In this document: positions 1-64,000 of the stretch, one piece after another | How the letters are laid out: each line of letters opens with the position of its first letter | How positions within the stretch are numbered: the first letter of the stretch is position 1 | Assembly: GCA_039804165.1 (NCBI GenBank) | Contig: JBDRZZ010000008.1 | Location: 5,265 to 69,264 of the forward strand | DNA: 64,000 nt | Direction: 5' to 3' | From: a candidate division WOR-3 bacterium | Lineage (GTDB): Bacteria > Hydrothermota > UBA3072 | The notes under the pieces: generated by a model | The model's input: only the letters and a program-made list of their open reading frames with translations | Databases searched by the model: none | What the model was told of the DNA's origin: nothing | Translations under genes and position numbers: made by a program

Positions 1-1
1 G

Positions 2-3000
2 ATGGAGGTTATTTCTGATAAGAGAGAAGTTCTCATTGGAGATACCGTGAACTTTCAAATAAAAATAAAAAATAAAGGAGAATATCCATTTCCAGGTAAG
101 CTCATAATAGGTGTAGATGAAGTTGAGGGAGGGTGGAAAGTTATTGATTCAATTCTTGGCGTAACGATTCCTTCTGATTCAGAAATTATAGTTGAATATA
201 CGCGTTCTTTTTATATTAGTTCTGATGTTTACTTTGGATTGTATCAAAATCAGCAGGTCTTTTTTAGTAGATTTTTTAGGAATACTGCACTTCGTCGTTC
301 GAAAAGTGTAGGTGTAATTTCTAAGCCCTTTAGTTTATTTATTTATACTGATAAATCTAATTATGTTCTTGGAGTTGATTCGGTGAATTATAAGATTGAA
401 GTGGAAAATAGGCTACCTAAGGCTTCTTACCCTTTTGTTAATCTTTATATTCTCCAAGATTATTTTAAACATATTATCTGGAGCGATACTCTGGAGCTTT
501 TGGCAAAAGAGAAGAAGGAAATAAAAGGTGCTTTTTCCCTTTTGGATTTTGATATAATAGAGGGGAAAAAGAAATTATGTTGTGAGTTATTTTTTAGAGA
601 TAGTTTATGGAATTTTGCAAGTAGGAGTTTTGAGGTGACCTATCCTCAAGTTAAATGTTCATTTATTCTTCCTGATTCTTTTCAATATGGAGGGTCTAAT
701 CTTTTTTCTGTGAGGTTGTCTGCTTCAGGGTGGTTACCACCCGGAAAACTTTTGGTGAGAGGGGTGAGTTTTTCGGATTCAATAATATATTTAGATTCAA
801 TAATGATTGAGAATACGATAGATACAGATACAACATTGATTTTCAATTACCAACCGGAGTTATGGTCCACAAGGAGTGCGTTAAAAGCTCAATACAGATA
901 TATTAACAGATATATTAAACGAACAGCATTTTTGGAGTTCTACCCACCAATTGTTTCGAGTTTTAGACCTGTTTATTCTGATTACCAAGAGGGTTTTATA
1001 CCTGAAGATACCGCGGTGTTTAAGGCTTGGGTTTCTCTTAAGGGGGATTTATACGGAGTGCCACTGGAATTTTCCTTATGGAGCGATTATCTTGGGAAAG
1101 ATACCTTAAGAGACACCATCATTTTGAATCCGACAACCGGGAGGACAATCACTTTGAAGGACTTTGTGGGTTTGGAAATCCCTGCAGATACAATGATTCC
1201 CTATAGTTACAGATGGAAATATCTCGATAGGAAGGGGGAATCTATCGGCAAGCTTCAGTATTTTGTGCAATCACCTGAAGCGGTTCTACACTGGCCTTTG
1301 AATGATACTTTTTCGATTGGTGCGAGTATCCCGATTACATTTACAAACAGTATAAAATCTCCTTCGAGGGTGGACATTAAGTCTGTTTCCCTTTATGGTG
1401 GTGATGCGGTTGGCAATATTGTAGAAAATTTTGATGGTCCCGGGGTGGTGGAAATTCCAGGAGAGGGTTCTTACACTTTCAACATCACGGTCCCCCAGTG
1501 GAAAAGTGGTCAATATTACCTATCGGTAGAGGCAAGTATTGTAGAGGGCAGGGGCGTTAATTTGAATTCATATCCTTATGGTTGTCCGATATATATTGAT
1601 GGTCTTACTGCGAATATTCAGGTCTCGACTTCCAAGAAGTATTATGGTCAGGGTGATGAGATTCCATTTTCTTCTGTGCTTGAGAACGGAGGATATGGAT
1701 GGAATGGTGCGGAGACTTTGAAAGTGGCGAGGATGAAAGATACTTTAGAGAGTTTTTCGATATGGGATTTAACGGACACAGGTAGTGTTGAGACCTTTGG
1801 GCTTATACCGGATAGTAGCGGAGGGTATATTCTTGCTCCAGAGTATACATTGGAATGTGTTGCCAATCTTCCATATATGCCGGCTGAAGATTCGTTTTTA
1901 GTTGTTGCACTTGCTGTGGACGAATACGATAATTTATGGGTGATGTCCGCAAGTTGTAACGGTAATAAAATATTTTTGAGAAAATGGGATAGACCTTTTG
2001 GCAATCTCCTTGCCGAATTTTCAGTTTCGATTCCAATGATAGGATGGAATATTGATATGGAGGTGCATCAAGGCGTGATATATATCTCATCTCCTTCTAG
2101 TGGTGTAGTATACAGGTTAAATGCAAATTCAGGAGAGATTATTGGATATATTCACCCTCCCGGAGGTGGATTTTTTATGGCAATCGGTGGTATCGAAGTT
2201 AAAGATAATGGTAACATTCTTGTTTTAGATAAATGGACTAGAATCCTCTGGGAATTTTCAAGTTCAGGAGATAGTATTTCCACCTTTGTTTTGCCGGTAG
2301 AATTTGAGGATCCATATGGGTATGGATTCGGGTTAGAGTATAAAGACGGAGTAATCTATCTTGCTGATAGAAAAAAAATTATAACTATCGAAGGGACATC
2401 AGTTGATTCGTTTGGATTAGCAAATTATGCAAATTATATGCGTATTTCTCTATCTGATAATGGAAAACTTGCAGCTACTTTATGTGGCGAAGGATGTGGT
2501 TTAAATATTTTTTCTCCCCAGAGAGAGTTCGAAGTAGGAGGGGGAGTTTTTGTGCAAGATTTTTGTGGAGATATAACTTTTTACAAAAATTATATTGTTA
2601 GAGAAGAAACGGACGAGGAGCATGTAGTAGTTAATGATACAATAGTAAATATTATTTATTATAACAATCTTTACCTCTACAGAGAATTTGGTAAAGATAA
2701 TGGAATGCTTAAGGTTTCGGAGTTTCCTGACGCACCTTGGAAATATAAATTTCATAACTACAGGAATATAGATATTCCTAACTCTGGTTCCATTTCCTAT
2801 CAGGTTTTAGACCAGAATGCAACATATCCGAGTGATGATAATCTTCTACCTCTTTCGAGTATGATTGGTTCAGATTGTCTTTTACCTATTTATATAACTA
2901 TGGAGGGCAATTACGAGAATTCACCTGTTTTCTATGATTTACTCTTGAATTTGAAAACTTTTGTTTCTGATTCGGTTATTGTGAAAAATACCTATCCTTT

Positions 3001-6000
3001 AAGTCTCTCGCCTTATGAGAGTGTTTCATTTGCTGATACGATAAGAGATACTGTTCCTCCTGGAGATTATATTGTATCTGGAGATGCTTATTCTAATTAT
3101 CCTCAGCACATTACTTCCGATTGGAAATCATTCACAGTTATTGGAGATAATGTTGCTTTACTTTTGAATTCTAATAAGGAAGAAGGTTTTGTTGGAGAGG
3201 AGTTCAGAATTAATCCTCTTACGATAAATCCACTTCCAGAGATAAAAGAGCCTTTACATTTAATCGTAAAAGGATATTTTGGAAGCCTTGATACAACTTA
3301 TCTTGATACGACTTTTATGCTTAACCCACAGTCCTTAGATTCATTCCCATTTGTGATTAGGCCGCAGGAACCTATAGTTATTCGGGCGGAACTTGCTCTT
3401 CCTTCTGGTGATACGCTTAGAAGGGAATTTATCCCTGTTGTGAAGAATACAAGACTTTTGTCTTTGCAGATTTTTGCTCCTGATGTTGTTGATTTATCAC
3501 CTTTTACTGCCAAAACAGAAATTTACAATTATTCCTTTAGTCCTCTTTCTTTAGAGGTTAAAAGGATATTTGGTGCTGATACTTTAATTAATTCATTAAC
3601 TCTTGGGCCCAAAGAGACTTATACTTTTGTTGATTCTTTCTCTACGGTGAGGTCTGATACTTTAAAGGTTATTGCGATAACTGGAGGAGAGAGTTTCACA
3701 AAGAAGAAATTCATTGATTGTGGAATAAAGGGTATAGTTCTTCTTGATTCTCTATTTGAGGTTTCTCCGGATTCTGTGAGGATGAACGGGATTGTGAGAA
3801 ATGAGGGTTTGTATCCTTTAAGCGGGAAGGTGCTTTTCTGTCTAATTGAAAGAACAAAAGGGCTTATAGCTCACAGCTTACAGCTCTCGGCAACAGGGTT
3901 CTCAGCCGAGAGACAACAGGTGAGGGCTGAGCCTTTCCCCACCACTCTATCAGCTCAACAGGTTGCGATTTCTTCGGTTGCACGAGTTGGGAAGGATTTG
4001 AGTCTCTCTGCGTTTATAAGCCAGCTCCAGAGAGCAGGTGTGGATACTTCTCTAACCACGATTTACTTACCTATGGGTAAAAGTGATACAGTTCCAATTG
4101 CTTTTAATAGACACAACCCAGGAAATTACGAATTGCTTGGTTTTCTCTTTGCGGAAACGACGCCGGAGAAATCTGTGATGTTGGATTCAAGTTCCTCAAT
4201 TGTTAATATTGTTGGTAATAATCAAGTTTTTGTTGATTCTATCTTCGTTTCTCCAACCTGTGATTCAACTGGTTCTGTGCTATTATGGGTTACTTTAAGT
4301 AATCGTTCTTATGCTCCATTTTCTGGGAATCTTATTGTAAGTTCTCCAATATGTTATTTTGATTCTCTTATTACTCTACCTATAAAGATGCAAGATACCA
4401 TTGTATTTTTCTTAAAAGAGCCAATTGATGAAGGAAGATATTACTTTACTGGGGCTCTATTAGAAGGGGGATTTTCTGTTAATTTAAAATCGCAAGTTCT
4501 TGAATTTCATCCGATATATCACTTTGATTCTTTACCTAATTTAGAGTTCTCTGTTCCTGATTCCGGGATGGTTGAGATTTCTATTAGTAATATTGGTAAT
4601 GGGAAAGGAGAAAGAACTGTTGCAGTTAATTTTGTAGATGTTTTAAACATAAATAGAGATGCGGAGATTAAACCGGGTTCTTCTGAGAAGTTTTCTGGGA
4701 GTTTCTATATTCCTGAAGATTTCCCTGGAGGAAAATACTGGGCGAGTGCTGAAATTTTGAAGAACTCCTATCCCGAAGTAGACACTTTATTCCCTGTTCA
4801 AGTAAATGGCATCCGAATTGAAGCAAGAGATTCTCTTGATAAGCCTGTTTATTCTCCAGAGGATACCGCAAAACTTTCTATAATTGTCAAAAATAACTCT
4901 CTATTTAGCGGAGAACTTCTTTCAATTGTTAGATATGGAGAACTTGAGCTTGATACAACTTTTATCCTTGGGGGGATGGAAAAAGGAGTTCTAAATAAAA
5001 CGAATAGGGACACTCTATATCTTGATGCCTCTGGCGTTTACTTAACTGACCCGATTGAACTTATCGGTTATGACAGTGTGACAATAACAAGGGATGGTTC
5101 AGACTCTCTCGTTGTTCAAATACGAACAGACTCGCTAATAGGAAAAGGAATATGGACAACTATTACAGATAGCATAACTTATCCCATTTCGAAGTGGTTG
5201 CAATTGAAAATTGAGAATAGGGAAGAAGAAACTCTATTTTTAAACTCTATAAATCTTGATTTTAAGCCTTCCGGTTCTTTAATTCTGGATTCATTCCCAT
5301 CCACAAGAAAAGTCCTTAGTTTTAATTTACCTGTTAACCGGAATGAGAAGAAACTTGGATGGGGGATTTACAATCCTTCTGGAAGGTCTCTTGTTCTTGA
5401 TGAGAGGTATGTGTATATTGCAGATTCACTTCTTACGATATACACGGATAAAAGTAGATACGAGATGCTTGACACTGTTCGGGCAACTCTTATAAAACAC
5501 TTCGCAGATACTTCTTACCTCTTTAATTATCGTGTTTACTTCTCACCAAAAGAGGAAATAAAAGATAGTTTCAAACTCAGAGATGATACAATGAGGTTTG
5601 AGTTTGTGATTCCAAATTGGACTCGGTCGGGGACATATACGATTGATTATCTGGTTTATAAGAATGGGCTCAAAGCTCAGAGCTTGCAGCTTTCGGGGAG
5701 AGGTCTTTCAGTTGACAGCTCACAGCTCTCAGCTTTAGGAGGTGGTAGATTCGAGACTCCTCTTGCGAAGCAATGGGTTTTAGGTAAGCCTCTTTTAAGT
5801 TCAAATGGCAAAGATGTTTTCCTCTCTGGAGAGCATCCATTCGATGTCAATGGGATAACGGTTTATTTCAAGAATGCAAAAATGGATACGAACTTCTATC
5901 ACAATGGAGAGATTGCTAAAGTCTGGATGGATATTTTCTCGGATATAGACCTTGCTGTCCATCTCAATATTTCCTCGACAGGTTCTTCTAAGATGGATAT

Positions 6001-7777
6001 TTCTCTATCTCTTAAGAAGGATATTCCGAACCATTTTGAATTCACCTATCCGATTGAGGGTTGTAAGAGAGGAACAAATGAATTGTATTTACATCTTGAG
6101 AAGGATTCGGTGAGTCTTGCAGGGACTGTTCTCCGTTTTGATGTTTATGTTGCGGACACGACTGCTCCAGTGATTTCTGTTCTAAAAGAGCCGAGCAACA
6201 CATATTCGAGTAATCGTTTCTATGAATTAATTGCCCGTATTTACGAACCTGAATTAACTGGAACTCCATTTACAGACACTCTCTACTATAGAATTGCTTC
6301 AAGTGGAGGAAGTTCCTGGAATGCGCTCTCTGCTCATTCAGTTAAGGGAGATACGAATAGATATCTAATTCCATCACATCCAAACGGGACTCACATTGAG
6401 TATCACTTGATTGCTCGGGATGAATTTGGGAATATTGCAAGATATCCTAAAGAAGGGGAGAGAGATTTCTGGGTTTTGTCTGCTCTAAAGCCGAGCTGGC
6501 AGAGTTTAACTTATTCCAATAAGCCTTCTGTTATTCTAAATTGGGATCTTCCAAGAGATCTTATTTATTATCATTGTGGATTACATTCTGATACGGTAAG
6601 CTTAAGCGATATAGAGTTTGCAACGAGATTCACTCCTCAATTTATACCTGCCAAGCTAAATCGGATTGGGATTGAGTTTATAGATGAAGGGTCCTTCATT
6701 ATTGATACTTTGAAAATTTCCCTCTATTATATTGGAGCTGATTTATTACCCGGTGTAAAAATAGATTCTTTTGTTTTTGTTGACTCTTTCTATAATGGTT
6801 ATAAGGAGATAGAGCTTCCCGGAATAGAGGTTCCAAAAGAAGGAATTTTTGTTGGGATAAAAGGTTCAAAGGATCTATATGGGATTTTTGATGGTTTTGG
6901 GGAAGGAAGTCATACGGTTAAAAGAAGTGAAAATTCGTGGGAGTTTAGAACGCCAGGAGAGCTTCTTATTAATGGAATGTTTTCTCATCCTGTTGGGAGT
7001 GAAGAGGAGAAAGTTGCTTCTCTTGTTTCTTTTGGTGTTTACCGTTCATCTGGCGGAATTTGGGAGAGAATAGCTTACAACTTAAAAGAGACTTCTTACA
7101 CGGATACAACTATCCAGGCTGATTCCAGATATTCATATAAAATAATGGGTTTATTCATAAATCCAGTTGATTCCTTCTTTTCCATAAGTGATGAGGTTTT
7201 TGTTGATCTTACTCCTCCTGAGCTTGATACTGTTTTAATCAATAAGGTTGGTGATGAGATATTAATTAAGGTATTTTTAGAGGATCCATCTGGGGTTGTT
7301 TTAGATTGTCTTGGTTATTTAGAAGGAGGTGTAGAGAAATTTGTTTTTGATACTCTTGATGATGGAGAGTATTTCTTTACTCTTAGCCTTACAGAAGATA
7401 CTTTGAGGTATTTCTTCTTTGCTGAAGATAAATCTTTATTGAGGAACAAGAAGAGGTTTCCTGAGATTGGTTATTATAAGTGGTGGGAGGGCTTATCTGG
7501 GATTACGGAAATTCCTGATTCCACCTATTTATTCAGGGTTAATACTGTTATAATGGGTGATTTAGATTTAAGGTATGCTCTTTCTAAGAAAGAAAGAGTT
7601 AGTATTTGTCTCTTTGACATCGCTGGTAGGAAAGCAAAAATTCTTGTGGATAGAGTGGAAGATCCTGGATATTATTCTATTCCCCTTAAGGCGTCTACAC
7701 TTCCTTCTGGGATTTATTTCCTTAAAATGGAAACAGAAGACTATAGAAAAACAGTGAAATTGGTAAGGATAAGATAA
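2..7777 (+). CDS. Giant secreted surface protein, 5' truncated by the window edge, with C-terminal sorting domain
   Basis: The frame is open from base 2 through 2591 codons. The first visible Met is not followed by a signal peptide, so the gene almost certainly starts upstream of the window. Residues 1-600 and 950-2150 are a long series of beta-rich, Ig/CARDB-like segments, with recurring 'DTV', 'YS..D.' and hydrophobic strands. Residues about 635-915 differ and read like an NHL-type beta-propeller, with blades such as 'DNLWVM', 'GVIYIS', 'NILVLD' and 'GVIYLAD'. The last 85 residues have the layout of a type IX (Por) sorting domain: 'ICLFDIAGRK', 'LPSGIYFLKME' and a basic end 'KTVKLVRIR'. This suggests export across the outer membrane and surface anchoring, probably as an adhesin or structural protein. 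Two short repeat-encoded insertions interrupt the domain series. Exact function is unknown. Confidence 0.8.
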   Translation: MEVISDKREVLIGDTVNFQIKIKNKGEYPFPGKLIIGVDEVEGGWKVIDSILGVTIPSDSEIIVEYTRSFYISSDVYFGLYQNQQVFFSRFFRNTALRRSKSVGVISKPFSLFIYTDKSNYVLGVDSVNYKIEVENRLPKASYPFVNLYILQDYFKHIIWSDTLELLAKEKKEIKGAFSLLDFDIIEGKKKLCCELFFRDSLWNFASRSFEVTYPQVKCSFILPDSFQYGGSNLFSVRLSASGWLPPGKLLVRGVSFSDSIIYLDSIMIENTIDTDTTLIFNYQPELWSTRSALKAQYRYINRYIKRTAFLEFYPPIVSSFRPVYSDYQEGFIPEDTAVFKAWVSLKGDLYGVPLEFSLWSDYLGKDTLRDTIILNPTTGRTITLKDFVGLEIPADTMIPYSYRWKYLDRKGESIGKLQYFVQSPEAVLHWPLNDTFSIGASIPITFTNSIKSPSRVDIKSVSLYGGDAVGNIVENFDGPGVVEIPGEGSYTFNITVPQWKSGQYYLSVEASIVEGRGVNLNSYPYGCPIYIDGLTANIQVSTSKKYYGQGDEIPFSSVLENGGYGWNGAETLKVARMKDTLESFSIWDLTDTGSVETFGLIPDSSGGYILAPEYTLECVANLPYMPAEDSFLVVALAVDEYDNLWVMSASCNGNKIFLRKWDRPFGNLLAEFSVSIPMIGWNIDMEVHQGVIYISSPSSGVVYRLNANSGEIIGYIHPPGGGFFMAIGGIEVKDNGNILVLDKWTRILWEFSSSGDSISTFVLPVEFEDPYGYGFGLEYKDGVIYLADRKKIITIEGTSVDSFGLANYANYMRISLSDNGKLAATLCGEGCGLNIFSPQREFEVGGGVFVQDFCGDITFYKNYIVREETDEEHVVVNDTIVNIIYYNNLYLYREFGKDNGMLKVSEFPDAPWKYKFHNYRNIDIPNSGSISYQVLDQNATYPSDDNLLPLSSMIGSDCLLPIYITMEGNYENSPVFYDLLLNLKTFVSDSVIVKNTYPLSLSPYESVSFADTIRDTVPPGDYIVSGDAYSNYPQHITSDWKSFTVIGDNVALLLNSNKEEGFVGEEFRINPLTINPLPEIKEPLHLIVKGYFGSLDTTYLDTTFMLNPQSLDSFPFVIRPQEPIVIRAELALPSGDTLRREFIPVVKNTRLLSLQIFAPDVVDLSPFTAKTEIYNYSFSPLSLEVKRIFGADTLINSLTLGPKETYTFVDSFSTVRSDTLKVIAITGGESFTKKKFIDCGIKGIVLLDSLFEVSPDSVRMNGIVRNEGLYPLSGKVLFCLIERTKGLIAHSLQLSATGFSAERQQVRAEPFPTTLSAQQVAISSVARVGKDLSLSAFISQLQRAGVDTSLTTIYLPMGKSDTVPIAFNRHNPGNYELLGFLFAETTPEKSVMLDSSSSIVNIVGNNQVFVDSIFVSPTCDSTGSVLLWVTLSNRSYAPFSGNLIVSSPICYFDSLITLPIKMQDTIVFFLKEPIDEGRYYFTGALLEGGFSVNLKSQVLEFHPIYHFDSLPNLEFSVPDSGMVEISISNIGNGKGERTVAVNFVDVLNINRDAEIKPGSSEKFSGSFYIPEDFPGGKYWASAEILKNSYPEVDTLFPVQVNGIRIEARDSLDKPVYSPEDTAKLSIIVKNNSLFSGELLSIVRYGELELDTTFILGGMEKGVLNKTNRDTLYLDASGVYLTDPIELIGYDSVTITRDGSDSLVVQIRTDSLIGKGIWTTITDSITYPISKWLQLKIENREEETLFLNSINLDFKPSGSLILDSFPSTRKVLSFNLPVNRNEKKLGWGIYNPSGRSLVLDERYVYIADSLLTIYTDKSRYEMLDTVRATLIKHFADTSYLFNYRVYFSPKEEIKDSFKLRDDTMRFEFVIPNWTRSGTYTIDYLVYKNGLKAQSLQLSGRGLSVDSSQLSALGGGRFETPLAKQWVLGKPLLSSNGKDVFLSGEHPFDVNGITVYFKNAKMDTNFYHNGEIAKVWMDIFSDIDLAVHLNISSTGSSKMDISLSLKKDIPNHFEFTYPIEGCKRGTNELYLHLEKDSVSLAGTVLRFDVYVADTTAPVISVLKEPSNTYSSNRFYELIARIYEPELTGTPFTDTLYYRIASSGGSSWNALSAHSVKGDTNRYLIPSHPNGTHIEYHLIARDEFGNIARYPKEGERDFWVLSALKPSWQSLTYSNKPSVILNWDLPRDLIYYHCGLHSDTVSLSDIEFATRFTPQFIPAKLNRIGIEFIDEGSFIIDTLKISLYYIGADLLPGVKIDSFVFVDSFYNGYKEIELPGIEVPKEGIFVGIKGSKDLYGIFDGFGEGSHTVKRSENSWEFRTPGELLINGMFSHPVGSEEEKVASLVSFGVYRSSGGIWERIAYNLKETSYTDTTIQADSRYSYKIMGLFINPVDSFFSISDEVFVDLTPPELDTVLINKVGDEILIKVFLEDPSGVVLDCLGYLEGGVEKFVFDTLDDGEYFFTLSLTEDTLRYFFFAEDKSLLRNKKRFPEIGYYKWWEGLSGITEIPDSTYLFRVNTVIMGDLDLRYALSKKERVSICLFDIAGRKAKILVDRVEDPGYYSIPLKASTLPSGIYFLKMETEDYRKTVKLVRIR
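3868..3888 (+). repeat. Heptamer repeat tract inside the giant surface protein gene, copy 1
   Basis: Three direct heptamers lie head to tail: AGCTCAC, AGCTTAC, AGCTCTC. Three heptamers make 21 bases, so the frame is kept; the tract encodes a short 'HSLQLSA' stretch. Low-complexity Q/S/A-rich coding sequence follows to about 4050. It is unlike the domain series on either side, so the insertion may be longer than the tract. A related tract lies at 5674-5737. Confidence 0.7.
5674..5737 (+). repeat. Heptamer repeat tract inside the giant surface protein gene, copy 2
   Basis: Two groups of AGCTYNC-type heptamers are present: AGCTCAG, AGCTTGC, AGCTTTC at 5674-5694, and AGCTCAC, AGCTCTC, AGCTTTA at 5717-5737. 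They encode 'QSLQLSG' and 'SSQLSAL', close to the peptide of the tract at 3868. The flanking 'GGCT(T/C)A' is also shared between copies. This points to a dispersed repeat that entered the gene twice without breaking the frame. Confidence 0.7.
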
Positions 7778-7819
7778 AAAACCTTTAAATTTCATTTGGC
7801 TTTTGTTTTCTAATTAGTG

Positions 7820-7848
7820 GGAACTAAATTAGAGTTAAATAGGTCTAA
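7820..7848 (+). promoter_or_regulatory. Candidate ECF-sigma promoter for the stress/efflux block
   Basis: GGAACT at 7820-7825 and GTCTAA at 7843-7848 are separated by 17 bases. This matches the known RpoE/ECF pattern of an 'AAC' -35 box and a 'GTC/TCTAA' -10 box. The predicted start is about 12 bases before the lipoprotein ATG and still includes its AGGAGG ribosome site. The second sigma gene of the window has a very similar -35 region at 19890-19895 (minus strand). Confidence 0.55.
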
Positions 7849-7865
7849 TCCCAAAAGGAGGAAAA

Positions 7866-8375
7866 ATGATAAGACGATTAATTTTTTTATTCTTTTCTTC
7901 TTTGATTATATTTTTGGGATGTAAAAAACAATCACAAGAGAAACCACCATTTCCCCATTTTGAAGGGAAAAGAGAGGCTCCATACCTATTTAAATATCCA
8001 AGAATTGACAGGATGGTAGAATGGCTTAATTTATCAAAAGAACAGATTGATTCTTTGGAAAAGATAAGAAGGGAATTCTTTGAAAAAAGTTTTGAAAGAA
8101 TAAAAGAGGATAGAGAAAGAGAAGAAATTATCAAGAAAAAAATTGTAGAGATGGTGAAAAAGGAGAAATTATCAAAAGAGGAAATTCTTAATTTTATGAA
8201 TGAATTAAATTCAATAAGAGAAAAGACAAGAATGAGGTGCGATAGTTTGGCTGCCGAGAAAATAGCTCGAGCGCATTCAATCTTGACAAAAGAACAAAAG
8301 GAAGAATTGGCAAAAAGAATAGAGGAATTCAAGCCTAAAAGAGCGTTTCGAAGATTCCAACCAGAGAAAGAGTAG
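7866..8375 (+). CDS. Spy/CpxP/CnrX-like periplasmic lipoprotein
   Basis: The 169-residue product begins with a lipoprotein signal peptide ending in the lipobox 'FLGC' (Cys19), so it should be lipid-anchored facing the periplasm. The mature part is almost wholly charged alpha-helix (residues 50-155) and ends with 'LTKEQKEEL' (140-148), the LTxxQ-type motif of the Spy/CpxP/ZraP/CnrX superfamily. Members are periplasmic chaperones or metal sensors that form hooked four-helix dimers. Met123, Cys125 and His137 could bind metal, but this is not shown. The start follows a strong AGGAGG. The ECF sigma gene begins 3 bases after the stop, so they are co-transcribed, which suggests a sensor role. Confidence 0.7.
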   Translation: MIRRLIFLFFSSLIIFLGCKKQSQEKPPFPHFEGKREAPYLFKYPRIDRMVEWLNLSKEQIDSLEKIRREFFEKSFERIKEDREREEIIKKKIVEMVKKEKLSKEEILNFMNELNSIREKTRMRCDSLAAEKIARAHSILTKEQKEELAKRIEEFKPKRAFRRFQPEKE

Positions 8376-8378
8376 GTT

Positions 8379-8891
8379 ATGGATCCAGAGGCTTTTGCCT
8401 CTATTGTTGAAGAGACAAAGAGTTTTGTTTTAAAAGCAATTAGAGAAAATTTGTTTTCGGAATATTATTACGCTATAGACGACGTTGTTCAAGAAACATA
8501 TATTAGGGCTTATAAAAGCCTTATAAAAAATAAATTTAGGAAAGAGTCAAAGCTCTCTTCTTGGTTATATACAATAGCTAAAAACGAATCTATAAGAATG
8601 AATAGGAAACTTTCGTCTACGGAAAGGAGAAGAGAAAAGTATGCCGAGAGGACTCTTTTGAATTTTGAGAGTAGTGTGGAAGAGAAAATTGAGAAAAAAG
8701 AGTTATTTGAAATACTTAATAAGGCAATTGGGGAACTTCCCGGAGATTTTAAAGAAGTAATGAATTTGTATATAAGAGGTTTTACAGAAAAGGAAATGGT
8801 AAAAATTCTTTCTCTTCCAAAAGGGACAATAAAGTCAAGAATACATAGAGGAAAGGCTAAATTGAAAGAATTACTTAAGGAGGAGTTGTAA
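8379..8891 (+). CDS. RNA polymerase ECF-type sigma factor
   Basis: At 170 residues this has the normal ECF length. Region 2 spans about residues 15-85, with 'DVVQETYIRAYKSL' and the promoter-melting helix 'LSSWLYTIAKNESIRMNRK'. Region 4 spans about 108-165, with the helix-turn-helix 'FTEKEMVKILSLPKGTIKSRIHRGKAKL'. It would redirect RNA polymerase to stress promoters. Between a Spy-like lipoprotein and a small membrane protein, it probably controls this block, including its own ECF-like promoter at 7820. Its stop overlaps the next start by one base (TAATG), indicating translational coupling. Confidence 0.9.
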   Translation: MDPEAFASIVEETKSFVLKAIRENLFSEYYYAIDDVVQETYIRAYKSLIKNKFRKESKLSSWLYTIAKNESIRMNRKLSSTERRREKYAERTLLNFESSVEEKIEKKELFEILNKAIGELPGDFKEVMNLYIRGFTEKEMVKILSLPKGTIKSRIHRGKAKLKELLKEEL

Positions 8892-9187
8892 TGTATAAAT
8901 TGGATGAGGAAATAGAGAAAAGATTAAAAAGCAATTCTTGGAGTAAAGAGATTGCTGGAGGGGTTCTTTCTCTTATTGCTAAAAGGAGAAAGAAAAAAAT
9001 TGCTTTTACAGGTTCTTTATTTCTATGGTTTTTTCTCTTTTTCGTTATTGGATTGAATATTTCTAAGGAGAGAATTAGAAAAGAAAGTTTTGGTAATTTT
9101 ATCTCAACCGTGACCGAAAGCATCTATCCAGATTTAATTCCAGAAGATATAGAAGAATTTATCTCATATTCTTTTAGCGAAGAATAA
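8891..9187 (+). CDS. Small single-span membrane protein, candidate anti-sigma factor
   Basis: This 98-residue protein has about 35 charged N-terminal residues, one membrane span (about 36-54, 'AFTGSLFLWFFLFFVIGLNI') and an acidic C-terminal tail of about 44 residues. By the positive-inside rule the N-terminus is cytoplasmic. No zinc-finger anti-sigma motif (HxxxCxxC) is present. Size, topology and coupling to the sigma gene resemble CnrY (about 95 residues), which holds the ECF factor CnrH at the membrane. No sequence family was recognised; the anti-sigma role is inferred from position and shape. Confidence 0.6.
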   Translation: MYKLDEEIEKRLKSNSWSKEIAGGVLSLIAKRRKKKIAFTGSLFLWFFLFFVIGLNISKERIRKESFGNFISTVTESIYPDLIPEDIEEFISYSFSEE

Positions 9188-9205
9188 GAAAATTGCTTTT
9201 AAAAT

Positions 9206-9234
9206 GCAACCTTTTTGGGTCTTAGAGGGTCATA
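9206..9234 (+). promoter_or_regulatory. Possible second ECF-type promoter before the second Spy-like gene
   Basis: GCAACC at 9206-9211 and GTCATA at 9229-9234 are 17 bases apart, the same spacing as the candidate at 7820. Both boxes fit the AAC/GTC core of ECF promoters but are weaker matches than the first site. The next gene starts at 9257, after a TGGAGG ribosome site. Confidence 0.35.
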
Positions 9235-9256
9235 TTAAGTAAAATGGAGGTAAATA

Positions 9257-9679
9257 ATGAAAAGAATATTGAAGTTTTTTTCAGTTCTGGTTTGTTTTTT
9301 ACTACCTTTCCAAGCAAAATCTGAAGGGAAAATAGAGGAGTTTTCTTCTCTTAAGCTGAGCGAAGATGTTATTCAAAAGATAAAGGAAGTGAAAGTAAAA
9401 TATAAAGAGAAAATACTTGAATTAAAAAATGAAATTGAAAAGAAAATTTTAGAAATTGAAAAGCTCCTACTTGAAAAAAATCCAAATTTTGATAAAATAT
9501 TATCGCTTGAAGATGAAATAGGAGAATTGAGGCAGAAAGTAAGAAGAAAATTGTTGGAAGAGAAGATTGAGATATATAAAATTATTCCGGATGAGAAAAA
9601 AGAAGAGGCAAAAAATTTTCTTTTCCGATTTTTAAGGGAAAGGCAAATGGGCAAAGAAGAATGCCCAAAAAAGCGATAA
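9257..9679 (+). CDS. Second Spy-like periplasmic helical protein
   Basis: The product has 140 residues. A cleavable signal peptide is clear (residues 1-21, 'ILKFFSVLVCFLLPFQAKS'). The rest is a charged helical protein with 'LKLSEDVIQKIKEVKVKYKEKILELKNEIEKK' and a second long helix pair, as in Spy/CpxP-type chaperones. Unlike the first Spy-like protein of this block it has no lipobox, so it should be soluble in the periplasm. It precedes the tolC-macA-macB genes and may deliver or sense misfolded protein, metal or an efflux substrate. A perfect 17-bp hairpin follows the stop. Confidence 0.6.
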   Translation: MKRILKFFSVLVCFLLPFQAKSEGKIEEFSSLKLSEDVIQKIKEVKVKYKEKILELKNEIEKKILEIEKLLLEKNPNFDKILSLEDEIGELRQKVRRKLLEEKIEIYKIIPDEKKEEAKNFLFRFLRERQMGKEECPKKR

Positions 9680-9705
9680 AGTATTTTCATATTTCACCCT
9701 CCTTG

Positions 9706-9756
9706 ACTCCTAAGGGGTGGTTATTCAGAGATTTAAAACCACCCCTTAGGAGTTTA
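9706..9756 (+). terminator. Perfect 17-bp hairpin between the Spy-like gene and tolC: terminator or attenuator
   Basis: The arms at 9706-9722 and 9737-9753 are exact reverse complements over 17 bases, with a 14-base loop and a short TTT after the stem. It can end transcription of the stress genes or attenuate readthrough into the efflux genes. The 3' arm contains AGGAG at 9748-9752, the only Shine-Dalgarno-like sequence before the tolC ATG at 9767. The folded stem would hide it. Confidence 0.75.
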
Positions 9757-9766
9757 TAAGTTAACA

Positions 9767-11056
9767 ATGAATATAATAATTTTATTCATAGTTTTTTCTA
9801 TAAATACCTCTCGAGAAGGAGATACTCTTTCTATAGATGATTGTATTGAAATTGCTCTTAAAAACTCTCCTTTAATGGAAGTTGCGAAAGGGAGTTTGAA
9901 AAAAAGTGAACTTGGAATAGGTGATGCAAGGGCTACACTTCTTCCAGATGTTGAACTTAAGGGTGGATATTATCTAAATAAAACTTTTAATAAAATTGAA
10001 TGGAACGAAAACCATTATGATCTTAAAATTTTGGCTTCTATTCAACCTTTTAATAGTGGAAGAACTTATCTTGGAATAGAAAGGGCGGTTTCTAATTTTC
10101 ATTCTGCAGAGGAAAGCTTCCGAGATATAAAGATGAGCCTTATTTTAGAAGTTATAAGAAGATATTATGCTCTTCTTAGAGCTCTAAGAATCTTAGATCT
10201 TAGAGAAAGAGCTTTGGAACAGAAGCAGAAACAACTTGATTTCTCGAAGGCTCAGTTTAGACTTGGTTTGGTTCCGAGAGCGGATACTTTAAAGGCAAGG
10301 GTTTCTTTGGAAGGAGCGAAGCTTAACTTGCAAGAGGCAAGTGGGGAACTTTTAATAAGAAAAATAGAGCTTAATGAAATAATGGGTCTAAAGTTGGATT
10401 CTTCTATTATAATTGAGGATGTTGAAATAAAGGAACCTGAAATTCCAGATTTTGATAGCATTTTGGAAGTTGCTTATAGGAAAAGACCTGATTTGAAAAG
10501 GCAAGAATTTTTAATTTCTGCAAGTAAATGTGATCTTTTGGTTTCAAAAATTAATATGACACCCACTTTAACTGTAATTGGTGGGTATAATATTTATGCA
10601 GAAAAATTTTTGTTCCAGGGGGTTCCTTTAAATAAAGATAATTTGGAAGATAATTCGGATTGGAGTGTGGGATTAAATTTAAGTTTCCCAATATTTGATG
10701 GAGGCAAAAACTATAGGGCTATTAGTAGAGCGAGTATTGAATTTAACAATGCAAAGCTTGAGTATGAAAATTTGAAAAGAGAGGTAGAACTGGAGGTAAA
10801 AAGAGCTTATATTAATTTGGAGAATACAAAAAAGAAGATAGAGTTATCCCAAAGGGAAGTTATAAGTGCGAGAGAAAGTTATGAGGCTGCTATTGGGAGA
10901 TATAAAAATGGACTTGCTCCAATAACTGAAGTGATTGATGCTGAAGTTCTCCTTACAGAGGCAGAAGTAAATCTCGTTGAGTCGAAATACGAATTTCTTG
11001 AAGCTAACGCTTTGCTTAAAAAAGCTATGGGAGTTCTTTATGAGGAGGAAGAATGA
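9767..11056 (+). CDS. TolC-family outer membrane efflux protein
   Basis: The 429-residue product has a short N-terminal hydrophobic segment and 'LSIDDCIEIALKNSPLMEVAKG', the classic start of TolC/OEP proteins. Two OEP repeats follow, each with long helices and 'R..L..G' turns: 'AQFRLGLVPRADTLKARVSL' near residue 160 and 'RYKNGLAPITEVIDAEVLL' near 380. It would form the trimeric outer-membrane channel of the tripartite pump encoded with the next two genes. The only ribosome site lies 14 bases upstream inside a hairpin. The stop overlaps the next ATG by 4 bases (ATGA). Confidence 0.9.
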   Translation: MNIIILFIVFSINTSREGDTLSIDDCIEIALKNSPLMEVAKGSLKKSELGIGDARATLLPDVELKGGYYLNKTFNKIEWNENHYDLKILASIQPFNSGRTYLGIERAVSNFHSAEESFRDIKMSLILEVIRRYYALLRALRILDLRERALEQKQKQLDFSKAQFRLGLVPRADTLKARVSLEGAKLNLQEASGELLIRKIELNEIMGLKLDSSIIIEDVEIKEPEIPDFDSILEVAYRKRPDLKRQEFLISASKCDLLVSKINMTPTLTVIGGYNIYAEKFLFQGVPLNKDNLEDNSDWSVGLNLSFPIFDGGKNYRAISRASIEFNNAKLEYENLKREVELEVKRAYINLENTKKKIELSQREVISARESYEAAIGRYKNGLAPITEVIDAEVLLTEAEVNLVESKYEFLEANALLKKAMGVLYEEEE

Positions 11057-12225
11057 TAAAAAAGAAGAAAAAATACATTTTTATTAGTGGGGCTATTGTT
11101 TTACTATTGGTTATTGGGATTTTTTTTAGGACTGTTAAAGGAAAGAAGAAGAATCCATTTGCCGAAAGAATTGTTCAAGTTAGAAAAGATAATATTGTTA
11201 AAAAGGTTACAGAGAGTGGGAAGGTAGAGCCTGTGACTTCTGTAAATGTAAAATCTGCTCTTGCTGGGGAGGTGATAAGATTATTTGTGGAGGAAGGCGA
11301 TAAGGTAAAAATAGGACAGAAATTAGCTTTGATTCGACCTCAACCGGAAGAAGCTCAAAAGGTAGCTCAGATAAAAGCATCTATAAAGAGTAAAAAATTA
11401 GATTTGGAAGAAGCTGAAAGAAATTTAAAAAGAAAAGAAACTCTTTATGAAGAAGGTTTTATCGCTGCTTGGGATGTTGAAGATGCAAAGAAACAATACG
11501 AAAACTGTAAAATTCAGCTTGAACTTGCTATAAGACAACTTTGGGTTGTTCTTGGGGGAAATATAGAAGTTGGAGATGTGGAGTCTCTTGAGGTTGATAA
11601 TATTACTCTTACCTCCTCAATTAATGGGACTGTTACAAGTATAAATGTGGAAGAAGGAGAGATGATAACCTCGGGAACTCAAGCAATTGGAGGTGGAGGG
11701 ACTACTATTATGACAATTTCCGATTTAAGTGAAATGATTGTAAAAGTTAATATAAATGAAGTGGATATAGGATATCTTGCAAAGGGACAAAATGTTAGGA
11801 TAGGATTTGACGCTATTAAAGGTGTAATTTATAAGGGTAAGGTAAAAAAGATTTCACCTTCAGGGATTGAAAGCCAAAATCTTGTTGTTTATCCCGTTGA
11901 GGTGGAGATTTTAAATCCTGATGGAAGAATTCGCCCTGGAATGACGGCAGATCTTGATATAATTGTTGGAGAGGCTAAGAGCGTTCTTTGTATTCCTAAA
12001 GAGGCTATTTTAAAAGACAATGGGAGAACAATGGTTCTTTTACGGAGAGGAGGAAAGATTACACCAAAACCGGTTGTTACAGGTTTAAGTGATGAGATTA
12101 GGATAGAAATAAAGGGTGGCCTTAAGGAAGGAGATACATTATTAGTTCCGTTAGAAAAGGAGCCTTTTGGAAAAGAAGGTAGGCCTCAAATTGGTGGCGG
12201 AAGAATGATGCCTCCAAGATTATAA
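11053..12225 (+). CDS. MacA/HlyD-like periplasmic adaptor of an ABC efflux pump
   Basis: At 390 residues it matches membrane-fusion proteins. One N-terminal membrane anchor is present (about 8-26). A biotinyl-lipoyl half-motif follows ('VNVKSALAGEVIRLFVEEGDKVKIGQKLALI'), then a helical hairpin (about 105-165), the second lipoyl half ('LTSSINGTVTSINVEEGEMI') and beta-barrel domains with 'VVYPVEVEILNPDGRIRPGMTADLDI'. It links the inner-membrane MacB-like transporter to TolC. Gly/Pro/Met-rich residues end the protein. It is translationally coupled to tolC and 4 bases from the MacB-like gene. Confidence 0.9.
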   Translation: MIKKKKKYIFISGAIVLLLVIGIFFRTVKGKKKNPFAERIVQVRKDNIVKKVTESGKVEPVTSVNVKSALAGEVIRLFVEEGDKVKIGQKLALIRPQPEEAQKVAQIKASIKSKKLDLEEAERNLKRKETLYEEGFIAAWDVEDAKKQYENCKIQLELAIRQLWVVLGGNIEVGDVESLEVDNITLTSSINGTVTSINVEEGEMITSGTQAIGGGGTTIMTISDLSEMIVKVNINEVDIGYLAKGQNVRIGFDAIKGVIYKGKVKKISPSGIESQNLVVYPVEVEILNPDGRIRPGMTADLDIIVGEAKSVLCIPKEAILKDNGRTMVLLRRGGKITPKPVVTGLSDEIRIEIKGGLKEGDTLLVPLEKEPFGKEGRPQIGGGRMMPPRL

Positions 12226-12229
12226 AAAT

Positions 12230-14227
12230 ATGGAGTTGATTAAATTATTAGATATTACTAAGGTATATAATATAGGAAACTTAGAAGTTCCTGTTCTTTT
12301 AGGTATTTCTCTTGAGGTGCATAACGGAGAGTTTTTAGCTATTCTTGGCCCATCTGGTTCTGGGAAGACAACCCTTATGGATATAATTGGATGTTTATCT
12401 AAACCAACTTCTGGATGTTATTTTTTGGAAGGGGAGGATGTTAGTGAATTAAGCGAGGTTGATCTATCTATTATAAGGAAGAAGAAGATAGGATTTGTTT
12501 TCCAAAGTTTTAATCTTATCCCAAGAATGAGCGCAATAGACAATGTGGAACTGCCTCTTTTATATTCAGGAGTAGAGGAAGAAGAGAGGAAAGAAAGAGC
12601 GATGAATGCTCTTATTAAGGTGGGTCTTTCACATCGTGCATATCATTATCCCAATGAACTTTCAGGAGGAGAACAACAAAGAGTTGCTATTGCAAGGGCT
12701 ATAGTAAATAATCCTTCAATAATACTTGCAGATGAGCCTACAGGAAATCTTGATTCTAAAACAGGAAAAGAAATTATGGCTCTTTTTGAAGAACTTCACA
12801 AAGAGGGCGGGACTATCATAATGGTTACTCACGATTCAACAGTTGCCAAATATGCAGAAAGAAATCTTAAGATAAAAGATGGAAAGATTGAAAAAGAAGA
12901 GATAAAAAAGAGGGTAAGAAAAAGAGAAAATCCTAAGAAGATAGAGGAAAAAAGGGGAGATAGGAGCATTCTTGGAAGCATTATCTCAGGTTTTGTTGCA
13001 GGGTATAGAGGACTTTTGGCTAATAAACTCCGTTCTTTTCTTACAGTTCTCGGGATAATTATAGGGGTTGGAGCGGTTATTGGGGTTATGGGCATTGGAG
13101 AAGGAGCAAAAAGAAGTATTACTACTCAAATAGAAAAATTAGGGTCAAACATTATAAGCATCCATTACCGGAGACCACAAACTAAAGAGGAAGCTCTCTT
13201 GTGGCAAGGAAGATCTAAAGGTCTTACTTATCAAGATGCTCTTGCTCTTAAAGAGGAATTAGACTTCATTTACGATGTTGAGCCTGAGGTTAGAGCTACT
13301 ATTACGGCTAAATATAAGGATAAAGATTGGGAGACAAATATTGTTGGAACTCTTCCCTCTTATCAATCCATAAATAATCACTATGTTAAAGAGGGTCGTT
13401 TTTTTACAGAAGATGAATTAAGGTCTTGGACAAAGGTTTGTGTTATAGGGAAGACAATTAAAGATGAATTATTTGAGGAGGAAGATCCAATTGGTAAGGA
13501 GATAAAGATAAGTAATATGCGTTTCACAGTGATTGGGGTTTTAGAAGAAAAAGGCTCTATTGGATGGAATAATTTTGATGATAGGATAATTATTCCCCTT
13601 TTTACTGCCCAAAAAAGAATTACAGGGGAAGATGATATTGTGAGGGAGATTCAAGTCCAGACGAAAGGGAGCATCCCTTCAAAAGACTACGAAGAAAAAG
13701 TTAAGGATTTTCTTCTTAAAAGGCACAATCAGGTTGAGGACTTTAGAATAATGAATAGAGAAGAATTCAAACAGACAATAGAACAAACCGCAAAGACTTT
13801 TAAAATTATGCTTTCTGGGATTGCTGCAATATCTCTTATCGTTGGAGGAATTGGTATAATGAACATAATGCTTGTTTCTGTTACAGAAAGAACAAGGGAA
13901 ATTGGAATAAGAAAGGCAATAGGAGCAAAGAGATTAGATATTTTAATTCAGTTCTTAATTGAATCAGTAATAGTATCTTTAAGTGGGGGAATTATTGGAA
14001 TTATTTTGGGGATTATTTTCGCCACCACTTTAGGGAATATGATAGTTGGAGCTGGACCAATCACTCCTGGTCCGAGGTTTCTAAGTGAAGGTGGTAAGTC
14101 AGTTGTTACTCCCGGTTCTATTTTGCTTGCATTCTTTTTCGCAATTGTTGTGGGAATTTTTTTTGGAATATATCCTGCAAATAAAGCCTCAAAGATGGAT
14201 CCAGCTCAGGCTCTTAGATATGAGTGA
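12230..14227 (+). CDS. MacB-like ABC transporter, ATPase fused to permease
   Basis: Residues 1-220 are an ABC ATPase with Walker A 'GPSGSGKTT', signature 'LSGGEQQR', Walker B 'IILADEPTGNLD' and switch 'VTHD'. A charged linker rich in K/R/E follows. Next come a first membrane helix ('LRSFLTVLGIIIGVGAVIGVMGIGEGA'), a MacB periplasmic core (about 290-510) and an FtsX-type three-helix permease at the C-terminus, including 'TREIGIRKAIGAKRLDIL'. This is the complete MacB architecture at usual length (665 residues). MacB pumps do not cross the inner membrane with substrate but push periplasmic substrates through TolC. Its stop is 3 bases from the converging hydrolase gene. Confidence 0.92.
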   Translation: MELIKLLDITKVYNIGNLEVPVLLGISLEVHNGEFLAILGPSGSGKTTLMDIIGCLSKPTSGCYFLEGEDVSELSEVDLSIIRKKKIGFVFQSFNLIPRMSAIDNVELPLLYSGVEEEERKERAMNALIKVGLSHRAYHYPNELSGGEQQRVAIARAIVNNPSIILADEPTGNLDSKTGKEIMALFEELHKEGGTIIMVTHDSTVAKYAERNLKIKDGKIEKEEIKKRVRKRENPKKIEEKRGDRSILGSIISGFVAGYRGLLANKLRSFLTVLGIIIGVGAVIGVMGIGEGAKRSITTQIEKLGSNIISIHYRRPQTKEEALLWQGRSKGLTYQDALALKEELDFIYDVEPEVRATITAKYKDKDWETNIVGTLPSYQSINNHYVKEGRFFTEDELRSWTKVCVIGKTIKDELFEEEDPIGKEIKISNMRFTVIGVLEEKGSIGWNNFDDRIIIPLFTAQKRITGEDDIVREIQVQTKGSIPSKDYEEKVKDFLLKRHNQVEDFRIMNREEFKQTIEQTAKTFKIMLSGIAAISLIVGGIGIMNIMLVSVTERTREIGIRKAIGAKRLDILIQFLIESVIVSLSGGIIGIILGIIFATTLGNMIVGAGPITPGPRFLSEGGKSVVTPGSILLAFFFAIVVGIFFGIYPANKASKMDPAQALRYE

Positions 14228-14230
14228 TTT

Positions 14231-14968
14231 TTATTTAATCCTTAAATCTATTTTTTCATCCTTTAGTAAATTTGAAATTTCAGGGATGAATTTGTCATCT
14301 CGATGATATAAATATAATACCTTTGGTTTAAAAGATTTTACTGCATCGGCGACCATTTGAGGACTCATTGTATATGGCAGATTCATTGGAAGGATTGCAG
14401 CATATATATCCTTTAAAGCTTTCATTTCTGGTGTGTTTTCTGTATCTCCTGCAACATATATTTTTTTATCTCCAAAGGTGATTACATATCCATTACCAAT
14501 TCCTTTTGGGTGAAATGGTTCTCCATTTTCTCTTTTGTTTATGATGTTGTAAGCTGGAAGAACTTCTATTGGGAATCCATTTAAGGTATCTATATCCCCA
14601 TTTTTCATAACAGTTCCATCTTTAATTTTTTCTTGGCATCTCTCTGTTAATATGAGCACTGTTTCCTTTGTCCTTATCGCTTTTATAGCCTCTGGGTCAA
14701 AATGGTCCCAATGTTCATGAGTGATTAAGATTAAGTCTCCTTTAGGCAATTTGGTGTAATCTGCCTCTTTTAGTGTTGGATCAATATGGATGACTTTTTT
14801 GTTGAATTCAAAAAATAAAGATGCATGACCCACAAAAGTAATTTTTACTTCCCCTTCTTTTGTTTTAATTGTATCTGTGGAAAATTTTTTTAATGGCTTT
14901 TCTTCGGCCAGAAGAGATACTCCAATAAAAATAAGAAAAGAAAGTATTTTTAAGAATTTTATAACCAT
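14231..14968 (-). CDS. Exported metallo-beta-lactamase-fold hydrolase (UlaG/YtkL-like)
   Basis: I place the start at 14968, which gives 245 residues and puts GGAGGG 9 bases upstream; ATGs at 14974 and 14998 are also in frame. A signal peptide is clear (residues 1-21). The metal site is 'THEHWDHFD', with His84, His86, Asp88 and His89, preceded by 'ITFVGHASLFFEF'. Further ligands are plausible in 'VAGDTENTPE' and the late 'YLYHRDD'. This is the lactamase_B_2/B_3 group, often annotated as MBL-fold metal-dependent hydrolase. An exported version is less common than cytosolic ones. It follows the radical SAM gene and is probably co-transcribed; the substrate is unknown. Confidence 0.8.
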   Translation of the reverse strand: MVIKFLKILSFLIFIGVSLLAEEKPLKKFSTDTIKTKEGEVKITFVGHASLFFEFNKKVIHIDPTLKEADYTKLPKGDLILITHEHWDHFDPEAIKAIRTKETVLILTERCQEKIKDGTVMKNGDIDTLNGFPIEVLPAYNIINKRENGEPFHPKGIGNGYVITFGDKKIYVAGDTENTPEMKALKDIYAAILPMNLPYTMSPQMVADAVKSFKPKVLYLYHRDDKFIPEISNLLKDEKIDLRIK

Positions 14969-14984
14969 TATCATTTTCCCTCCT

Positions 14985-16439
14985 TTAAATTTCAACACTA
15001 ACTTTAGATTTATCTTTTAATTTTTCAGAAAGCTCTTTAAGAAGTCCTTTATTATAAATGCATCCCGGATCAGGAGCTTTTAAGTCTCCAAAATACTGAA
15101 ACGCTCTTGCTCTACAACCTCCACAAACGGTGGCTTCTTCTTCAGAACAATTTGCACAATTTACGTCTTCCCTTTTCTTTAATACTTTCATTAGTGGATG
15201 CTCATTCCATAATTCTTCAATTGTTTGATTTTTTAAATTCCCAATGGTAAGATCGGGCATATAAACACAAGGGGTAAATCTTCCATCAGGCTGTATTGCA
15301 GCGTAGGCTCTTCCTGCTCCGCATCCACCTACTACATCAGCAATGGCGCCTAACTCTTTAGATTTCAAATCTGCATAATGAGCAAGAATTAAGGAACAGG
15401 ATTCGTTTCTCCTACAGAAAGCTCCAAAAGTAGGATCTGTTGTGGCAACTATGTGTTTTCCTCTATCAAGTTGTTCATACATTAATTTATGAAGTTCTTC
15501 TCTTTCCTCTGGAGTTGGATCGTTTTTAAAATCACCTCTACCCACTGGGATGTAATTATAAACTACGACCTTATAAGCACCAAGCTCCTCCCTTAGTTTG
15601 AATATCCCTTTAATCTCATTATGATTCTCTTTCATGTGGGTGTAGGCAATACAAGTTGTAACTCCTGCATCTATAAGATTCTTAATCCCTTTTATTGCTC
15701 TTTCCCACATTCCAGGGATTCCTCTTATTTTGTCGTGTTTTTCTGGAGAGGCTCCATCAATGGAGACTTGAACGTAACCTATTTCAAGTTCTGCTATCTT
15801 CTTTGCCATATTTCTGTCTATAAGGGTTCCATTTGTTGCAATAGATAAATAGAGTCCTTTTTCTTTCGCCTTTTTAGCAACCTCCCAGAAATCTTTATCT
15901 ATAAGAGGTTCTCCCCCAGAGAAGAAAAGGGATGGAATATTTCTTTCTCCAATCTTTTCAACTATTTCTAAACGTTCCGAAAGGGTGAGCTCTTCTTTCT
16001 TGTTTTTTTCTCTTAAATGAATTGCACTCTGATAACAATGCTTACAAAGTAGATTACATTTATTTGTAAAGTTCCATACTAACATAACTGGATCGGCAAA
16101 TGGCTGAGGAGTTTTAAATCCATATTTGTCAAGGGATTCTAAGGCATTGGCAAATATTTTCCTAATGGTTATTTGTTGAAGACTTTTCTTGAATTCCTCT
16201 TCAGAAGTTCCAAAAGATCTTCTTACAACATCCAGTAATTTAATAAGAGGAAAATATTTAATTTTCTCTGAGTTGCTTAAAGAGTTATTACAGTATTTGT
16301 CTATTATAACCTCAAATAAATATTTTCCATTTTCTTTTTTTAAAGCAGTTGAAATAATTCTTCTTGAAACCCTTGAGTTAAGGGTTTTATTTAATCTTAT
16401 AATATCAAACTGCCTTTTTGAAATAACCCAAAGACTCAT
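14985..16439 (-). CDS. Radical SAM/SPASM enzyme
   Basis: The 484-residue product has the radical SAM cluster CxxxCxxC at Cys128, Cys132 and Cys135 ('CNLLCKHCYQ'), the SAM-binding 'FFSGGEPLI', and a C-terminal SPASM region (about 370-465) with many cysteines ending in 'VCGGCRARAFQYFGDL..PDPGC'. That ending resembles the heme-pathway AhbC/AhbD/NirJ group and related peptide maturases. About 110 N-terminal residues before the core are unassigned. No short precursor-peptide gene was found beside it. It has its own promoter (16496-16523) and GGAGGG ribosome site, with an operator-like palindrome near the start point. The substrate cannot be named from sequence. Confidence 0.85.
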   Translation of the reverse strand: MSLWVISKRQFDIIRLNKTLNSRVSRRIISTALKKENGKYLFEVIIDKYCNNSLSNSEKIKYFPLIKLLDVVRRSFGTSEEEFKKSLQQITIRKIFANALESLDKYGFKTPQPFADPVMLVWNFTNKCNLLCKHCYQSAIHLREKNKKEELTLSERLEIVEKIGERNIPSLFFSGGEPLIDKDFWEVAKKAKEKGLYLSIATNGTLIDRNMAKKIAELEIGYVQVSIDGASPEKHDKIRGIPGMWERAIKGIKNLIDAGVTTCIAYTHMKENHNEIKGIFKLREELGAYKVVVYNYIPVGRGDFKNDPTPEEREELHKLMYEQLDRGKHIVATTDPTFGAFCRRNESCSLILAHYADLKSKELGAIADVVGGCGAGRAYAAIQPDGRFTPCVYMPDLTIGNLKNQTIEELWNEHPLMKVLKKREDVNCANCSEEEATVCGGCRARAFQYFGDLKAPDPGCIYNKGLLKELSEKLKDKSKVSVEI

Positions 16440-16469
16440 TATCTCCCTCCTTTTGCGAAAAAACTATAT

Positions 16470-16485
16470 ATAGATGGCTATCTAT
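16470..16485. promoter_or_regulatory. Operator-like inverted repeat at the radical SAM gene start point
   Basis: ATAGAT-GGCT-ATCTAT is a perfect 6+6 inverted repeat with a 4-base spacer. It sits just after the predicted transcription start of the minus-strand promoter, where a repressor would block initiation or clearance. TATATA runs flank it on both sides. Confidence 0.35.
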
Positions 16486-16495
16486 TTGAATATAT

Positions 16496-16523
16496 ATAAT
16501 AATAGAGAAAATAGACTTGTCAA
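16496..16523 (-). promoter_or_regulatory. Promoter for the radical SAM / hydrolase pair
   Basis: On the minus strand TTGACA (16518-16523) is followed after 16 bases by TATTAT (16496-16501). It lies 57 bases before the ATG at 16439, leaving room for a leader and the GGAGGG site. Confidence 0.65.
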
Positions 16524-16618
16524 GAGGTGTCTTTGGAGATTGTTGAACTTAAAGAATAGGATGATACGAAGAAGATTCTTATTGTAATTTTATGAAACGA
16601 AATTATGGAATAAAATGA

Positions 16619-17032
16619 GTATTTTTTAAGTCTTTTTGTAAATATTTTAAACACGAGATTTACGGAGAAATAGAAGTAACCTGGTTTTCAGAAGTTATGG
16701 CAAGTACCCAATCCGCATACAAGAGATATTCTTTATTTTGCTTTGAGAAGATTCTTGAAGTTCATGTTTATAACTATGCTATATTTAGACGGTATTATGG
16801 GGTCTATAATTTATAGAGGTGAGTTCTTAAAAGTTACACTTGGAGAGATCCAGACGAAAGAAGACTCGGAGATGATGATTGGGTAAAGTTTTTTTATTGA
16901 TTCTATTAGAATTAAGCCTTTATTCAATTCTATATGTCTATCTATACTAGTAATTTGGAGGGTGGAGAAGTTGGAAATTATATCCAACACTGGGTGTTTC
17001 CTTACAGAATTAATAAAAAATTTGGTTTTTAA
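16619..17032 (+). pseudogene. Possible decayed coding sequence in the 609-base gap
   Basis: The gap 16440-17048 has no intact gene. One + strand frame from 16619 to the TAA at 17030-17032 reads protein-like, but it holds five internal stops, bunched near 16811-16820 and 16896-16915. Readable pieces include 'EVTWFSEVMASTQSAYKRY', 'YTWRDPDERRLGDDDWVKFF' and 'LEGGEVGNYIQHWVFPYRI'. Their aromatic and acidic content suggests an old secreted or beta-barrel protein. A second frame is also open for about 60 codons across the first half, so the reading is not unique. No family was recognised. Confidence 0.35.
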
Positions 17033-17048
17033 AAAGAAAGATTTTTTA

Positions 17049-18596
17049 TTATCTTTTTACAATCGCAATATCCTTTGTTACCACGGCTAATATTTCTCTT
17101 CCCCGGTATAAAATTGCAATTATTTTTACTTTTAACTCTCCAACTCCCTCCGGGAGATTATTTGCTTCAAATTCTCTATTTAGAATTATTCTTCCTGCAT
17201 CTTCTGGAATGACTTTCCAAATTATTTGGTAGTCGGTAAAATCCGTGTTTATTAAAAGAGGTGTTGTAGAACCTTCTACAATTTTTTCTATAGCTGTAAG
17301 AGAAGTGTTGTAATCCTTGTCTTTAGAGAATAACTCCGTGGTTGGACTATCTATATTATTTCTTTCCCCTATTACAATTAATGATCTTCCAGGTTTAACG
17401 TTAATTCCCAGGCCGGCTTCAGCAACCAAGAAGCCTGCTCCTACCCTTTTTGGAATGAAGACCCCATTATTGTTTACATACCCGAGATCCTCAGGGATTA
17501 CCTTCCATTTTACTAAGATTCCTTCTGCATTTTCTACAGTGAAAGAATATTCTCGCCCAATTTCTTGAGAATCAAAATATTTAAAAGAAGGTGTTATTGA
17601 TAAAGCTTTTATTTCGGTGGATTTTATAGATACTTCTGCAGAGACAATTCCTTTTCCAAATCTTTGAGGTAAAATTGCAACAACTCTACCTTTTGTTGGA
17701 ATTTTACCTGCGATAAATGTGCCATCCTTTTTAATTGTCCCACATCTTCTCGGTATTACTTCCCACCGAATAGGAAGATTTATATCTCTAAATCCTTCTC
17801 CAATAAGTTTGAACCGAACGGTTTCTCCAGGTTTAAGCTCTACTTTCTCTGGAATTATTCTTATTCCCATTTCTCCACTTATCACCACAATTGCACGCTC
17901 TTGAAATCCATTTTTCTCTGCCACTATTACTGTTTTTCCAGGAAGGTTTGCGGTGAATAAACCTGTAGGTGTTAATTCACCTAATTTTTCACCTTCAATT
18001 TTCCAAGAGACTCCTTCTTCAGCTACAAACTGAACTGTTTCCCCTATTTTTAACTTCTTAAATTTTGGTGTTATTTTAAGAGAACTAACTTTTCCTTTTA
18101 CTCTAATAAATGCTGTTTCTACTTCTCCGTTTTCCAAAATAGCAATGACTCTGCCTTTTCCTGGGTTTTTTGCGATGAAGGAGCTATTTTCTATATCTCC
18201 TATATTAGGAGGGAAACATTTCCAGGTTTTTGCTTTACTCCCAGAAATTGTGAAGGTTATTTTCTCCCCCTTTTCTAAAATCGCAAATGATGGGAATATT
18301 TTTGCCTTTTCTTCTTCCTTACTTATCCTTATATAAGCAAACCCTTGCACAGTTTCTCCTTTTAATTCAGCTTTGCATCGAAGGACCCCTCTACCTTCTT
18401 CTTTGGCTATAAAAATTTCATTATAAACTTCTCCGAGGGAATTAGGAGTTACATCAAAACTTAATTTTCCTGAAAGAGGGTTACCTTCTTCATCTAATAA
18501 TTTAACAGTGAAAGGAATTTTTTCTCCCACTTTGCCCTTAATAGGATTTGGGAATATATAAACTTCTAAAGATAATAATAAAAATATAAACATCAT
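17049..18596 (-). CDS. Secreted protein with bacterial Ig-like (BIG2-type) repeats
   Basis: The 515-residue product has a short N-terminal signal ('MMFIFLLLSLEVYIFPNP') and five or six repeats of about 80 residues. They have the BIG2/invasin signature 'L.I.P....L..GE...F', then 'W.V.P...G.I...G.F.A...G...V.A', for example 'LKITPKFKKLKIGETVQFVAEEGVSWKI'. Such repeats form stalks of adhesins and outer-surface proteins. There is no sorting domain or membrane anchor at the C-terminus. It is the last gene of a minus-strand operon and overlaps the anti-sigma gene by 4 bases. It may be the structural product or sensor partner of the sigma/anti-sigma pair. Confidence 0.75.
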   Translation of the reverse strand: MMFIFLLLSLEVYIFPNPIKGKVGEKIPFTVKLLDEEGNPLSGKLSFDVTPNSLGEVYNEIFIAKEEGRGVLRCKAELKGETVQGFAYIRISKEEEKAKIFPSFAILEKGEKITFTISGSKAKTWKCFPPNIGDIENSSFIAKNPGKGRVIAILENGEVETAFIRVKGKVSSLKITPKFKKLKIGETVQFVAEEGVSWKIEGEKLGELTPTGLFTANLPGKTVIVAEKNGFQERAIVVISGEMGIRIIPEKVELKPGETVRFKLIGEGFRDINLPIRWEVIPRRCGTIKKDGTFIAGKIPTKGRVVAILPQRFGKGIVSAEVSIKSTEIKALSITPSFKYFDSQEIGREYSFTVENAEGILVKWKVIPEDLGYVNNNGVFIPKRVGAGFLVAEAGLGINVKPGRSLIVIGERNNIDSPTTELFSKDKDYNTSLTAIEKIVEGSTTPLLINTDFTDYQIIWKVIPEDAGRIILNREFEANNLPEGVGELKVKIIAILYRGREILAVVTKDIAIVKR

Positions 18597-19330
18597 CCCT
18601 CCTTATAGAAGGTTATTGCTTTCTCCTCCAGGGTCTTAATAGAAAGGTAGTGAAGCCCTTCTTCCAGAGGAGGTAAGAACTCTTTATCTAAATACAAAAC
18701 ATTAGAAATTATCTTATAATTTTTTATTTCTTCTCCATCGATCTTAATTTCTATTCTTTCTACTGGTTTTTCTAAAACAAGAACAATTTCAAAGTTTTCT
18801 CCTACCACTGCTCCTTCCTCTGGAAAGACAAAATGAATTTCTTCGGAAGAGGGTGTTTCTAAAGGTTCATTCATAATGTTTATTTTCGTTTCTTTCTTTA
18901 CAATTTCTTTTATTTCGGATTTTGGAATGCTTTCTTTTGTTTTTATCTCTTCTTGTGATTTTTCTTGGATTTTTTGGGTTTCTGCTAAAGATGTTGTAGG
19001 CTTATATCTTAGGTAGAAAACTGTGAAAAACAATATAAAAATGGCTGCAGCACTTAATACTATGTAATTCCATCTAAGGATTGGTCTTACTCCTTGTAAG
19101 GATTCTTTTTTAATAGTATTTTTAAGGATTATATCGATTAATCCAGAAGGACATTGGACTTCCTCTATTTGAGATTGGAAAATTCTTAAAAGTTTTTTTC
19201 TCTCTCTTATTTTTCCCTTACATAAATTGCAGATTTTTAAATGAGTTTCCAATTCTTTTTTCTCTTTTTCGGTAAGCTCATTATCTAAATAACCTTGTAT
19301 TAATTCCTCATATTTTTGATGTTTTCTCAT
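18593..19330 (-). CDS. Zinc-finger anti-sigma factor, membrane bound
   Basis: The 245-residue product starts with a ZAS-type anti-sigma domain: 'LIQGYLDNELTEKEKKELETHLKICNLCKG' holds the HxxxCxxC zinc site (His30, Cys34, Cys37). One membrane span follows (about 88-107, 'VLSAAAIFILFFTVFYLRY'). The outside part is a Glu/Lys/Ser-rich linker and a small beta domain (about 165-245) with 'HFVFPEEGAVVGENFEIVLVLEKPVERIEIKIDG', resembling an Ig-like fold. It should sequester the ECF factor encoded just upstream until an envelope signal arrives. Start and stop each overlap neighbours by 4 bases. Confidence 0.85.
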   Translation of the reverse strand: MRKHQKYEELIQGYLDNELTEKEKKELETHLKICNLCKGKIRERKKLLRIFQSQIEEVQCPSGLIDIILKNTIKKESLQGVRPILRWNYIVLSAAAIFILFFTVFYLRYKPTTSLAETQKIQEKSQEEIKTKESIPKSEIKEIVKKETKINIMNEPLETPSSEEIHFVFPEEGAVVGENFEIVLVLEKPVERIEIKIDGEEIKNYKIISNVLYLDKEFLPPLEEGLHYLSIKTLEEKAITFYKEG

Positions 19331-19860
19331 ATTTTTTCCTTTAATAATTTTTCAAGTTTTGAAATTGTTCTATTTAACCTTGATCGCACAGTTCCTATTG
19401 GAATTTGGAGAATCTCTGATATTGTTGAGTAATCACAATTCTCATAGTATCGAAGGATTAAAACTTCCTGGTGTTTTTTAGGGAGAGATTTAATTAGGTT
19501 TTTTATAAGGTTCTCATCTGAGCTCTTAAGAATGAATTTTTCTGGGTTACTTTCATTAGTAGGATGTTTAACAACATCTTCGAGGGAAATTATATTTTTT
19601 TCATAAATTTTATCTTTGCGGTATTTAAAAACTGTGTTTAGAGCAATTCTATAAAGCCAGGTGTATATAGAAGATTCTCCTCTAAAAGCTTCAAATCCCT
19701 TCCAGGCTTTTGTGAAAACCTCTTGGGTTAATTCTTTTGCTATTTCATAATTATTAGTCATATTGTAAATCATTTTGTAAATCCTTGAAGTATTATTTCT
19801 AACAATTTTTTCAAATGTTTCTTTTCTTTCTTCATTTTTTATATTCCTCCTTAATTCCAT
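19327..19860 (-). CDS. RNA polymerase ECF-type sigma factor, second copy
   Basis: The 177-residue product has region 2 ('YEIAKELTQEVFTKAWKGFEAFRGESSIYTWLYRIALNTVFKYRK') and region 4 ('LPKKHQEVLILRYYENCDYSTISEILQIPIGTVRSRLNRTISKL'), both canonical. It is coupled to the zinc-finger anti-sigma gene by a 4-base overlap. The ATG at 19860 lies only 7 bases after an ECF-type -10 box, so the message may be leaderless. A strong AAGGAGG lies inside codons 3-5 and points to an out-of-frame ATG opening a 21-codon frame. No better in-frame start exists downstream before region 2. Confidence 0.92.
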   Translation of the reverse strand: MELRRNIKNEERKETFEKIVRNNTSRIYKMIYNMTNNYEIAKELTQEVFTKAWKGFEAFRGESSIYTWLYRIALNTVFKYRKDKIYEKNIISLEDVVKHPTNESNPEKFILKSSDENLIKNLIKSLPKKHQEVLILRYYENCDYSTISEILQIPIGTVRSRLNRTISKLEKLLKEKI

Positions 19861-19867
19861 TTTTTAT

Positions 19868-19895
19868 TTAGATAAAAAATTCTCTATTTAGTTCC
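19868..19895 (-). promoter_or_regulatory. Candidate ECF promoter of the second sigma operon
   Basis: On the minus strand GGAACT (19890-19895) and ATCTAA (19868-19873) are 16 bases apart. The -35 side reads GGAACTAAATAGAG, nearly the same as GGAACTAAATTAGAG at the + strand site 7820. It starts at the base next to the stop of the beta-barrel gene and ends 7 bases before the sigma ATG. This implies autoregulation, or cross-regulation between the two ECF factors. Confidence 0.55.
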
Positions 19896-21395
19896 TTAAA
19901 ATTCGTATTCATATATTATTCGAAGCAAGTGGTGTTTATACCCTTCTTCAAGATATGGATAATAATTTATATTAAGCCTTCCAAATTCTTCCAAGTTGAG
20001 CCTTCCATCTAAATTTAAGCTAAAACTTGTTTTTTCTCTACTCCTTACTGCAGAGAGACCAAAACTGAGAAGATGCCTTCTAAAATACCAAATGAAATTT
20101 GAAAGGAATCGGAGAGATTCGGTTTCTTTTATGGAAATTGTTTTTTCTTGTCCAAATGTATTTTCTAAATGTAAAGTCTTAAAAGATGATTCAAAGCCAA
20201 GACCTATATAATAATATTTTTCTTCGTAAAATTCTGGGAACTTAGCCCACTGATATTCAAAGATAGGGGAGAAAAGGTCTTTTATATCCCACTTGAATAT
20301 TTGAGAAATAGAGAATCCTATGGTTTTATTTTCTTCATAGGCAAGATAATCAAAATTAGTAGATAAAAATTTGGATTGGTATACTCCATTTGTAAAAAAA
20401 GAGGTTCTCCCTGAATAAAGATATGAATTTCCGAGAGTTAAATAACCATCTTCAACTTTTCTAATACCTGCTTCAATCCTATTTTGATTTCGTTCGATGT
20501 TTATTTTTCCTTCAAAGGCTTTTCCTTTTAGAGTTGAATCTTCATAAAGATTTGGATTTCCAATTGAGAAGAAAGTCTTCACATTTAAAGAAAAATCCTC
20601 CATTATTTTCATTTCTAATTCTCCGCCTAATAGAAAAGACTCCTGTGGATCAACAATAATAAGACGATTTATATTTGAAGTATCATCTTTTCCGTAAAAG
20701 CTTGTAAGACCAAGGATAAAAGGATTTCTTTTTAAGCTCAATTTTCCTCCTAAAAGCCATCTTGGATATTCCGAGAATAAAGAGTCATAATTGCGTATAT
20801 ATAAAAATAAAGGGAGAATAAATAAATTGTCCACACTTATTTCGCCTGAAAATCCAAGACCTTTAGGAGAGCAAATTGTTAATTCATCAAAGTATGGAGA
20901 GATGTATCCTGCCTCTAAGTAAGTTTTTTCTCTTGAATAGCTTAAAAAAGGTGCCCAGACCCTTTGGAATTCGGGATCATAATATAGAGAAGCCCTTAGA
21001 GAGTTTTTGTCTTTATAAATAGAAAAATCTAAGCCAAAGATTTTCCCATTTGGTTTATAATAAGAAGAATCTGGGCAATAATAGTTTTGGGTTCCGATTG
21101 AGAAGCTTCCTGTGAAGATAAAAGGTATTTCTTCTTTTTTCATTACAAAAAAAGACCATTCTTGAGACTCTTTTTCGGTTTTTACTGTTATATTGTGATT
21201 CCCTTTAGGGAGATTATTAATTTCTGAAAAGAAATAGGTGGAGGTAATTTCACCTGGTAAAGCTTTTCCATCTAAATATATCAATATGGATTCTTCTTTA
21301 AGCGGAGGATCAAACAGAATGGTTATATCAAAAGGAAGATAAGTTGAATCCTTTGGAGAAATAAGAATAAGAGCAGAAATAATTATTTCTAACAT
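19896..21395 (-). CDS. Outer-membrane beta-barrel protein with N-terminal Ig-like domain
   Basis: The 499-residue product has a very short hydrophobic N-terminus ('MLEIIISALILIS'). A small Ig-like segment follows (about 18-90, 'DITILFDPPLKEESILIYLDGKALPGE'). Then come some 20 alternating amphipathic strands rich in Tyr and Phe, ending in 'LLRIIYEYEF', the C-terminal aromatic signal of barrel proteins. No specific family was recognised. A candidate promoter (21407-21435) leaves an untranslated leader of only about 5 bases and no ribosome site. Its position upstream of the sigma operon suggests a shared envelope role. Confidence 0.65.
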   Translation of the reverse strand: MLEIIISALILISPKDSTYLPFDITILFDPPLKEESILIYLDGKALPGEITSTYFFSEINNLPKGNHNITVKTEKESQEWSFFVMKKEEIPFIFTGSFSIGTQNYYCPDSSYYKPNGKIFGLDFSIYKDKNSLRASLYYDPEFQRVWAPFLSYSREKTYLEAGYISPYFDELTICSPKGLGFSGEISVDNLFILPLFLYIRNYDSLFSEYPRWLLGGKLSLKRNPFILGLTSFYGKDDTSNINRLIIVDPQESFLLGGELEMKIMEDFSLNVKTFFSIGNPNLYEDSTLKGKAFEGKINIERNQNRIEAGIRKVEDGYLTLGNSYLYSGRTSFFTNGVYQSKFLSTNFDYLAYEENKTIGFSISQIFKWDIKDLFSPIFEYQWAKFPEFYEEKYYYIGLGFESSFKTLHLENTFGQEKTISIKETESLRFLSNFIWYFRRHLLSFGLSAVRSREKTSFSLNLDGRLNLEEFGRLNINYYPYLEEGYKHHLLRIIYEYEF

Positions 21396-21406
21396 ATTTT
21401 AGAATA

Positions 21407-21435
21407 AATTTATCGCATTTTAATTGTCTCGTCAA
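21407..21435 (-). promoter_or_regulatory. Candidate promoter of the beta-barrel gene
   Basis: On the minus strand TTGACG (21430-21435) and TAAATT (21407-21412) are 17 bases apart. Only 11 bases separate the -10 box from the ATG at 21395, and no Shine-Dalgarno is present. Confidence 0.45.
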
Positions 21436-21464
21436 GTTTATTTAATTTTTTAATTGGATTTTGG

Positions 21465-23306
21465 TTATGGCCCTCTTTTTCTTTCTCCAAGAAGTATTAT
21501 ATCTCTGAGATTTTCTATGCTTTTTGCTCTTATCCATCTATCCATAAAATCAGATTCTCTTACAATCTGTGCAATAGAAGTAAGAACTCTCAAGTGAAAA
21601 TTCCTTTCATCTTTTGTTCCTATGAGAACGAAAATGGCTTTCACCTTCGGAAATTCTTCTCCCCAATTTACACCTTCTTTAGCTCTGGCAAGAAGAATGT
21701 TAAATTGTTTTTCACCTTGGATTATTATATGGGGTATTGCTATATCAGAGTTTATTGCAGTCGGACTTTCTTTTTCTCTTTCTATGAAAAGATGATAAAG
21801 CTTCTCTTTAGGTATACCAATGGATGGAGAAAGTTTTTCTGCTACGAGTTTGAAAAAATTATTTAAATCTATTTTTTCTTTGATATCCAAAATTGAGCAT
21901 TTTTCAATTAGTTCATCTAAACGATCTTTTTGAATTTTATCTCTTTCTCTAATTATTTCTTTTAATTCATTTTCGAGAGAATGAGAAGTTAATTCTTTTG
22001 CTGTTATTCTTTCAATTAGATATAAAAGGGCAAATTCCTCTTTTCTTTTTGATCTCCCATAGATTAGGTAAGTGATAAGAGCTCCTGCTACAAGAAATAT
22101 GACAATTAAAATGGCTTCTCTCCCCATTTCAAGAATAAAAAATGCAGAGCCTATTAATCCAGTTATCTGTGGAAAAGGATAAATGGGACTTTTAAATCTT
22201 GGTCTATAGTTTCCTATCCCACTTTGCCTCATAACTATCACAGCGCAAGAAGAGAGGAAATAAGTCATTATAAGGACAATCGAGGCAGCTTCTATAAGGA
22301 TATCTAACGGAAAGAATAAAGAAATTATCATGACTGTTCCAGTTAGGAGAATGGCGAGATGTGGTGTGCAAAATTTCTTGTTTGTTTGCTGAAGAATCTT
22401 AGGGAGAAGATTATCTCGACTCATTGCAAGTGGATATCTTGAGGCAGACATAATACTGGCATTTGCTGTAGAAATAAAGGCAAAAATTGCAGCAATACTT
22501 AAGAGAACTCTACCCCATTCTCCCATGAAGGTAGAGGCTCCATCAGAAATGGGAGTTAGAGAGTTATCTAAAGAATTTCCAAGGACTCCTCCTGTGACAA
22601 GAACCATAAGGATGTAAAGTGTTCCTATTGTTAGAAGAGAAAAAATCATTGCTAAAGGTATAATTCTTTCTGGCTCTTTTACTTCCTCTGCAATGCTTGC
22701 AATCTTTAAAATACCTCCGTAGGAGACAAAAACAAAACCTGCAGTAGAAAAGATCGCGCGAAATCCCTTAGAAGCAAAACCTCTAAAATGCTCTACTTTA
22801 ATATTTGGGATTCCTAAGGTAATATAAAGAATCATTACTCCAAGGAGAAAAACGACCAAAACAACTTGTGCTCTTCCTGCCTCTTTAATTCCTATTATGT
22901 TAAGAACTATGAATATTATACAAAGGCTGATTGAGATAAAATGGATGTTAAGATCAACTAAGATAGAGGTAAACTCAGCCATACCCACCAAAGCAAAAGC
23001 TCCCTTAAGAGATAAAGAAAACCAAGTTAAAAGTCCATCGACAGTGCCTACTAAAGGTCCCATACTCCTTGTGACATAAAAATATGCTCCTCCAGCCTTT
23101 GGCATTGCAGATACAAGCTCTGCTTGAGATAGAATTCCTGTTAAAGCAAGGCATCCTGCAATAAAATAAGAGATTATTACAGCAGGGCCTGCTCTTAAAT
23201 AAGCGATTCCTGGTAAAATAAAGATTCCAGAGCTTATCATCGCTCCAGAAGCAACACAAAAGATCTCAATAAAATTAAGCTTTTTGGATAATTTTGAATT
23301 TCTCAT
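21465..23306 (-). CDS. APC-family amino acid permease fused to a PTS EIIA-type domain
   Basis: The 613-residue product begins with a 12-span APC permease (residues about 8-415), with the family motif 'GAMISSGIFILPG' and 'PKAGGAYFYVTRSMG'. Typical APC transporters end near residue 450. Here a charged helical linker (about 420-480) leads to a PTS_EIIA_2-like domain (about 485-605). It has the active-site pattern 'SDIAIPH', with His526 in the place of the phosphorylated histidine. The fusion suggests control of amino acid uptake by phosphorylation or by small-molecule binding. The ATG lies 5 bases after a perfect TATAAT, so the message is probably leaderless. The substrate is unknown. Confidence 0.88.
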   Translation of the reverse strand: MRNSKLSKKLNFIEIFCVASGAMISSGIFILPGIAYLRAGPAVIISYFIAGCLALTGILSQAELVSAMPKAGGAYFYVTRSMGPLVGTVDGLLTWFSLSLKGAFALVGMAEFTSILVDLNIHFISISLCIIFIVLNIIGIKEAGRAQVVLVVFLLGVMILYITLGIPNIKVEHFRGFASKGFRAIFSTAGFVFVSYGGILKIASIAEEVKEPERIIPLAMIFSLLTIGTLYILMVLVTGGVLGNSLDNSLTPISDGASTFMGEWGRVLLSIAAIFAFISTANASIMSASRYPLAMSRDNLLPKILQQTNKKFCTPHLAILLTGTVMIISLFFPLDILIEAASIVLIMTYFLSSCAVIVMRQSGIGNYRPRFKSPIYPFPQITGLIGSAFFILEMGREAILIVIFLVAGALITYLIYGRSKRKEEFALLYLIERITAKELTSHSLENELKEIIRERDKIQKDRLDELIEKCSILDIKEKIDLNNFFKLVAEKLSPSIGIPKEKLYHLFIEREKESPTAINSDIAIPHIIIQGEKQFNILLARAKEGVNWGEEFPKVKAIFVLIGTKDERNFHLRVLTSIAQIVRESDFMDRWIRAKSIENLRDIILLGERKRGP

Positions 23307-23311
23307 AGCCC

Positions 23312-23340
23312 ATTATAGTGAGGGAAGGGGAATAAGTCAA
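23312..23340 (-). promoter_or_regulatory. Promoter of the permease gene, giving a leaderless transcript
   Basis: On the minus strand TTGACT (23335-23340) and TATAAT (23312-23317) are 17 bases apart. The start codon follows the -10 box after only 5 bases, so transcription should begin at or beside the ATG. No ribosome site precedes the ATG. Confidence 0.7.
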
Positions 23341-23366
23341 GTAATTTTAACTAAAGATTCTAAAAC

Positions 23367-23396
23367 AAAAATAGGGGAAATAATCCCCTATTTTTG
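23367..23396 (-). terminator. Terminator after the secreted CBM-like protein gene
   Basis: A hairpin with stem AAAATAGGGG/CCCCTATTTT and a 5-6 base loop is bounded by A and T runs, so it works on either strand. It ends the minus-strand gene at 23421 and insulates the permease promoter. Confidence 0.75.
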
Positions 23397-23420
23397 AGAA
23401 ATTTTATAACATTTCTATGG

Positions 23421-24227
23421 TTATTTAAAAATTATGAGTTTGCTCTTTTTCGTCACTTTACCTGCAACAAGTTTTACTATGTAAATTCCTCCTGGAGCCT
23501 CTACTTTGAATTCGTGGGTCCCTTTAGTCATCACCCCTGGAGCTATTTCAGCTATTTTTGTACCTGTGAGATTGTAAACACTTATTAAGATAGGAGCAGA
23601 CTCATCCAATGAAAACTTTATTTTATTTATTGAAGGTTCAAGAGTGATCTTTTCTGGGTCGCTAAATAGATTAACTCCAGAACCACCTTGCCGAGAGACA
23701 CTGGAAACTAAATCTACGTAAACCGTGCATTCCGGACTTTCTACAGCGCTTGTGAATTCAATTCCCGCTCTTATTATGGGAAGAGTTAATTCGGATATGT
23801 CACACCAATTACAATGCCATTCATCTTTTGGAAGGGAAGCCCAACTTTGATAGTGACCATGCCACCCCCAACTTTCGTTCTGGATAAAAGGTTGCATGCT
23901 ACTCATTGCATCATCATATCCACTAGGCAAATACACCCAAAAGAATACAGTATCTCCAAACTGAAGATCACTGGTTAAAGGAGTATTATCTGCACCAAAA
24001 GCCCATTTCATCTTCCCCGTTCCTTGAGGATCGTTAAAGACTACCTTTAAAGAATAGTTTCCCTCGTAAGCAATATCACTGGATCGTTCTATTAAACTTA
24101 TTGGGCACCACGCTTGTTCATATAGATTTCCATTGAATGGTTGTTCTTCGGTTTCAAAATCAAAAGTTCCTTTTCCAAATAATGTTAAAGAAAAAACTAT
24201 AATACATACCCCTATTAATTTCTTCAT
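23421..24227 (-). CDS. Secreted protein with C-terminal type IX-like sorting domain
   Basis: I place the start at 24227 (268 residues) because AAGGAGG precedes it closely; an in-frame ATG at 24296 would add 23 non-signal residues. A signal peptide is present ('MKKLIGVCIIVFSLTLFG'). Residues about 20-180 form a jelly-roll-like beta domain starting 'GTFDFETEEQPFNG', with 'YEGNYSLKVVFNDPQ', as in carbohydrate-binding modules. The last 75 residues ('NKIKFSLDESAPILISVYNLTGTKIAEIAPG', 'PGGIYIVKLVAGKVTKKSKLIIFK') form a Por-type sorting domain. It is probably a small surface or secreted glycan-binding protein. Monocistronic, with its own promoter and terminator. Confidence 0.7.
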   Translation of the reverse strand: MKKLIGVCIIVFSLTLFGKGTFDFETEEQPFNGNLYEQAWCPISLIERSSDIAYEGNYSLKVVFNDPQGTGKMKWAFGADNTPLTSDLQFGDTVFFWVYLPSGYDDAMSSMQPFIQNESWGWHGHYQSWASLPKDEWHCNWCDISELTLPIIRAGIEFTSAVESPECTVYVDLVSSVSRQGGSGVNLFSDPEKITLEPSINKIKFSLDESAPILISVYNLTGTKIAEIAPGVMTKGTHEFKVEAPGGIYIVKLVAGKVTKKSKLIIFK

Positions 24228-24256
24228 ATCCGCCTCCTTTTTAAGATTATATTTTA

Positions 24257-24284
24257 AATATATAAAAAATTTTATTTTTGTCAA
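24257..24284 (-). promoter_or_regulatory. Promoter of the secreted protein gene at 24227
   Basis: On the minus strand TTGACA (24279-24284) and TATATT (24257-24262) are 16 bases apart. It diverges from the groES promoter; their -35 boxes are 36 bases apart. Confidence 0.65.
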
Positions 24285-24320
24285 GTGTATAACCATTTAA
24301 AACGGATTTTTATCCCCCCC

Positions 24321-24348
24321 TTGACAAATCTGATAATTGATGTATTAT
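24321..24348 (+). promoter_or_regulatory. Promoter of groES-groEL
   Basis: TTGACA (24321-24326) and TATTAT (24343-24348) are 16 bases apart, leaving a leader of about 70 bases. No CIRCE inverted repeat for the HrcA repressor was found in the leader. Confidence 0.7.
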
Positions 24349-24424
24349 TATTAATAAACTTTAGGTGGTAATTTCCTTTTAGTTTCGTTTTGGTCAAACA
24401 TAAAAAATAGAAAGGAGGTAATTT

Positions 24425-24697
24425 ATGATAGAACCAGTAGGGAGACGTGTGTTGGTTAAAAGGATTGAAGAGGAAGAAAAGAAAGGAGGAATTATAGTGC
24501 CTGATACAGCAAAGGAGAAGCCTCAGTGGGGTATTGTTGAAAATGTGGCAAAGGTTAAGAAAGATGATGATCCTCTACCTGTGAAGAAAGGGGATAAAGT
24601 TCTATTTGGAAAGTATAGTGGAACAGAAATAGAGTATGAAGGGGAAGAATATCTAATATTGAATGAAGATGATATTCTTGCGAAAATAGAAAAGTAA
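24425..24697 (+). CDS. groES: Co-chaperonin GroES
   Basis: At 90 residues it has the usual GroES length. '[37 protein letters not shown]' contains the roof beta-hairpin and the mobile loop region that docks on GroEL (about residues 17-32). '[36 protein letters not shown]' is the conserved second half. It caps the GroEL folding chamber in the cytoplasm. A strong AAGGAGG precedes the ATG, and groEL starts 16 bases after the stop in the same operon. Confidence 0.97.
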
Positions 24698-26341
<1,644 letters not shown>

Positions 26342-26361
26342 TGGAATAGGAAGAGTTTATA

Positions 26362-26392
26362 AATGGGGCAGTTAATCTGCCCCATTTTTTTT
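26362..26392 (+). terminator. groEL terminator
   Basis: The stem AATGGGGCA/TGCCCCATT has an 8-base loop and is followed by a run of eight T. The stem overlaps the last codons and stop of the converging methyltransferase gene, so the two genes share this sequence. Confidence 0.9.
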
Positions 26393-27139
26393 GGCAACGT
26401 ATAAAATTCTTCGCGTAAATTTGTCCACTTTGTTGTGTTCAAAGCATTTAAATGTATTTATAACCTTAAAATTTGAAAGCTTTAAAGCGTATTTTACTTC
26501 CTCTTCTTCGTAACCTCTTTCTTTATGAATCTCATCTATTCTTCTCCATCTTCCGTTCTCTTTGACAAAAAGAGTCAAATGAAGAGTTAGGATTTTAGAA
26601 TCTTTATCATATGAGTTTCTCCAAATACTTATAAAATTTTGATTTTCTTCTCTAACTTCTCTTCCACTAGCACATCTTAAACCATAAGGGGTGTTTAAGT
26701 CGAAAATAAAATGTCCTTCTGGTTTGAGAGCCTCTTTTATAGAGTAAAAAGCTTGAATTAGCTTTTTTAATTCAAGAAGATAATTTAGAGAATCGAACAT
26801 TGAAATTGCAAGATTGAAATAATTTAAAAAAGGTATTCTAAGAGCATTTGCTTGAACAAGAAGGAGGTCTGGCTTTTTTTCTTTTGCCACTTTTAGCATT
26901 TCTATAGAATTATCCATCCCTAAAATTGGCGTTAAGTTTCTATTTAAAAAGGGAATGGTTGAATTTCCGGTTCCACAGGTTACATCCAAAAGAGGAGTTG
27001 TTTTTATATTGAAAAGATTAATAGTTTCTAATATGTATTCAATCCACTCATCATATTTTACGTCTTTCATTAAAAGATCGTAGTATCTTGCAATATTAGT
27101 GTATGGTTTATTTGAATGGCTTAAAGACAACGGTTCCAT
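26372..27139 (-). CDS. Class I SAM-dependent methyltransferase
   Basis: The 255-residue product carries 'PLLDVTCGTGNSTIPFLNR' (motif I for S-adenosylmethionine, about residues 47-65), 'ILGMDNSIEMLKVAKEK' (motif II) and 'FDSLNYLLE' / 'GHFIFDLNTPYGL', as in the Methyltransf_25 family. The N-terminus 'NIARYYDLLMKDVKYDEWIEYI' is typical of small-molecule methyltransferases. The start at 27139 overlaps the preceding gene by 32 bases, suggesting coupling, although the Shine-Dalgarno is weak. It is the last gene of the exporter operon. The substrate is unknown. Confidence 0.85.
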   Translation of the reverse strand: MEPLSLSHSNKPYTNIARYYDLLMKDVKYDEWIEYILETINLFNIKTTPLLDVTCGTGNSTIPFLNRNLTPILGMDNSIEMLKVAKEKKPDLLLVQANALRIPFLNYFNLAISMFDSLNYLLELKKLIQAFYSIKEALKPEGHFIFDLNTPYGLRCASGREVREENQNFISIWRNSYDKDSKILTLHLTLFVKENGRWRRIDEIHKERGYEEEEVKYALKLSNFKVINTFKCFEHNKVDKFTRRILYVAKKNGAD

Positions 27140-27893
27140 TTTCTATTTTAAAAACACCCTCAGAGACTATAGGTATGAAGGGTAGATACCCTTCTTTATA
27201 AAGAGTAAAGAGGGAAGGGGCATAATATTTTTTATCCTTGTAGAAATTTTTATATTGAGTTGAGATGATTCTAATTATACCTTTAATTGCTTTTTCTTTT
27301 GAAACTTCATTTGTTGCCTTCTCGTAAAAGTGGAGATATAGTCTGAGTCCCAACTCAACTCTCTTTTCTTTAAGAAGCGTCCAGCTTGCAAATCTAATAG
27401 CCAATTCTGGGGCGTTTTCTTTCTGAGACGCAAAGAGAAACCATTTTGAGGCGCTTTGATAATCTCTTTTATAGACATAGTATATAAATCCTTTCACAAA
27501 AGGAATTTCCCATCTTTCGGGATTATTCGCCATTCCCTTATTAAGTAATTTAGTGGCTAAGGGAATATTTTTTACATCATCTGCAAGAATCATTCCTCCA
27601 AATGTATAAGTAGAGATAAATTTTGGATCAAGTTCAGTAATTACATCATACATATGGAAAAGATATGGGTAACTTCTGTCAGTTTTTCTATGTTTACCAA
27701 AATAAAGATTGGCTTCAATCCATAATAAGTCGGATAAAAGAATGTCAAAACCTCCTGTGAGAGCTTTAATGAAATTACTTGATGGAAAATAGAGGATCTC
27801 TTCTCTTTCTTGTTTTGGAAACCATTTAAACCACCTTGTTTCTATTAAAGCAAGAAGGATTATTAGAAGAACTAAAAGAACCAATCTTTTCAT
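27108..27893 (-). CDS. Membrane-anchored TPR-like protein linked to the ABC exporter
   Basis: The 261-residue product has one N-terminal membrane helix ('VLLVLLIILLALIETRWF') and then helical-hairpin repeats. Loosely TPR-like pieces are 'FISTYTFGGMILADDVKNIPLATKLLNKGMANNPE' and 'WEIPFVKGFIYYVYKRDYQSASKWFLFASQKENAPE'. The part outside the membrane probably scaffolds protein contacts. It overlaps the ABC permease gene by 4 bases and is coupled to the methyltransferase gene. No named family was recognised. Confidence 0.6.
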   Translation of the reverse strand: MKRLVLLVLLIILLALIETRWFKWFPKQEREEILYFPSSNFIKALTGGFDILLSDLLWIEANLYFGKHRKTDRSYPYLFHMYDVITELDPKFISTYTFGGMILADDVKNIPLATKLLNKGMANNPERWEIPFVKGFIYYVYKRDYQSASKWFLFASQKENAPELAIRFASWTLLKEKRVELGLRLYLHFYEKATNEVSKEKAIKGIIRIISTQYKNFYKDKKYYAPSLFTLYKEGYLPFIPIVSEGVFKIENGTVVFKPFK

Positions 27894-28657
27894 AAAAATT
27901 CCTTTTTGTAGTATAAGAAAGAGGATAATATTATGAGAATTATAGAATATAAAAGAGAGTAGGAAAAAGCCAAAATATAAGCCCCTAAAGGTAAAGGTAG
28001 GTGATAAACTACTGTTGCTTTAATGTTAAATGGAGAGAAATTGGGCAAGATGTAAAATAAAAATTTGAAGAACCAAGATAATTCTGGAGCATTTATTACA
28101 TAAGGAAAGGTGATAAGATAATAGCTAAGATGAGCGATAAAGAAAAGAACCAAAGTTAAAATTCCAGAAGTTAAAGGAGAAGTAAAGGCTGAAAGAAAAA
28201 TTGCAAGAGCATCCAGAAGAAAAAATTCAAAAAGGAAGAAATAGAGAATTTTGAGTAAATGTATCTCGAAGACTCCTAAATAGAGTTTATAGAAGAGGGA
28301 AAAGATAAAAAATAGTAAAACTTGAACCACAATTGTTAGATAATATAATCCTAAGAATTTACCTCCAACGAATTCCAGAGATTCTACAGGTTTAGACATA
28401 ATAGAGTAAATTGTTTTTCTTTCTACTTCATCGTAAAGAATCCTTGTTCCAATGAGTATAACAACTAAAACACCAAAGATCTCAATTATACTAATTCCAA
28501 AGTCTTTTATTACCTTTGCTCCTTCTCCAACGGAGATTGGAATGAAAATTTTTGAAAAGGCTAAAAGGAGAAATCCCACCACTCCGATAGAGATAATAGT
28601 TTTATCTCTTATTGCTTCTTTAAATGTGTTTAGAGCAATTGTCAATGTCTTACTCAT
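27890..28657 (-). CDS. ABC-2 type transporter permease
   Basis: The 255-residue product has six hydrophobic spans. The first is 'DKTIISIGVVGFLLLAFSKIFIPISVG'. 'GTRILYDEVERKTIYSIMSKPVESLEFVGGKFLGLY' is the amphipathic coupling region typical of NosY/ABC-2 permeases. It forms the membrane part of an exporter with the ATPase gene that it overlaps by 8 bases. The cargo is unknown; the family exports drugs, lipids, polysaccharide parts or copper-site components. Confidence 0.8.
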   Translation of the reverse strand: MSKTLTIALNTFKEAIRDKTIISIGVVGFLLLAFSKIFIPISVGEGAKVIKDFGISIIEIFGVLVVILIGTRILYDEVERKTIYSIMSKPVESLEFVGGKFLGLYYLTIVVQVLLFFIFSLFYKLYLGVFEIHLLKILYFFLFEFFLLDALAIFLSAFTSPLTSGILTLVLFFIAHLSYYLITFPYVINAPELSWFFKFLFYILPNFSPFNIKATVVYHLPLPLGAYILAFSYSLLYSIILIILSSFLYYKKEFL

Positions 28658-29552
28658 TTATTATCTTGATGAAATATTCTTCAAGGTTCTTTTTAATAGG
28701 AGACACAGATAAGATTTTCCCCTTCTTTTTTATTACTTCTTTTATCACTTTATCCCTTTCTTTCTCATTTTTAACTCTTAAAAATACAGTTCCTTTTTCT
28801 ACTTTCATTTCTCCATATTTTTCGAACTTTTTTGGTTCCTTTATTCCTTCAAATTCTATTTCTATATAATTAATTTTTTCTTCTAAAATTTCTTTTATCG
28901 CACCCACTTTTTTCATTTTCCCGTTAAATATAATTCCTACTCTACTACAAATAGCTTCTACATCTGGAAGAATGTGGGAAGAAAATAAGATCGTTTTTCC
29001 TTGTTTATTAATTTCTACAATTAAATCTTTTAATTCTCTTCTCCCTATTGGATCAAGTGCACTAAGAGGTTCGTCAAGAATTACAAATTCAGGATCCCCA
29101 ATAATAGCTTGAGCAAACCCAATTCTTTGAATCATCCCTTTTGAATACATATGAATTCTTTTTCCAATACTTTTTGAAAGTCCCACCATTTCCAATAAAT
29201 TATCAATTTCTTTTTTGGAAACTTTTTTACCATAAAGCTTTGCATAAAATTCAAGAAGCTCTCTTCCTGTTAAGTGTGGATAAAAGGAAGGATTTTCTGG
29301 TAAAAATCCAATTTTTCTTCTTGCGTAAAGAGGTTCTAAGCTTTCAAATAGTTTTATCTTTCCCTTTGTTGGTCGAATAAGACCTGTGATTATTTTTAGA
29401 GTTGTTGTTTTACCTGCGCCATTTGGACCTAAAAGTCCAAATATTTCTCCCTCTTCAATTTCCATACTTAGATTGTTTACACCTATAATTTTTTTAAGCA
29501 AGAAAGGGGATCGATAAATTTTGACTATAGAATCAATTTCCAAGACCTTCAT
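28650..29552 (-). CDS. ABC-2 type transporter ATP-binding protein
   Basis: I take the ATG at 29552 (300 residues), which overlaps the stop of the radical SAM gene as ATGA; a TTG at 29558 is less likely. Motifs are Walker A 'GPNGAGKTT', Q-loop region 'IGFLPENPSFYP', signature 'YSKGMIQRIGFAQA', Walker B 'FVILDEPLSALDP' and switch 'SSHIL'. The divergent signature is common in the CcmA/NatA-like exporter ATPases. The last 90 residues form a regulatory C-terminal domain with 'IEIEFEGIKEPKKFEKYGEMKVEKGTVFLRV'. It powers the adjacent permease. Confidence 0.9.
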   Translation of the reverse strand: MKVLEIDSIVKIYRSPFLLKKIIGVNNLSMEIEEGEIFGLLGPNGAGKTTTLKIITGLIRPTKGKIKLFESLEPLYARRKIGFLPENPSFYPHLTGRELLEFYAKLYGKKVSKKEIDNLLEMVGLSKSIGKRIHMYSKGMIQRIGFAQAIIGDPEFVILDEPLSALDPIGRRELKDLIVEINKQGKTILFSSHILPDVEAICSRVGIIFNGKMKKVGAIKEILEEKINYIEIEFEGIKEPKKFEKYGEMKVEKGTVFLRVKNEKERDKVIKEVIKKKGKILSVSPIKKNLEEYFIKIINE

Positions 29553-30658
29553 TCCCAAATTCCACTTATTTTTTCACCACATTTTGGGCAACTATTGTTT
29601 TTTATTTTATTGGTAAGGACAAAAAATCCCCTTCTTCTTATTAAGATTTCTCCACATTTTGGGCAATAAGTGTTCTCTCCAGGGTCTCCCTGAGGGACAT
29701 TTCCAACATAAGAGTGCTTAATCCCCATTTTTAGGGCGAGTTCTCTTGCCATTTGAACGCTTTCTAATGGAGTGGGGGGAAGATTCGTTAGTTTATAGGT
29801 TGGGTAAAACCTTGAGAAATGAATTGGAACTTCATCTCCTAAGTTATTTAAAACCCAACTTACCATTTCTTTTATCTCTTTTTTATCATCATTTATTGTA
29901 GGAATCACCAAATAAGTGATTTCGATCCAAACTCCTCCATCTTTAAGTTTTTTTAAAGTGCGGAGGACAGGTTGAAGAGTTCCAGATGAGATTTCTCTAT
30001 AAGAGGTCTCTTTGAAAAACTTTAAATCAATATTTGCCCCATCAAGGAAGGGAATTAGGTCTATTAAGGGTTTCTCGTTTAAATAACCGTTAGAATGATA
30101 AATATTTTTTAGCCCTTTATTTTTTGCAAGCTTACAGGAATCAATCATATATTCAATAAAAATAGAAGGTTCTGTATAAGTGTAAGCAATAGAGCTTATA
30201 TTGTATTTATCTTTGTAAGAGAGAACATCTTCTACAAGGGCCTCTGGAGGGAGTCTATAATTATTTGTTTCTTCTGGAGGGACCTGGGATATATGATAAT
30301 TCTGACAATATTTACATCTCATATTACAACCAGCTGTGGCTATTGAATAAGCAGTTGTCCCCGGGAAAAAATGGTAAAGAGGTTTTTTCTCAATGGGGTC
30401 AATATGAACAGCACAGGGGTTACCATAACTTAGGGTGTATAATTTTCCTTTTCTGTTTTCTCTAACTCTGCAGAAGCCTCTTTGTTTATCATTTAAAATA
30501 CATTTATGAGGGCAATTTTCGCACTGGACAGTGTTTCCTTCTTTTTTTACCCAATATGAAGCTAATTTTGGAGAGACATAATAACCTCTCTCCTCTTGCT
30601 TGGTTAAGCCTATTAAAGGTAAAACTGAAAGAGTTTTTAAGAACTCCCTTCTATTCAT
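29549..30658 (-). CDS. amrS: AmmeMemoRadiSam-type radical SAM enzyme with Tat-like N-terminus
   Basis: The 369-residue product has the radical SAM cluster 'CNMRCKYCQN' (Cys111, Cys115, Cys118). Extra cysteines precede it ('QCENCPHKCILNDKQRGFC'), and a zinc-ribbon C-terminus holds 'CPKCGE' twice. This is the layout of the AmmeMemoRadiSam system radical SAM enzyme (PflA-like). The N-terminus 'MNRREFLKTLSVLPLIGLT' reads as a twin-arginine export signal, odd for an oxygen-sensitive enzyme that needs reduced ferredoxin. The usual Memo/AMMECR1 partners are not in this window. A promoter with 7 bases between -10 and ATG implies a leaderless message. It leads the ABC exporter operon. Confidence 0.85.
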   Translation of the reverse strand: MNRREFLKTLSVLPLIGLTKQEERGYYVSPKLASYWVKKEGNTVQCENCPHKCILNDKQRGFCRVRENRKGKLYTLSYGNPCAVHIDPIEKKPLYHFFPGTTAYSIATAGCNMRCKYCQNYHISQVPPEETNNYRLPPEALVEDVLSYKDKYNISSIAYTYTEPSIFIEYMIDSCKLAKNKGLKNIYHSNGYLNEKPLIDLIPFLDGANIDLKFFKETSYREISSGTLQPVLRTLKKLKDGGVWIEITYLVIPTINDDKKEIKEMVSWVLNNLGDEVPIHFSRFYPTYKLTNLPPTPLESVQMARELALKMGIKHSYVGNVPQGDPGENTYCPKCGEILIRRRGFFVLTNKIKNNSCPKCGEKISGIWE

Positions 30659-30665
30659 TTAATAA

Positions 30666-30693
30666 ATTTTAATTCTTTTTTGTTCTTTGTCAA
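30666..30693 (-). promoter_or_regulatory. Promoter of the radical SAM / ABC exporter operon, leaderless
   Basis: On the minus strand TTGACA (30688-30693) and TAAAAT (30666-30671) are 16 bases apart. The start codon lies 7 bases after the -10 box. No ribosome site is present. Confidence 0.7.
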
Positions 30694-30704
30694 CTTAATT
30701 ATGC

Positions 30705-30732
30705 TTGACTTTTAATTAAAAAAATTTATAAT
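30705..30732 (+). promoter_or_regulatory. Promoter of the small barrel-like protein gene
   Basis: TTGACT (30705-30710) and TATAAT (30727-30732) are 16 bases apart. Its -35 box is only 11 bases from the -35 box of the divergent promoter, so both polymerases compete for the same DNA. Confidence 0.7.
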
Positions 30733-30752
30733 TCTTTTAAAAGGAGGAGATA

Positions 30753-31229
30753 ATGAAAAAATTCTTATTAGTTGTGGTGGGTTTATTTTTTGTCTTTTCT
30801 CTAAGCGGGCGGTCTAAACTTGAATTTTCTCCGAAATTGACTGTTTATCTTGATGGTGGACAGAGTTTTGGAATTGGAGCAGATCTTACAGTGAATCCTA
30901 AGAAGTGGTTTGGATTAAGAATGAATTTGGCTGAATTCCTTTTGGGAGATTTGGAAGGTTTTTCTTTAAATATTTCTAATGAGATTAATCGTACAACTTT
31001 TGATTTTCTTTACTATACAAATCTTACTATTATTTCTTATTTAGATTTTACTTTTGGTTTTCTTTCCCTAGAACATAGTGATTTCTTTGCAATTGGGTTT
31101 GGATTAGGTCTTGAGAAATATATGGGTAAGGGCAACTATTTGTTTTTTGAACCAGGAATTTCCTATTTAGATATTGGAGATGGAGAAGTTGTTTTTAGGC
31201 TGCCAATTGGTTTTAAGATGGGAATTTAG
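30753..31229 (+). CDS. Small secreted or outer-membrane beta-barrel protein
   Basis: The 158-residue product has a signal peptide ('KKFLLVVVGLFFVFSLSGRS'). About eight short amphipathic strands follow, such as 'KLTVYLDGGQSFGIGADLTVN' and 'FFAIGFGLGLEKYMG', ending in 'VVFRLPIGFKMGI'. This fits a small eight-strand OmpW/OmpX-like barrel, though no family was recognised. It has a clear promoter, an AAGGAGG ribosome site and its own hairpin terminator, so it is transcribed alone. Confidence 0.6.
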   Translation: MKKFLLVVVGLFFVFSLSGRSKLEFSPKLTVYLDGGQSFGIGADLTVNPKKWFGLRMNLAEFLLGDLEGFSLNISNEINRTTFDFLYYTNLTIISYLDFTFGFLSLEHSDFFAIGFGLGLEKYMGKGNYLFFEPGISYLDIGDGEVVFRLPIGFKMGI

Positions 31230-31250
31230 AGAAATTTTAGGAGTTCCTAA

Positions 31251-31282
31251 AGGCTGTATAGATCACCTATACAGCCTTTTTA
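31251..31282 (+). terminator. Terminator after the small barrel gene
   Basis: The stem AGGCTGTATAG/CTATACAGCCT (11 perfect pairs) has a 5-base loop and is followed by TTTTTAT. Confidence 0.9.
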
Positions 31283-31329
31283 TATTTAATTAATTAAAGT
31301 ATTTAAAATTTATTAGAGCAATCCAGTTA

Positions 31330-31357
31330 TTGACAAATTGGAGAAAAGTAATAGTTT
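31330..31357 (+). promoter_or_regulatory. Promoter of the corrinoid methyltransferase genes
   Basis: TTGACA (31330-31335) is followed after 16 bases by TAGTTT (31352-31357), a weak -10 box. It lies about 28 bases before the GTG start, with GAGGAGG between. Confidence 0.5.
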
Positions 31358-31384
31358 ATTTTTATTTAAAGAGAGGAGGGTATA

Positions 31385-32023
31385 GTGGATATCCTTAATG
31401 GATTAAAAGAAAGTGTAATTTCAGGAAATGAAACAAAGGCATTGGAGTGGACCCAAAAGGCCTTAGAAGAAGGAGTGGATATTGAGAGGATGTTAAAGGA
31501 AGGGTTCATTCCTGCTATGGAGATTGTAGGAAGTAAGTTCCAGGCGAATGAGATTTATGTTCCAGAGATGTTAATGTCTGCAAGAGCAATGAAAGCAGGG
31601 ATGAAGTTGCTTAAGCCTTTATTGACTCAAAGAGGGATTGAGCCTATAGGGAAAGTTGTTATTGGAACCGTTAAAGGAGACCTCCATGATATTGGGAAGA
31701 ATTTGGTCGCGATGATGTTGGAAGGAGGAGGTTTTGAAGTTTTTGATGTTGGAGTGGATGTTCCACCTGGAAAATTTTTGGATACGGTAAGGGAAAAGAA
31801 AGCAGATATTCTTGGCCTTTCTGCTTTACTCACAACAACGATGGTGGAGATGAAGAATGTTATAGAAGTTTTTAAAGAAAGTGGTTTAAGGGAGAAGATT
31901 AAGATAATTGTGGGAGGCGCTCCTGTAAATGCGGATTATGCTAAAGAAATTGGAGCTGATGGCTATGCGCCTGACGCCGCATCTGCTGTGAGGTTGGCTA
32001 AATCTCTATTAGATAAAAGATGA
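31385..32023 (+). CDS. mtaC: Corrinoid (B12-binding) methyl-carrier protein, MtaC-like
   Basis: The 212-residue product starts at GTG after GAGGAGG. Residues 1-85 form the helical B12-binding cap domain ('PEMLMSARAMKAGMKLLKPLL'). Residues 88-212 form the Rossmann-like B12 domain with the cobalt-ligand motif DxHxxG (Asp99, His101, Gly104 in 'GDLHDIGKN') and the late 'GGAPVNADYAKEIGADGYAPDA'. It carries a methyl group on cobalt between methyltransferases. Its stop overlaps the MtaB-type gene by 4 bases, so the two act together. Related carriers serve methylamines and methoxyaromatics; the partner argues for methanol. Confidence 0.9.
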   Translation: MDILNGLKESVISGNETKALEWTQKALEEGVDIERMLKEGFIPAMEIVGSKFQANEIYVPEMLMSARAMKAGMKLLKPLLTQRGIEPIGKVVIGTVKGDLHDIGKNLVAMMLEGGGFEVFDVGVDVPPGKFLDTVREKKADILGLSALLTTTMVEMKNVIEVFKESGLREKIKIIVGGAPVNADYAKEIGADGYAPDAASAVRLAKSLLDKR

Positions 32024-33393
32024 AAAAGTATAATTCTTTAGCTTATAAGAAAGCTCAGGATATTTGGTTTGGGAGATCTCTTCACCCTTTAGTTTGTGGT
32101 TTTGGTCTTAGAATTGGAGATGGGAAAGTTTTTCCAGAGATTAATTATACCTTACCTCCTATGAGTGTTTCTATGAATAACATTGAGGAAATAGAAAAAC
32201 AATATGACTTTATGGTGAAAGGTATTCTTAAGAGAGCTGTAACTTTACAGGTTCCTGGAATAGTCCTTGAGTTTGAGCATCTCCCTCCTATGACAGATAT
32301 TTTAGAGATTGGGGTTAGAATAACAAAAAAGACAAAGGAAATAATGAAAGATTTTTATGATAAATATGGTCTTAATTCAGCTTTAAGAGTTACAATTTGT
32401 GATACAAGGGAAGAAGAGCGTCCTCCTAAGATGAGAAGTGGACAAGCTATAAAAAGAATTTTTTCTTCTTTTCTTGAAAATGCTTATTCGGGAGGAGACT
32501 TACTCTCTATAGAATCTATAGGAGGAAAAGAGGTGAACGATAGAGCTTTAATGGAGGGAAATGTTGCAGGGATTCTTTTTTCCTTAGGTGTTCTTGCTCC
32601 AAGAGATATGCATTTTTTGTGGAAGGAAATTAATGAGATTGCAAAAGAGACAAACACAGTCCCTGCAGGAGATTCTGCCTGTGGTCTTGCAAATACAGCT
32701 ATGATGCTTGCCGATAGGGGTTATATTCCTGAGGTTCTTGCAGCTACAATTAGGGCAATGTCTTCTGTTCGCTCTCTTATTGCTTTTGAAGAAGGAGCAG
32801 TTGGACCTTCTAAGGATTGTGCTTATGAAGGTCCTATAATTAAAGCGATCACAGGTTATCCAATATCTATGGAAGGAAAGTCTTCTGCTTGCGCACATTT
32901 GAGTCACTTGGGAAATATTGCTGGTGCGGTTTGCGATCTTTGGAGCAATGAGTCTATTCAGAACATAAAGCTTTTAGCGGATTACGCTCCTATAGTCTTT
33001 ACTGAAATTTTAGCTTATGATTGTCGAGTTATGAATACAGCAATAGAAAATGATCAAGATAAAGTTTTACAAGAACTTCTTATTAAAAGCGATGAGCTTA
33101 AAAATGTTCAAGCTTTTATTATTTCTCCAGAAAATTCTTTTGAAATTGCAAAGGTAATTGTTGAGGAAAAAGACGATTTCTTACGAACCAGACTGGCAGG
33201 ATTAAAAGCTTGTGAGTTGATTAAAGAGGCGGTAAAAGATAGAAAGCTTACGCTTAGCGATAGAGAATTAAATTGGTTAAACAAAATTGAAGCAGAAATA
33301 GCTAAATATGAAAGGGAGGAAATTTTGATAAAAGAAATGAGTTCATTATATGGAGAATTTTTCTTATTGGATGAATATGGAATTGGGTTTTGA
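32020..33393 (+). CDS. mtaB: Methanol:corrinoid methyltransferase, MtaB-type
   Basis: The 457-residue product has the MtaB start ('LHPLVCGFGLRIGDGKVFPEINY'). The zinc site known from Methanosarcina MtaB (Glu164, Cys220, Cys269) corresponds to Glu165 ('SIESIGG'), Cys221 ('GDSACGLANTAMML') and Cys267 ('DCAYEGPIIKAITG'). 'MEGKSSACAHLSHLGNIAG' is also family-typical. It moves the methyl group of methanol to the cobalt of the MtaC-like protein. In bacteria such pairs feed methyl-tetrahydrofolate pathways through a second methyltransferase, not found in this window. A relaxed substrate range cannot be excluded. Confidence 0.88.
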   Translation: MKKYNSLAYKKAQDIWFGRSLHPLVCGFGLRIGDGKVFPEINYTLPPMSVSMNNIEEIEKQYDFMVKGILKRAVTLQVPGIVLEFEHLPPMTDILEIGVRITKKTKEIMKDFYDKYGLNSALRVTICDTREEERPPKMRSGQAIKRIFSSFLENAYSGGDLLSIESIGGKEVNDRALMEGNVAGILFSLGVLAPRDMHFLWKEINEIAKETNTVPAGDSACGLANTAMMLADRGYIPEVLAATIRAMSSVRSLIAFEEGAVGPSKDCAYEGPIIKAITGYPISMEGKSSACAHLSHLGNIAGAVCDLWSNESIQNIKLLADYAPIVFTEILAYDCRVMNTAIENDQDKVLQELLIKSDELKNVQAFIISPENSFEIAKVIVEEKDDFLRTRLAGLKACELIKEAVKDRKLTLSDRELNWLNKIEAEIAKYEREEILIKEMSSLYGEFFLLDEYGIGF

Positions 33394-33411
33394 GAAGTTG
33401 GAGAAAACCCC

Positions 33412-33439
33412 TTGACAAAACTGGAAAAAATGTTAGAAT
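33412..33439 (+). promoter_or_regulatory. Promoter of the TonB receptor / glycan-use region
   Basis: TTGACA (33412-33417) and TAGAAT (33434-33439) are 16 bases apart. It leaves a leader of about 145 bases before the ATG at 33593. Confidence 0.65.
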
Positions 33440-33442
33440 ATT

Positions 33443-33456
33443 TAACAAATTTGTTA
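33443..33456. promoter_or_regulatory. Operator-like 14-bp palindrome at the transcription start
   Basis: TAACAAATTTGTTA is a perfect palindrome lying 4 bases after the -10 box, over the expected start point. A further half-site TGTTA at 33431-33435 overlaps the -10 region in inverted orientation. This is a likely repressor site for the glycan-use genes. No regulator gene is seen nearby. Confidence 0.5.
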
Positions 33457-33592
33457 GAAAAATGTTTTTCAAGGTTACTAAAGGTATGGGGAAAATAATG
33501 AGTATTTGTGTGAGGAATAAGATTTCCAATGTTTTTTTAACTCCAAGAAAGTTTTTTCTTAACTTTTCTTTAATCCCAAAAAGGAGGTTATA

Positions 33593-36500
33593 ATGAGAGG
33601 GAGAACTATCTTTATAAAGTTTTTTTCTTTTAAGCTCATAGGTGTTTTTCTATTGTTTTTACTTATTATTCCAACCAATTTAAGTGGAGCTGTTACTGGT
33701 AAAATTGCGGGTATAGTAATAGATGCTCGGACTGGAGAACCTCTTGTTGGAGCTAATGTTGTAATTTTGGGGACTGATAGAGGAGCAGCCTGTGATGTAG
33801 ATGGTTATTACTACATACTAAGGTTGGATCCAGGAATTTATGATGTTCAGGCAAGGATGATTGGATATAAGACCGTTACCAAAGTAGGGGTCAGAGTTGA
33901 GTCTGGTCATACGACGCCTCTTAATTTTGAGCTTGAGCCCACCGTTATTCCTGGAGAAGGTGTTACCGTGAAGGCCGAAAGGGAAATTATAAAACTTGAC
34001 CTTTCTGGAAGTTCTATTACTGTAGATAAAAGTGAGATTGAAGCAGTTCCTCTTATTTCAGGGGTAACTCAATATTTAAATCTTCAGGCAGGAATAGAAG
34101 GTTGGAGTATTAGAGGGAGTGGGCTGGAGAATACAAAATTGATGGCTGATGGTTTATTACTTGTTGATAATAGAATTAATGAACCAATTATGATGCCAAA
34201 CTTGAGTGAGATAAAAGAGGTTAGTTTGCTTAAAGGTGGGTTTAATGCTGAGTTTTCAAACGTTCGTGCAGGTGTAGTTAATGTAGTTACAAGAGAAGGG
34301 TCTCCCAAAAAGTATGAGGGAACTTTTGAATATAGGTATACTCTAGGGCATCTCAAACATAATAAACCTTCCATCTTTGACCCTGAGAATTATTATAACA
34401 AGATATACTTATGGAATAAACTGGATACAGGATATGTATATACAACAGATCCTAATACAGGCGAGACTCTTTCCTGTGATACAGTTATCAAATATGATAG
34501 TGTTTGTTGGAAGGGTCCTATGAATGTATGGGGAGATAAGAAGAGTCCTTTCTATGATACGGTTAAACAAAAGAGTTGTGCTAATCCTTCTTGGAAAGGG
34601 TGGATTGGAGAAGCTACAGGAAAGCCAATAACTCCTGAAGCAGCCCGTGATTTGTGGCTCTGGAGGCATCGTATTGATATACCAAGAACAGATTCACTTT
34701 TCTCTATTTATAGTCATGACTCAGCATACATTCCTATATGGGATATTACTGTTGAAGAAGATGGTGATACGACTTATGAACTTACAGGATTTAGAAGAGA
34801 GCCTTATAAAATTCCAGAAGATCAACCCAGAAGAGGAAAATATGGCGACAAACCTGATATTTCTTTAGATGCAGGATTTGGGGGACCTGTTCCCTTAGTT
34901 GGTAAATATTTAGGAGATTTGAGCTTTTATGCTTCTTATCGCGACTTTAAGGAAGCTTTTCCTCTTCCGGATAGTAGGGAGTATTACAGGGAAACTCAAA
35001 CAAGCTTGAAACTCACCTCGAGGGTTAGAGATAATATGAAAGTGAATTTAAGAGGGGCTTACTCTGTGATTAATTCTCTTTCTCCATGGGCTACAGGAGA
35101 GCAAGTTGGAGCACCTACTAAGGGTTTTATTGGGCAAGTCTATCTTAGGGGAGCTATGGATATGATTATGCCCACCGGAGAATGGGGTGGAATTCACCAT
35201 GGAGGTGATAAGATTAGAAGTAATCCTGTAAACTTATTCAGTTTAACTTCTTTAACACCTTTTGATGTTATTTCAAGAATGTATGGGGTTAGTTTCCAAC
35301 ACGTTCTCACAGAGAACACTTTTTATGATATAAGATTAACTTATGTTCGTTCTAATAATGATGCTGAGTTTTGGTATGATCTTCCAAAAAGGATGAACGA
35401 TACGGTTCTTGTTTGGTTTGGAGATAAGTTTGATAAAAATGGTGATTGGATTACAGATAGAAACCATTTAGCTCTATATACAGCGAATAACATACCATAT
35501 GGATTCCCAGATCCAGATTTTACAATTGACCGTATTGTGGGTGTTGGCTCCACGGTTTGGGGTCCAGCTCAAAACTGTGGAACATACAATAAATCTTGGT
35601 CACAGACTTTTAATGGGAAGCTTGATTTTACCTCTCAAGTGAATAAATACAACGAGATAAAATTTGGGTTTGAAGCAAATTATGATAAAATTCACGAGTT
35701 TTATATAATACATGAAGGATATGGATGGCCCGAAAGAGGAGAGGAAGAAAAATCAAGGGGTTCTTATGTTGTCAGATATGATGCCTATCCAATCTTAGGA
35801 GGAGCTTATATTCAGGATAAAATTGAATTTGAAGGAATGTTTGCAAATATAGGTGTAAGAATTGATGTTGCAGATGCAAATACAGAATGGCCTTCAAGGA
35901 AGGATAGCGCTTCTATTTATTCTAATTATTACAGTGGTTTTCTAAAAAAGGAACTTTTTGAGCAAGAAGATCTTCTTGTTGATGTGCCAGCTTTATGGAA
36001 GATTAGTCCTCGAATGGGAATTTCTTTCCCATTCCTTGAGAATAGTAAGTTATTCTTTAACTATGGACATTTCTATTCTCTTGCTCCAAATGCACAGAGG
36101 TTTATGATCTCTTGGGGTAGAGGGACGGAACCTCTTCCGTATATTGGTAACCCCTTCCTTGATATGGCAAGGACAATTTCTTATGAAGTTGGTTTTGAGA
36201 GTAACATAGCAAATCAGATTCTTGCAAGAGTTACAGGTTATTATAAAGACACTGATAATGAAACAGCACTGGCAAGTTATACACTCTCTACCGAAGATCC
36301 AAGTATTTCTTATACTACTTTTGAGAATTTGAAATATAGTGATATTAGAGGTTTTGAAGTAGAATTTAGAAAGCCAGCTGGTAGATTCTTCACAGGTTGG
36401 GTTATTTATGATTATCAGGTCCGAAGTGAAGGGAAAATTGGAAGGGAAAAGAACTATGCCTGGGCTGCGGACCAAGCAAAAACAGGGCTATATGAACCTG

Positions 36501-37048
36501 AGCAAACAGAGCCTGTTCCTCAACCTGTTTTTAGAGCTCAGGTTAGTTTTAAAACCCCTAATGATTGGGGAATTCTCTTAGGAGGATACAATCTTTCTCT
36601 TCTTTACAGTTGGAGAGGCGGTAGATACGGGACCCTTAATCCGTTTGGGATTAGAGAGTTAGGTATTGTTTATCAATTGGAGAATAATATTCGCTGGGAG
36701 AATGAACGTAATTTGGATTTGAGTTTGAATAAAGTTCTTTCTGTTGGAGGAACAAATCTTACTTTGTTTATGGATGTTCATAATGTTTTTGATTGGCAAG
36801 AACTCAGTTCTCAGGGATTTTCAAGTGATTATGATGAGACCCAATACCTGAAGTCTCTTCATCTAGAGATATATAATTATGAGCCGTTTGCAAGTAGAGG
36901 ATTCGTTGGTCCAAAAGAAGGAGAAAAACCGGATAGAATTGGAGAGCTTAGAAGTGATGAGAAGCCTTACATAAATAATCCTGATCGAGAATTTCTAATG
37001 TATCTTGATCCAAGGTTTGTTCAGTTTGGGATAAGATTTAGTTTTTAG
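33593..37048 (+). CDS. TonB-dependent outer membrane receptor with CarboxypepD-like N-terminal domain
   Basis: The 1151-residue product has a signal peptide (about 1-33). A carboxypeptidase-regulatory-like domain follows (about 34-120, 'GKIAGIVIDARTGEPLVGANVVILGTDRGAACDVDGYYYI'). The plug is at about 140-240 ('GWSIRGSGLENTKLMADGLLLVDNR', 'EIKEVSLLKGGFNAEFSNVRAGVVNVVTREG'). The rest is a 22-strand-type barrel ending in 'FVQFGIRFSF' with terminal Phe. It should take up large ligands, such as oligosaccharides, with energy from TonB. No SusD partner follows, unlike Bacteroidetes SusCD pairs. The start has AAGGAGG. It heads the + strand run that includes the glycoside hydrolases. Confidence 0.88.
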   Translation: MRGRTIFIKFFSFKLIGVFLLFLLIIPTNLSGAVTGKIAGIVIDARTGEPLVGANVVILGTDRGAACDVDGYYYILRLDPGIYDVQARMIGYKTVTKVGVRVESGHTTPLNFELEPTVIPGEGVTVKAEREIIKLDLSGSSITVDKSEIEAVPLISGVTQYLNLQAGIEGWSIRGSGLENTKLMADGLLLVDNRINEPIMMPNLSEIKEVSLLKGGFNAEFSNVRAGVVNVVTREGSPKKYEGTFEYRYTLGHLKHNKPSIFDPENYYNKIYLWNKLDTGYVYTTDPNTGETLSCDTVIKYDSVCWKGPMNVWGDKKSPFYDTVKQKSCANPSWKGWIGEATGKPITPEAARDLWLWRHRIDIPRTDSLFSIYSHDSAYIPIWDITVEEDGDTTYELTGFRREPYKIPEDQPRRGKYGDKPDISLDAGFGGPVPLVGKYLGDLSFYASYRDFKEAFPLPDSREYYRETQTSLKLTSRVRDNMKVNLRGAYSVINSLSPWATGEQVGAPTKGFIGQVYLRGAMDMIMPTGEWGGIHHGGDKIRSNPVNLFSLTSLTPFDVISRMYGVSFQHVLTENTFYDIRLTYVRSNNDAEFWYDLPKRMNDTVLVWFGDKFDKNGDWITDRNHLALYTANNIPYGFPDPDFTIDRIVGVGSTVWGPAQNCGTYNKSWSQTFNGKLDFTSQVNKYNEIKFGFEANYDKIHEFYIIHEGYGWPERGEEEKSRGSYVVRYDAYPILGGAYIQDKIEFEGMFANIGVRIDVADANTEWPSRKDSASIYSNYYSGFLKKELFEQEDLLVDVPALWKISPRMGISFPFLENSKLFFNYGHFYSLAPNAQRFMISWGRGTEPLPYIGNPFLDMARTISYEVGFESNIANQILARVTGYYKDTDNETALASYTLSTEDPSISYTTFENLKYSDIRGFEVEFRKPAGRFFTGWVIYDYQVRSEGKIGREKNYAWAADQAKTGLYEPEQTEPVPQPVFRAQVSFKTPNDWGILLGGYNLSLLYSWRGGRYGTLNPFGIRELGIVYQLENNIRWENERNLDLSLNKVLSVGGTNLTLFMDVHNVFDWQELSSQGFSSDYDETQYLKSLHLEIYNYEPFASRGFVGPKEGEKPDRIGELRSDEKPYINNPDREFLMYLDPRFVQFGIRFSF

Positions 37049-37067
37049 AGGTAAAGGAGGTTAAAAA

Positions 37068-39419
37068 ATGAAGCGACTAATTTTTTTCTTTGGAGTTTTT
37101 CTTACTTTTTATAGTTATGCTCAGATGATGAAAAAAATTAGTGTTGGTAAACTGGAGGCAAGGATTTTTGATGATGGAATTCAAAGCGCTACAAATTTAC
37201 CAATGAGCCATTGTATTTACGTGAGAGGCTACTATACAGATCCTTGGGATTGGCTTGAAACCACAACTTATTGGCCTGGTGGGATGCTTAGAAATGCCTC
37301 TATTTTGGTTGGTTGCCGAAACTGGATAGATACTCTTGGGAATAGAGTTCCTTATTATGTGACAGGACATTGTAATCGTGAATCTTATGGACCTGGAGAT
37401 CCTTATCAATTTAATGTTCCTTTCGAGGATGGTCTTACAATTCATCGTTACTCTCGCTATCCTCCACCAGTTGTAAAGGTGGATAAGGAACTGGTGAGTC
37501 CCCCCTGGGGTTTTCGTGGAGATGTGGTTGATTCTACAAAGGTTTGGGGAACCGCTGATATGATGGTTGAGTGTCATTGGAGGCTTTCAATTGGAATGGA
37601 TGTTTATCAAAGAAACCTTGCTTGGAGTCAGCCTGATCACGATGATTATGTAATTTGGGATTTGACATTTGTAAATACAGGAAATACAGATAGGGATGAG
37701 GAGATTGAGCTACCTGGACAGCGCCTTGATTCTGTTGTAATTATGAGGCATTATGAAGCTTTGCCAAATGGTGGGCTTTATCCATTTGGAAGCTGGGCTG
37801 GAGTAACTGAGGATCATAATTCTCGTCTTTCCTATCCTTTTAAAGGGGATTCTTTAAGGATTAACTATGTTGCTCTTGCGAGGAAGGGAGGAATGAATTA
37901 CGATACTTATGGTCATAAATGCAGTGTTGAGTGGGGTGGAAATCCAGAACTTTTGGATGGTTGTGGATGGACAGGGCATGTAATTCTATTTGCTCCTAAA
38001 AATCCAAAAGTTCCACAGACTTACCCAATCTCTAATCCTCAAGCAAGTAATGACCCAGCTCAGCCGAGTATGCATAGCACAATAGAAGGTTTTTACGGAG
38101 TTGTTTATAATCTTCAGGAACTTACGGATTCAAGCGAGTTTCGTCAGGTTTATAGATGTATGAGAATGGGAATTCGCGGATATGATGATACGACGAAAGA
38201 GGAAGTTAAAAAGGTTCATCTTATGAATGAGGTTTACGATGTCTATGATACAACCGCAACTGGAGCACCGACTTATTATTATCAACCTCAAGATAGGATG
38301 GGAGAAAAGTATATTAAGAGGGGTGCTGTATTTCCAAGGGATTGGGCTTATTATACTTTTTGCACCGCTCCAAAATTTTCAATAGGACCATACAATATGG
38401 AGTATGGAGACACCATAAGGTTTGTTTTTGCAGTTGTCGCTGGAGCTATTCATAGGAAAACTTCTTATGAGTTAAGTAGATATTGGATTAGTGGAAAAGC
38501 AAGAGAGTATGGTTGGCTTAAGGATATGGAAATGGATTCAATAAAAGCGGAGTATTTGAGAAGAGATCCTGTCGCTGAGATATATACTCCAATATCAGCT
38601 TATAGAAAGATTATATGGCCTGGAATAAATGCTGGTGGAGTTTATACTTGGGAGAATGATTGCGCAAAAGATTATGTTGTTTCTACAGGGAAAGATTCTC
38701 TTTTCAAAAATGGGCTTGCAGCCCAAAGAAATTTCAATATGAACTATAATATTCCTCCATCCCCTCCGCCTCCTAAGATTTTTAATGTTAACTCAAGCCC
38801 TGAAGGGATTAAATTAAGTTGGAGCTATGATACTGATCCAAGTAATCTTGGTGGTTTCAAGATATATAGAGCGATGGGTGGAACTTTATATAAAGAGGAA
38901 GGAGGGGTTGCTACAGGAGATTGGCAATTAATTGATTCTTTAGGGCCTGAGGTAAGAGAATATATAGATACAATTGGTATTGTTAGAGGTTATGATTATT
39001 ATTATTCTATAACAGCAATAAGCACTTCTGGAGTTGAGAGTGGGAAGTGGTTAACAATGACCCAAGAACCATTTGCAGCAAGACTTTTGGATCCTCCTGG
39101 AATGAGCCTTGATGAAGTAAGAGTTGTCCCAAATCCTCTAAATACGAGACTAGGAATTGATAGAAGCCATTTTAGTGATGATCAATATAAGATAACTTTT
39201 CGTCACCTACCTCCTATCTGCACAATAAGGATTTTTACAGAGTCAGGAGAGCTGGTAAAGACAATAGAACACACAAATGGTTCTGGCACTGAGTTCTGGC
39301 AAGAGTATTGGTATCTCACCACAATTAATAACCAGAGACCGGCAAGTGGTATTTATATAGCTCATATTCAAACCCCAGATGGTAAAAGCATAGTCCGTAA
39401 GTTTATCATAATTAGATAG
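37068..39419 (+). CDS. Large secreted protein with FN3-like and type IX-like sorting domains
   Basis: The 783-residue product has a signal peptide ('KRLIFFFGVFLTFYSYAQ'), a large unassigned body (about 20-560) rich in Trp, Tyr and Asp, and an FN3-like segment (about 570-665, 'EGIKLSWSYDTDPSNLGGFKIYRA'). The last 90 residues have the Por-type layout 'VRVVPNPLN', 'TIRIFTESGELVKTIEHT', 'PASGIYIAHIQTPDGKSIVRKFIIIR'. It is probably exported to the surface by a T9SS-like route. It lies 19 bases after the TonB receptor and 10 before the PorV-like gene, so the three may form one surface complex. The body matches no family I recognise. Confidence 0.7.
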   Translation: MKRLIFFFGVFLTFYSYAQMMKKISVGKLEARIFDDGIQSATNLPMSHCIYVRGYYTDPWDWLETTTYWPGGMLRNASILVGCRNWIDTLGNRVPYYVTGHCNRESYGPGDPYQFNVPFEDGLTIHRYSRYPPPVVKVDKELVSPPWGFRGDVVDSTKVWGTADMMVECHWRLSIGMDVYQRNLAWSQPDHDDYVIWDLTFVNTGNTDRDEEIELPGQRLDSVVIMRHYEALPNGGLYPFGSWAGVTEDHNSRLSYPFKGDSLRINYVALARKGGMNYDTYGHKCSVEWGGNPELLDGCGWTGHVILFAPKNPKVPQTYPISNPQASNDPAQPSMHSTIEGFYGVVYNLQELTDSSEFRQVYRCMRMGIRGYDDTTKEEVKKVHLMNEVYDVYDTTATGAPTYYYQPQDRMGEKYIKRGAVFPRDWAYYTFCTAPKFSIGPYNMEYGDTIRFVFAVVAGAIHRKTSYELSRYWISGKAREYGWLKDMEMDSIKAEYLRRDPVAEIYTPISAYRKIIWPGINAGGVYTWENDCAKDYVVSTGKDSLFKNGLAAQRNFNMNYNIPPSPPPPKIFNVNSSPEGIKLSWSYDTDPSNLGGFKIYRAMGGTLYKEEGGVATGDWQLIDSLGPEVREYIDTIGIVRGYDYYYSITAISTSGVESGKWLTMTQEPFAARLLDPPGMSLDEVRVVPNPLNTRLGIDRSHFSDDQYKITFRHLPPICTIRIFTESGELVKTIEHTNGSGTEFWQEYWYLTTINNQRPASGIYIAHIQTPDGKSIVRKFIIIR

Positions 39420-39429
39420 GGAGGGAAAG

Positions 39430-40401
39430 ATGAGAAAGTTTTTATTTTTATTGATTAGCTTAGCTATTACTTCTTACGCTGGGATAGAGATTGATAAAGT
39501 TGCTCAGACAGGATGTAAATTCTTGGATGTTGGTTTTGGAGCGAGGGCTTGCGGTATGGGAGAAGCTTATACTGTTGTAGGACATGATGCTGATGCTCTT
39601 TTTTATAATCCTTCCTGTATTGCTGAAATAGATAATGATGTGGATATTTCAGGTGGTGTAACCTATTGGATTGCAGATATAAGACATAGCTATTTATCTA
39701 TTGTTTATAACACAGGTAATTTTGGAAGTTTTGGCATTAGTGTTGTCTCTCCAAATTATGGAGAAATTTTAGGGACAGAAATAGCTCCCGAAACTGAAGA
39801 AGGTTTTAAAGACACAGATACCTTGGGTGTTTCTGCACTCTGTGTTGGAGTTGCTTATGCGAAAGAATTCACTGAGAAATTTACTGTTGGTGCTCAGATA
39901 AAATATGTGGCTCAGCATCTTGCAGAGACTTATTCCGAGAATCTTGGGGGGTATAAAGAGAATGAAATTTCTACGCTTTCGTATGATTTTGGACTTTTAT
40001 TTTATCCAGGTTTTAAGAGCTTTGCTTTCGGAATGTTTGTAAGGAATTTCTCTCCAAGAGTCAAATACGAACAGATTGGATTTGAGCTTCCTTTGACTTT
40101 TTCTGTTGGAGTTGGTGTGGATAATCTACTTGATTTCTTTGGGAGTTATCCGGGGATGACCCTCACAGTTGGTGCAGAAATGCTTCATCCAAGAGATTGG
40201 AGAGAAGAATTTAATGTTGGAGGAGAATTTGGATATAATGATATGATATTTTTCCGAGCAGGATATAAATTTAGATATTCTCAAGAAGGTTTGAATTTTG
40301 GAGTTGGTTTGAAAAGTTCTGGGATAAAAATAGATTGGTCTTATAGTGAATTTAAACTTTTTGATTGGATAAATAGATTTTCTGTAGGATTCTCGTTTTG
40401 A
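39430..40401 (+). CDS. PorV/PorQ-family outer membrane protein
   Basis: The 323-residue product has a signal peptide (1-17). The family motif 'FLDVGFGARACGMGEAYTVVGHDADALFYNPSCIAEI' is near residues 30-65, as in PorV/PorQ (FadL-like barrel) proteins. Strands continue to the C-terminal 'FDWINRFSVGFSF', ending in Phe. PorV acts in type IX secretion as the shuttle that carries sorting-domain proteins from the translocon to the attachment complex. The preceding gene encodes such a sorting-domain protein, so this copy may serve it. Core type IX genes are not in the window. Confidence 0.8.
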   Translation: MRKFLFLLISLAITSYAGIEIDKVAQTGCKFLDVGFGARACGMGEAYTVVGHDADALFYNPSCIAEIDNDVDISGGVTYWIADIRHSYLSIVYNTGNFGSFGISVVSPNYGEILGTEIAPETEEGFKDTDTLGVSALCVGVAYAKEFTEKFTVGAQIKYVAQHLAETYSENLGGYKENEISTLSYDFGLLFYPGFKSFAFGMFVRNFSPRVKYEQIGFELPLTFSVGVGVDNLLDFFGSYPGMTLTVGAEMLHPRDWREEFNVGGEFGYNDMIFFRAGYKFRYSQEGLNFGVGLKSSGIKIDWSYSEFKLFDWINRFSVGFSF

Positions 40402-40557
40402 GGATCCCTTAAAAAGAGGGAATTAAGAGAAGTTTTTAGGCAAGAGTTTTTCCTTATTTAATTGGAATTGAAAAAGGGGAGAGGTAGTTTTTGTTATTAG
40501 GTTTGAAGGAAAGTGTTTAAAAAACTTTTTAAAGAAGATTAAGAAAGGAGAGGTATT

Positions 40558-41985
40558 ATGAATCTTGAATCGCAGAGGATCCCTTTGAAAGAGAAGATTG
40601 GGTATAGCTTGGGAGACGCAGCTGCTAATTTCTATTTTCAGATGTACATTGTTTTTATGATGTATTTTTATACAGATGTGTTTGGCCTTGCTGCTGGAAC
40701 AGTTGGCACGATTTTTCTCTTTTCAAGAATATGGGATGCAGTGAACGATCCAATGATGGCTGCTATTGCTGATCGAACAAATACGAGGTGGGGAAAATAC
40801 CGTCCTTGGGTTTTGTTTGCAGCTTTTCCTTTAGCTCTTTTTGGGGTTTTAACTTTTACTACACCAAATTTTGGTATAGTAGGTAAAATAATATGGGCTT
40901 GTTTTACCTACAATTTTCTTATGATGTCTTATACAGCAAATAATGTTCCTTATTCCGCGCTAATGGGTGTTATGACCGGAGATTCTATTGAGAGGACAGC
41001 TTTATCTTCTGCAAGATTTATTGCTGCAAATATGGCGATGTTGGCTATTCAAGGATTTGCCTTACCTCTTGTTGGGAAACTTGGTAAGGGTAATGATGCA
41101 CTAGGTTTTATGCTTACAATGATTGTTTTTTCCTCATTAGCACTTCTATTTTTAATTATAACTTTCCTTAGCTCTAAAGAAAGAATAAAACCTGCTCCTG
41201 GCCAGAAAACCTCAATAAAACAGGATCTTTTTGATCTTGCTAAAAACCGCCCATGGGTTGCAATGTTTATTATGACAGTTTTTGTCTTTATTTATTGGTC
41301 TATGAAAGGAAGTATTGGGATTTACTACACTAAATATTTTGTAGATCATAATAGTCTTCGTAGATTTTTAGAATTTTTCCCATTTCTACGTAGGGGAGCA
41401 GCTTTAGATGTTGTAAAAACTGGTTTTACATTCTTTAGTGTTAGTGGAGTTTTAGCACAATTGATTGGAATTATGTGTTCTAAATTTCTTGCGGTGAGAT
41501 TTGGGAAAAGGGATGTTTTCCGTGTTTGTCTATTTTTATCGGGTTGTTCAACTGTTGTTTTTATGTTTTTGTCAAAAGACGCAATACTTCTCCAGTTTGT
41601 TTTTTCTATCCTTATTCAGCTTTTCTATGGCCCAACAGTTCCTTTGTTGTGGGCTATGGTTGCAGATATTGCTGATTTTACCGAGTGGAAAACAAATCGT
41701 AGAGCAACAGCGATGACTTTCGCTACGATATTGTTCGCTCTTAAATTGGGATTAAGTTTAGGAGGAGCTCTTGCAGGATGGCTCCTTTCTTTATATGGTT
41801 ATGTTCCTGATGCTCAGCAAACCGCTACTGCACTTAAAGGGATTCGCTATTTGGTAAGTTTGTATCCTGCTATTATGTTCTTTATTGGGGTAGTAGCACT
41901 TTTGTTTTATGAGATTGATAGGAAGATAGAAATAAAAATGGAAGAAGAGCTTTTAGAAAGACGTAAACATTATAAATACGAATGA
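40558..41985 (+). CDS. GPH-family sugar:cation symporter
   Basis: The 475-residue product has 12 membrane spans. It starts 'LKEKIGYSLGDAAANFYFQMYIVFMMYFYTDVFGL' and has the GPH motif 'WDAVNDPMMAAIADRTNTRWGKYRPWVLFAA'. 'MVADIADFTEWKTNRRATAMTFATILFALKLGLSLGGALAGWLLSLYGY' is the matching motif in the second half. Family members (XynB/XylP, MelB-like) import glycosides, pentosides or hexuronides with Na+ or H+. Directly before GH43 and GH10 genes, it most likely imports xylo-oligosaccharides. It starts after AGGAGAGG; the 156-base gap before it has no clear promoter, so it may be read from upstream. Confidence 0.9.
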   Translation: MNLESQRIPLKEKIGYSLGDAAANFYFQMYIVFMMYFYTDVFGLAAGTVGTIFLFSRIWDAVNDPMMAAIADRTNTRWGKYRPWVLFAAFPLALFGVLTFTTPNFGIVGKIIWACFTYNFLMMSYTANNVPYSALMGVMTGDSIERTALSSARFIAANMAMLAIQGFALPLVGKLGKGNDALGFMLTMIVFSSLALLFLIITFLSSKERIKPAPGQKTSIKQDLFDLAKNRPWVAMFIMTVFVFIYWSMKGSIGIYYTKYFVDHNSLRRFLEFFPFLRRGAALDVVKTGFTFFSVSGVLAQLIGIMCSKFLAVRFGKRDVFRVCLFLSGCSTVVFMFLSKDAILLQFVFSILIQLFYGPTVPLLWAMVADIADFTEWKTNRRATAMTFATILFALKLGLSLGGALAGWLLSLYGYVPDAQQTATALKGIRYLVSLYPAIMFFIGVVALLFYEIDRKIEIKMEEELLERRKHYKYE

Positions 41986-42015
41986 GAAGAAGAATTTAGT
42001 AGAAAAAAGCAGATT

Positions 42016-43614
42016 ATGAATCAGTTGTGTTTTCTTTTTTCGCTCTTTTCAATATTTGTCTTTTTAGGCTGCCAGCAAATAAGGTATAACGAAATCTATA
42101 CGAATCCTGTTATTCCAGGCTGTTATCCTGATCCTAGTATTTGTAGGGTTGGGGATGATTATTATACTGTTCATAGCTCTTTTGAGTATTTCCCAGGAGT
42201 TCCAATATTTCACAGTAGAGATTTGGTTCACTGGCGTCAAATTGGTTATTGTCTAACAAGAGAGAGCCAACTACCTCTTAAGAAAATGAGAACTTCTGGA
42301 GGAATATATGCTCCAACTCTCAGATATCACAATGGTTTATTCTATATGATTACCACCAATGTTGATGGAGGAGGTAATTTCTATGTGACAGCGAAGGATC
42401 CTCGTGGCCCTTGGTCCGATCCTGTATGGTTGGATAAAGGAGGATTTGATCCTTCTCTTTTCTTTGATGATGATGGGAAGGTTTATTATACTCGTCATGA
42501 AGGGGAAGCACACGGTTATATTGCTCAATGTTTGTTAGATTTAAAAGAGGGAAAACTTGAAGGAGAGATGAAAAAGATATGGGAAGGAACAGGAGATATT
42601 TGGCCAGAAGGTCCACATTTATATAAAATTAATGGAAAATATTATTTAATGATTGCTGAAGGGGGAACTAGTTACGGTCATATGATTACAATAGCTCGTT
42701 CTGAATCCCCTTGGGGCCCTTTTGAGCCAAATCCTAATAATCCAATTTTGACACATAAACATTTGAAAGATCATCCCTTCCAGGCTCTTGGACATGGAGA
42801 CCTTGTTGAAACTCCTGATGGATGGTGGATTGTTTTTCTTGGAATTAGACCAAAAGGAGGTTACTATAATCATCTTGGGAGAGAAACTTTTCTTGCCCCA
42901 GTTAAGTGGACTAAAGACGGTTGGCCTATTGTTAATGAAGGAAAGCCAATTGAGGAGATAATGAAGGCACCAAGATTACCGAGATTTGAGGTTGAAGAAG
43001 AAGCGGTGAGGGATGACTTTGATAAAGAGGAATTTTCCCTTTGCTGGAACTTTTTAAGGAATCCTTATATAGAGAATTACTCTTTAACTGAAAGACCCGG
43101 TTATCTTCGTCTTTATGGATCAGAAATTACAATGGCAGATCAGGATTCTCCGACATTTCTTGGTCGCCGTCAAACAGCAATGGAATGTAAGGTGGTTACG
43201 AAACTTGAGTTTAATCCTCAAAAAGAAAATGAGGAGGCAGGGCTTGTTATTAGAGGTAATGAGGCAAACCGTTATGAATTAGGAATTACAAAAAGAGATG
43301 GGAAACGTTGTGTGTTTTTGAGGAAAACTGTAAAGGGGAAATTAGAAGAGCCTATTAAGTATGAGGGGATTGGAGAAGGAGAGGTTATTCTCTCTATTGA
43401 AGCAAAACCTCTTTCCTATGAATTTTTCTATCAAGTAGGAGATGAAGAACCTAAGAGTTTAGGAACTGCACTTACGAAATATCTTTCCTTTGAGGAAGTG
43501 GAAAGCTTTTTGTTTACAGGTGCATATATTGGGTTATATGCAACTGGGAATGGTGTTAAATCTACAGCTCCAGCTGATTTTGATTGGTTTGATTTTATTG
43601 TGTATAAGAAATGA
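42016..43614 (+). CDS. GH43 beta-xylosidase/arabinofuranosidase lipoprotein
   Basis: The 532-residue product begins with a lipoprotein signal ('FSIFVFLGC', Cys19). Residues 28-330 are a five-blade GH43 propeller with catalytic Asp39 ('GCYPDPS', base), Asp145 ('GFDPSLFFDDDG', pKa modulator) and Glu198 ('WPEGPHLY', acid). Residues about 340-530 are the beta-sandwich typical of GH43 beta-xylosidases ('DDFDKEEFSLCWNFLRNPY', 'GLVIRGNEANRYELGI'). It should cut xylose or arabinose from xylo-oligosaccharides. The lipid anchor puts it outside the cytoplasm. It is coupled to the GH10 gene by a 4-base overlap. Confidence 0.92.
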   Translation: MNQLCFLFSLFSIFVFLGCQQIRYNEIYTNPVIPGCYPDPSICRVGDDYYTVHSSFEYFPGVPIFHSRDLVHWRQIGYCLTRESQLPLKKMRTSGGIYAPTLRYHNGLFYMITTNVDGGGNFYVTAKDPRGPWSDPVWLDKGGFDPSLFFDDDGKVYYTRHEGEAHGYIAQCLLDLKEGKLEGEMKKIWEGTGDIWPEGPHLYKINGKYYLMIAEGGTSYGHMITIARSESPWGPFEPNPNNPILTHKHLKDHPFQALGHGDLVETPDGWWIVFLGIRPKGGYYNHLGRETFLAPVKWTKDGWPIVNEGKPIEEIMKAPRLPRFEVEEEAVRDDFDKEEFSLCWNFLRNPYIENYSLTERPGYLRLYGSEITMADQDSPTFLGRRQTAMECKVVTKLEFNPQKENEEAGLVIRGNEANRYELGITKRDGKRCVFLRKTVKGKLEEPIKYEGIGEGEVILSIEAKPLSYEFFYQVGDEEPKSLGTALTKYLSFEEVESFLFTGAYIGLYATGNGVKSTAPADFDWFDFIVYKK

Positions 43615-44702
43615 TGGAGAAAATTAAGGATTTTAGAGAAGATTATCCTTTAAAAGAAATAATTAAGGATTTCCATATTGGAGTCGCTCTAAGTAAAGAT
43701 CAGATTGAAGGAAAAGAGCCATTAACAACAGCTCTTGTGGAGAGACATTTCAATAGCATTACTCCTGAAAATATTCTTAAGTGGGAGGAAGTCCATCCTG
43801 AGCTTGATAAATATAATTTTTCTCCAGTTGACCTTTTTGTAGAATTTGGAGAAAAAAATAGAATGTTTATGGTTGGGCATACTCTTGTTTGGTTCTATCA
43901 AACTCCTTCCTGGGTTTTTGAGGATAAAGATGGGAACCCTTTAGATAGAGAATCTTTACTAAGTAGAATGAAAGACCATATCTTTACTGTAATGGGTCGG
44001 TATAAAGGAAGGATTCAAGGATGGGATGTTGTTAATGAAGCAATTGCAGAAGATGGGAGTTTTAGGAAATGTAAATGGTTGGAAATTATAGGAGAGGACT
44101 ATATTCAAAAAGCTTTTGAATATGCTATGGAGGCTGACCCATCTTGTGAACTTTATTATAATGAGTATGATCTTGAGAAGCCTCCTAAGTGTGAAGGAGT
44201 GATCCGTCTTTTGGAGAATCTTAAGAGGAAAGGGATTAGAATAGATGGAGTTGGGGTTCAGGGGCATTGGTTTTTAGATTACCCTCATTTGGAAGAGATT
44301 GAGGCTTACATTTTAGCTATTTCTAAATTGGGGTTAAAAGTTATTATTTCAGAGTTGGATGTAAGTGTTCTTCCTTTTTATCCTGTGGATTCAAAGGCTG
44401 TGGATCTATCTTCTTTTCCAGTAGAATTCCAGAAAGTTCATAATCCTTATCCGGATGGTTTACCAGATTCTGTAGAGGAAAAACTTGCAGATCGGTATTC
44501 AGAATTATTTTCTTTGTTTAGGAAGCATAGAGACAAAATTAAAAGGGTGACTTTCTGGGGTGTCCATGATGGACAGTCCTGGAGAAGTTATTTACCAATA
44601 AGGGGAAGGGTCGATTATCCAACTTTGTTTAATAAGGATTGTAAACCAAAGTTGGCTTTTGAGGCAGTTATTAAGGTATTTCGAGAATGTAATGAGGGTT
44701 GA
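43611..44702 (+). CDS. GH10 endo-beta-1,4-xylanase, cytoplasmic
   Basis: The 363-residue product is a single GH10 barrel. The acid/base is Glu143 ('GWDVVNEAI') and the nucleophile Glu249 ('VIISELDVS'). 'ENILKWEEVHPE' and 'FMVGHTLVWFYQTPSWVF' are the family's substrate-binding motifs. It starts directly with the catalytic domain ('LKEIIKDFHIGVALSKDQ') with no signal peptide. It should therefore act inside the cell on imported oligosaccharides, as known for intracellular GH10 enzymes such as IXT6. ATGs at 43611 and 43614 are both possible starts. Confidence 0.95.
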   Translation: MMEKIKDFREDYPLKEIIKDFHIGVALSKDQIEGKEPLTTALVERHFNSITPENILKWEEVHPELDKYNFSPVDLFVEFGEKNRMFMVGHTLVWFYQTPSWVFEDKDGNPLDRESLLSRMKDHIFTVMGRYKGRIQGWDVVNEAIAEDGSFRKCKWLEIIGEDYIQKAFEYAMEADPSCELYYNEYDLEKPPKCEGVIRLLENLKRKGIRIDGVGVQGHWFLDYPHLEEIEAYILAISKLGLKVIISELDVSVLPFYPVDSKAVDLSSFPVEFQKVHNPYPDGLPDSVEEKLADRYSELFSLFRKHRDKIKRVTFWGVHDGQSWRSYLPIRGRVDYPTLFNKDCKPKLAFEAVIKVFRECNEG

Positions 44703-44751
44703 CAGAAGGTTTAGATATATTATTATAAAAGCGAAAAAGGAGGAGTAGAAA

Positions 44752-45978
44752 GTGGCTAAGAAAAAGGATATTGAAGTTGTGGCAGCCGGGCATATTTGTC
44801 TTGATTTGATTCCGGCTTTTACTATTAAGGATAAGGTTGATAAAATCACAGATGTCCTTATCCCTGGAAAGATGATTAATATGGGAAAGTGCGTTGTTGT
44901 AGGAGGTGGTCCTGTAACAAATGCAGGGGTTTCAATTCGTAGACTCGGTGTGAAAACAGAACTGATTGGAAAAATTGGAGATGATGATTTTGGAGAGGAT
45001 GTTTTAAGATGGTATGAGGAGCATGAAGGTCATTTCAAAGGGATTAAGATGGTAAAAGGAGAATCTACCTCCTATACTATTGCGATTTGTATCCCAGGGA
45101 TTGACCGATTTTATCTTCACCATTGTGGTGCTAATGACACTTTTTGTTACGACGATATGGACTTTGATCTTGTTGCAAGGGCTAAACTAATGCTTTTTGG
45201 CTATCCACCATGGATGAGGAAACTTTATGAAAATAAAGGAAGAGAACTAACAAGAATTCTTAAGAAAACAAAGGAATTAGACACAACAACTGTTCTGGAT
45301 CTATCGCTTCCTGATGTAGATAGTTATGCTGGACAGCAAAACTGGAAGGCCATTCTTGAGGATTGGGTTCCTTTAACAGACATTATGGCTCCGAGTGCAG
45401 AAGAAATTTTTTATTTCCTTTATAAAGATGAATTTTTAAAGAAAAAAGCGAATCTTGGGCCAAGAGATAGTGTTCTTGATCATATAACAGTGAAGGAAAT
45501 TTCTAATGTTGGGAGAGACTTAATAGAAATGGGAACAGCAGTTGCTATGGTAAAATGTGGACATAGGGGCTTGTATATTAGAACTTCTGATAAAGATAGA
45601 CTTAGTAAGATGGGTGCAGCAAAATGTTCAAATCTTGAGAATTGGGCTAATCGAGAGCTTTGGTTCCCTGTATATGAGGAAGAAAAATTTGTAGGGGCTT
45701 TGGGTTCCGGAGATTCAGCAATTGCAGGTTTTATTGCCGCATTTGTTTGGGGGCATTCTATTGAATCTTGTCTCCGTTATGCAAATGCGGCGGGGAGTAT
45801 GAATGTTACTGTCCCGGATGGACTTACTTGGAACAAAGGATTTGATGATTTGACAAGAAGGATCAACTCGGGATGGAAGACGAAAAAGATGGAGATTAGA
45901 GAGGAAGGGTGGAGGTTTGAGAATGGTTTCTGGGTTGGTCCTTGTAATTTTGGCAAATGGGAAACAGAAATAAAATAA
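44752..45978 (+). CDS. PfkB-family carbohydrate kinase
   Basis: The product starts at GTG after AAGGAGGAG. The PfkB N-terminal motif is 'MGKCVVVGGGPVTNAGVSIRRLGVKTELIGKIGDDDFGEDVL'. The C-terminal ATP/anion-hole motif reads 'ALGSGDSAIAGFIAAFVWG', where GSGD replaces the common GAGD and keeps the catalytic Asp. At 408 residues it is longer than the usual 300-330; the extra parts lie between residues 190-300 and at the end. It probably phosphorylates a sugar freed by the neighbouring hydrolases, but the substrate cannot be fixed. Its operon position fits monosaccharide entry into central metabolism. Confidence 0.85.
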   Translation: MAKKKDIEVVAAGHICLDLIPAFTIKDKVDKITDVLIPGKMINMGKCVVVGGGPVTNAGVSIRRLGVKTELIGKIGDDDFGEDVLRWYEEHEGHFKGIKMVKGESTSYTIAICIPGIDRFYLHHCGANDTFCYDDMDFDLVARAKLMLFGYPPWMRKLYENKGRELTRILKKTKELDTTTVLDLSLPDVDSYAGQQNWKAILEDWVPLTDIMAPSAEEIFYFLYKDEFLKKKANLGPRDSVLDHITVKEISNVGRDLIEMGTAVAMVKCGHRGLYIRTSDKDRLSKMGAAKCSNLENWANRELWFPVYEEEKFVGALGSGDSAIAGFIAAFVWGHSIESCLRYANAAGSMNVTVPDGLTWNKGFDDLTRRINSGWKTKKMEIREEGWRFENGFWVGPCNFGKWETEIK

Positions 45979-45997
45979 AAGGAAGGAGAGGTTATTT

Positions 45998-47827
45998 ATG
46001 TCTAAAGCAAGAGATCTTTTTGTTAGTAATAAACTTAAAGAAATGACCTTAGACGAAAAGATTGGGCAACTTTTGACGTTTACCTGGAGGGGAGCAATCT
46101 TGACACCCAGTGGGACTGAGCAGATTACAAAATTACATTGTGGGGGTCTTTGTCTTGAACCTTATGCTCTTGAAACTTGTAAAAACCTTTACTGGGGTAA
46201 TTCTCAGATAGATCCAAATTTTAAAGAACCCAAGGGTTATTTTAAAATAGCAAATACTTATTTTTCTGGGAAAACTTATGGTATTAGTATAACTCCTTGG
46301 GAGTATACAGAGAGATTAAATACCCTTCAGAAAATAGCTCTTAACCGTCCTTCTGGGGTTCCTTTGCATATGACAATTGACTTTGAAGGTGATTTTAAGA
46401 ATGATTATATGTCTGGCGGAATTAGGCAATTTATACCTCCAATGGGAATGGCTGCCATTGGAGATACAAAACTTACTTATGAGATTGGTTTGACTATTTC
46501 AAGGATGCTTTCGGCAATGGGTGTAACTCAAATGTATTCTCCTGTTTGCGATGTAAATGTAAATCCTGATAACCCCGAGATAGGAATAAGGGCTTTCAGT
46601 GATGATCCTCAAGTTTGTGCTAAGCATGCAGTCGCTTTAGTGAAGGGTTTACAGGATGGAGGTCTTGTTGCAACTGCAAAACATTTCCCCGGAAGAGGAG
46701 ATTCTGCAACAGATGCTCATGATGTTTTAGATGTAATAAGGTCTGATAAAAAGAGGATGCATGAAGTTGAGTTAGTTCCATTTAAAGCCGCAATAGATGC
46801 TGGGGTGAAAGCCATTATGACAGCCCATTCTGTTTATCCTGCTTATGATGATAAATTCCCTGCTACTTTATCAGAGAAAGTTCTTAAAGGTTTATTGAGA
46901 GAAGAGTTAGGATTTGAAGGGGTTATCGTTTCTGATGCTATTGGTATGGCAGCAATTTTGAAGAAATGGCCCTTACCAGTTGCTTGCGTTATGGCTATAA
47001 AGGCGGGTGTTGATACGATTCTTTTGAAGGCTGATGATGAATCAAGATCTCAATGCTTCTTTGGGATTAAAAGAGCTGTTGAAGAAGGTGAAATTCCAAT
47101 GGAGAGGATTGATGAGGCTGTGACTCGTCTTCTGCGAATGAAATATGACCAAGGCCTATTCAAAACGGCTGGGAAAAATGATCCAAATAGAGTCTATAAG
47201 ATTACAACTGATAAAAAAGTTATTGATTTCTCTTGGGATGTTGCGAAAAAAGCCCTTATTATAATGAGAGATGATAAGAAATTGTTGCCATTAAAGAAAG
47301 AAGAGAAGATTCTTGTGATAGAACAGAGAATTCCTTACGAATTTGTTGGTAAGGACCCATATCATCACACTCATATGTTCTCAGAGAGAATGGCTTACCA
47401 CTCAACAAATCTGATTCTAACGGATACTGAATTTTCTGCATTTGAAGATGAAATTAAAGAATGTCTACAACTTGCTAAACAAGCAGATCTTGTTGTTATG
47501 ACTAATTATTATGCAAGAATTGTTAAGTCTGGCAATAATCAACTTCTTGTTAAGAAGTTAAAGAAAGCAGGTCATAAGGTTGTGGTTGTGACGAATACTC
47601 CTTATTTAATAGGAACTACAGAGGAAGCCGATGCTGTTGTCTGCAATTTTAGCGCTACCCCAGATTCTATTAGAGCCTCAGCAGATTTACTCTTTGGTAA
47701 AATTAAACCTTTCCCAAAAACAAAAGTTCCTGTAAATCTTGAGGTAGAGAAAAAGAAAAAGAAGAAAAAGGTGAGTATGAAAGCTCCAAAGAAGAAAGGT
47801 TCTTCTTTAGACATCTCTTATTGCTAA
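45998..47827 (+). CDS. GH3 glycoside hydrolase with NagZ-like active-site dyad
   Basis: The 609-residue product contains a GH3 N-terminal barrel and alpha/beta domain. The loop 'AKHFPGRGDSATDAH' supplies the Asp239/His241 pair known as acid/base dyad in NagZ-type enzymes. The nucleophile is Asp313 in 'GVIVSDAIGM'. These motifs favour beta-N-acetylhexosaminidase or phosphorylase-type GH3 enzymes, while the operon favours a beta-xylosidase or glucosidase, so specificity is open. No signal peptide is present, so it is cytoplasmic. The last 30 residues are odd: a run of seven lysines, then 'VSMKAPKKKGSSLDISYC'. Confidence 0.88.
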   Translation: MSKARDLFVSNKLKEMTLDEKIGQLLTFTWRGAILTPSGTEQITKLHCGGLCLEPYALETCKNLYWGNSQIDPNFKEPKGYFKIANTYFSGKTYGISITPWEYTERLNTLQKIALNRPSGVPLHMTIDFEGDFKNDYMSGGIRQFIPPMGMAAIGDTKLTYEIGLTISRMLSAMGVTQMYSPVCDVNVNPDNPEIGIRAFSDDPQVCAKHAVALVKGLQDGGLVATAKHFPGRGDSATDAHDVLDVIRSDKKRMHEVELVPFKAAIDAGVKAIMTAHSVYPAYDDKFPATLSEKVLKGLLREELGFEGVIVSDAIGMAAILKKWPLPVACVMAIKAGVDTILLKADDESRSQCFFGIKRAVEEGEIPMERIDEAVTRLLRMKYDQGLFKTAGKNDPNRVYKITTDKKVIDFSWDVAKKALIIMRDDKKLLPLKKEEKILVIEQRIPYEFVGKDPYHHTHMFSERMAYHSTNLILTDTEFSAFEDEIKECLQLAKQADLVVMTNYYARIVKSGNNQLLVKKLKKAGHKVVVVTNTPYLIGTTEEADAVVCNFSATPDSIRASADLLFGKIKPFPKTKVPVNLEVEKKKKKKKVSMKAPKKKGSSLDISYC

Positions 47828-47843
47828 AAGAATAAAGGAGGGG

Positions 47844-50372
47844 ATGATGCCAGGGATAAAAATAAAGGATGTTTTTACGATTTCCGGATCTGAAATAACA
47901 CAGATTTATGAGAAGAACAGGATGAAGGTTCATTTCCAGGGGATGTCAAAAACCCTCCTTTTCCCTCAAACAATTGCCCTTCAAGGTGCTCCTACCTGTT
48001 CTATTGGAATTTCTCCCTATGGTTTGTATAATAGACTTAATGATTCAGGGAGATTGATCCTTTTAAATCAAAATGCTATTCAGTTTGGTTCCGCTCCTTT
48101 TATAAGGATAGACGGAGAAGCTTGGATGCTTACAAGTAAGGATCCGGAATTGGTAGAGGGTCCTGATGATATTCCTGCTATGAAGAATTATTATCATCCA
48201 CCTTTACCAGAAAAAAACATCACGATTTCTATTGCGACTCCTTCTTTGGAGATTGTTTATAAGATAGGTAAAATTGTTGTTACAAGAAGATTTATTTCAC
48301 CGTTTTTATATAAAAGAGAACACGCTCTAATGCCTATTGGTGTTGAGGAATATGAGGTTAGAAATACAACCGATAAAGAAAAAGAAATTACCTTGGTTTT
48401 ACCTCGTCCTTCTCTTGTGAATCTTCAAGAGAAAGAATTAAAGCCTTTAGATCAGGATACTGTTTACATATGTTCAACACCTGTTAAAGGACACATTCAT
48501 GAGGATTTTGATACAGAGACTATTAGAGGAGTTGTAATGGGAAGCAAAGAATGCGAAGACAGAATGGTCATAGCTTGTCCAAAAACGAAAGGTGTAAAAA
48601 TAGATACTCAGCCTTATTTTTGCCTGAATCGACTGAAACAAGATTTGTTGTTGAATGATGATGGAACCTTTTATGAAAAAAGACCCCCAAAGTTAAATCA
48701 GGATTATGGTGCAGCTATAAGTTTATCCTTTACTTTAGGACCAAAAGAAGAGAAGAAGATGCCATTTGCAGTTGCCTTGGATTTCCCTAAACAGCGTTTT
48801 ATTGATGGTAAGACATTTGAGCGTAGATATGTTAGTAGTTTTAAGAATGAGAAGACAAGACCTATTGAGCTTGTTAAGATTGGATTGGATAATTATCCTC
48901 TTTGGTTCGAAAGGACAATGACGATTCAAGAGAGAATATATAATTTGATAAGGAAGAGTCCTTCTTATAAGAATGATAATGAGGGAGCTTTAAGATTAGC
49001 AAGATTAATCTTCAATGAGTTTAGTTTCCCTCTATCAAATGCGGCTTGTTGGGTTATAGATGAAAAGGGGCAAGAAAGAGCAAGATTCTTAGAATGTTTT
49101 GATTATTCTTATATTGATCCTTCGGATGTAGAATGGTATTCGATGATGCTTCTTGTTCTATTCCCTGATATTGAAAAAGAAATCTGTCAGAGGTTTATTG
49201 ACTCTATTAATAAGGAAAACAAAGAGAAACGCTATTATCATCATCATGCTTCTTTTGTAGAAGCAAGGAAGCATTTTGAAGAACATCCTGAAGAGTACGA
49301 AGGTAAATCCTTGACTCAAATCTATGATATAACGAAGATTAAAGGGGCTGTTTCACATGATTTAGGACATTGGGTGAAAGGTCATCCTTTGCGGAATGTG
49401 AGTGAATATGCCTGGTATAACGATAACTACTGGATTGATCTTTTCCCGAAGCTTGCAACAAGAGTTTTACGTAATGTGAAATTTACTGGTGATATAGAGT
49501 TCTTAAAGAAGAATTGGGAGACACTAAAGTTCGGCTTTGAACATTTGAAAACGCACGATCATGATGGGGATGGTATTCCTGAAGGTTATCCTGGAGAAGT
49601 GAAGAATACTTTTGATAATTTACCTCTTTTTGGTGTAGATGCTTACGATGCTACAATTTTTATGGCAGGATGTAAGGCTATGAGTATAATGGCCGGTATG
49701 ATGAAGGATGAAGAGGCTAAAAAGAAATATGAAGAAAGTTTTGAGAAAGCTTTCACTCAATTTGAGAAATTGTGGAGAGAAAAGAAAAACAAGAAAGGTA
49801 AAAAACTTCAATATTATGTAACTTGTTATGACCCAAAAACAAAAAAGATAAATACGGATGTCTGGTTAAATCAATTAGATGCGATTTGGGCTTTACTTTC
49901 AATGGGAGAAGAATCTTTTATCCCCGAGGATAAAGTAAAGAAAATTCTTAAGACAATCTATGAGAATAATGAGACTTTAATGGGTTGGGCTATGTGTCGA
50001 ACAGAGAATGGGGGTAAAGTGGAATCTGAACAGGGACAAGACGTTTATACAACTTCTAATTATGTTTTTGCTGAGCTTCTTGATTACTATGGGATGGTGA
50101 AGGAGAGTAAGGAAGTTTATAAGAAGATGGATAAAGTTATATTTGGTCATGGAAATTCTCTGATTTCTCCAGATAATATACGAGCTGAATTGGAAATAGA
50201 ACATGGAGAGAAGACCCCAGGACCTCATTATATTGTGGCTGCTTACCCTCGTCCTGGCGCGATTTTAACACATATTGTTTTACAACATATAAAGGAGCTG
50301 AAAGAAAAGAAAAAGACTGAAAGAGTAGATTCTAAGGACTTACAAGCTTTTATTAGAGAGTTAATGAAATAG
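47844..50372 (+). CDS. GH116 beta-glycosidase
   Basis: The 842-residue product has the GBA2-like two-domain layout. The N-terminal beta-sandwich spans about 10-330 and the (alpha/alpha)6 domain about 350-820. The nucleophile should be Glu417 ('FLECFDYSYIDPSDVEWYSMMLLVLFPDIE'), and the acid/base Asp591 ('NTFDNLPLFGVDAYDATIFMAGC'). Both match spacing known from Thermoanaerobacterium TxGH116. The family cleaves beta-glucosides and beta-xylosides. No signal peptide is seen, so it acts inside the cell with the GH10 and GH3 enzymes. ATGs at 47844 and 47847 are both possible after AAGGAGG. Confidence 0.85.
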   Translation: MMPGIKIKDVFTISGSEITQIYEKNRMKVHFQGMSKTLLFPQTIALQGAPTCSIGISPYGLYNRLNDSGRLILLNQNAIQFGSAPFIRIDGEAWMLTSKDPELVEGPDDIPAMKNYYHPPLPEKNITISIATPSLEIVYKIGKIVVTRRFISPFLYKREHALMPIGVEEYEVRNTTDKEKEITLVLPRPSLVNLQEKELKPLDQDTVYICSTPVKGHIHEDFDTETIRGVVMGSKECEDRMVIACPKTKGVKIDTQPYFCLNRLKQDLLLNDDGTFYEKRPPKLNQDYGAAISLSFTLGPKEEKKMPFAVALDFPKQRFIDGKTFERRYVSSFKNEKTRPIELVKIGLDNYPLWFERTMTIQERIYNLIRKSPSYKNDNEGALRLARLIFNEFSFPLSNAACWVIDEKGQERARFLECFDYSYIDPSDVEWYSMMLLVLFPDIEKEICQRFIDSINKENKEKRYYHHHASFVEARKHFEEHPEEYEGKSLTQIYDITKIKGAVSHDLGHWVKGHPLRNVSEYAWYNDNYWIDLFPKLATRVLRNVKFTGDIEFLKKNWETLKFGFEHLKTHDHDGDGIPEGYPGEVKNTFDNLPLFGVDAYDATIFMAGCKAMSIMAGMMKDEEAKKKYEESFEKAFTQFEKLWREKKNKKGKKLQYYVTCYDPKTKKINTDVWLNQLDAIWALLSMGEESFIPEDKVKKILKTIYENNETLMGWAMCRTENGGKVESEQGQDVYTTSNYVFAELLDYYGMVKESKEVYKKMDKVIFGHGNSLISPDNIRAELEIEHGEKTPGPHYIVAAYPRPGAILTHIVLQHIKELKEKKKTERVDSKDLQAFIRELMK

Positions 50373-50392
50373 AAAAATTTGGGAGAAATTGA

Positions 50393-52000
50393 ATGCACAA
50401 ACGAGGTCCAAAAGAGGAACCTCGGGTGGTTTTCCCTTTTTTTGGAAAATCTAAAGAAATAGAAATTGGAAAAACTCTTCTCCATTATGCCCAAGAATTA
50501 AATATTCCAATAAATGCAGGATGCGGTGGTTTAGGGATTTGTAAGGAATGTAGAGTGAGAATAGAAAAAGGGGGAGAATCCTTAAGTAAAAAGACAAAGT
50601 TAGAAGAAGAGTTAGATGAGAAAGAGAGATTAGCTTGTCAGGCAATTGTTGAAAATAAAAAAAGCGATCTTTTTGTAGAGGTTCTTTTTCCTGGTTTTGT
50701 AGATAAAATTCTTACAGGAGGGAAAAGAAGAAAACTTCAAATAGATCCATTACCTAAAAGGAGAGGAAATAAAGTTTTTTTGGATGGAGAAGAAATTGGA
50801 AATTATCAGGATGGATTATTTGGGATAGCTGCAGATATTGGAACAACAACCGTTGTTTTACATTTAATAAATCTTGAGAAAGGAAATATTGTTTATACTT
50901 CTGCTTTTGAGAATCCGCAAAAGAAGATCGATGGGAACAATGTTATAAGTAGAATAAAATTCGATTCAGAATATCCTGGAAAACTTCAGTTTGTTCTTAT
51001 CTCAAAGATAAATGAAGAGATAAATAGAATGCCAGTCAGGAAAGAAAGTATTTATGATTTTGTTGTTGTGGGGAATAGCACAATGAGAGATTTGTTTTTT
51101 GGCCTGCAGGTTCAAAGTCTTGGAGTTAGCCCTTATAAGTCTATTACAGAGAAAGAAGGGAAGAAAACTTCTATTAAAGTAAAAGGGGAAACCTTGAATC
51201 TTCATATTAATAAAAATGCTATAGTTTATTCTCCCCCTTTAATTGGCTCTCATCTTGGTTCTGATGCTCTTAGTGTTTGTCTTTCTTGTGGTTTATTTGA
51301 GGAAGATAAAAAAAATATAATGTGTATAGATATTGGAACCAATACGGAAATAATTTTGAAGACTGAGGAAGGTATTTTTGCAACTTCTTGTGCTGCAGGA
51401 TCTGCTTTAGAGCCAATGCCTGCTCTTCCTGGTGCAATTTACAGATTCGGAATGACTAATGGTGTTTTTACCTGGGAAACAATCGGAGAAGTAGAGCCGA
51501 TAGGTATTTGTGGCTCTGGAATAATTGATATTTTAGGATGTTTGATTAAAAATGGACTGATGGATGAGAATGGGTATTTAACAAAAGGGAAGATTTTTAA
51601 AATAACAGATAAAATAAAGATTACCCAATCAGATATAAAAGGAGAAAAAGGACTTCTTTGGAGTAAAGCAGCAATATCTCTTGGGATAAGAGTTCTTTTA
51701 GAAGAAGCAAGGATTTCTTTAGATGATTTGGATAAAGTGTATCTTGCAGGGTCCTTTGGGAGTTTTATTGATAAAGAAAATGCAAAGATTATTGGTCTTA
51801 TTCCAGATATTTCTTCAAAGAAGATAGTTCAGGTAGGTAATGCAGCTGCCTTAGGTGCAGAGGAGATGTTGCTATCTTGTGAGAAAAGAGAAATAGTTGA
51901 GGATTGGGCGAGTAAAATAAAGAAAATATTTTTAGAGGAAATTCCTGATTATGGGGAGAGACTAATCTTATTCGAACAAAAATTTAAAAGATTGAGATGA
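50393..52000 (+). CDS. Corrinoid activation/regeneration protein, RACo-like
   Basis: The 535-residue product has an N-terminal plant-type [2Fe-2S] ferredoxin domain (Cys44, Cys50, Cys53 in 'GCGGLGICKEC', plus Cys82). A linker follows, then an ASKHA ATPase-like domain (about 140-520) with 'IAADIGTTTVVLHLI', 'MCIDIGTNTEIIL' and 'CGSGIIDILGCLI' (DUF4445). This is the architecture of RACo/RamA-type proteins, which use ATP to drive the reduction of inactive Co(II) corrinoid proteins. Its client is probably the MtaC-like protein encoded 18 kb upstream. It sits at the end of the hydrolase run, 20 bases after the GH116 gene. Confidence 0.88.
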   Translation: MHKRGPKEEPRVVFPFFGKSKEIEIGKTLLHYAQELNIPINAGCGGLGICKECRVRIEKGGESLSKKTKLEEELDEKERLACQAIVENKKSDLFVEVLFPGFVDKILTGGKRRKLQIDPLPKRRGNKVFLDGEEIGNYQDGLFGIAADIGTTTVVLHLINLEKGNIVYTSAFENPQKKIDGNNVISRIKFDSEYPGKLQFVLISKINEEINRMPVRKESIYDFVVVGNSTMRDLFFGLQVQSLGVSPYKSITEKEGKKTSIKVKGETLNLHINKNAIVYSPPLIGSHLGSDALSVCLSCGLFEEDKKNIMCIDIGTNTEIILKTEEGIFATSCAAGSALEPMPALPGAIYRFGMTNGVFTWETIGEVEPIGICGSGIIDILGCLIKNGLMDENGYLTKGKIFKITDKIKITQSDIKGEKGLLWSKAAISLGIRVLLEEARISLDDLDKVYLAGSFGSFIDKENAKIIGLIPDISSKKIVQVGNAAALGAEEMLLSCEKREIVEDWASKIKKIFLEEIPDYGERLILFEQKFKRLR

Positions 52001-52917
52001 AAAAGGTAAAAGCTTCTGTTATTATTCCTACTTCTGATAGACTTCCGGTTCTAAAGGCTTGCATTTTTGCTCTCTTGAATCAGACGGTAGAGGATTTTGA
52101 GATTATTCTTATTGATGATGCTTCAAGGGATGGGACAAGAGAATTTATAGAAGACTCTAATTTCTCTAAAGTTAGATATTTCCGACTTGAGCAAAGGAAA
52201 GGACCTTATTATGCTCGAAATTTAGGAATAAAAGAAGCAAAAGGAGAGATAATAATTTTTATTGATTCGGATGTTGTTGTTTTCCCGGATTTTGTAGAAG
52301 ATCATTTAGAAATTCATGATAGAAGGGAAGATCTTGTTGTTCAAGGGATGGTTAGACATATTGAAACATTAGATGAGGTCAATTTTAATAGATTTTATCT
52401 CCCTAATGCTCTTTGCCTTAGAACATTTATTACCCAAAATGTTTCTCTAAGAAGGAAATATCTTATAGCCGTAGGTGGTTTTGAATTATTTGGCCCTGAG
52501 TTAGGTTATAAAGATATAGATTTAGGATTTAGACTAATGGACCTTAGACTTAAGTGGGTTTATGGGATAAGGAAATGCAAGGCTTTCCATATAGATGGGG
52601 AATTATCTTTGGAAAGTCTTAAGGGTATATTTTTGAAGTGGGAGAAGCAAGGAGCTTCTGCGTATTATTTTGTTAAGAAGTGGGGAAATAGAGGAGAAAA
52701 ATACGCAAGAACAAAAAAAGCTATTTTATTTTCTAAGTTATTTAATACAAAAAGATGGATAGAGAATGAAAATGTTATTAGGCTTATTTTGGAAAGCGAA
52801 GATAATTTCGGTTTAGTTTCGGCTTTCCTTAGAGGATTAGCTCGTTATCATTATAGGAATAAAGGGATTGAAGAGGCGAGAAAAAATGAAGGCTTCAGTT
52901 ATAGTAGTGACATTTAA
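51997..52917 (+). CDS. Family 2 glycosyltransferase, first of a tandem pair
   Basis: The 306-residue product is a GT-A fold enzyme: 'ASVIIPTSDRLPVLKACIFALLNQTVEDFEIILIDDASRDGT' binds the nucleotide sugar, and 'IIIFIDSDVVVFPDF' holds the DxD motif (about 87-89). 'GYKDIDLGFRLMDLRLK' is the usual acidic catalytic region. It transfers a sugar to a glycan, lipid or protein acceptor at the inner face of the membrane. The start overlaps the RACo-like stop as ATGA. It is clearly paralogous to the next gene over its whole length. Confidence 0.88.
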   Translation: MKKVKASVIIPTSDRLPVLKACIFALLNQTVEDFEIILIDDASRDGTREFIEDSNFSKVRYFRLEQRKGPYYARNLGIKEAKGEIIIFIDSDVVVFPDFVEDHLEIHDRREDLVVQGMVRHIETLDEVNFNRFYLPNALCLRTFITQNVSLRRKYLIAVGGFELFGPELGYKDIDLGFRLMDLRLKWVYGIRKCKAFHIDGELSLESLKGIFLKWEKQGASAYYFVKKWGNRGEKYARTKKAILFSKLFNTKRWIENENVIRLILESEDNFGLVSAFLRGLARYHYRNKGIEEARKNEGFSYSSDI

Positions 52918-53785
52918 TAGGGCTCCTATTTTGGTTCATTGTATAGATAAACTATTGAACCAATCGGTGGATGATTATGAAGTTATAGTTGTTGATGATG
53001 GTTCTACAGATGGAACAGAAGATTTGATAAAGAAAATTGATGATAAGAGAGTTTTATATCTTAAAAATGAAAAAAATATGGGGCAGCCCTTTTCCAGAAA
53101 TAGAGGAATAAAAATTGCAAATGGAGAGGTAATTATATTTGTGGATTCGGATGTATTAGTTCATAAAAATTTTGTAGAGGACCATTTGAAAATTCATGAA
53201 AGAAACGATAAATTGATTGTTCAAGGTTTAGTTAGACATATAAGAGATATAAAAGATTATAATAAAATGAATCTTAAAATTGATGGTCTTTGCCTTAGTG
53301 GACTTGTTACCCAAAATGTTTCTGTTAGAAGAAAATGGCTTTTAGAAGTTGGAGGCCTTGACGAGTCTTTTGGAACCATTATGGGGTATGAGGATATAGA
53401 GTTGGGCAGGCGCCTTAAAGGGATTGGTCTTAAAACTGTTTATTCTTGGAGAAGGTGTCTTGCTTGGCATATGGATGGCAGAGAAACAGATGAACGTTTA
53501 GAGAGCGTTTTTAATAAAGCTTTTATGTTTGGTAGAAATGCAGTTAAATTTTCAAGAATGTATGGTAAGAAAGTGGCAATGAGACATTTAAAGAAAAATT
53601 ATGTTTTTTTTATAAATAAGATTCTTGGAACAGAATATTGGGTGGAGAAAAAGGGCCTTAATTATCTTAAGACGCACAAAAATGGTTTTTCTTATCCAAT
53701 TCTAAAATGGATTATAAAATATTATTACAGAGGAAAAGGAATTAAAGAGGCTTTGAAAGAGGAAGGAAGTATTTATGATTATTAA
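52886..53785 (+). CDS. Family 2 glycosyltransferase, second of a tandem pair
   Basis: I take the ATG at 52886 (299 residues), after GAGGCGAG; a TTG at 52868 is in frame but lacks support. Motifs match the preceding gene: 'KASVIVVTFNRAPILVHCIDKLLNQSVDDYEVIVVDDGSTDGT', DxD in 'IIFVDSDVLVHKNF', and 'GYEDIELGRRLKGIGLK'. Both share 'LVRHI', 'TQNVS.RRK' and a C-terminal 'YYYRGKGIKEA'-like end, so they arose by tandem duplication and diverged. It overlaps its neighbour upstream by 32 bases and CcsBA downstream by 11. The acceptor is unknown. Confidence 0.87.
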   Translation: MKASVIVVTFNRAPILVHCIDKLLNQSVDDYEVIVVDDGSTDGTEDLIKKIDDKRVLYLKNEKNMGQPFSRNRGIKIANGEVIIFVDSDVLVHKNFVEDHLKIHERNDKLIVQGLVRHIRDIKDYNKMNLKIDGLCLSGLVTQNVSVRRKWLLEVGGLDESFGTIMGYEDIELGRRLKGIGLKTVYSWRRCLAWHMDGRETDERLESVFNKAFMFGRNAVKFSRMYGKKVAMRHLKKNYVFFINKILGTEYWVEKKGLNYLKTHKNGFSYPILKWIIKYYYRGKGIKEALKEEGSIYDY

Positions 53786-56180
53786 AAAATTTCTTAGAAT
53801 TTTTATTTCACCTAAAACCTCATTTCTTCTTGTATTTTTTCTTATTCTGAGTGTTATAATTGGCACATTAATTGATAGGAATTATGGAAAGTCTACTGCA
53901 GAAGTTCTTGTTTATAATTCTAAATGGTTTACAATTCTTTGGTCTTTCTTCGCTATTACTCTTTTGACAAATCTTATTTATTTTAGGTTATGGAAGAAAA
54001 AGGCTATCTTTTTTTTCCATCTTGCAATTTTGATTATTCTATTAGGTTATGGAGTTACTCGGTTTTCAAGCGTGGAAGGTTTTCTTCATCTTAGGGAAGG
54101 AGAGGGGGGAAATGAGTTTTTCTCTCCCCATCCTTATTTGTGGATTAAGGTGAGTGATGATAATTTTTCTATGAATAAAGAATGTCCGATTTATGATATT
54201 TTGGGGGAAGGATGGGAAAGAAAAATCGATGCTGGGGATTATCCTATTTATCTTAAGATTGAAAATTATATCCCAAATGCAAGAAAGGCAATTGTGGAAG
54301 ATTCTACCGGAGAACCTCTCTTAGAAATTGTTGTTTTTACTCCTCATTTTTCTACTTCTTGGATTTTAGAGAAAGGAGAAAAGGATTCTTTATTTGGCAT
54401 TAATTTTGGTTTTGAAGCTCAGTTTAAAGGAAAAGATCCTTTTATTAATTTTGAAGAAAAAAAAGAAAGAATATGTTTTTTCGCAAATCGCCCTATTAAA
54501 ATGGAAGATAAAGCTGGGCAGAGATATAATCCTTTTATTTATGTGGAACTGGAAAGTTTAAAAATTTATACAATTGATACAGTTTCTTTTATGTTAACCA
54601 AATATCAGCCAAAAGGAAGAATTAAAGCCATTCCTATGGAAATCTTTGAAGAAAATTTAAAACGCATTGAGGCAATTAATGTGATTGTAAAAAAGGGAAT
54701 TTTCCATAGCTCATTTTCATTATTCTTGGAAGATAAAGACAAGTCTAACTCAAAAGTATTTGATTTTAATGGACTTAAGATGAATTTGAAATTTGGGCAG
54801 AAATCATTTTTTTTGCCTTTTACATTACGTTTGGTAGATTTTAAAATCAAGCGATACGAAGGTAGAGAGGAGCCATCTCAGTTTCAAAGCGAGCTGGTAA
54901 TAGAGGAGCCTTATCTTAAAAAAGGGAAGTATTATTCAATTTGGTTGAATCATCCGCTTTTTTATAGGGGCTATCATGTATATCAACACTCTTTTGATAA
55001 GGATGAGAAAGGCTCTACTTTTTTTGTTGTAAAAGATCCTGGAACTCCTATTGCATATTTCGGCTTTTTCCTACTTATTGTAACAATGATTTTTATAGCT
55101 TTTAGCCCTAAAGGAAGAATTAGGGAACTTAAAAGAGGACTTGAGAACTCTTTTTTATCCTTTTTATTTCTTAATTTTTGTTTTAATCTTTCTTCCTGGA
55201 ATGTAAAAATTGAGAATTTTTATTATCGTATTAATATTTTTGAAAAATTAGGGGAGTATTTTTTAGTTATTATAGGACTTTTTCTGTTAATGAATTTGTT
55301 TTTAAGGATTTTAAAGGTTCGCTTTAAAAAAACATTTTCTTTTGTAGATAAATTTCTTAATTTTGGAATATTTGTTGGATTTTTGGGATTAAGTTTTGGT
55401 TTAGCTATTAGGTGGTTTTTGTCTGGTTATCCGCCATTGAGTAATAAATATGAAACTATGATTTTCGTCTCTTGGGCTATTCTTTTAGCTGGAATTTTAC
55501 TCTCTTTTAATTCTCGTTTACCAATTCTTTTTGGAGGAACCTTCTCCGGGGTTTTGTTAATCCTTGCTCATTTATCCTCAAGCTATAAAATTAACCCTCT
55601 ATCTCCTATTTTGAAGTCAAAGTGGTTAATTTTTCATGTTGGCATTGCAATAACTAGTTATGGGTTCTTTTTTATAGGAACCGGAATGGCAATTTTTACT
55701 CTTTTAGTGTTGGGGCTTTCAATCTCTAAAAGAGAAAATCAACTTCTTTTTAAGACTTTGAAGTGGAGTAAAATTATAGAACAAGCGCTTTGGATTGGTC
55801 TTTTCCTTATTATTTTAGGAACAATATTTGGAGCAATATGGGCAAATGAAAGTTGGGGGAAATATTGGGATTGGGACCCAAAAGAAGCTTGGACATTAGT
55901 TGTGATTCTTAGCTATACTCTTCTTCTTCATCTTCGTGTTATTTTCCCTTCTAATTGGAGATATTGGCTGATTGTAAGTTCAATACTTTGTTTTGGGAAC
56001 TTGCTTATGACGTATTTTGGGGTAAATTTATTTTACTCAGGGAAACATTCATACATAAATGGAGGGTTTACTAAATTTCCCATAGGAATAATTCTATTTT
56101 TAGGAATTTGGTTCTTATTATCAATTCTTGCGTATCGAAATAAAGATATATTAAATCCGGAGGGCAAAAGTCGCTTCTAA
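53775..56180 (+). CDS. Cytochrome c synthase, ResB-CcsA fusion (CcsBA)
   Basis: The 801-residue product joins ResB/CcsB (about 1-450) and CcsA (about 485-790). ResB has 'SFLLVFFLILSVIIGTLI', a large outside domain, and 'YRGYHVYQHSFDKDEKGSTFFVVKDPG'. CcsA has the heme-handling WWD motif 'ESWGKYWDWDPKEAWTLVVIL' and membrane histidines, for example in 'HLRVIF' and 'LIFHVGIAITSYG'. System II synthases attach heme to CXXCH apocytochromes outside the inner membrane. A CXXCH lipoprotein gene lies in the facing operon and may be a client. The 3' end overlaps the converging gene by 30 bases. Confidence 0.9.
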   Translation: MIIKKFLRIFISPKTSFLLVFFLILSVIIGTLIDRNYGKSTAEVLVYNSKWFTILWSFFAITLLTNLIYFRLWKKKAIFFFHLAILIILLGYGVTRFSSVEGFLHLREGEGGNEFFSPHPYLWIKVSDDNFSMNKECPIYDILGEGWERKIDAGDYPIYLKIENYIPNARKAIVEDSTGEPLLEIVVFTPHFSTSWILEKGEKDSLFGINFGFEAQFKGKDPFINFEEKKERICFFANRPIKMEDKAGQRYNPFIYVELESLKIYTIDTVSFMLTKYQPKGRIKAIPMEIFEENLKRIEAINVIVKKGIFHSSFSLFLEDKDKSNSKVFDFNGLKMNLKFGQKSFFLPFTLRLVDFKIKRYEGREEPSQFQSELVIEEPYLKKGKYYSIWLNHPLFYRGYHVYQHSFDKDEKGSTFFVVKDPGTPIAYFGFFLLIVTMIFIAFSPKGRIRELKRGLENSFLSFLFLNFCFNLSSWNVKIENFYYRINIFEKLGEYFLVIIGLFLLMNLFLRILKVRFKKTFSFVDKFLNFGIFVGFLGLSFGLAIRWFLSGYPPLSNKYETMIFVSWAILLAGILLSFNSRLPILFGGTFSGVLLILAHLSSSYKINPLSPILKSKWLIFHVGIAITSYGFFFIGTGMAIFTLLVLGLSISKRENQLLFKTLKWSKIIEQALWIGLFLIILGTIFGAIWANESWGKYWDWDPKEAWTLVVILSYTLLLHLRVIFPSNWRYWLIVSSILCFGNLLMTYFGVNLFYSGKHSYINGGFTKFPIGIILFLGIWFLLSILAYRNKDILNPEGKSRF

Positions 56181-57338
56181 TTCAAATAGAAGTTCTTCCC
56201 TACATACATCAGCTATCAAATATAAAGCGGGAATATCAGAAAGGCCTAAGGATTTTGAAATTTCTTGATAAATTGGGAAGTCACTTTCTCTCTTAATAAA
56301 TATTGTAGCTTCGCAGAGGTCTTTTATGGAAGCTCCTTCTAAACTGATAAGAGATTTTACTACTTCTATTGTATGTTTTACTTGGGATGGGAAATCCCCA
56401 AGGTGAATACTTTCTCCTTTCTCGTTTATAGAAGCAGTTCCTGAGACAAAAATCCATTTTACTTCTGGCTCTACTACACAGGTAGCTCGCGCAAAAGCCG
56501 AACCGTATTTATAGGGCGGACATTGTAAAGTCCCTGGAAGTGGACGAATTTGAATTTTAGAACCGGCTTTCGGAGAGACTGCGAGGAGGTCCATAATTGT
56601 GGAAGCTCCTTTTGGATTTTTCCCACCAATTCCTGTACTTGCAGGTAAGGGAAATTCTTCTATTATATTAAGTTTTTCTTCTTTTGGAATTAATCCAAAC
56701 TCTTTATAACAAGTATTTCTTGCTAAATTGAATTCGTTATACCAGTCTAAGATTTTATCTACATAAATCCAAGTTCTAACCACATCTCGGTAAGAAGCTC
56801 CTTTAGATTTTAAAAGGGCTTCCGCTTTCCGAAACATATTTTCTGCTTGCTTTTGATAAAATTTTTTGTTTTTTAGATTTTTCCCCTCTATACTTTGAAG
56901 CTGTATATAAATAGCTCCATTTCTATTCCAGATTCTACCTATAGGAAGATTCCCCTTTTTAAATATTTCTATCTTTTCTTCCGGAATAGTTGGAGAAAAA
57001 GAACGAATTTGAATTCCTGAAAAGGGACTGTCAAAGCAAGATTTTCCTTCGATGTAAGTTATAATTCCTGCATCCAAAGGTTTTTTAATTTTCATTTTTT
57101 TATTTCGGATTTTAAGTATTTTTTTGTAAAATTCTATATTTCCAAAAATTCTTTCATGAATAATCTCTGATTTTGAATTTGTTAGAATTTCTGCAATTTT
57201 ATCGTAAATGGCAGAAGCTATTTTAAGAGGATCTGTATTTTTTTCGGTTACAAGCCCAGTTATACATAAATAGGTATTTTGAATTTCGGTAAGGAAAATT
57301 TTAAATTCAGGGTATGAGTAAGAGCTTCTTTTGATCAT
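56151..57338 (-). CDS. RidA-superfamily protein related to FkbO/Hyg5 chorismatases
   Basis: The 395-residue product has an N-terminal degenerate half and a C-terminal YjgF/RidA-like half (about 245-395). The latter includes 'KWIFVSGTASINEKGESIHLGDFPSQVKHTIEVVKSLISLEGASIKDLCEATIFIK'. The double-RidA layout, 'SGTAS' and the '.H.GD...Q..HT' pattern match chorismatase-like proteins, which cleave chorismate to hydroxybenzoates plus pyruvate. Whether the active site is complete cannot be judged by eye; a RidA-type deaminase-like role is the alternative. It is the last gene of a minus-strand operon, 8 bases after the CXXCH lipoprotein gene, without a clear ribosome site. Confidence 0.65.
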   Translation of the reverse strand: MIKRSSYSYPEFKIFLTEIQNTYLCITGLVTEKNTDPLKIASAIYDKIAEILTNSKSEIIHERIFGNIEFYKKILKIRNKKMKIKKPLDAGIITYIEGKSCFDSPFSGIQIRSFSPTIPEEKIEIFKKGNLPIGRIWNRNGAIYIQLQSIEGKNLKNKKFYQKQAENMFRKAEALLKSKGASYRDVVRTWIYVDKILDWYNEFNLARNTCYKEFGLIPKEEKLNIIEEFPLPASTGIGGKNPKGASTIMDLLAVSPKAGSKIQIRPLPGTLQCPPYKYGSAFARATCVVEPEVKWIFVSGTASINEKGESIHLGDFPSQVKHTIEVVKSLISLEGASIKDLCEATIFIKRESDFPIYQEISKSLGLSDIPALYLIADVCREELLFELEATFALRI

Positions 57339-57346
57339 AAACTAAT

Positions 57347-58885
57347 CTATTGGGGATGTGGAACCCAGGTAGGTTTTTCTTCTTCTTTCTTTTGAGTTGG
57401 TGTTAATTTTGGATCTAAATTTGCCTGAATTGGCTTTTTATAAGCGGATTTTGCTAAATTCTTCGGTGAGAAACGGACTGGTTTTTTGATGAATTCAGGC
57501 ACATTGAAATTTTCTAAACATGTTTCGTAATAAGAAGGATTTTTTTGAGGGAGAATAAATGGCTTTGATACATTTCCCTCTTTATCAATGTAGGCAAAAT
57601 ATGGCCTTGAGAATAAGTGGTCCATCCTTTTACTGGAAAAGACAATCCAACGGCTGTTACTTGACCAACTGTGAAAACTTTCTGTATATTCGGTGTTGAG
57701 TTCTAATTTTTTTGTTTCCCCGGAAGAAAGGTTCAAAAGATATAGATCAGAACTAGATAAATAAACAGGGAAATTTCCATATGCAGAAACTGTGAAAAGC
57801 ACAAAATTTCCATCAGGGGAAACACGGGGTTGATTGATACTCCCTCCAACTTTAGATGCGGAGAGGACAAGCTCTAATTTACCCCAAGTTTTTGTCTTTT
57901 CTTCGAAAGGAATCCGCATTAAATCGTATTGAATTTTATTATACGCTAGTTCTTTTTGGGATGGATCCTCGTAGGTTTCAAGTTTAGGAGCACTTGAAAA
58001 GTATAAATATTTTCCATCCGCTGACCAGGTAGGCCAGTTTTCCATTCTGTTTTGGTTTGCTATTTGAGAATCGGTTGTTATAGTGTTTGAAGGGATATCA
58101 TATATTAGTAAATCTGAGGCTCGGTCTAATACGTCTCTTGGCTCCCCAATGGAGTGGTAAAACAAAAGAAGTTTATTTATTGAGAATGCAATGAGGTTTC
58201 CAGATGGGTGCCAGGCAGGATAGGCTACAGGAGCTTGATTAAATGCAGTTCTTGTATCAATTTTGTATACATCGTTTCCAAGCACTAATAACATTGCTGT
58301 GCCTGGACCTCTCCTTAAATGCAAAAGCCATTTTTCCGGATTATTACTAAAGAAATTGTGACAGTTAATACAATTTTCTTGAGTTAATCTATTGATAAGA
58401 ATGGGAGACTCTTCAAAATTTTCAATACATCTCTGATAGATCCCCATTTTTTTCCAGTAGGTATATAAAGGGCCAAGGCGACGATAAGCAATATAAGAGT
58501 CAATAGAGTCTAAAGCGATTTGATTTATAATAGGAGAGAAACGAAGCCAATTACCCAAAGAATCTTTTATTGCAATTTCTATTTTGTAGGAATTTCCTCT
58601 ATTTAAAGATAGAAAATTCTTCCAGGCTTTCATAGGAATTTTGATAATAGGTGATTTCCTAAAAATTTTAATGGGAGCCCCATAAGAACCTTGTATTTCT
58701 ACCTTATATTGAGTTCCCTTTTCTTCAATTCGGAAATTTAAAGGAGCGATATTTGGGGGAATCGTAATTCCAGAGTAATCCGGAGAAATTGTTGGTGAAC
58801 GGGGAACGAGCATTTCAGTTTGGGAAGAAGAGCATCCAACCCAAAAGTTAAAAAAAATTATATAAAACAAAATTGCTTTTTTCAT
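57347..58885 (-). CDS. CXXCH-containing lipoprotein with TolB-like (PD40) beta-propeller
   Basis: I take the ATG at 58885 (512 residues), which follows GGAGAGAAG and overlaps the upstream stop as ATGA; an ATG at 58927 would precede the signal. The lipobox is 'FWVGC' (Cys18). A single c-heme motif 'CINCH' (Cys172, Cys175, His176) precedes a TolB-type propeller (about 190-480). Its PD40 blades include 'YPAWHPSGNLIAFS', 'WPTWSADGKYLYFSS', 'QPRVSPDGNFVLFTVS' and 'SFHSWSSNSRWIVFSSKR'. It is probably a membrane-anchored c-type cytochrome facing the periplasm or outside, matured by CcsBA. The partner and role are unknown. Confidence 0.75.
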   Translation of the reverse strand: MKKAILFYIIFFNFWVGCSSSQTEMLVPRSPTISPDYSGITIPPNIAPLNFRIEEKGTQYKVEIQGSYGAPIKIFRKSPIIKIPMKAWKNFLSLNRGNSYKIEIAIKDSLGNWLRFSPIINQIALDSIDSYIAYRRLGPLYTYWKKMGIYQRCIENFEESPILINRLTQENCINCHNFFSNNPEKWLLHLRRGPGTAMLLVLGNDVYKIDTRTAFNQAPVAYPAWHPSGNLIAFSINKLLLFYHSIGEPRDVLDRASDLLIYDIPSNTITTDSQIANQNRMENWPTWSADGKYLYFSSAPKLETYEDPSQKELAYNKIQYDLMRIPFEEKTKTWGKLELVLSASKVGGSINQPRVSPDGNFVLFTVSAYGNFPVYLSSSDLYLLNLSSGETKKLELNTEYTESFHSWSSNSRWIVFSSKRMDHLFSRPYFAYIDKEGNVSKPFILPQKNPSYYETCLENFNVPEFIKKPVRFSPKNLAKSAYKKPIQANLDPKLTPTQKKEEEKPTWVPHPQ

Positions 58886-60684
58886 TTTTTCTTCTCTCCA
58901 ATAAATTTTATGAACCAATAATACCAATAAGTGTCGCCGAGCTCCTCTTTAAGTTCATTTAAGGAGGTTTTATCTAATTGAGCTTGAAGAAGAAGAGATT
59001 GAAATTTTGAAAAACGCTGAAAAATATAAGAATTAACATAAGGTTTTAATGGGTCAATTTGTCTCCATTTTGATAGGAAGGCATAAAGAACAACTGCTTC
59101 TTGAATGTGCCGAGGAATTCTATTATATCCAAAAGTTTTAAATTTGTTTATGTTTTCCCATATTACTCTAAGATTCCCTCTTAGGAGTTCATAAGCCACT
59201 AAATATTCAAATGCCATTCTGTTTTTAGGATTTTGTTGGAGTAAAATCAAAAGTTCTCTCTCTGATGGTTCTGCTATTGAAATGAAATCATTCTCTGGGA
59301 TTAAACTTTGGAATTCTTTTAGGGTTCTATCTTTTTCAAATAAGTCTTTTTCTTCTGCCAATCCGAGTAAAAATTTCGCTCTCGTTCGGCTTTTTATAGT
59401 GTATTTTAATTTTCTCCAAAACATCTTAGCAGTTTCTTTTTCGCCTTTTAGAAGATAAATAAGACCTATTCTATCTAATATTTCGGGAGTTTGCCCACTA
59501 ACTTCCATAGATTCATTAGCCCAGTGTAAAGACTCCGAAATAAGACCAAGTTCAAAGAAAAGTTCACAAGCTACTTCCGGATTCTCAAAGCAAAGTTCCC
59601 GATTTGGAAGAAGCCCAATGGGTCCAAACCATTGAGGGTATGCGAAAGCCGAGTCTAAGAGATGACCTTTGTAGTAAAGAGCTCTATTTATTTGAATTGT
59701 AAGATGAGGATTTATAGACGTTAGTTTTTTACCAATCCTAAGAGTGCTTTCCCAATCCATTTTTCTAGATGCGCGGAAAACCATTAAGCGTTTTGTAAGG
59801 GAAGAGTTAAAGCCAATCCATATTTTAAGAAAAAGAGTAAATAGAATAGAAATTGTTCCTCCAACCCATATTAAATCTTTTATTTTTCTGAACTTGTTTC
59901 TTATCTTGTCTAATAGAGAAGCGAAAAACGCAAAACCTCCAATTAAAGGAAAAATTAGAAGAAATCCCAAACGGGCAAAAAGAGGGGGGTAAGATCCTTC
60001 AATTGGAAGATGATGTAGGCAAGCTTGCCGAAAGGAAGTAAGAGAGAAAAAGGAACCAATTATACAAAATAGTCCAGAAATTAAAAGGTAAAATAAGCTC
60101 CTTTTGGATTTAAAATTTATCCATTCCCAAATAGCACAGAAAATTGTGAAAATTAAGAAAGCACCTCCGCAAATCCAGAATGAAACCCCACTTAAAATTG
60201 TATATATTCCTATTTTAACTAGTTGAGATTTTAGATTCCATTTAATGAATAACCAAGTAAAAATTAATACAATAAGAGTGGCAATTCCTAATGATAAAGG
60301 TGTTTGATAATAAGCATATAAAAAAAGAAGGAATATTCCGGGAATCCAATGAATAGTGTGTATCTGGGTTTTCCAGAGGATATTTGTGATTTTTTTTGTA
60401 AAAAATGCAATCCCCAAGAGTATTGCAGAAAGAAATAAAGCTCCAATTAAAGGATATTCAAGAATTTGTCCCAAAAAGGCAGAAATATAGTCTACAAGCC
60501 CACCCGAGATAGAGAGATGCTGTTTTAGAAAATCCCAATATGTAAAAAATATAGGGCGTTGAAATTCATAAATTAGTTGAGAATGGACTCTAAAAATTAT
60601 AGCAAATAAGGATAGAGAAAAGACCAAAAAGTCTTGTGCCCAAACTTTATAACGATAATTTATCTTAGACAAGTAAGAATTCAT
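58882..60684 (-). CDS. Multi-pass membrane protein with TPR-like C-terminal half (DUF6057-like)
   Basis: The 600-residue product has about ten hydrophobic spans in residues 1-300. A C-terminal soluble half (about 310-600) follows, with helical repeats such as 'LGLISESLHWANESMEVSGQTPEILDRIGLIYLLKGEKETAKMFWRKLKY'. The layout resembles DUF6057 proteins of Bacteroidetes; I am only moderately sure of that match. It is coupled by a 4-base overlap to the CXXCH lipoprotein gene and leads that operon. It may be the membrane partner of the cytochrome. There is no Shine-Dalgarno in its short leader. Confidence 0.6.
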   Translation of the reverse strand: MNSYLSKINYRYKVWAQDFLVFSLSLFAIIFRVHSQLIYEFQRPIFFTYWDFLKQHLSISGGLVDYISAFLGQILEYPLIGALFLSAILLGIAFFTKKITNILWKTQIHTIHWIPGIFLLFLYAYYQTPLSLGIATLIVLIFTWLFIKWNLKSQLVKIGIYTILSGVSFWICGGAFLIFTIFCAIWEWINFKSKRSLFYLLISGLFCIIGSFFSLTSFRQACLHHLPIEGSYPPLFARLGFLLIFPLIGGFAFFASLLDKIRNKFRKIKDLIWVGGTISILFTLFLKIWIGFNSSLTKRLMVFRASRKMDWESTLRIGKKLTSINPHLTIQINRALYYKGHLLDSAFAYPQWFGPIGLLPNRELCFENPEVACELFFELGLISESLHWANESMEVSGQTPEILDRIGLIYLLKGEKETAKMFWRKLKYTIKSRTRAKFLLGLAEEKDLFEKDRTLKEFQSLIPENDFISIAEPSERELLILLQQNPKNRMAFEYLVAYELLRGNLRVIWENINKFKTFGYNRIPRHIQEAVVLYAFLSKWRQIDPLKPYVNSYIFQRFSKFQSLLLQAQLDKTSLNELKEELGDTYWYYWFIKFIGEKKK

Positions 60685-60704
60685 TTTTAAAACGATTTTT
60701 GAAA

Positions 60705-60732
60705 AATATACAGAATGCTATTAAAATGTCAA
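60705..60732 (-). promoter_or_regulatory. Promoter of the membrane protein / CXXCH lipoprotein operon
   Basis: On the minus strand TTGACA (60727-60732) and TATATT (60705-60710) are 16 bases apart. The leader is about 13 bases and has no ribosome site. Confidence 0.65.
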
Positions 60733-60817
60733 GAGTGATATTTTCTCTAATGGAATCTCAACTTTCTATTTGATGGTCGCTATTTTAAGCTTAATATAAA
60801 AAAGAAAAATTTTTGGA

Positions 60818-60846
60818 TTGACAAAAATTGAAAGTTAATATATATT
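60818..60846 (+). promoter_or_regulatory. Promoter of the NfnAB-like pair
   Basis: TTGACA (60818-60823) is followed by TATATT at 60841-60846 (17 bases); TATATA at 60839-60844 (15 bases) is an alternative. The ATG lies at 60868 after a weak CGGAG. Confidence 0.55.
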
Positions 60847-60867
60847 TCCTTCCACACGGAGTTACAA

Positions 60868-63106
<2,239 letters not shown>

Positions 63107-63171
63107 ACTCAAGATAGTTTCTTATAAATCTCTTTAAAAAATAAAAGAAAGTTTAATTCCCTTTTTGATAA

Positions 63172-63260
63172 CGGAGAGGCAGGGATTCGAACCCTGGTCC
63201 CACGATTAAATGGGAACACGATTTCCAATCGTGCACCTTCGGCCTCTCGGTCACCTCTCC
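63172..63260 (-). tRNA. tRNA-Ser(GGA)
   Basis: The 89-base sequence folds with a perfect 7-bp acceptor stem (GGAGAGG/CCTCTCC) and a long variable arm typical of serine tRNA. The anticodon stem is CACGA/TCGTG and the anticodon GGA (63224-63226 on the complement). The T arm is CAGGG-TTCGAAT-CCCTG. CCA is not encoded. It lies 16 bases after tRNA-Thr on the same strand. Confidence 0.95.
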
Positions 63261-63276
63261 ATTTATATTCATTTTT

Positions 63277-63349
63277 AGCTGGTGAGCGGGATCGAACCGC
63301 TGACCTGCGCATTACGAATGCGCCGCTCTACCGGTTGAGCTACACCAGC
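63277..63349 (-). tRNA. tRNA-Thr(CGT)
   Basis: The 73-base sequence has the acceptor stem GCTGGTG/CACCAGC, D arm GCTC/GAGC, anticodon stem GCGCA/TGCGC with anticodon CGT (63314-63316), and T arm AGCGG/CCGCT. CCA is not encoded. It is transcribed first, just after a promoter on the same strand. Confidence 0.95.
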
Positions 63350-63358
63350 ACTTTAAAA

Positions 63359-63386
63359 ATATTATTAAAAATTAAGAAATAATCAA
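63359..63386 (-). promoter_or_regulatory. Promoter of the tRNA-Thr / tRNA-Ser pair
   Basis: On the minus strand TTGATT (63381-63386) and TAATAT (63359-63364) are 16 bases apart. The predicted start is 2-4 bases before tRNA-Thr. Confidence 0.6.
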
Positions 63387-63416
63387 CCCCTTTTAAAAAA
63401 AAATTTAAAAAAACCC

Positions 63417-63444
63417 TTGACAAGATGAATATTTTTTATATTAT
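63417..63444 (+). promoter_or_regulatory. Promoter of tuf
   Basis: TTGACA (63417-63422) and TATTAT (63439-63444) are 16 bases apart, followed by a leader of about 100 bases and AAGGAGG before the ATG at 63550. The leader has only weak hairpins. Confidence 0.7.
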
Positions 63445-63549
63445 ACCATAAAACTTTTTAGGTTTTTTAAAAAAGTAAAGGATAATTGGAGGTTTCAAAA
63501 GCCTCAAAAAGAAGGGGTTTATATTTTTATTATATTAAGGAGGTATATA

Positions 63550-64000
63550 ATGGCGAAGGGCAAGTTTGATAGGACGAAGCCGCATTTAAATGTTGGGACG
63601 ATTGGACATGTAGATCATGGGAAGTCCACGTTGACTTCTGCGATAACAAAGGTTTTATCGGCTAAGGGGTTAGCTGAGTTTGTTCCATTTGATCAGATAG
63701 ATAAAGCTCCGGAGGAGAAGGCGAGGGGTATAACGATTCAGTTAGCTCATATTGAGTATGAGACGGAGAAGAGGCATTATGCTCACATAGATTGTCCTGG
63801 TCATGCTGATTACATAAAGAATATGATAACTGGTGCTGCTCAGATGGATGGTGCAATATTAGTTGTGAGTGCTCCTGATTCAGTGATGCCTCAGACGAGG
63901 GAGCATGTTTTATTAGCGAGGCAGGTTAATGTTCCTGCTATAGTAGTTTATGTAAACAAAGTAGACATGGTAGAGGATCCCGAGTTATTAGATTTAGTTG
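63550..64000 (+). CDS. tuf: Translation elongation factor Tu, cut by the window end
   Basis: The first 150 codons are visible. '[27 protein letters not shown]' holds the P-loop GHVDHGKS (about residues 19-26). '[42 protein letters not shown]' gives switch I and the DCPGH switch II. '[19 protein letters not shown]' contains the guanine-specificity motif NKxD, with Val where Cys is common. EF-Tu brings aminoacyl-tRNA to the ribosome. The AAGGAGG start is ideal. Codon choice differs from the neighbours, with more GCG, ACG and AGG, as expected for a very highly expressed gene. Confidence 0.97.

Follow-up and report, generated by a model that had tools for sequence, protein, structure and literature searches.

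The window analysed here is a stretch of 64,000 nucleotides of contig JBDRZZ010000008.1 from a candidate division WOR-3 bacterium (assembly GCA_039804165.1). All seven open reading frames that the initial annotation had described as one run are present on its plus strand: a Spy-like lipoprotein of 169 amino acids (Spy1, 7866..8375; lipobox FLGC, Cys19), an ECF sigma factor of 170 amino acids (8379..8891), a single-span protein of 98 amino acids (8891..9187), a secreted Spy/ZraP/CpxP-like protein of 140 amino acids (Spy2, 9257..9679), a TolC-family outer-membrane channel (9767..11056), a MacA-like periplasmic adaptor (11053..12225) and a MacB-like ABC ATPase/permease (12230..14227). The start of the 98-residue protein overlaps the stop of the sigma gene by one base. 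The tight spacing described earlier holds for most junctions, but not for the 69 nt before the Spy2 gene, which contain a promoter-like element, nor for the 87 nt before tolC, which contain a strong hairpin.

The sigma factor matches Sigma70_r2 (3.7e-10) and r4_2 (1.7e-8) in Pfam, and sigma70-ECF (8.7e-24) in NCBIfam. It possesses regions 2 and 4 only and scores 84 bits against TIGR02937 (cut-off 42.9), as expected of the ECF type (group 4). The nearest solved structure is SigW (5wuq, E 6.6e-19), compared to E 7.5e-5 for CnrH (4cxf), with which it shares 25% identity; overall, SigW and RpoE structures resemble it more than CnrH does. Its counterpart in the sister species (G127) is 66% identical. 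A sigma-profile scan of genome contigs returned, beyond the sister contig, a single match (BMS3Bbin03, L048), which was unrelated and discarded.

The 98-residue protein displays one clear membrane span at residues 37-55 with a basic N-terminal side, leaving about 36 residues in the cytoplasm and a tail in the periplasm. Its AlphaFold2 model is poor (pLDDT 63) and was read for helicity only. The sister protein is 51% identical and shares the motifs W-S-x-E-I-A-G-x-V and ISTVTESI-x-P-x-x-IPED; the periplasmic tail is strongly conserved between the two species, outside of which no relatives were detected. A similar match in G146 lies in the tilS region, contains three stops and was dismissed as chance. 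Searches in Pfam, NCBIfam and PDB sequences yielded no family match, and the zinc motif H-x3-C-x2-C of Class I (ASDI) anti-sigma factors is absent, although present in the zf-type proteins of loci L133, L145 and L161; this agrees with the initial annotation, in which the small protein carried no known anti-sigma motif. Comparison with CnrY gave an hhalign probability of 0.2%, and PDB sequences yielded nothing at E<1. The protein is nonetheless probably a minimal membrane anti-sigma factor, CnrY-like in size and topology, because its start overlaps the sigma stop, it has a single span and a basic cytoplasmic stretch, and zf-HC2 proteins fill the same slot elsewhere.

As single sequences, Spy1 and Spy2 remain below Pfam cut-offs (LTXXQ, E 0.049; Metal_resist, E 0.002), and PDB sequence searches with two orthologs each of Spy1, Spy2 or the 98-residue protein gave no matches. 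Profiles built with relatives of Spy1 and Spy2 match Spy (3oeo) at E 5.9e-10 and 8.4e-9, respectively, the latter profile also matching ZraP (5.2e-8), and profiles including either protein match Spy, ZraP, CpxP and VirG-like chains. A WOR-3 Spy profile matches Spy1 with 35.8 bits, and the LTxxQ-type segment of Spy1 reads LTKEQ. The AlphaFold2 model of Spy1 consists of a disordered linker followed by four helices; among PDB structures it is most similar to Spy (3o39, Z 9.4) and CnrX (Z 9.1), in a range where helical bundles generally score high. Both proteins thus belong to the Spy/CpxP/ZraP/CnrX superfamily by profile homology, and Spy1 is predicted to adopt the Spy/CnrX fold. Orthologs in the sister species are 46% (Spy1) and 55% (Spy2) identical, and Spy2 shows 31-33% identity to the second Spy of the same-family genomes G125 and G129.

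The TolC protein matches OEP (6e-62, Pfam); close homologs (E<=1e-60) occur in just 7 of 147 genomes of the phylum. The MacA-like adaptor matches HlyD_D23 (1.7e-19), TIGR01730 (4e-48) and MacA PRK11578 (1.7e-35), and the MacB-like protein matches MacB_PCD (5e-48), ABC_tran (5e-33), FtsX (4e-22) and MacB PRK10535 (4.5e-164). An OEP channel, a HlyD-type adaptor and a MacB protein with ABC, MacB_PCD and FtsX domains make up a MacAB-TolC pump, of the same families as in E. coli; there, the tolC gene is separate from macAB, and the pump genes have no ECF/Spy cassette beside them. The hairpin at the boundary of sensor and pump genes (9706..9753, plus strand; z -5.6) has perfect arms of 17 bp, a loop of 14 nt and no U-tract. 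It is single copy in the genome, and its stem core is kept in the sister species with compensatory changes. Similarly strong hairpins (z below -5) are found in other co-directional gaps of the window too (two of eight), a frequency which weakens the idea of a special conserved element at this boundary; Rfam matches were to eukaryotic miRNA models far below gathering score and were discarded. The hairpin may possibly act as attenuator or terminator, and as a terminator it would place the pump outside the regulon.

Comparison of the two species revealed an ECF-type promoter pattern, GGAAC-N17-GGTC, upstream of both Spy genes. The predicted element P1 (7820..7849, plus strand), upstream of the genes for Spy1, sigma factor and 98-residue protein, is an exact match (GGAAC-N17-GGTCTAAT; sister counterpart GGAACCGATACGTATTTAACAGGGTCTTAT). 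The predicted element P2 (9206..9235, plus strand), upstream of the Spy2 gene, reads GCAAC-N17-GGTCATAT, and its counterpart at the same position in the sister is GGAACCGATGCAAAGTTCGTTAGGTCATAT. Both are kept in the two species with an identical spacer of 17 nt. Allowing up to one mismatch, the pattern occurs four times in the window versus 0.64 expected by shuffling, P1 and P2 being two of the four; the window sequence contains no such site before tolC. The source genome has one further exact site, located elsewhere, about 8-23 nt ahead of a lipoprotein gene, depending on which of its possible start codons is assumed. This lipoprotein has a Met/Gly-rich tail, and relatives of it lie inside sigma/anti-sigma/Spy/TolC-MacA-MacB runs of distant WOR-3 families (G144, G067), and in G145 a relative adjoins the orthologous TolC gene. 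The third site was matched once only, and the gene behind it is missing from the sister species. Matches with one mismatch (26 versus 16 in a reversed control in G000) mostly resemble background in both genomes, and a match in the sister species (C43:60284) was set aside for lack of a clear target start downstream. In other families, the regions preceding the sigma genes showed no GGAAC-type sites, with a possible exception at L108; hence these sigma factors probably use other promoters.

The initial annotation had proposed a search for the same gene order in relatives, whose absence there would have counted against it; its reading withstood this test. The order of all seven genes is identical in the sister species, and in a genome of another family (G012) an orthologous pump (MacB 62%, MacA 57%) directly follows a sigma factor, a zf-HC2-like anti-sigma factor and a Spy protein. 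The former, along with the related order in the latter, indicates that the arrangement is more than chance, and G012 in particular shows that the linkage of cassette and pump recurs. At 16 of 20 sampled Spy loci of the phylum a sigma and/or anti-sigma gene is found. WOR-3 cassettes such as those of G012, G144, G067 and others resemble the window in that sigma factor, anti-sigma factor and one or two Spy proteins are adjacent, and G012 shares the orthologous TolC-MacA-MacB genes. They differ in having a zinc-finger anti-sigma factor of about 160-180 amino acids (zf-type proteins occupy the slot in G012 and G144) and a Spy protein usually anchored at its N-terminus, the first Spy elsewhere in the phylum being membrane-anchored and adjoining the anti-sigma gene, which is the layout of CnrX. 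In the window, the 98-residue protein has no zinc motif, Spy1 comes first and is a lipoprotein, and the ECF sigma factor belongs to a different subgroup. Cassettes of ECF sigma factor, anti-sigma factor and Spy thus recur in the phylum, and one is known experimentally from Phocaeicola vulgatus, where the sigma/anti-sigma pair cirYZ is co-transcribed with a Spy-like gene and the sigma factor, once released, switches on both its own locus and spy (PMC13114119). The targets described there include no tripartite pump (PMC13114119). Among open-access papers we found none on ECF sigma factors in WOR-3 or on an ECF/Spy/MacB cassette.

The initial annotation likened the locus to the CnrYXH-CnrCBAT system of Cupriavidus metallidurans (pMOL28, NC_007972.2). 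The layout bears this out: an ECF sigma gene adjoins genes for a short single-span anti-sigma-like protein (95 amino acids in CnrYXH, 98 in the window) and a protein of predicted Spy fold, followed in one direction by outer-membrane factor, adaptor and pump genes. In contrast to the RND metal pump CnrCBA, the window encodes a MacB-type ABC pump; it has two periplasmic proteins instead of one, and the order Y-X-H is replaced by Spy1-sigma-98aa-Spy2. CnrX is anchored in the inner membrane and binds Ni/Co through five ligands, which we take to be H42, H46, E63, H119 and M123 (M123 and E63 also appear in PDB titles), whereas the lipoprotein Spy1 aligns I, V, R, K and A. Since Spy1 lacks these ligands, the description as CnrYXH-like appears valid for the logic of the circuit, not for membership or metal specificity. 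An analogous control circuit gains support from the conserved promoter elements; the metal-sensing part of the analogy did not hold, given the ligand positions, the lack of CnrY similarity and a sigma factor nearer to SigW and RpoE.

Based on this dataset, we consider it likely that the window encodes an ECF/anti-sigma/Spy envelope-stress circuit coupled to MacAB-TolC, working in a manner similar to CnrYXH-CBA but with a pump of the ABC type and with no metal site like that of CnrX. At rest, the 98-residue membrane protein would hold the sigma factor by means of the short helical segment on its cytoplasmic side. One or both Spy proteins may respond to an altered envelope, be it through misfolded protein, a toxic amphiphile or perhaps a metal, and pass the signal to the conserved periplasmic tail of the 98-residue protein. 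The released sigma factor would transcribe from GGAAC-N17-GGTC promoters, as suggested by their conservation: P1 would renew Spy1, sigma and anti-sigma factor, P2 would yield Spy2 and, by read-through across the hairpin, the pump, and the third site would drive the Met/Gly-rich-tail lipoprotein. The pump would then expel the compound responsible, and the Spy proteins would meanwhile shield the envelope or return the system to rest. On sequence grounds, the whole resembles an alarm that amplifies itself and turns on an exporter.

Several other readings were weighed. A true CnrYXH-type metal circuit, with Spy1 binding Ni/Co or another metal like CnrX and the pump exporting it, would fit the parts list, the shared fold, the joined pump and a Met-rich tail of the third predicted target that could bind Cu or Ag. 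However, Spy1 keeps none of the five ligands, these positions vary between the two species, it contains only two His, and the 98-residue protein has no detectable CnrY homology; to our knowledge, metal export is not an established role of MacB-type pumps either. We regard such a circuit as very improbable. Almost as improbable appears a role of the 98-residue protein as a small accessory of pump or Spy, with sigma activity set otherwise: the missing anti-sigma homology and zinc motif would be in line with it, but the overlapping start codon, the zf-HC2 anti-sigma factors in the same slot of cognate cassettes, and a topology such as membrane anti-sigma factors should have, one span next to a basic stretch in the cytoplasm, argue otherwise.

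Unlikely, too, is that two independent units merely lie side by side, namely an ECF/Spy module that stops at the hairpin and MacAB-TolC genes forming an operon with a different promoter. The hairpin itself, the lack of an ECF-type site upstream of tolC and the occurrence of the pump without an adjoining cassette in G140 and G141 point in this direction, whereas the preserved order in the sister, the set directly upstream of the orthologous pump in the different family of G012, and the comparable gene neighbourhoods of G144, G145 and G067 point to coupling. A more serious possibility, if still somewhat doubtful, is that the Spy proteins are chaperone outputs and the 98-residue protein senses directly, being cut by regulated proteolysis like RseA. 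Both Spy genes stand under the predicted sigma promoter, just as Spy of E. coli is an output of Cpx/Bae; the Phocaeicola spy gene is co-transcribed with cirYZ and induced by the freed sigma factor (PMC13114119), and the periplasmic tail of the 98-residue protein is strongly conserved. Against this, the first Spy elsewhere in the phylum is membrane-anchored beside the anti-sigma gene as in the CnrX layout, and CnrX, a true sensor, is also co-transcribed with its sigma factor. This reading is a version of the envelope-stress circuit preferred here, differing in the signalling step.

With regard to its origin, we tentatively suggest, at rather less than even confidence, that the minimal membrane anti-sigma factor arose in the genus by replacing the zinc-finger anti-sigma factor of a phylum-typical ECF/Spy cassette, Spy becoming a lipoprotein while the same control of MacAB-TolC was kept. 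We know of no genetics in this phylum, for which the three promoter sites, one of them in trans, provide a concrete regulon prediction. If this origin is true, a CnrY-type anti-sigma factor would have evolved convergently outside Proteobacteria, and an ECF/Spy circuit would drive an ABC-type tripartite pump. The locus suggests that modules of ECF sigma factor and Spy fold are a general means of connecting sensors in the periplasm with tripartite pumps, whether of the ABC or the RND type, and that a very small protein can take over the anti-sigma role. The 98-residue protein and the zinc-finger anti-sigma factor, each preceding an orthologous pump, would offer a natural comparison for asking how small an anti-sigma factor can be.

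The seven genes that the initial annotation had described as a CnrYXH-like cassette joined to a MacAB-TolC pump (7820-14227) are all present in the window as stated. On the forward strand, a Spy-like lipoprotein (Spy1, 7866-8375) is followed by an ECF sigma factor (8379-8891), a single-span protein of 98 amino acids (8891-9187) whose start codon shares one base with the sigma stop, a second Spy-like protein (Spy2, 9257-9679), TolC (9767-11056), MacA (11053-12225) and MacB (12230-14227). This observation is real, and has more support than could be known at the time. The flanking genes encode a 2591-aa protein (2-7777), whose C-terminus weakly resembles a sorting domain of type IX secretion (24.6 bits against Por_Secre_tail, below cut-off), and, convergent with the pump operon on the minus strand, a radical SAM/SPASM protein and a metallo-beta-lactamase-fold protein (14231-16439).

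Sigma factor and pump genes score above curated cut-offs in at least one profile library; as single sequences, Spy1 and Spy2 score below them. Both are recognised by a profile built from WOR-3 Spy proteins, and profiles including Spy1/Spy2 match E. coli Spy (5.9e-10 and 8.4e-9) as well as ZraP and CpxP, making their predicted Spy identity convincing once relatives are included. In the AF2 model of Spy1, a lipoprotein signal is joined through a disordered linker to four helices. The best PDB matches of this model, Spy (Z 9.4) and CnrX (Z 9.1), are supporting rather than decisive, because helical bundles generally score high.

Some 36 residues of the 98-aa protein are cytoplasmic and include a conserved W-S-x-E-I-A-G-x-V motif, with an RRK ahead of the span (37-55); its periplasmic tail is strongly conserved in the same-genus sister species (G127, candidate division WOR-3, JAFGHJ010000023.1; name now under Caldifarciminota at NCBI). 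The zinc anti-sigma motif is absent from it, and sequence comparison detects no homology to CnrY. In class II anti-sigma factors, CnrY among them, two helices contact sigma regions 4 and 2 (PMC7406223); the size of the 98-aa protein, a putative anti-sigma factor, is compatible with this. Among 147 phylum genomes, a true relative outside the own genome is found in G127 only. There, the proposed conservation of gene order holds: all seven genes occur in identical order (Spy1 46%, sigma 66%, 98-aa protein 51%, Spy2 55% identity). The window-type sigma is confined to these two species (338-360 bits versus 73 for the next best).

A sigma and/or anti-sigma gene adjoins Spy in 16 of 20 sampled phylum Spy loci, usually as sigma, zinc-finger anti-sigma, anchored Spy and second Spy; one genome (G064, L116) carries two adjacent ECF/zinc anti-sigma/Spy cassettes. 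The window, in contrast, has the zinc-free 98-aa protein in the anti-sigma slot, places the lipoprotein Spy first, and uses a sigma of a private subgroup. In two genomes of the same family (G125, G129), the order is sigma, 110-aa protein, anchored Spy and second Spy, the latter with 31-33% identity to window Spy2. The 110-aa protein (L120, L121), single-span and without zinc motif, carries YLSGEL near its N-terminus; it is a candidate for a second zinc-free anti-sigma in this slot. Seven of 147 genomes encode a TolC of the window type (E<=1e-60). A genome of another family (G012) displays sigma, zf-type anti-sigma, Spy, TolC (46%), MacA (57%) and MacB (62%). Families f1 and f9 thus have an ECF/anti-sigma/Spy cassette ahead of this pump, and f37 has it in part. 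Two further genomes (G140, G141) have the window-type pump without the cassette beside it.

The Cupriavidus operon reads cnrY (95 aa), cnrX, cnrH and then cnrCBA, an architecture common to the window. The analogy stands for the logic of the circuit, but neither for metal chemistry nor for descent: window Spy1 carries I, V, R, K and A in place of the CnrX metal ligands, the pump is of the ABC type, and the anti-sigma candidate is unrelated to CnrY in sequence. Met123 of CnrX, required for Ni/Co signalling (PMC7689651), corresponds to Ala in window Spy1 and to Met in G127. Judged by sequence, the locus is not a member of CnrYXH, sharing its architecture alone. In function, cirYZ-spy of Phocaeicola vulgatus may be a nearer parallel: this ECF pair, which shows induction in colitis, switches on its own locus together with a Spy gene (PMC13114119).

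Alignment of the two species reveals an element common to the Spy1 and Spy2 upstream regions, GGAAC, 17 nt, GGTC-N2-AT, matched exactly on the forward strand before Spy1 (P1, 7820-7849) and with one mismatch before Spy2 (P2, 9206-9235). ECF promoters usually have a GGAAC-type -35 and a GTC-type -10. In the own genome, only P1 and C1:198015 match the pattern exactly; candidate start codons for a lipoprotein gene lie 8-23 nt downstream of the latter.

Gene order, conserved promoter elements, families and fold are the part of the mechanism that the sequence shows. The 98-aa protein would sequester sigma, Spy1 and/or Spy2 would relay an envelope signal, and freed sigma would amplify the cassette, Spy2 and the lipoprotein, with transcription reading through into the pump genes. 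The weak point is a hairpin at 9706-9753 (17-bp stem, z -5.6), where the transcript could end; as it lacks a U-tract, it may instead be an attenuator or processing site. Its core is kept in G127 with compensatory changes, and similar hairpins are frequent within the window. Strong hairpins directly after the last Spy gene, unrelated in sequence, are seen here and in three other loci (L161 9114-9247, L133 7387-7489, L106 1172-1265), which may only reflect this general frequency.

The lipoprotein gene at C1:198015-198919 (L041 1501-2408; L143) encodes a Met/Gly/Pro-rich tail, MGGGMPPGGGMHGGGMPP, and has zero matches in Pfam. Although only one site is involved, a promoter search blind to gene context picked a gene whose relatives elsewhere accompany ECF/Spy/MacAB operons, a coincidence that is unlikely by chance and independently supports this gene as third predicted target. 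In G127, an exact GGAACC-N16-GGTCGTAT just before a DUF4382/CarboxypepD_reg lipoprotein gene (C12:58122; L049 685-1530) makes that gene a further candidate target of the same sigma. Counting the own genome, 9 of 147 genomes encode a relative of the C1 lipoprotein. One lies between Spy and TolC in a run of sigma, zf-HC2 anti-sigma, Spy, TolC, MacA and MacB (G144), another likewise has Spy on one side and, on the other, a TolC that shares 46% identity with that of the window (G145); others follow TolC, MacA, MacB, sigma, anti-sigma and Spy (G067) or come first in a TolC-MacA-MacB run (G094), and the G012 run includes a fragment. This repeated linkage to WOR-3 MacAB-TolC operons points to a possible new family of pump-associated lipoproteins.
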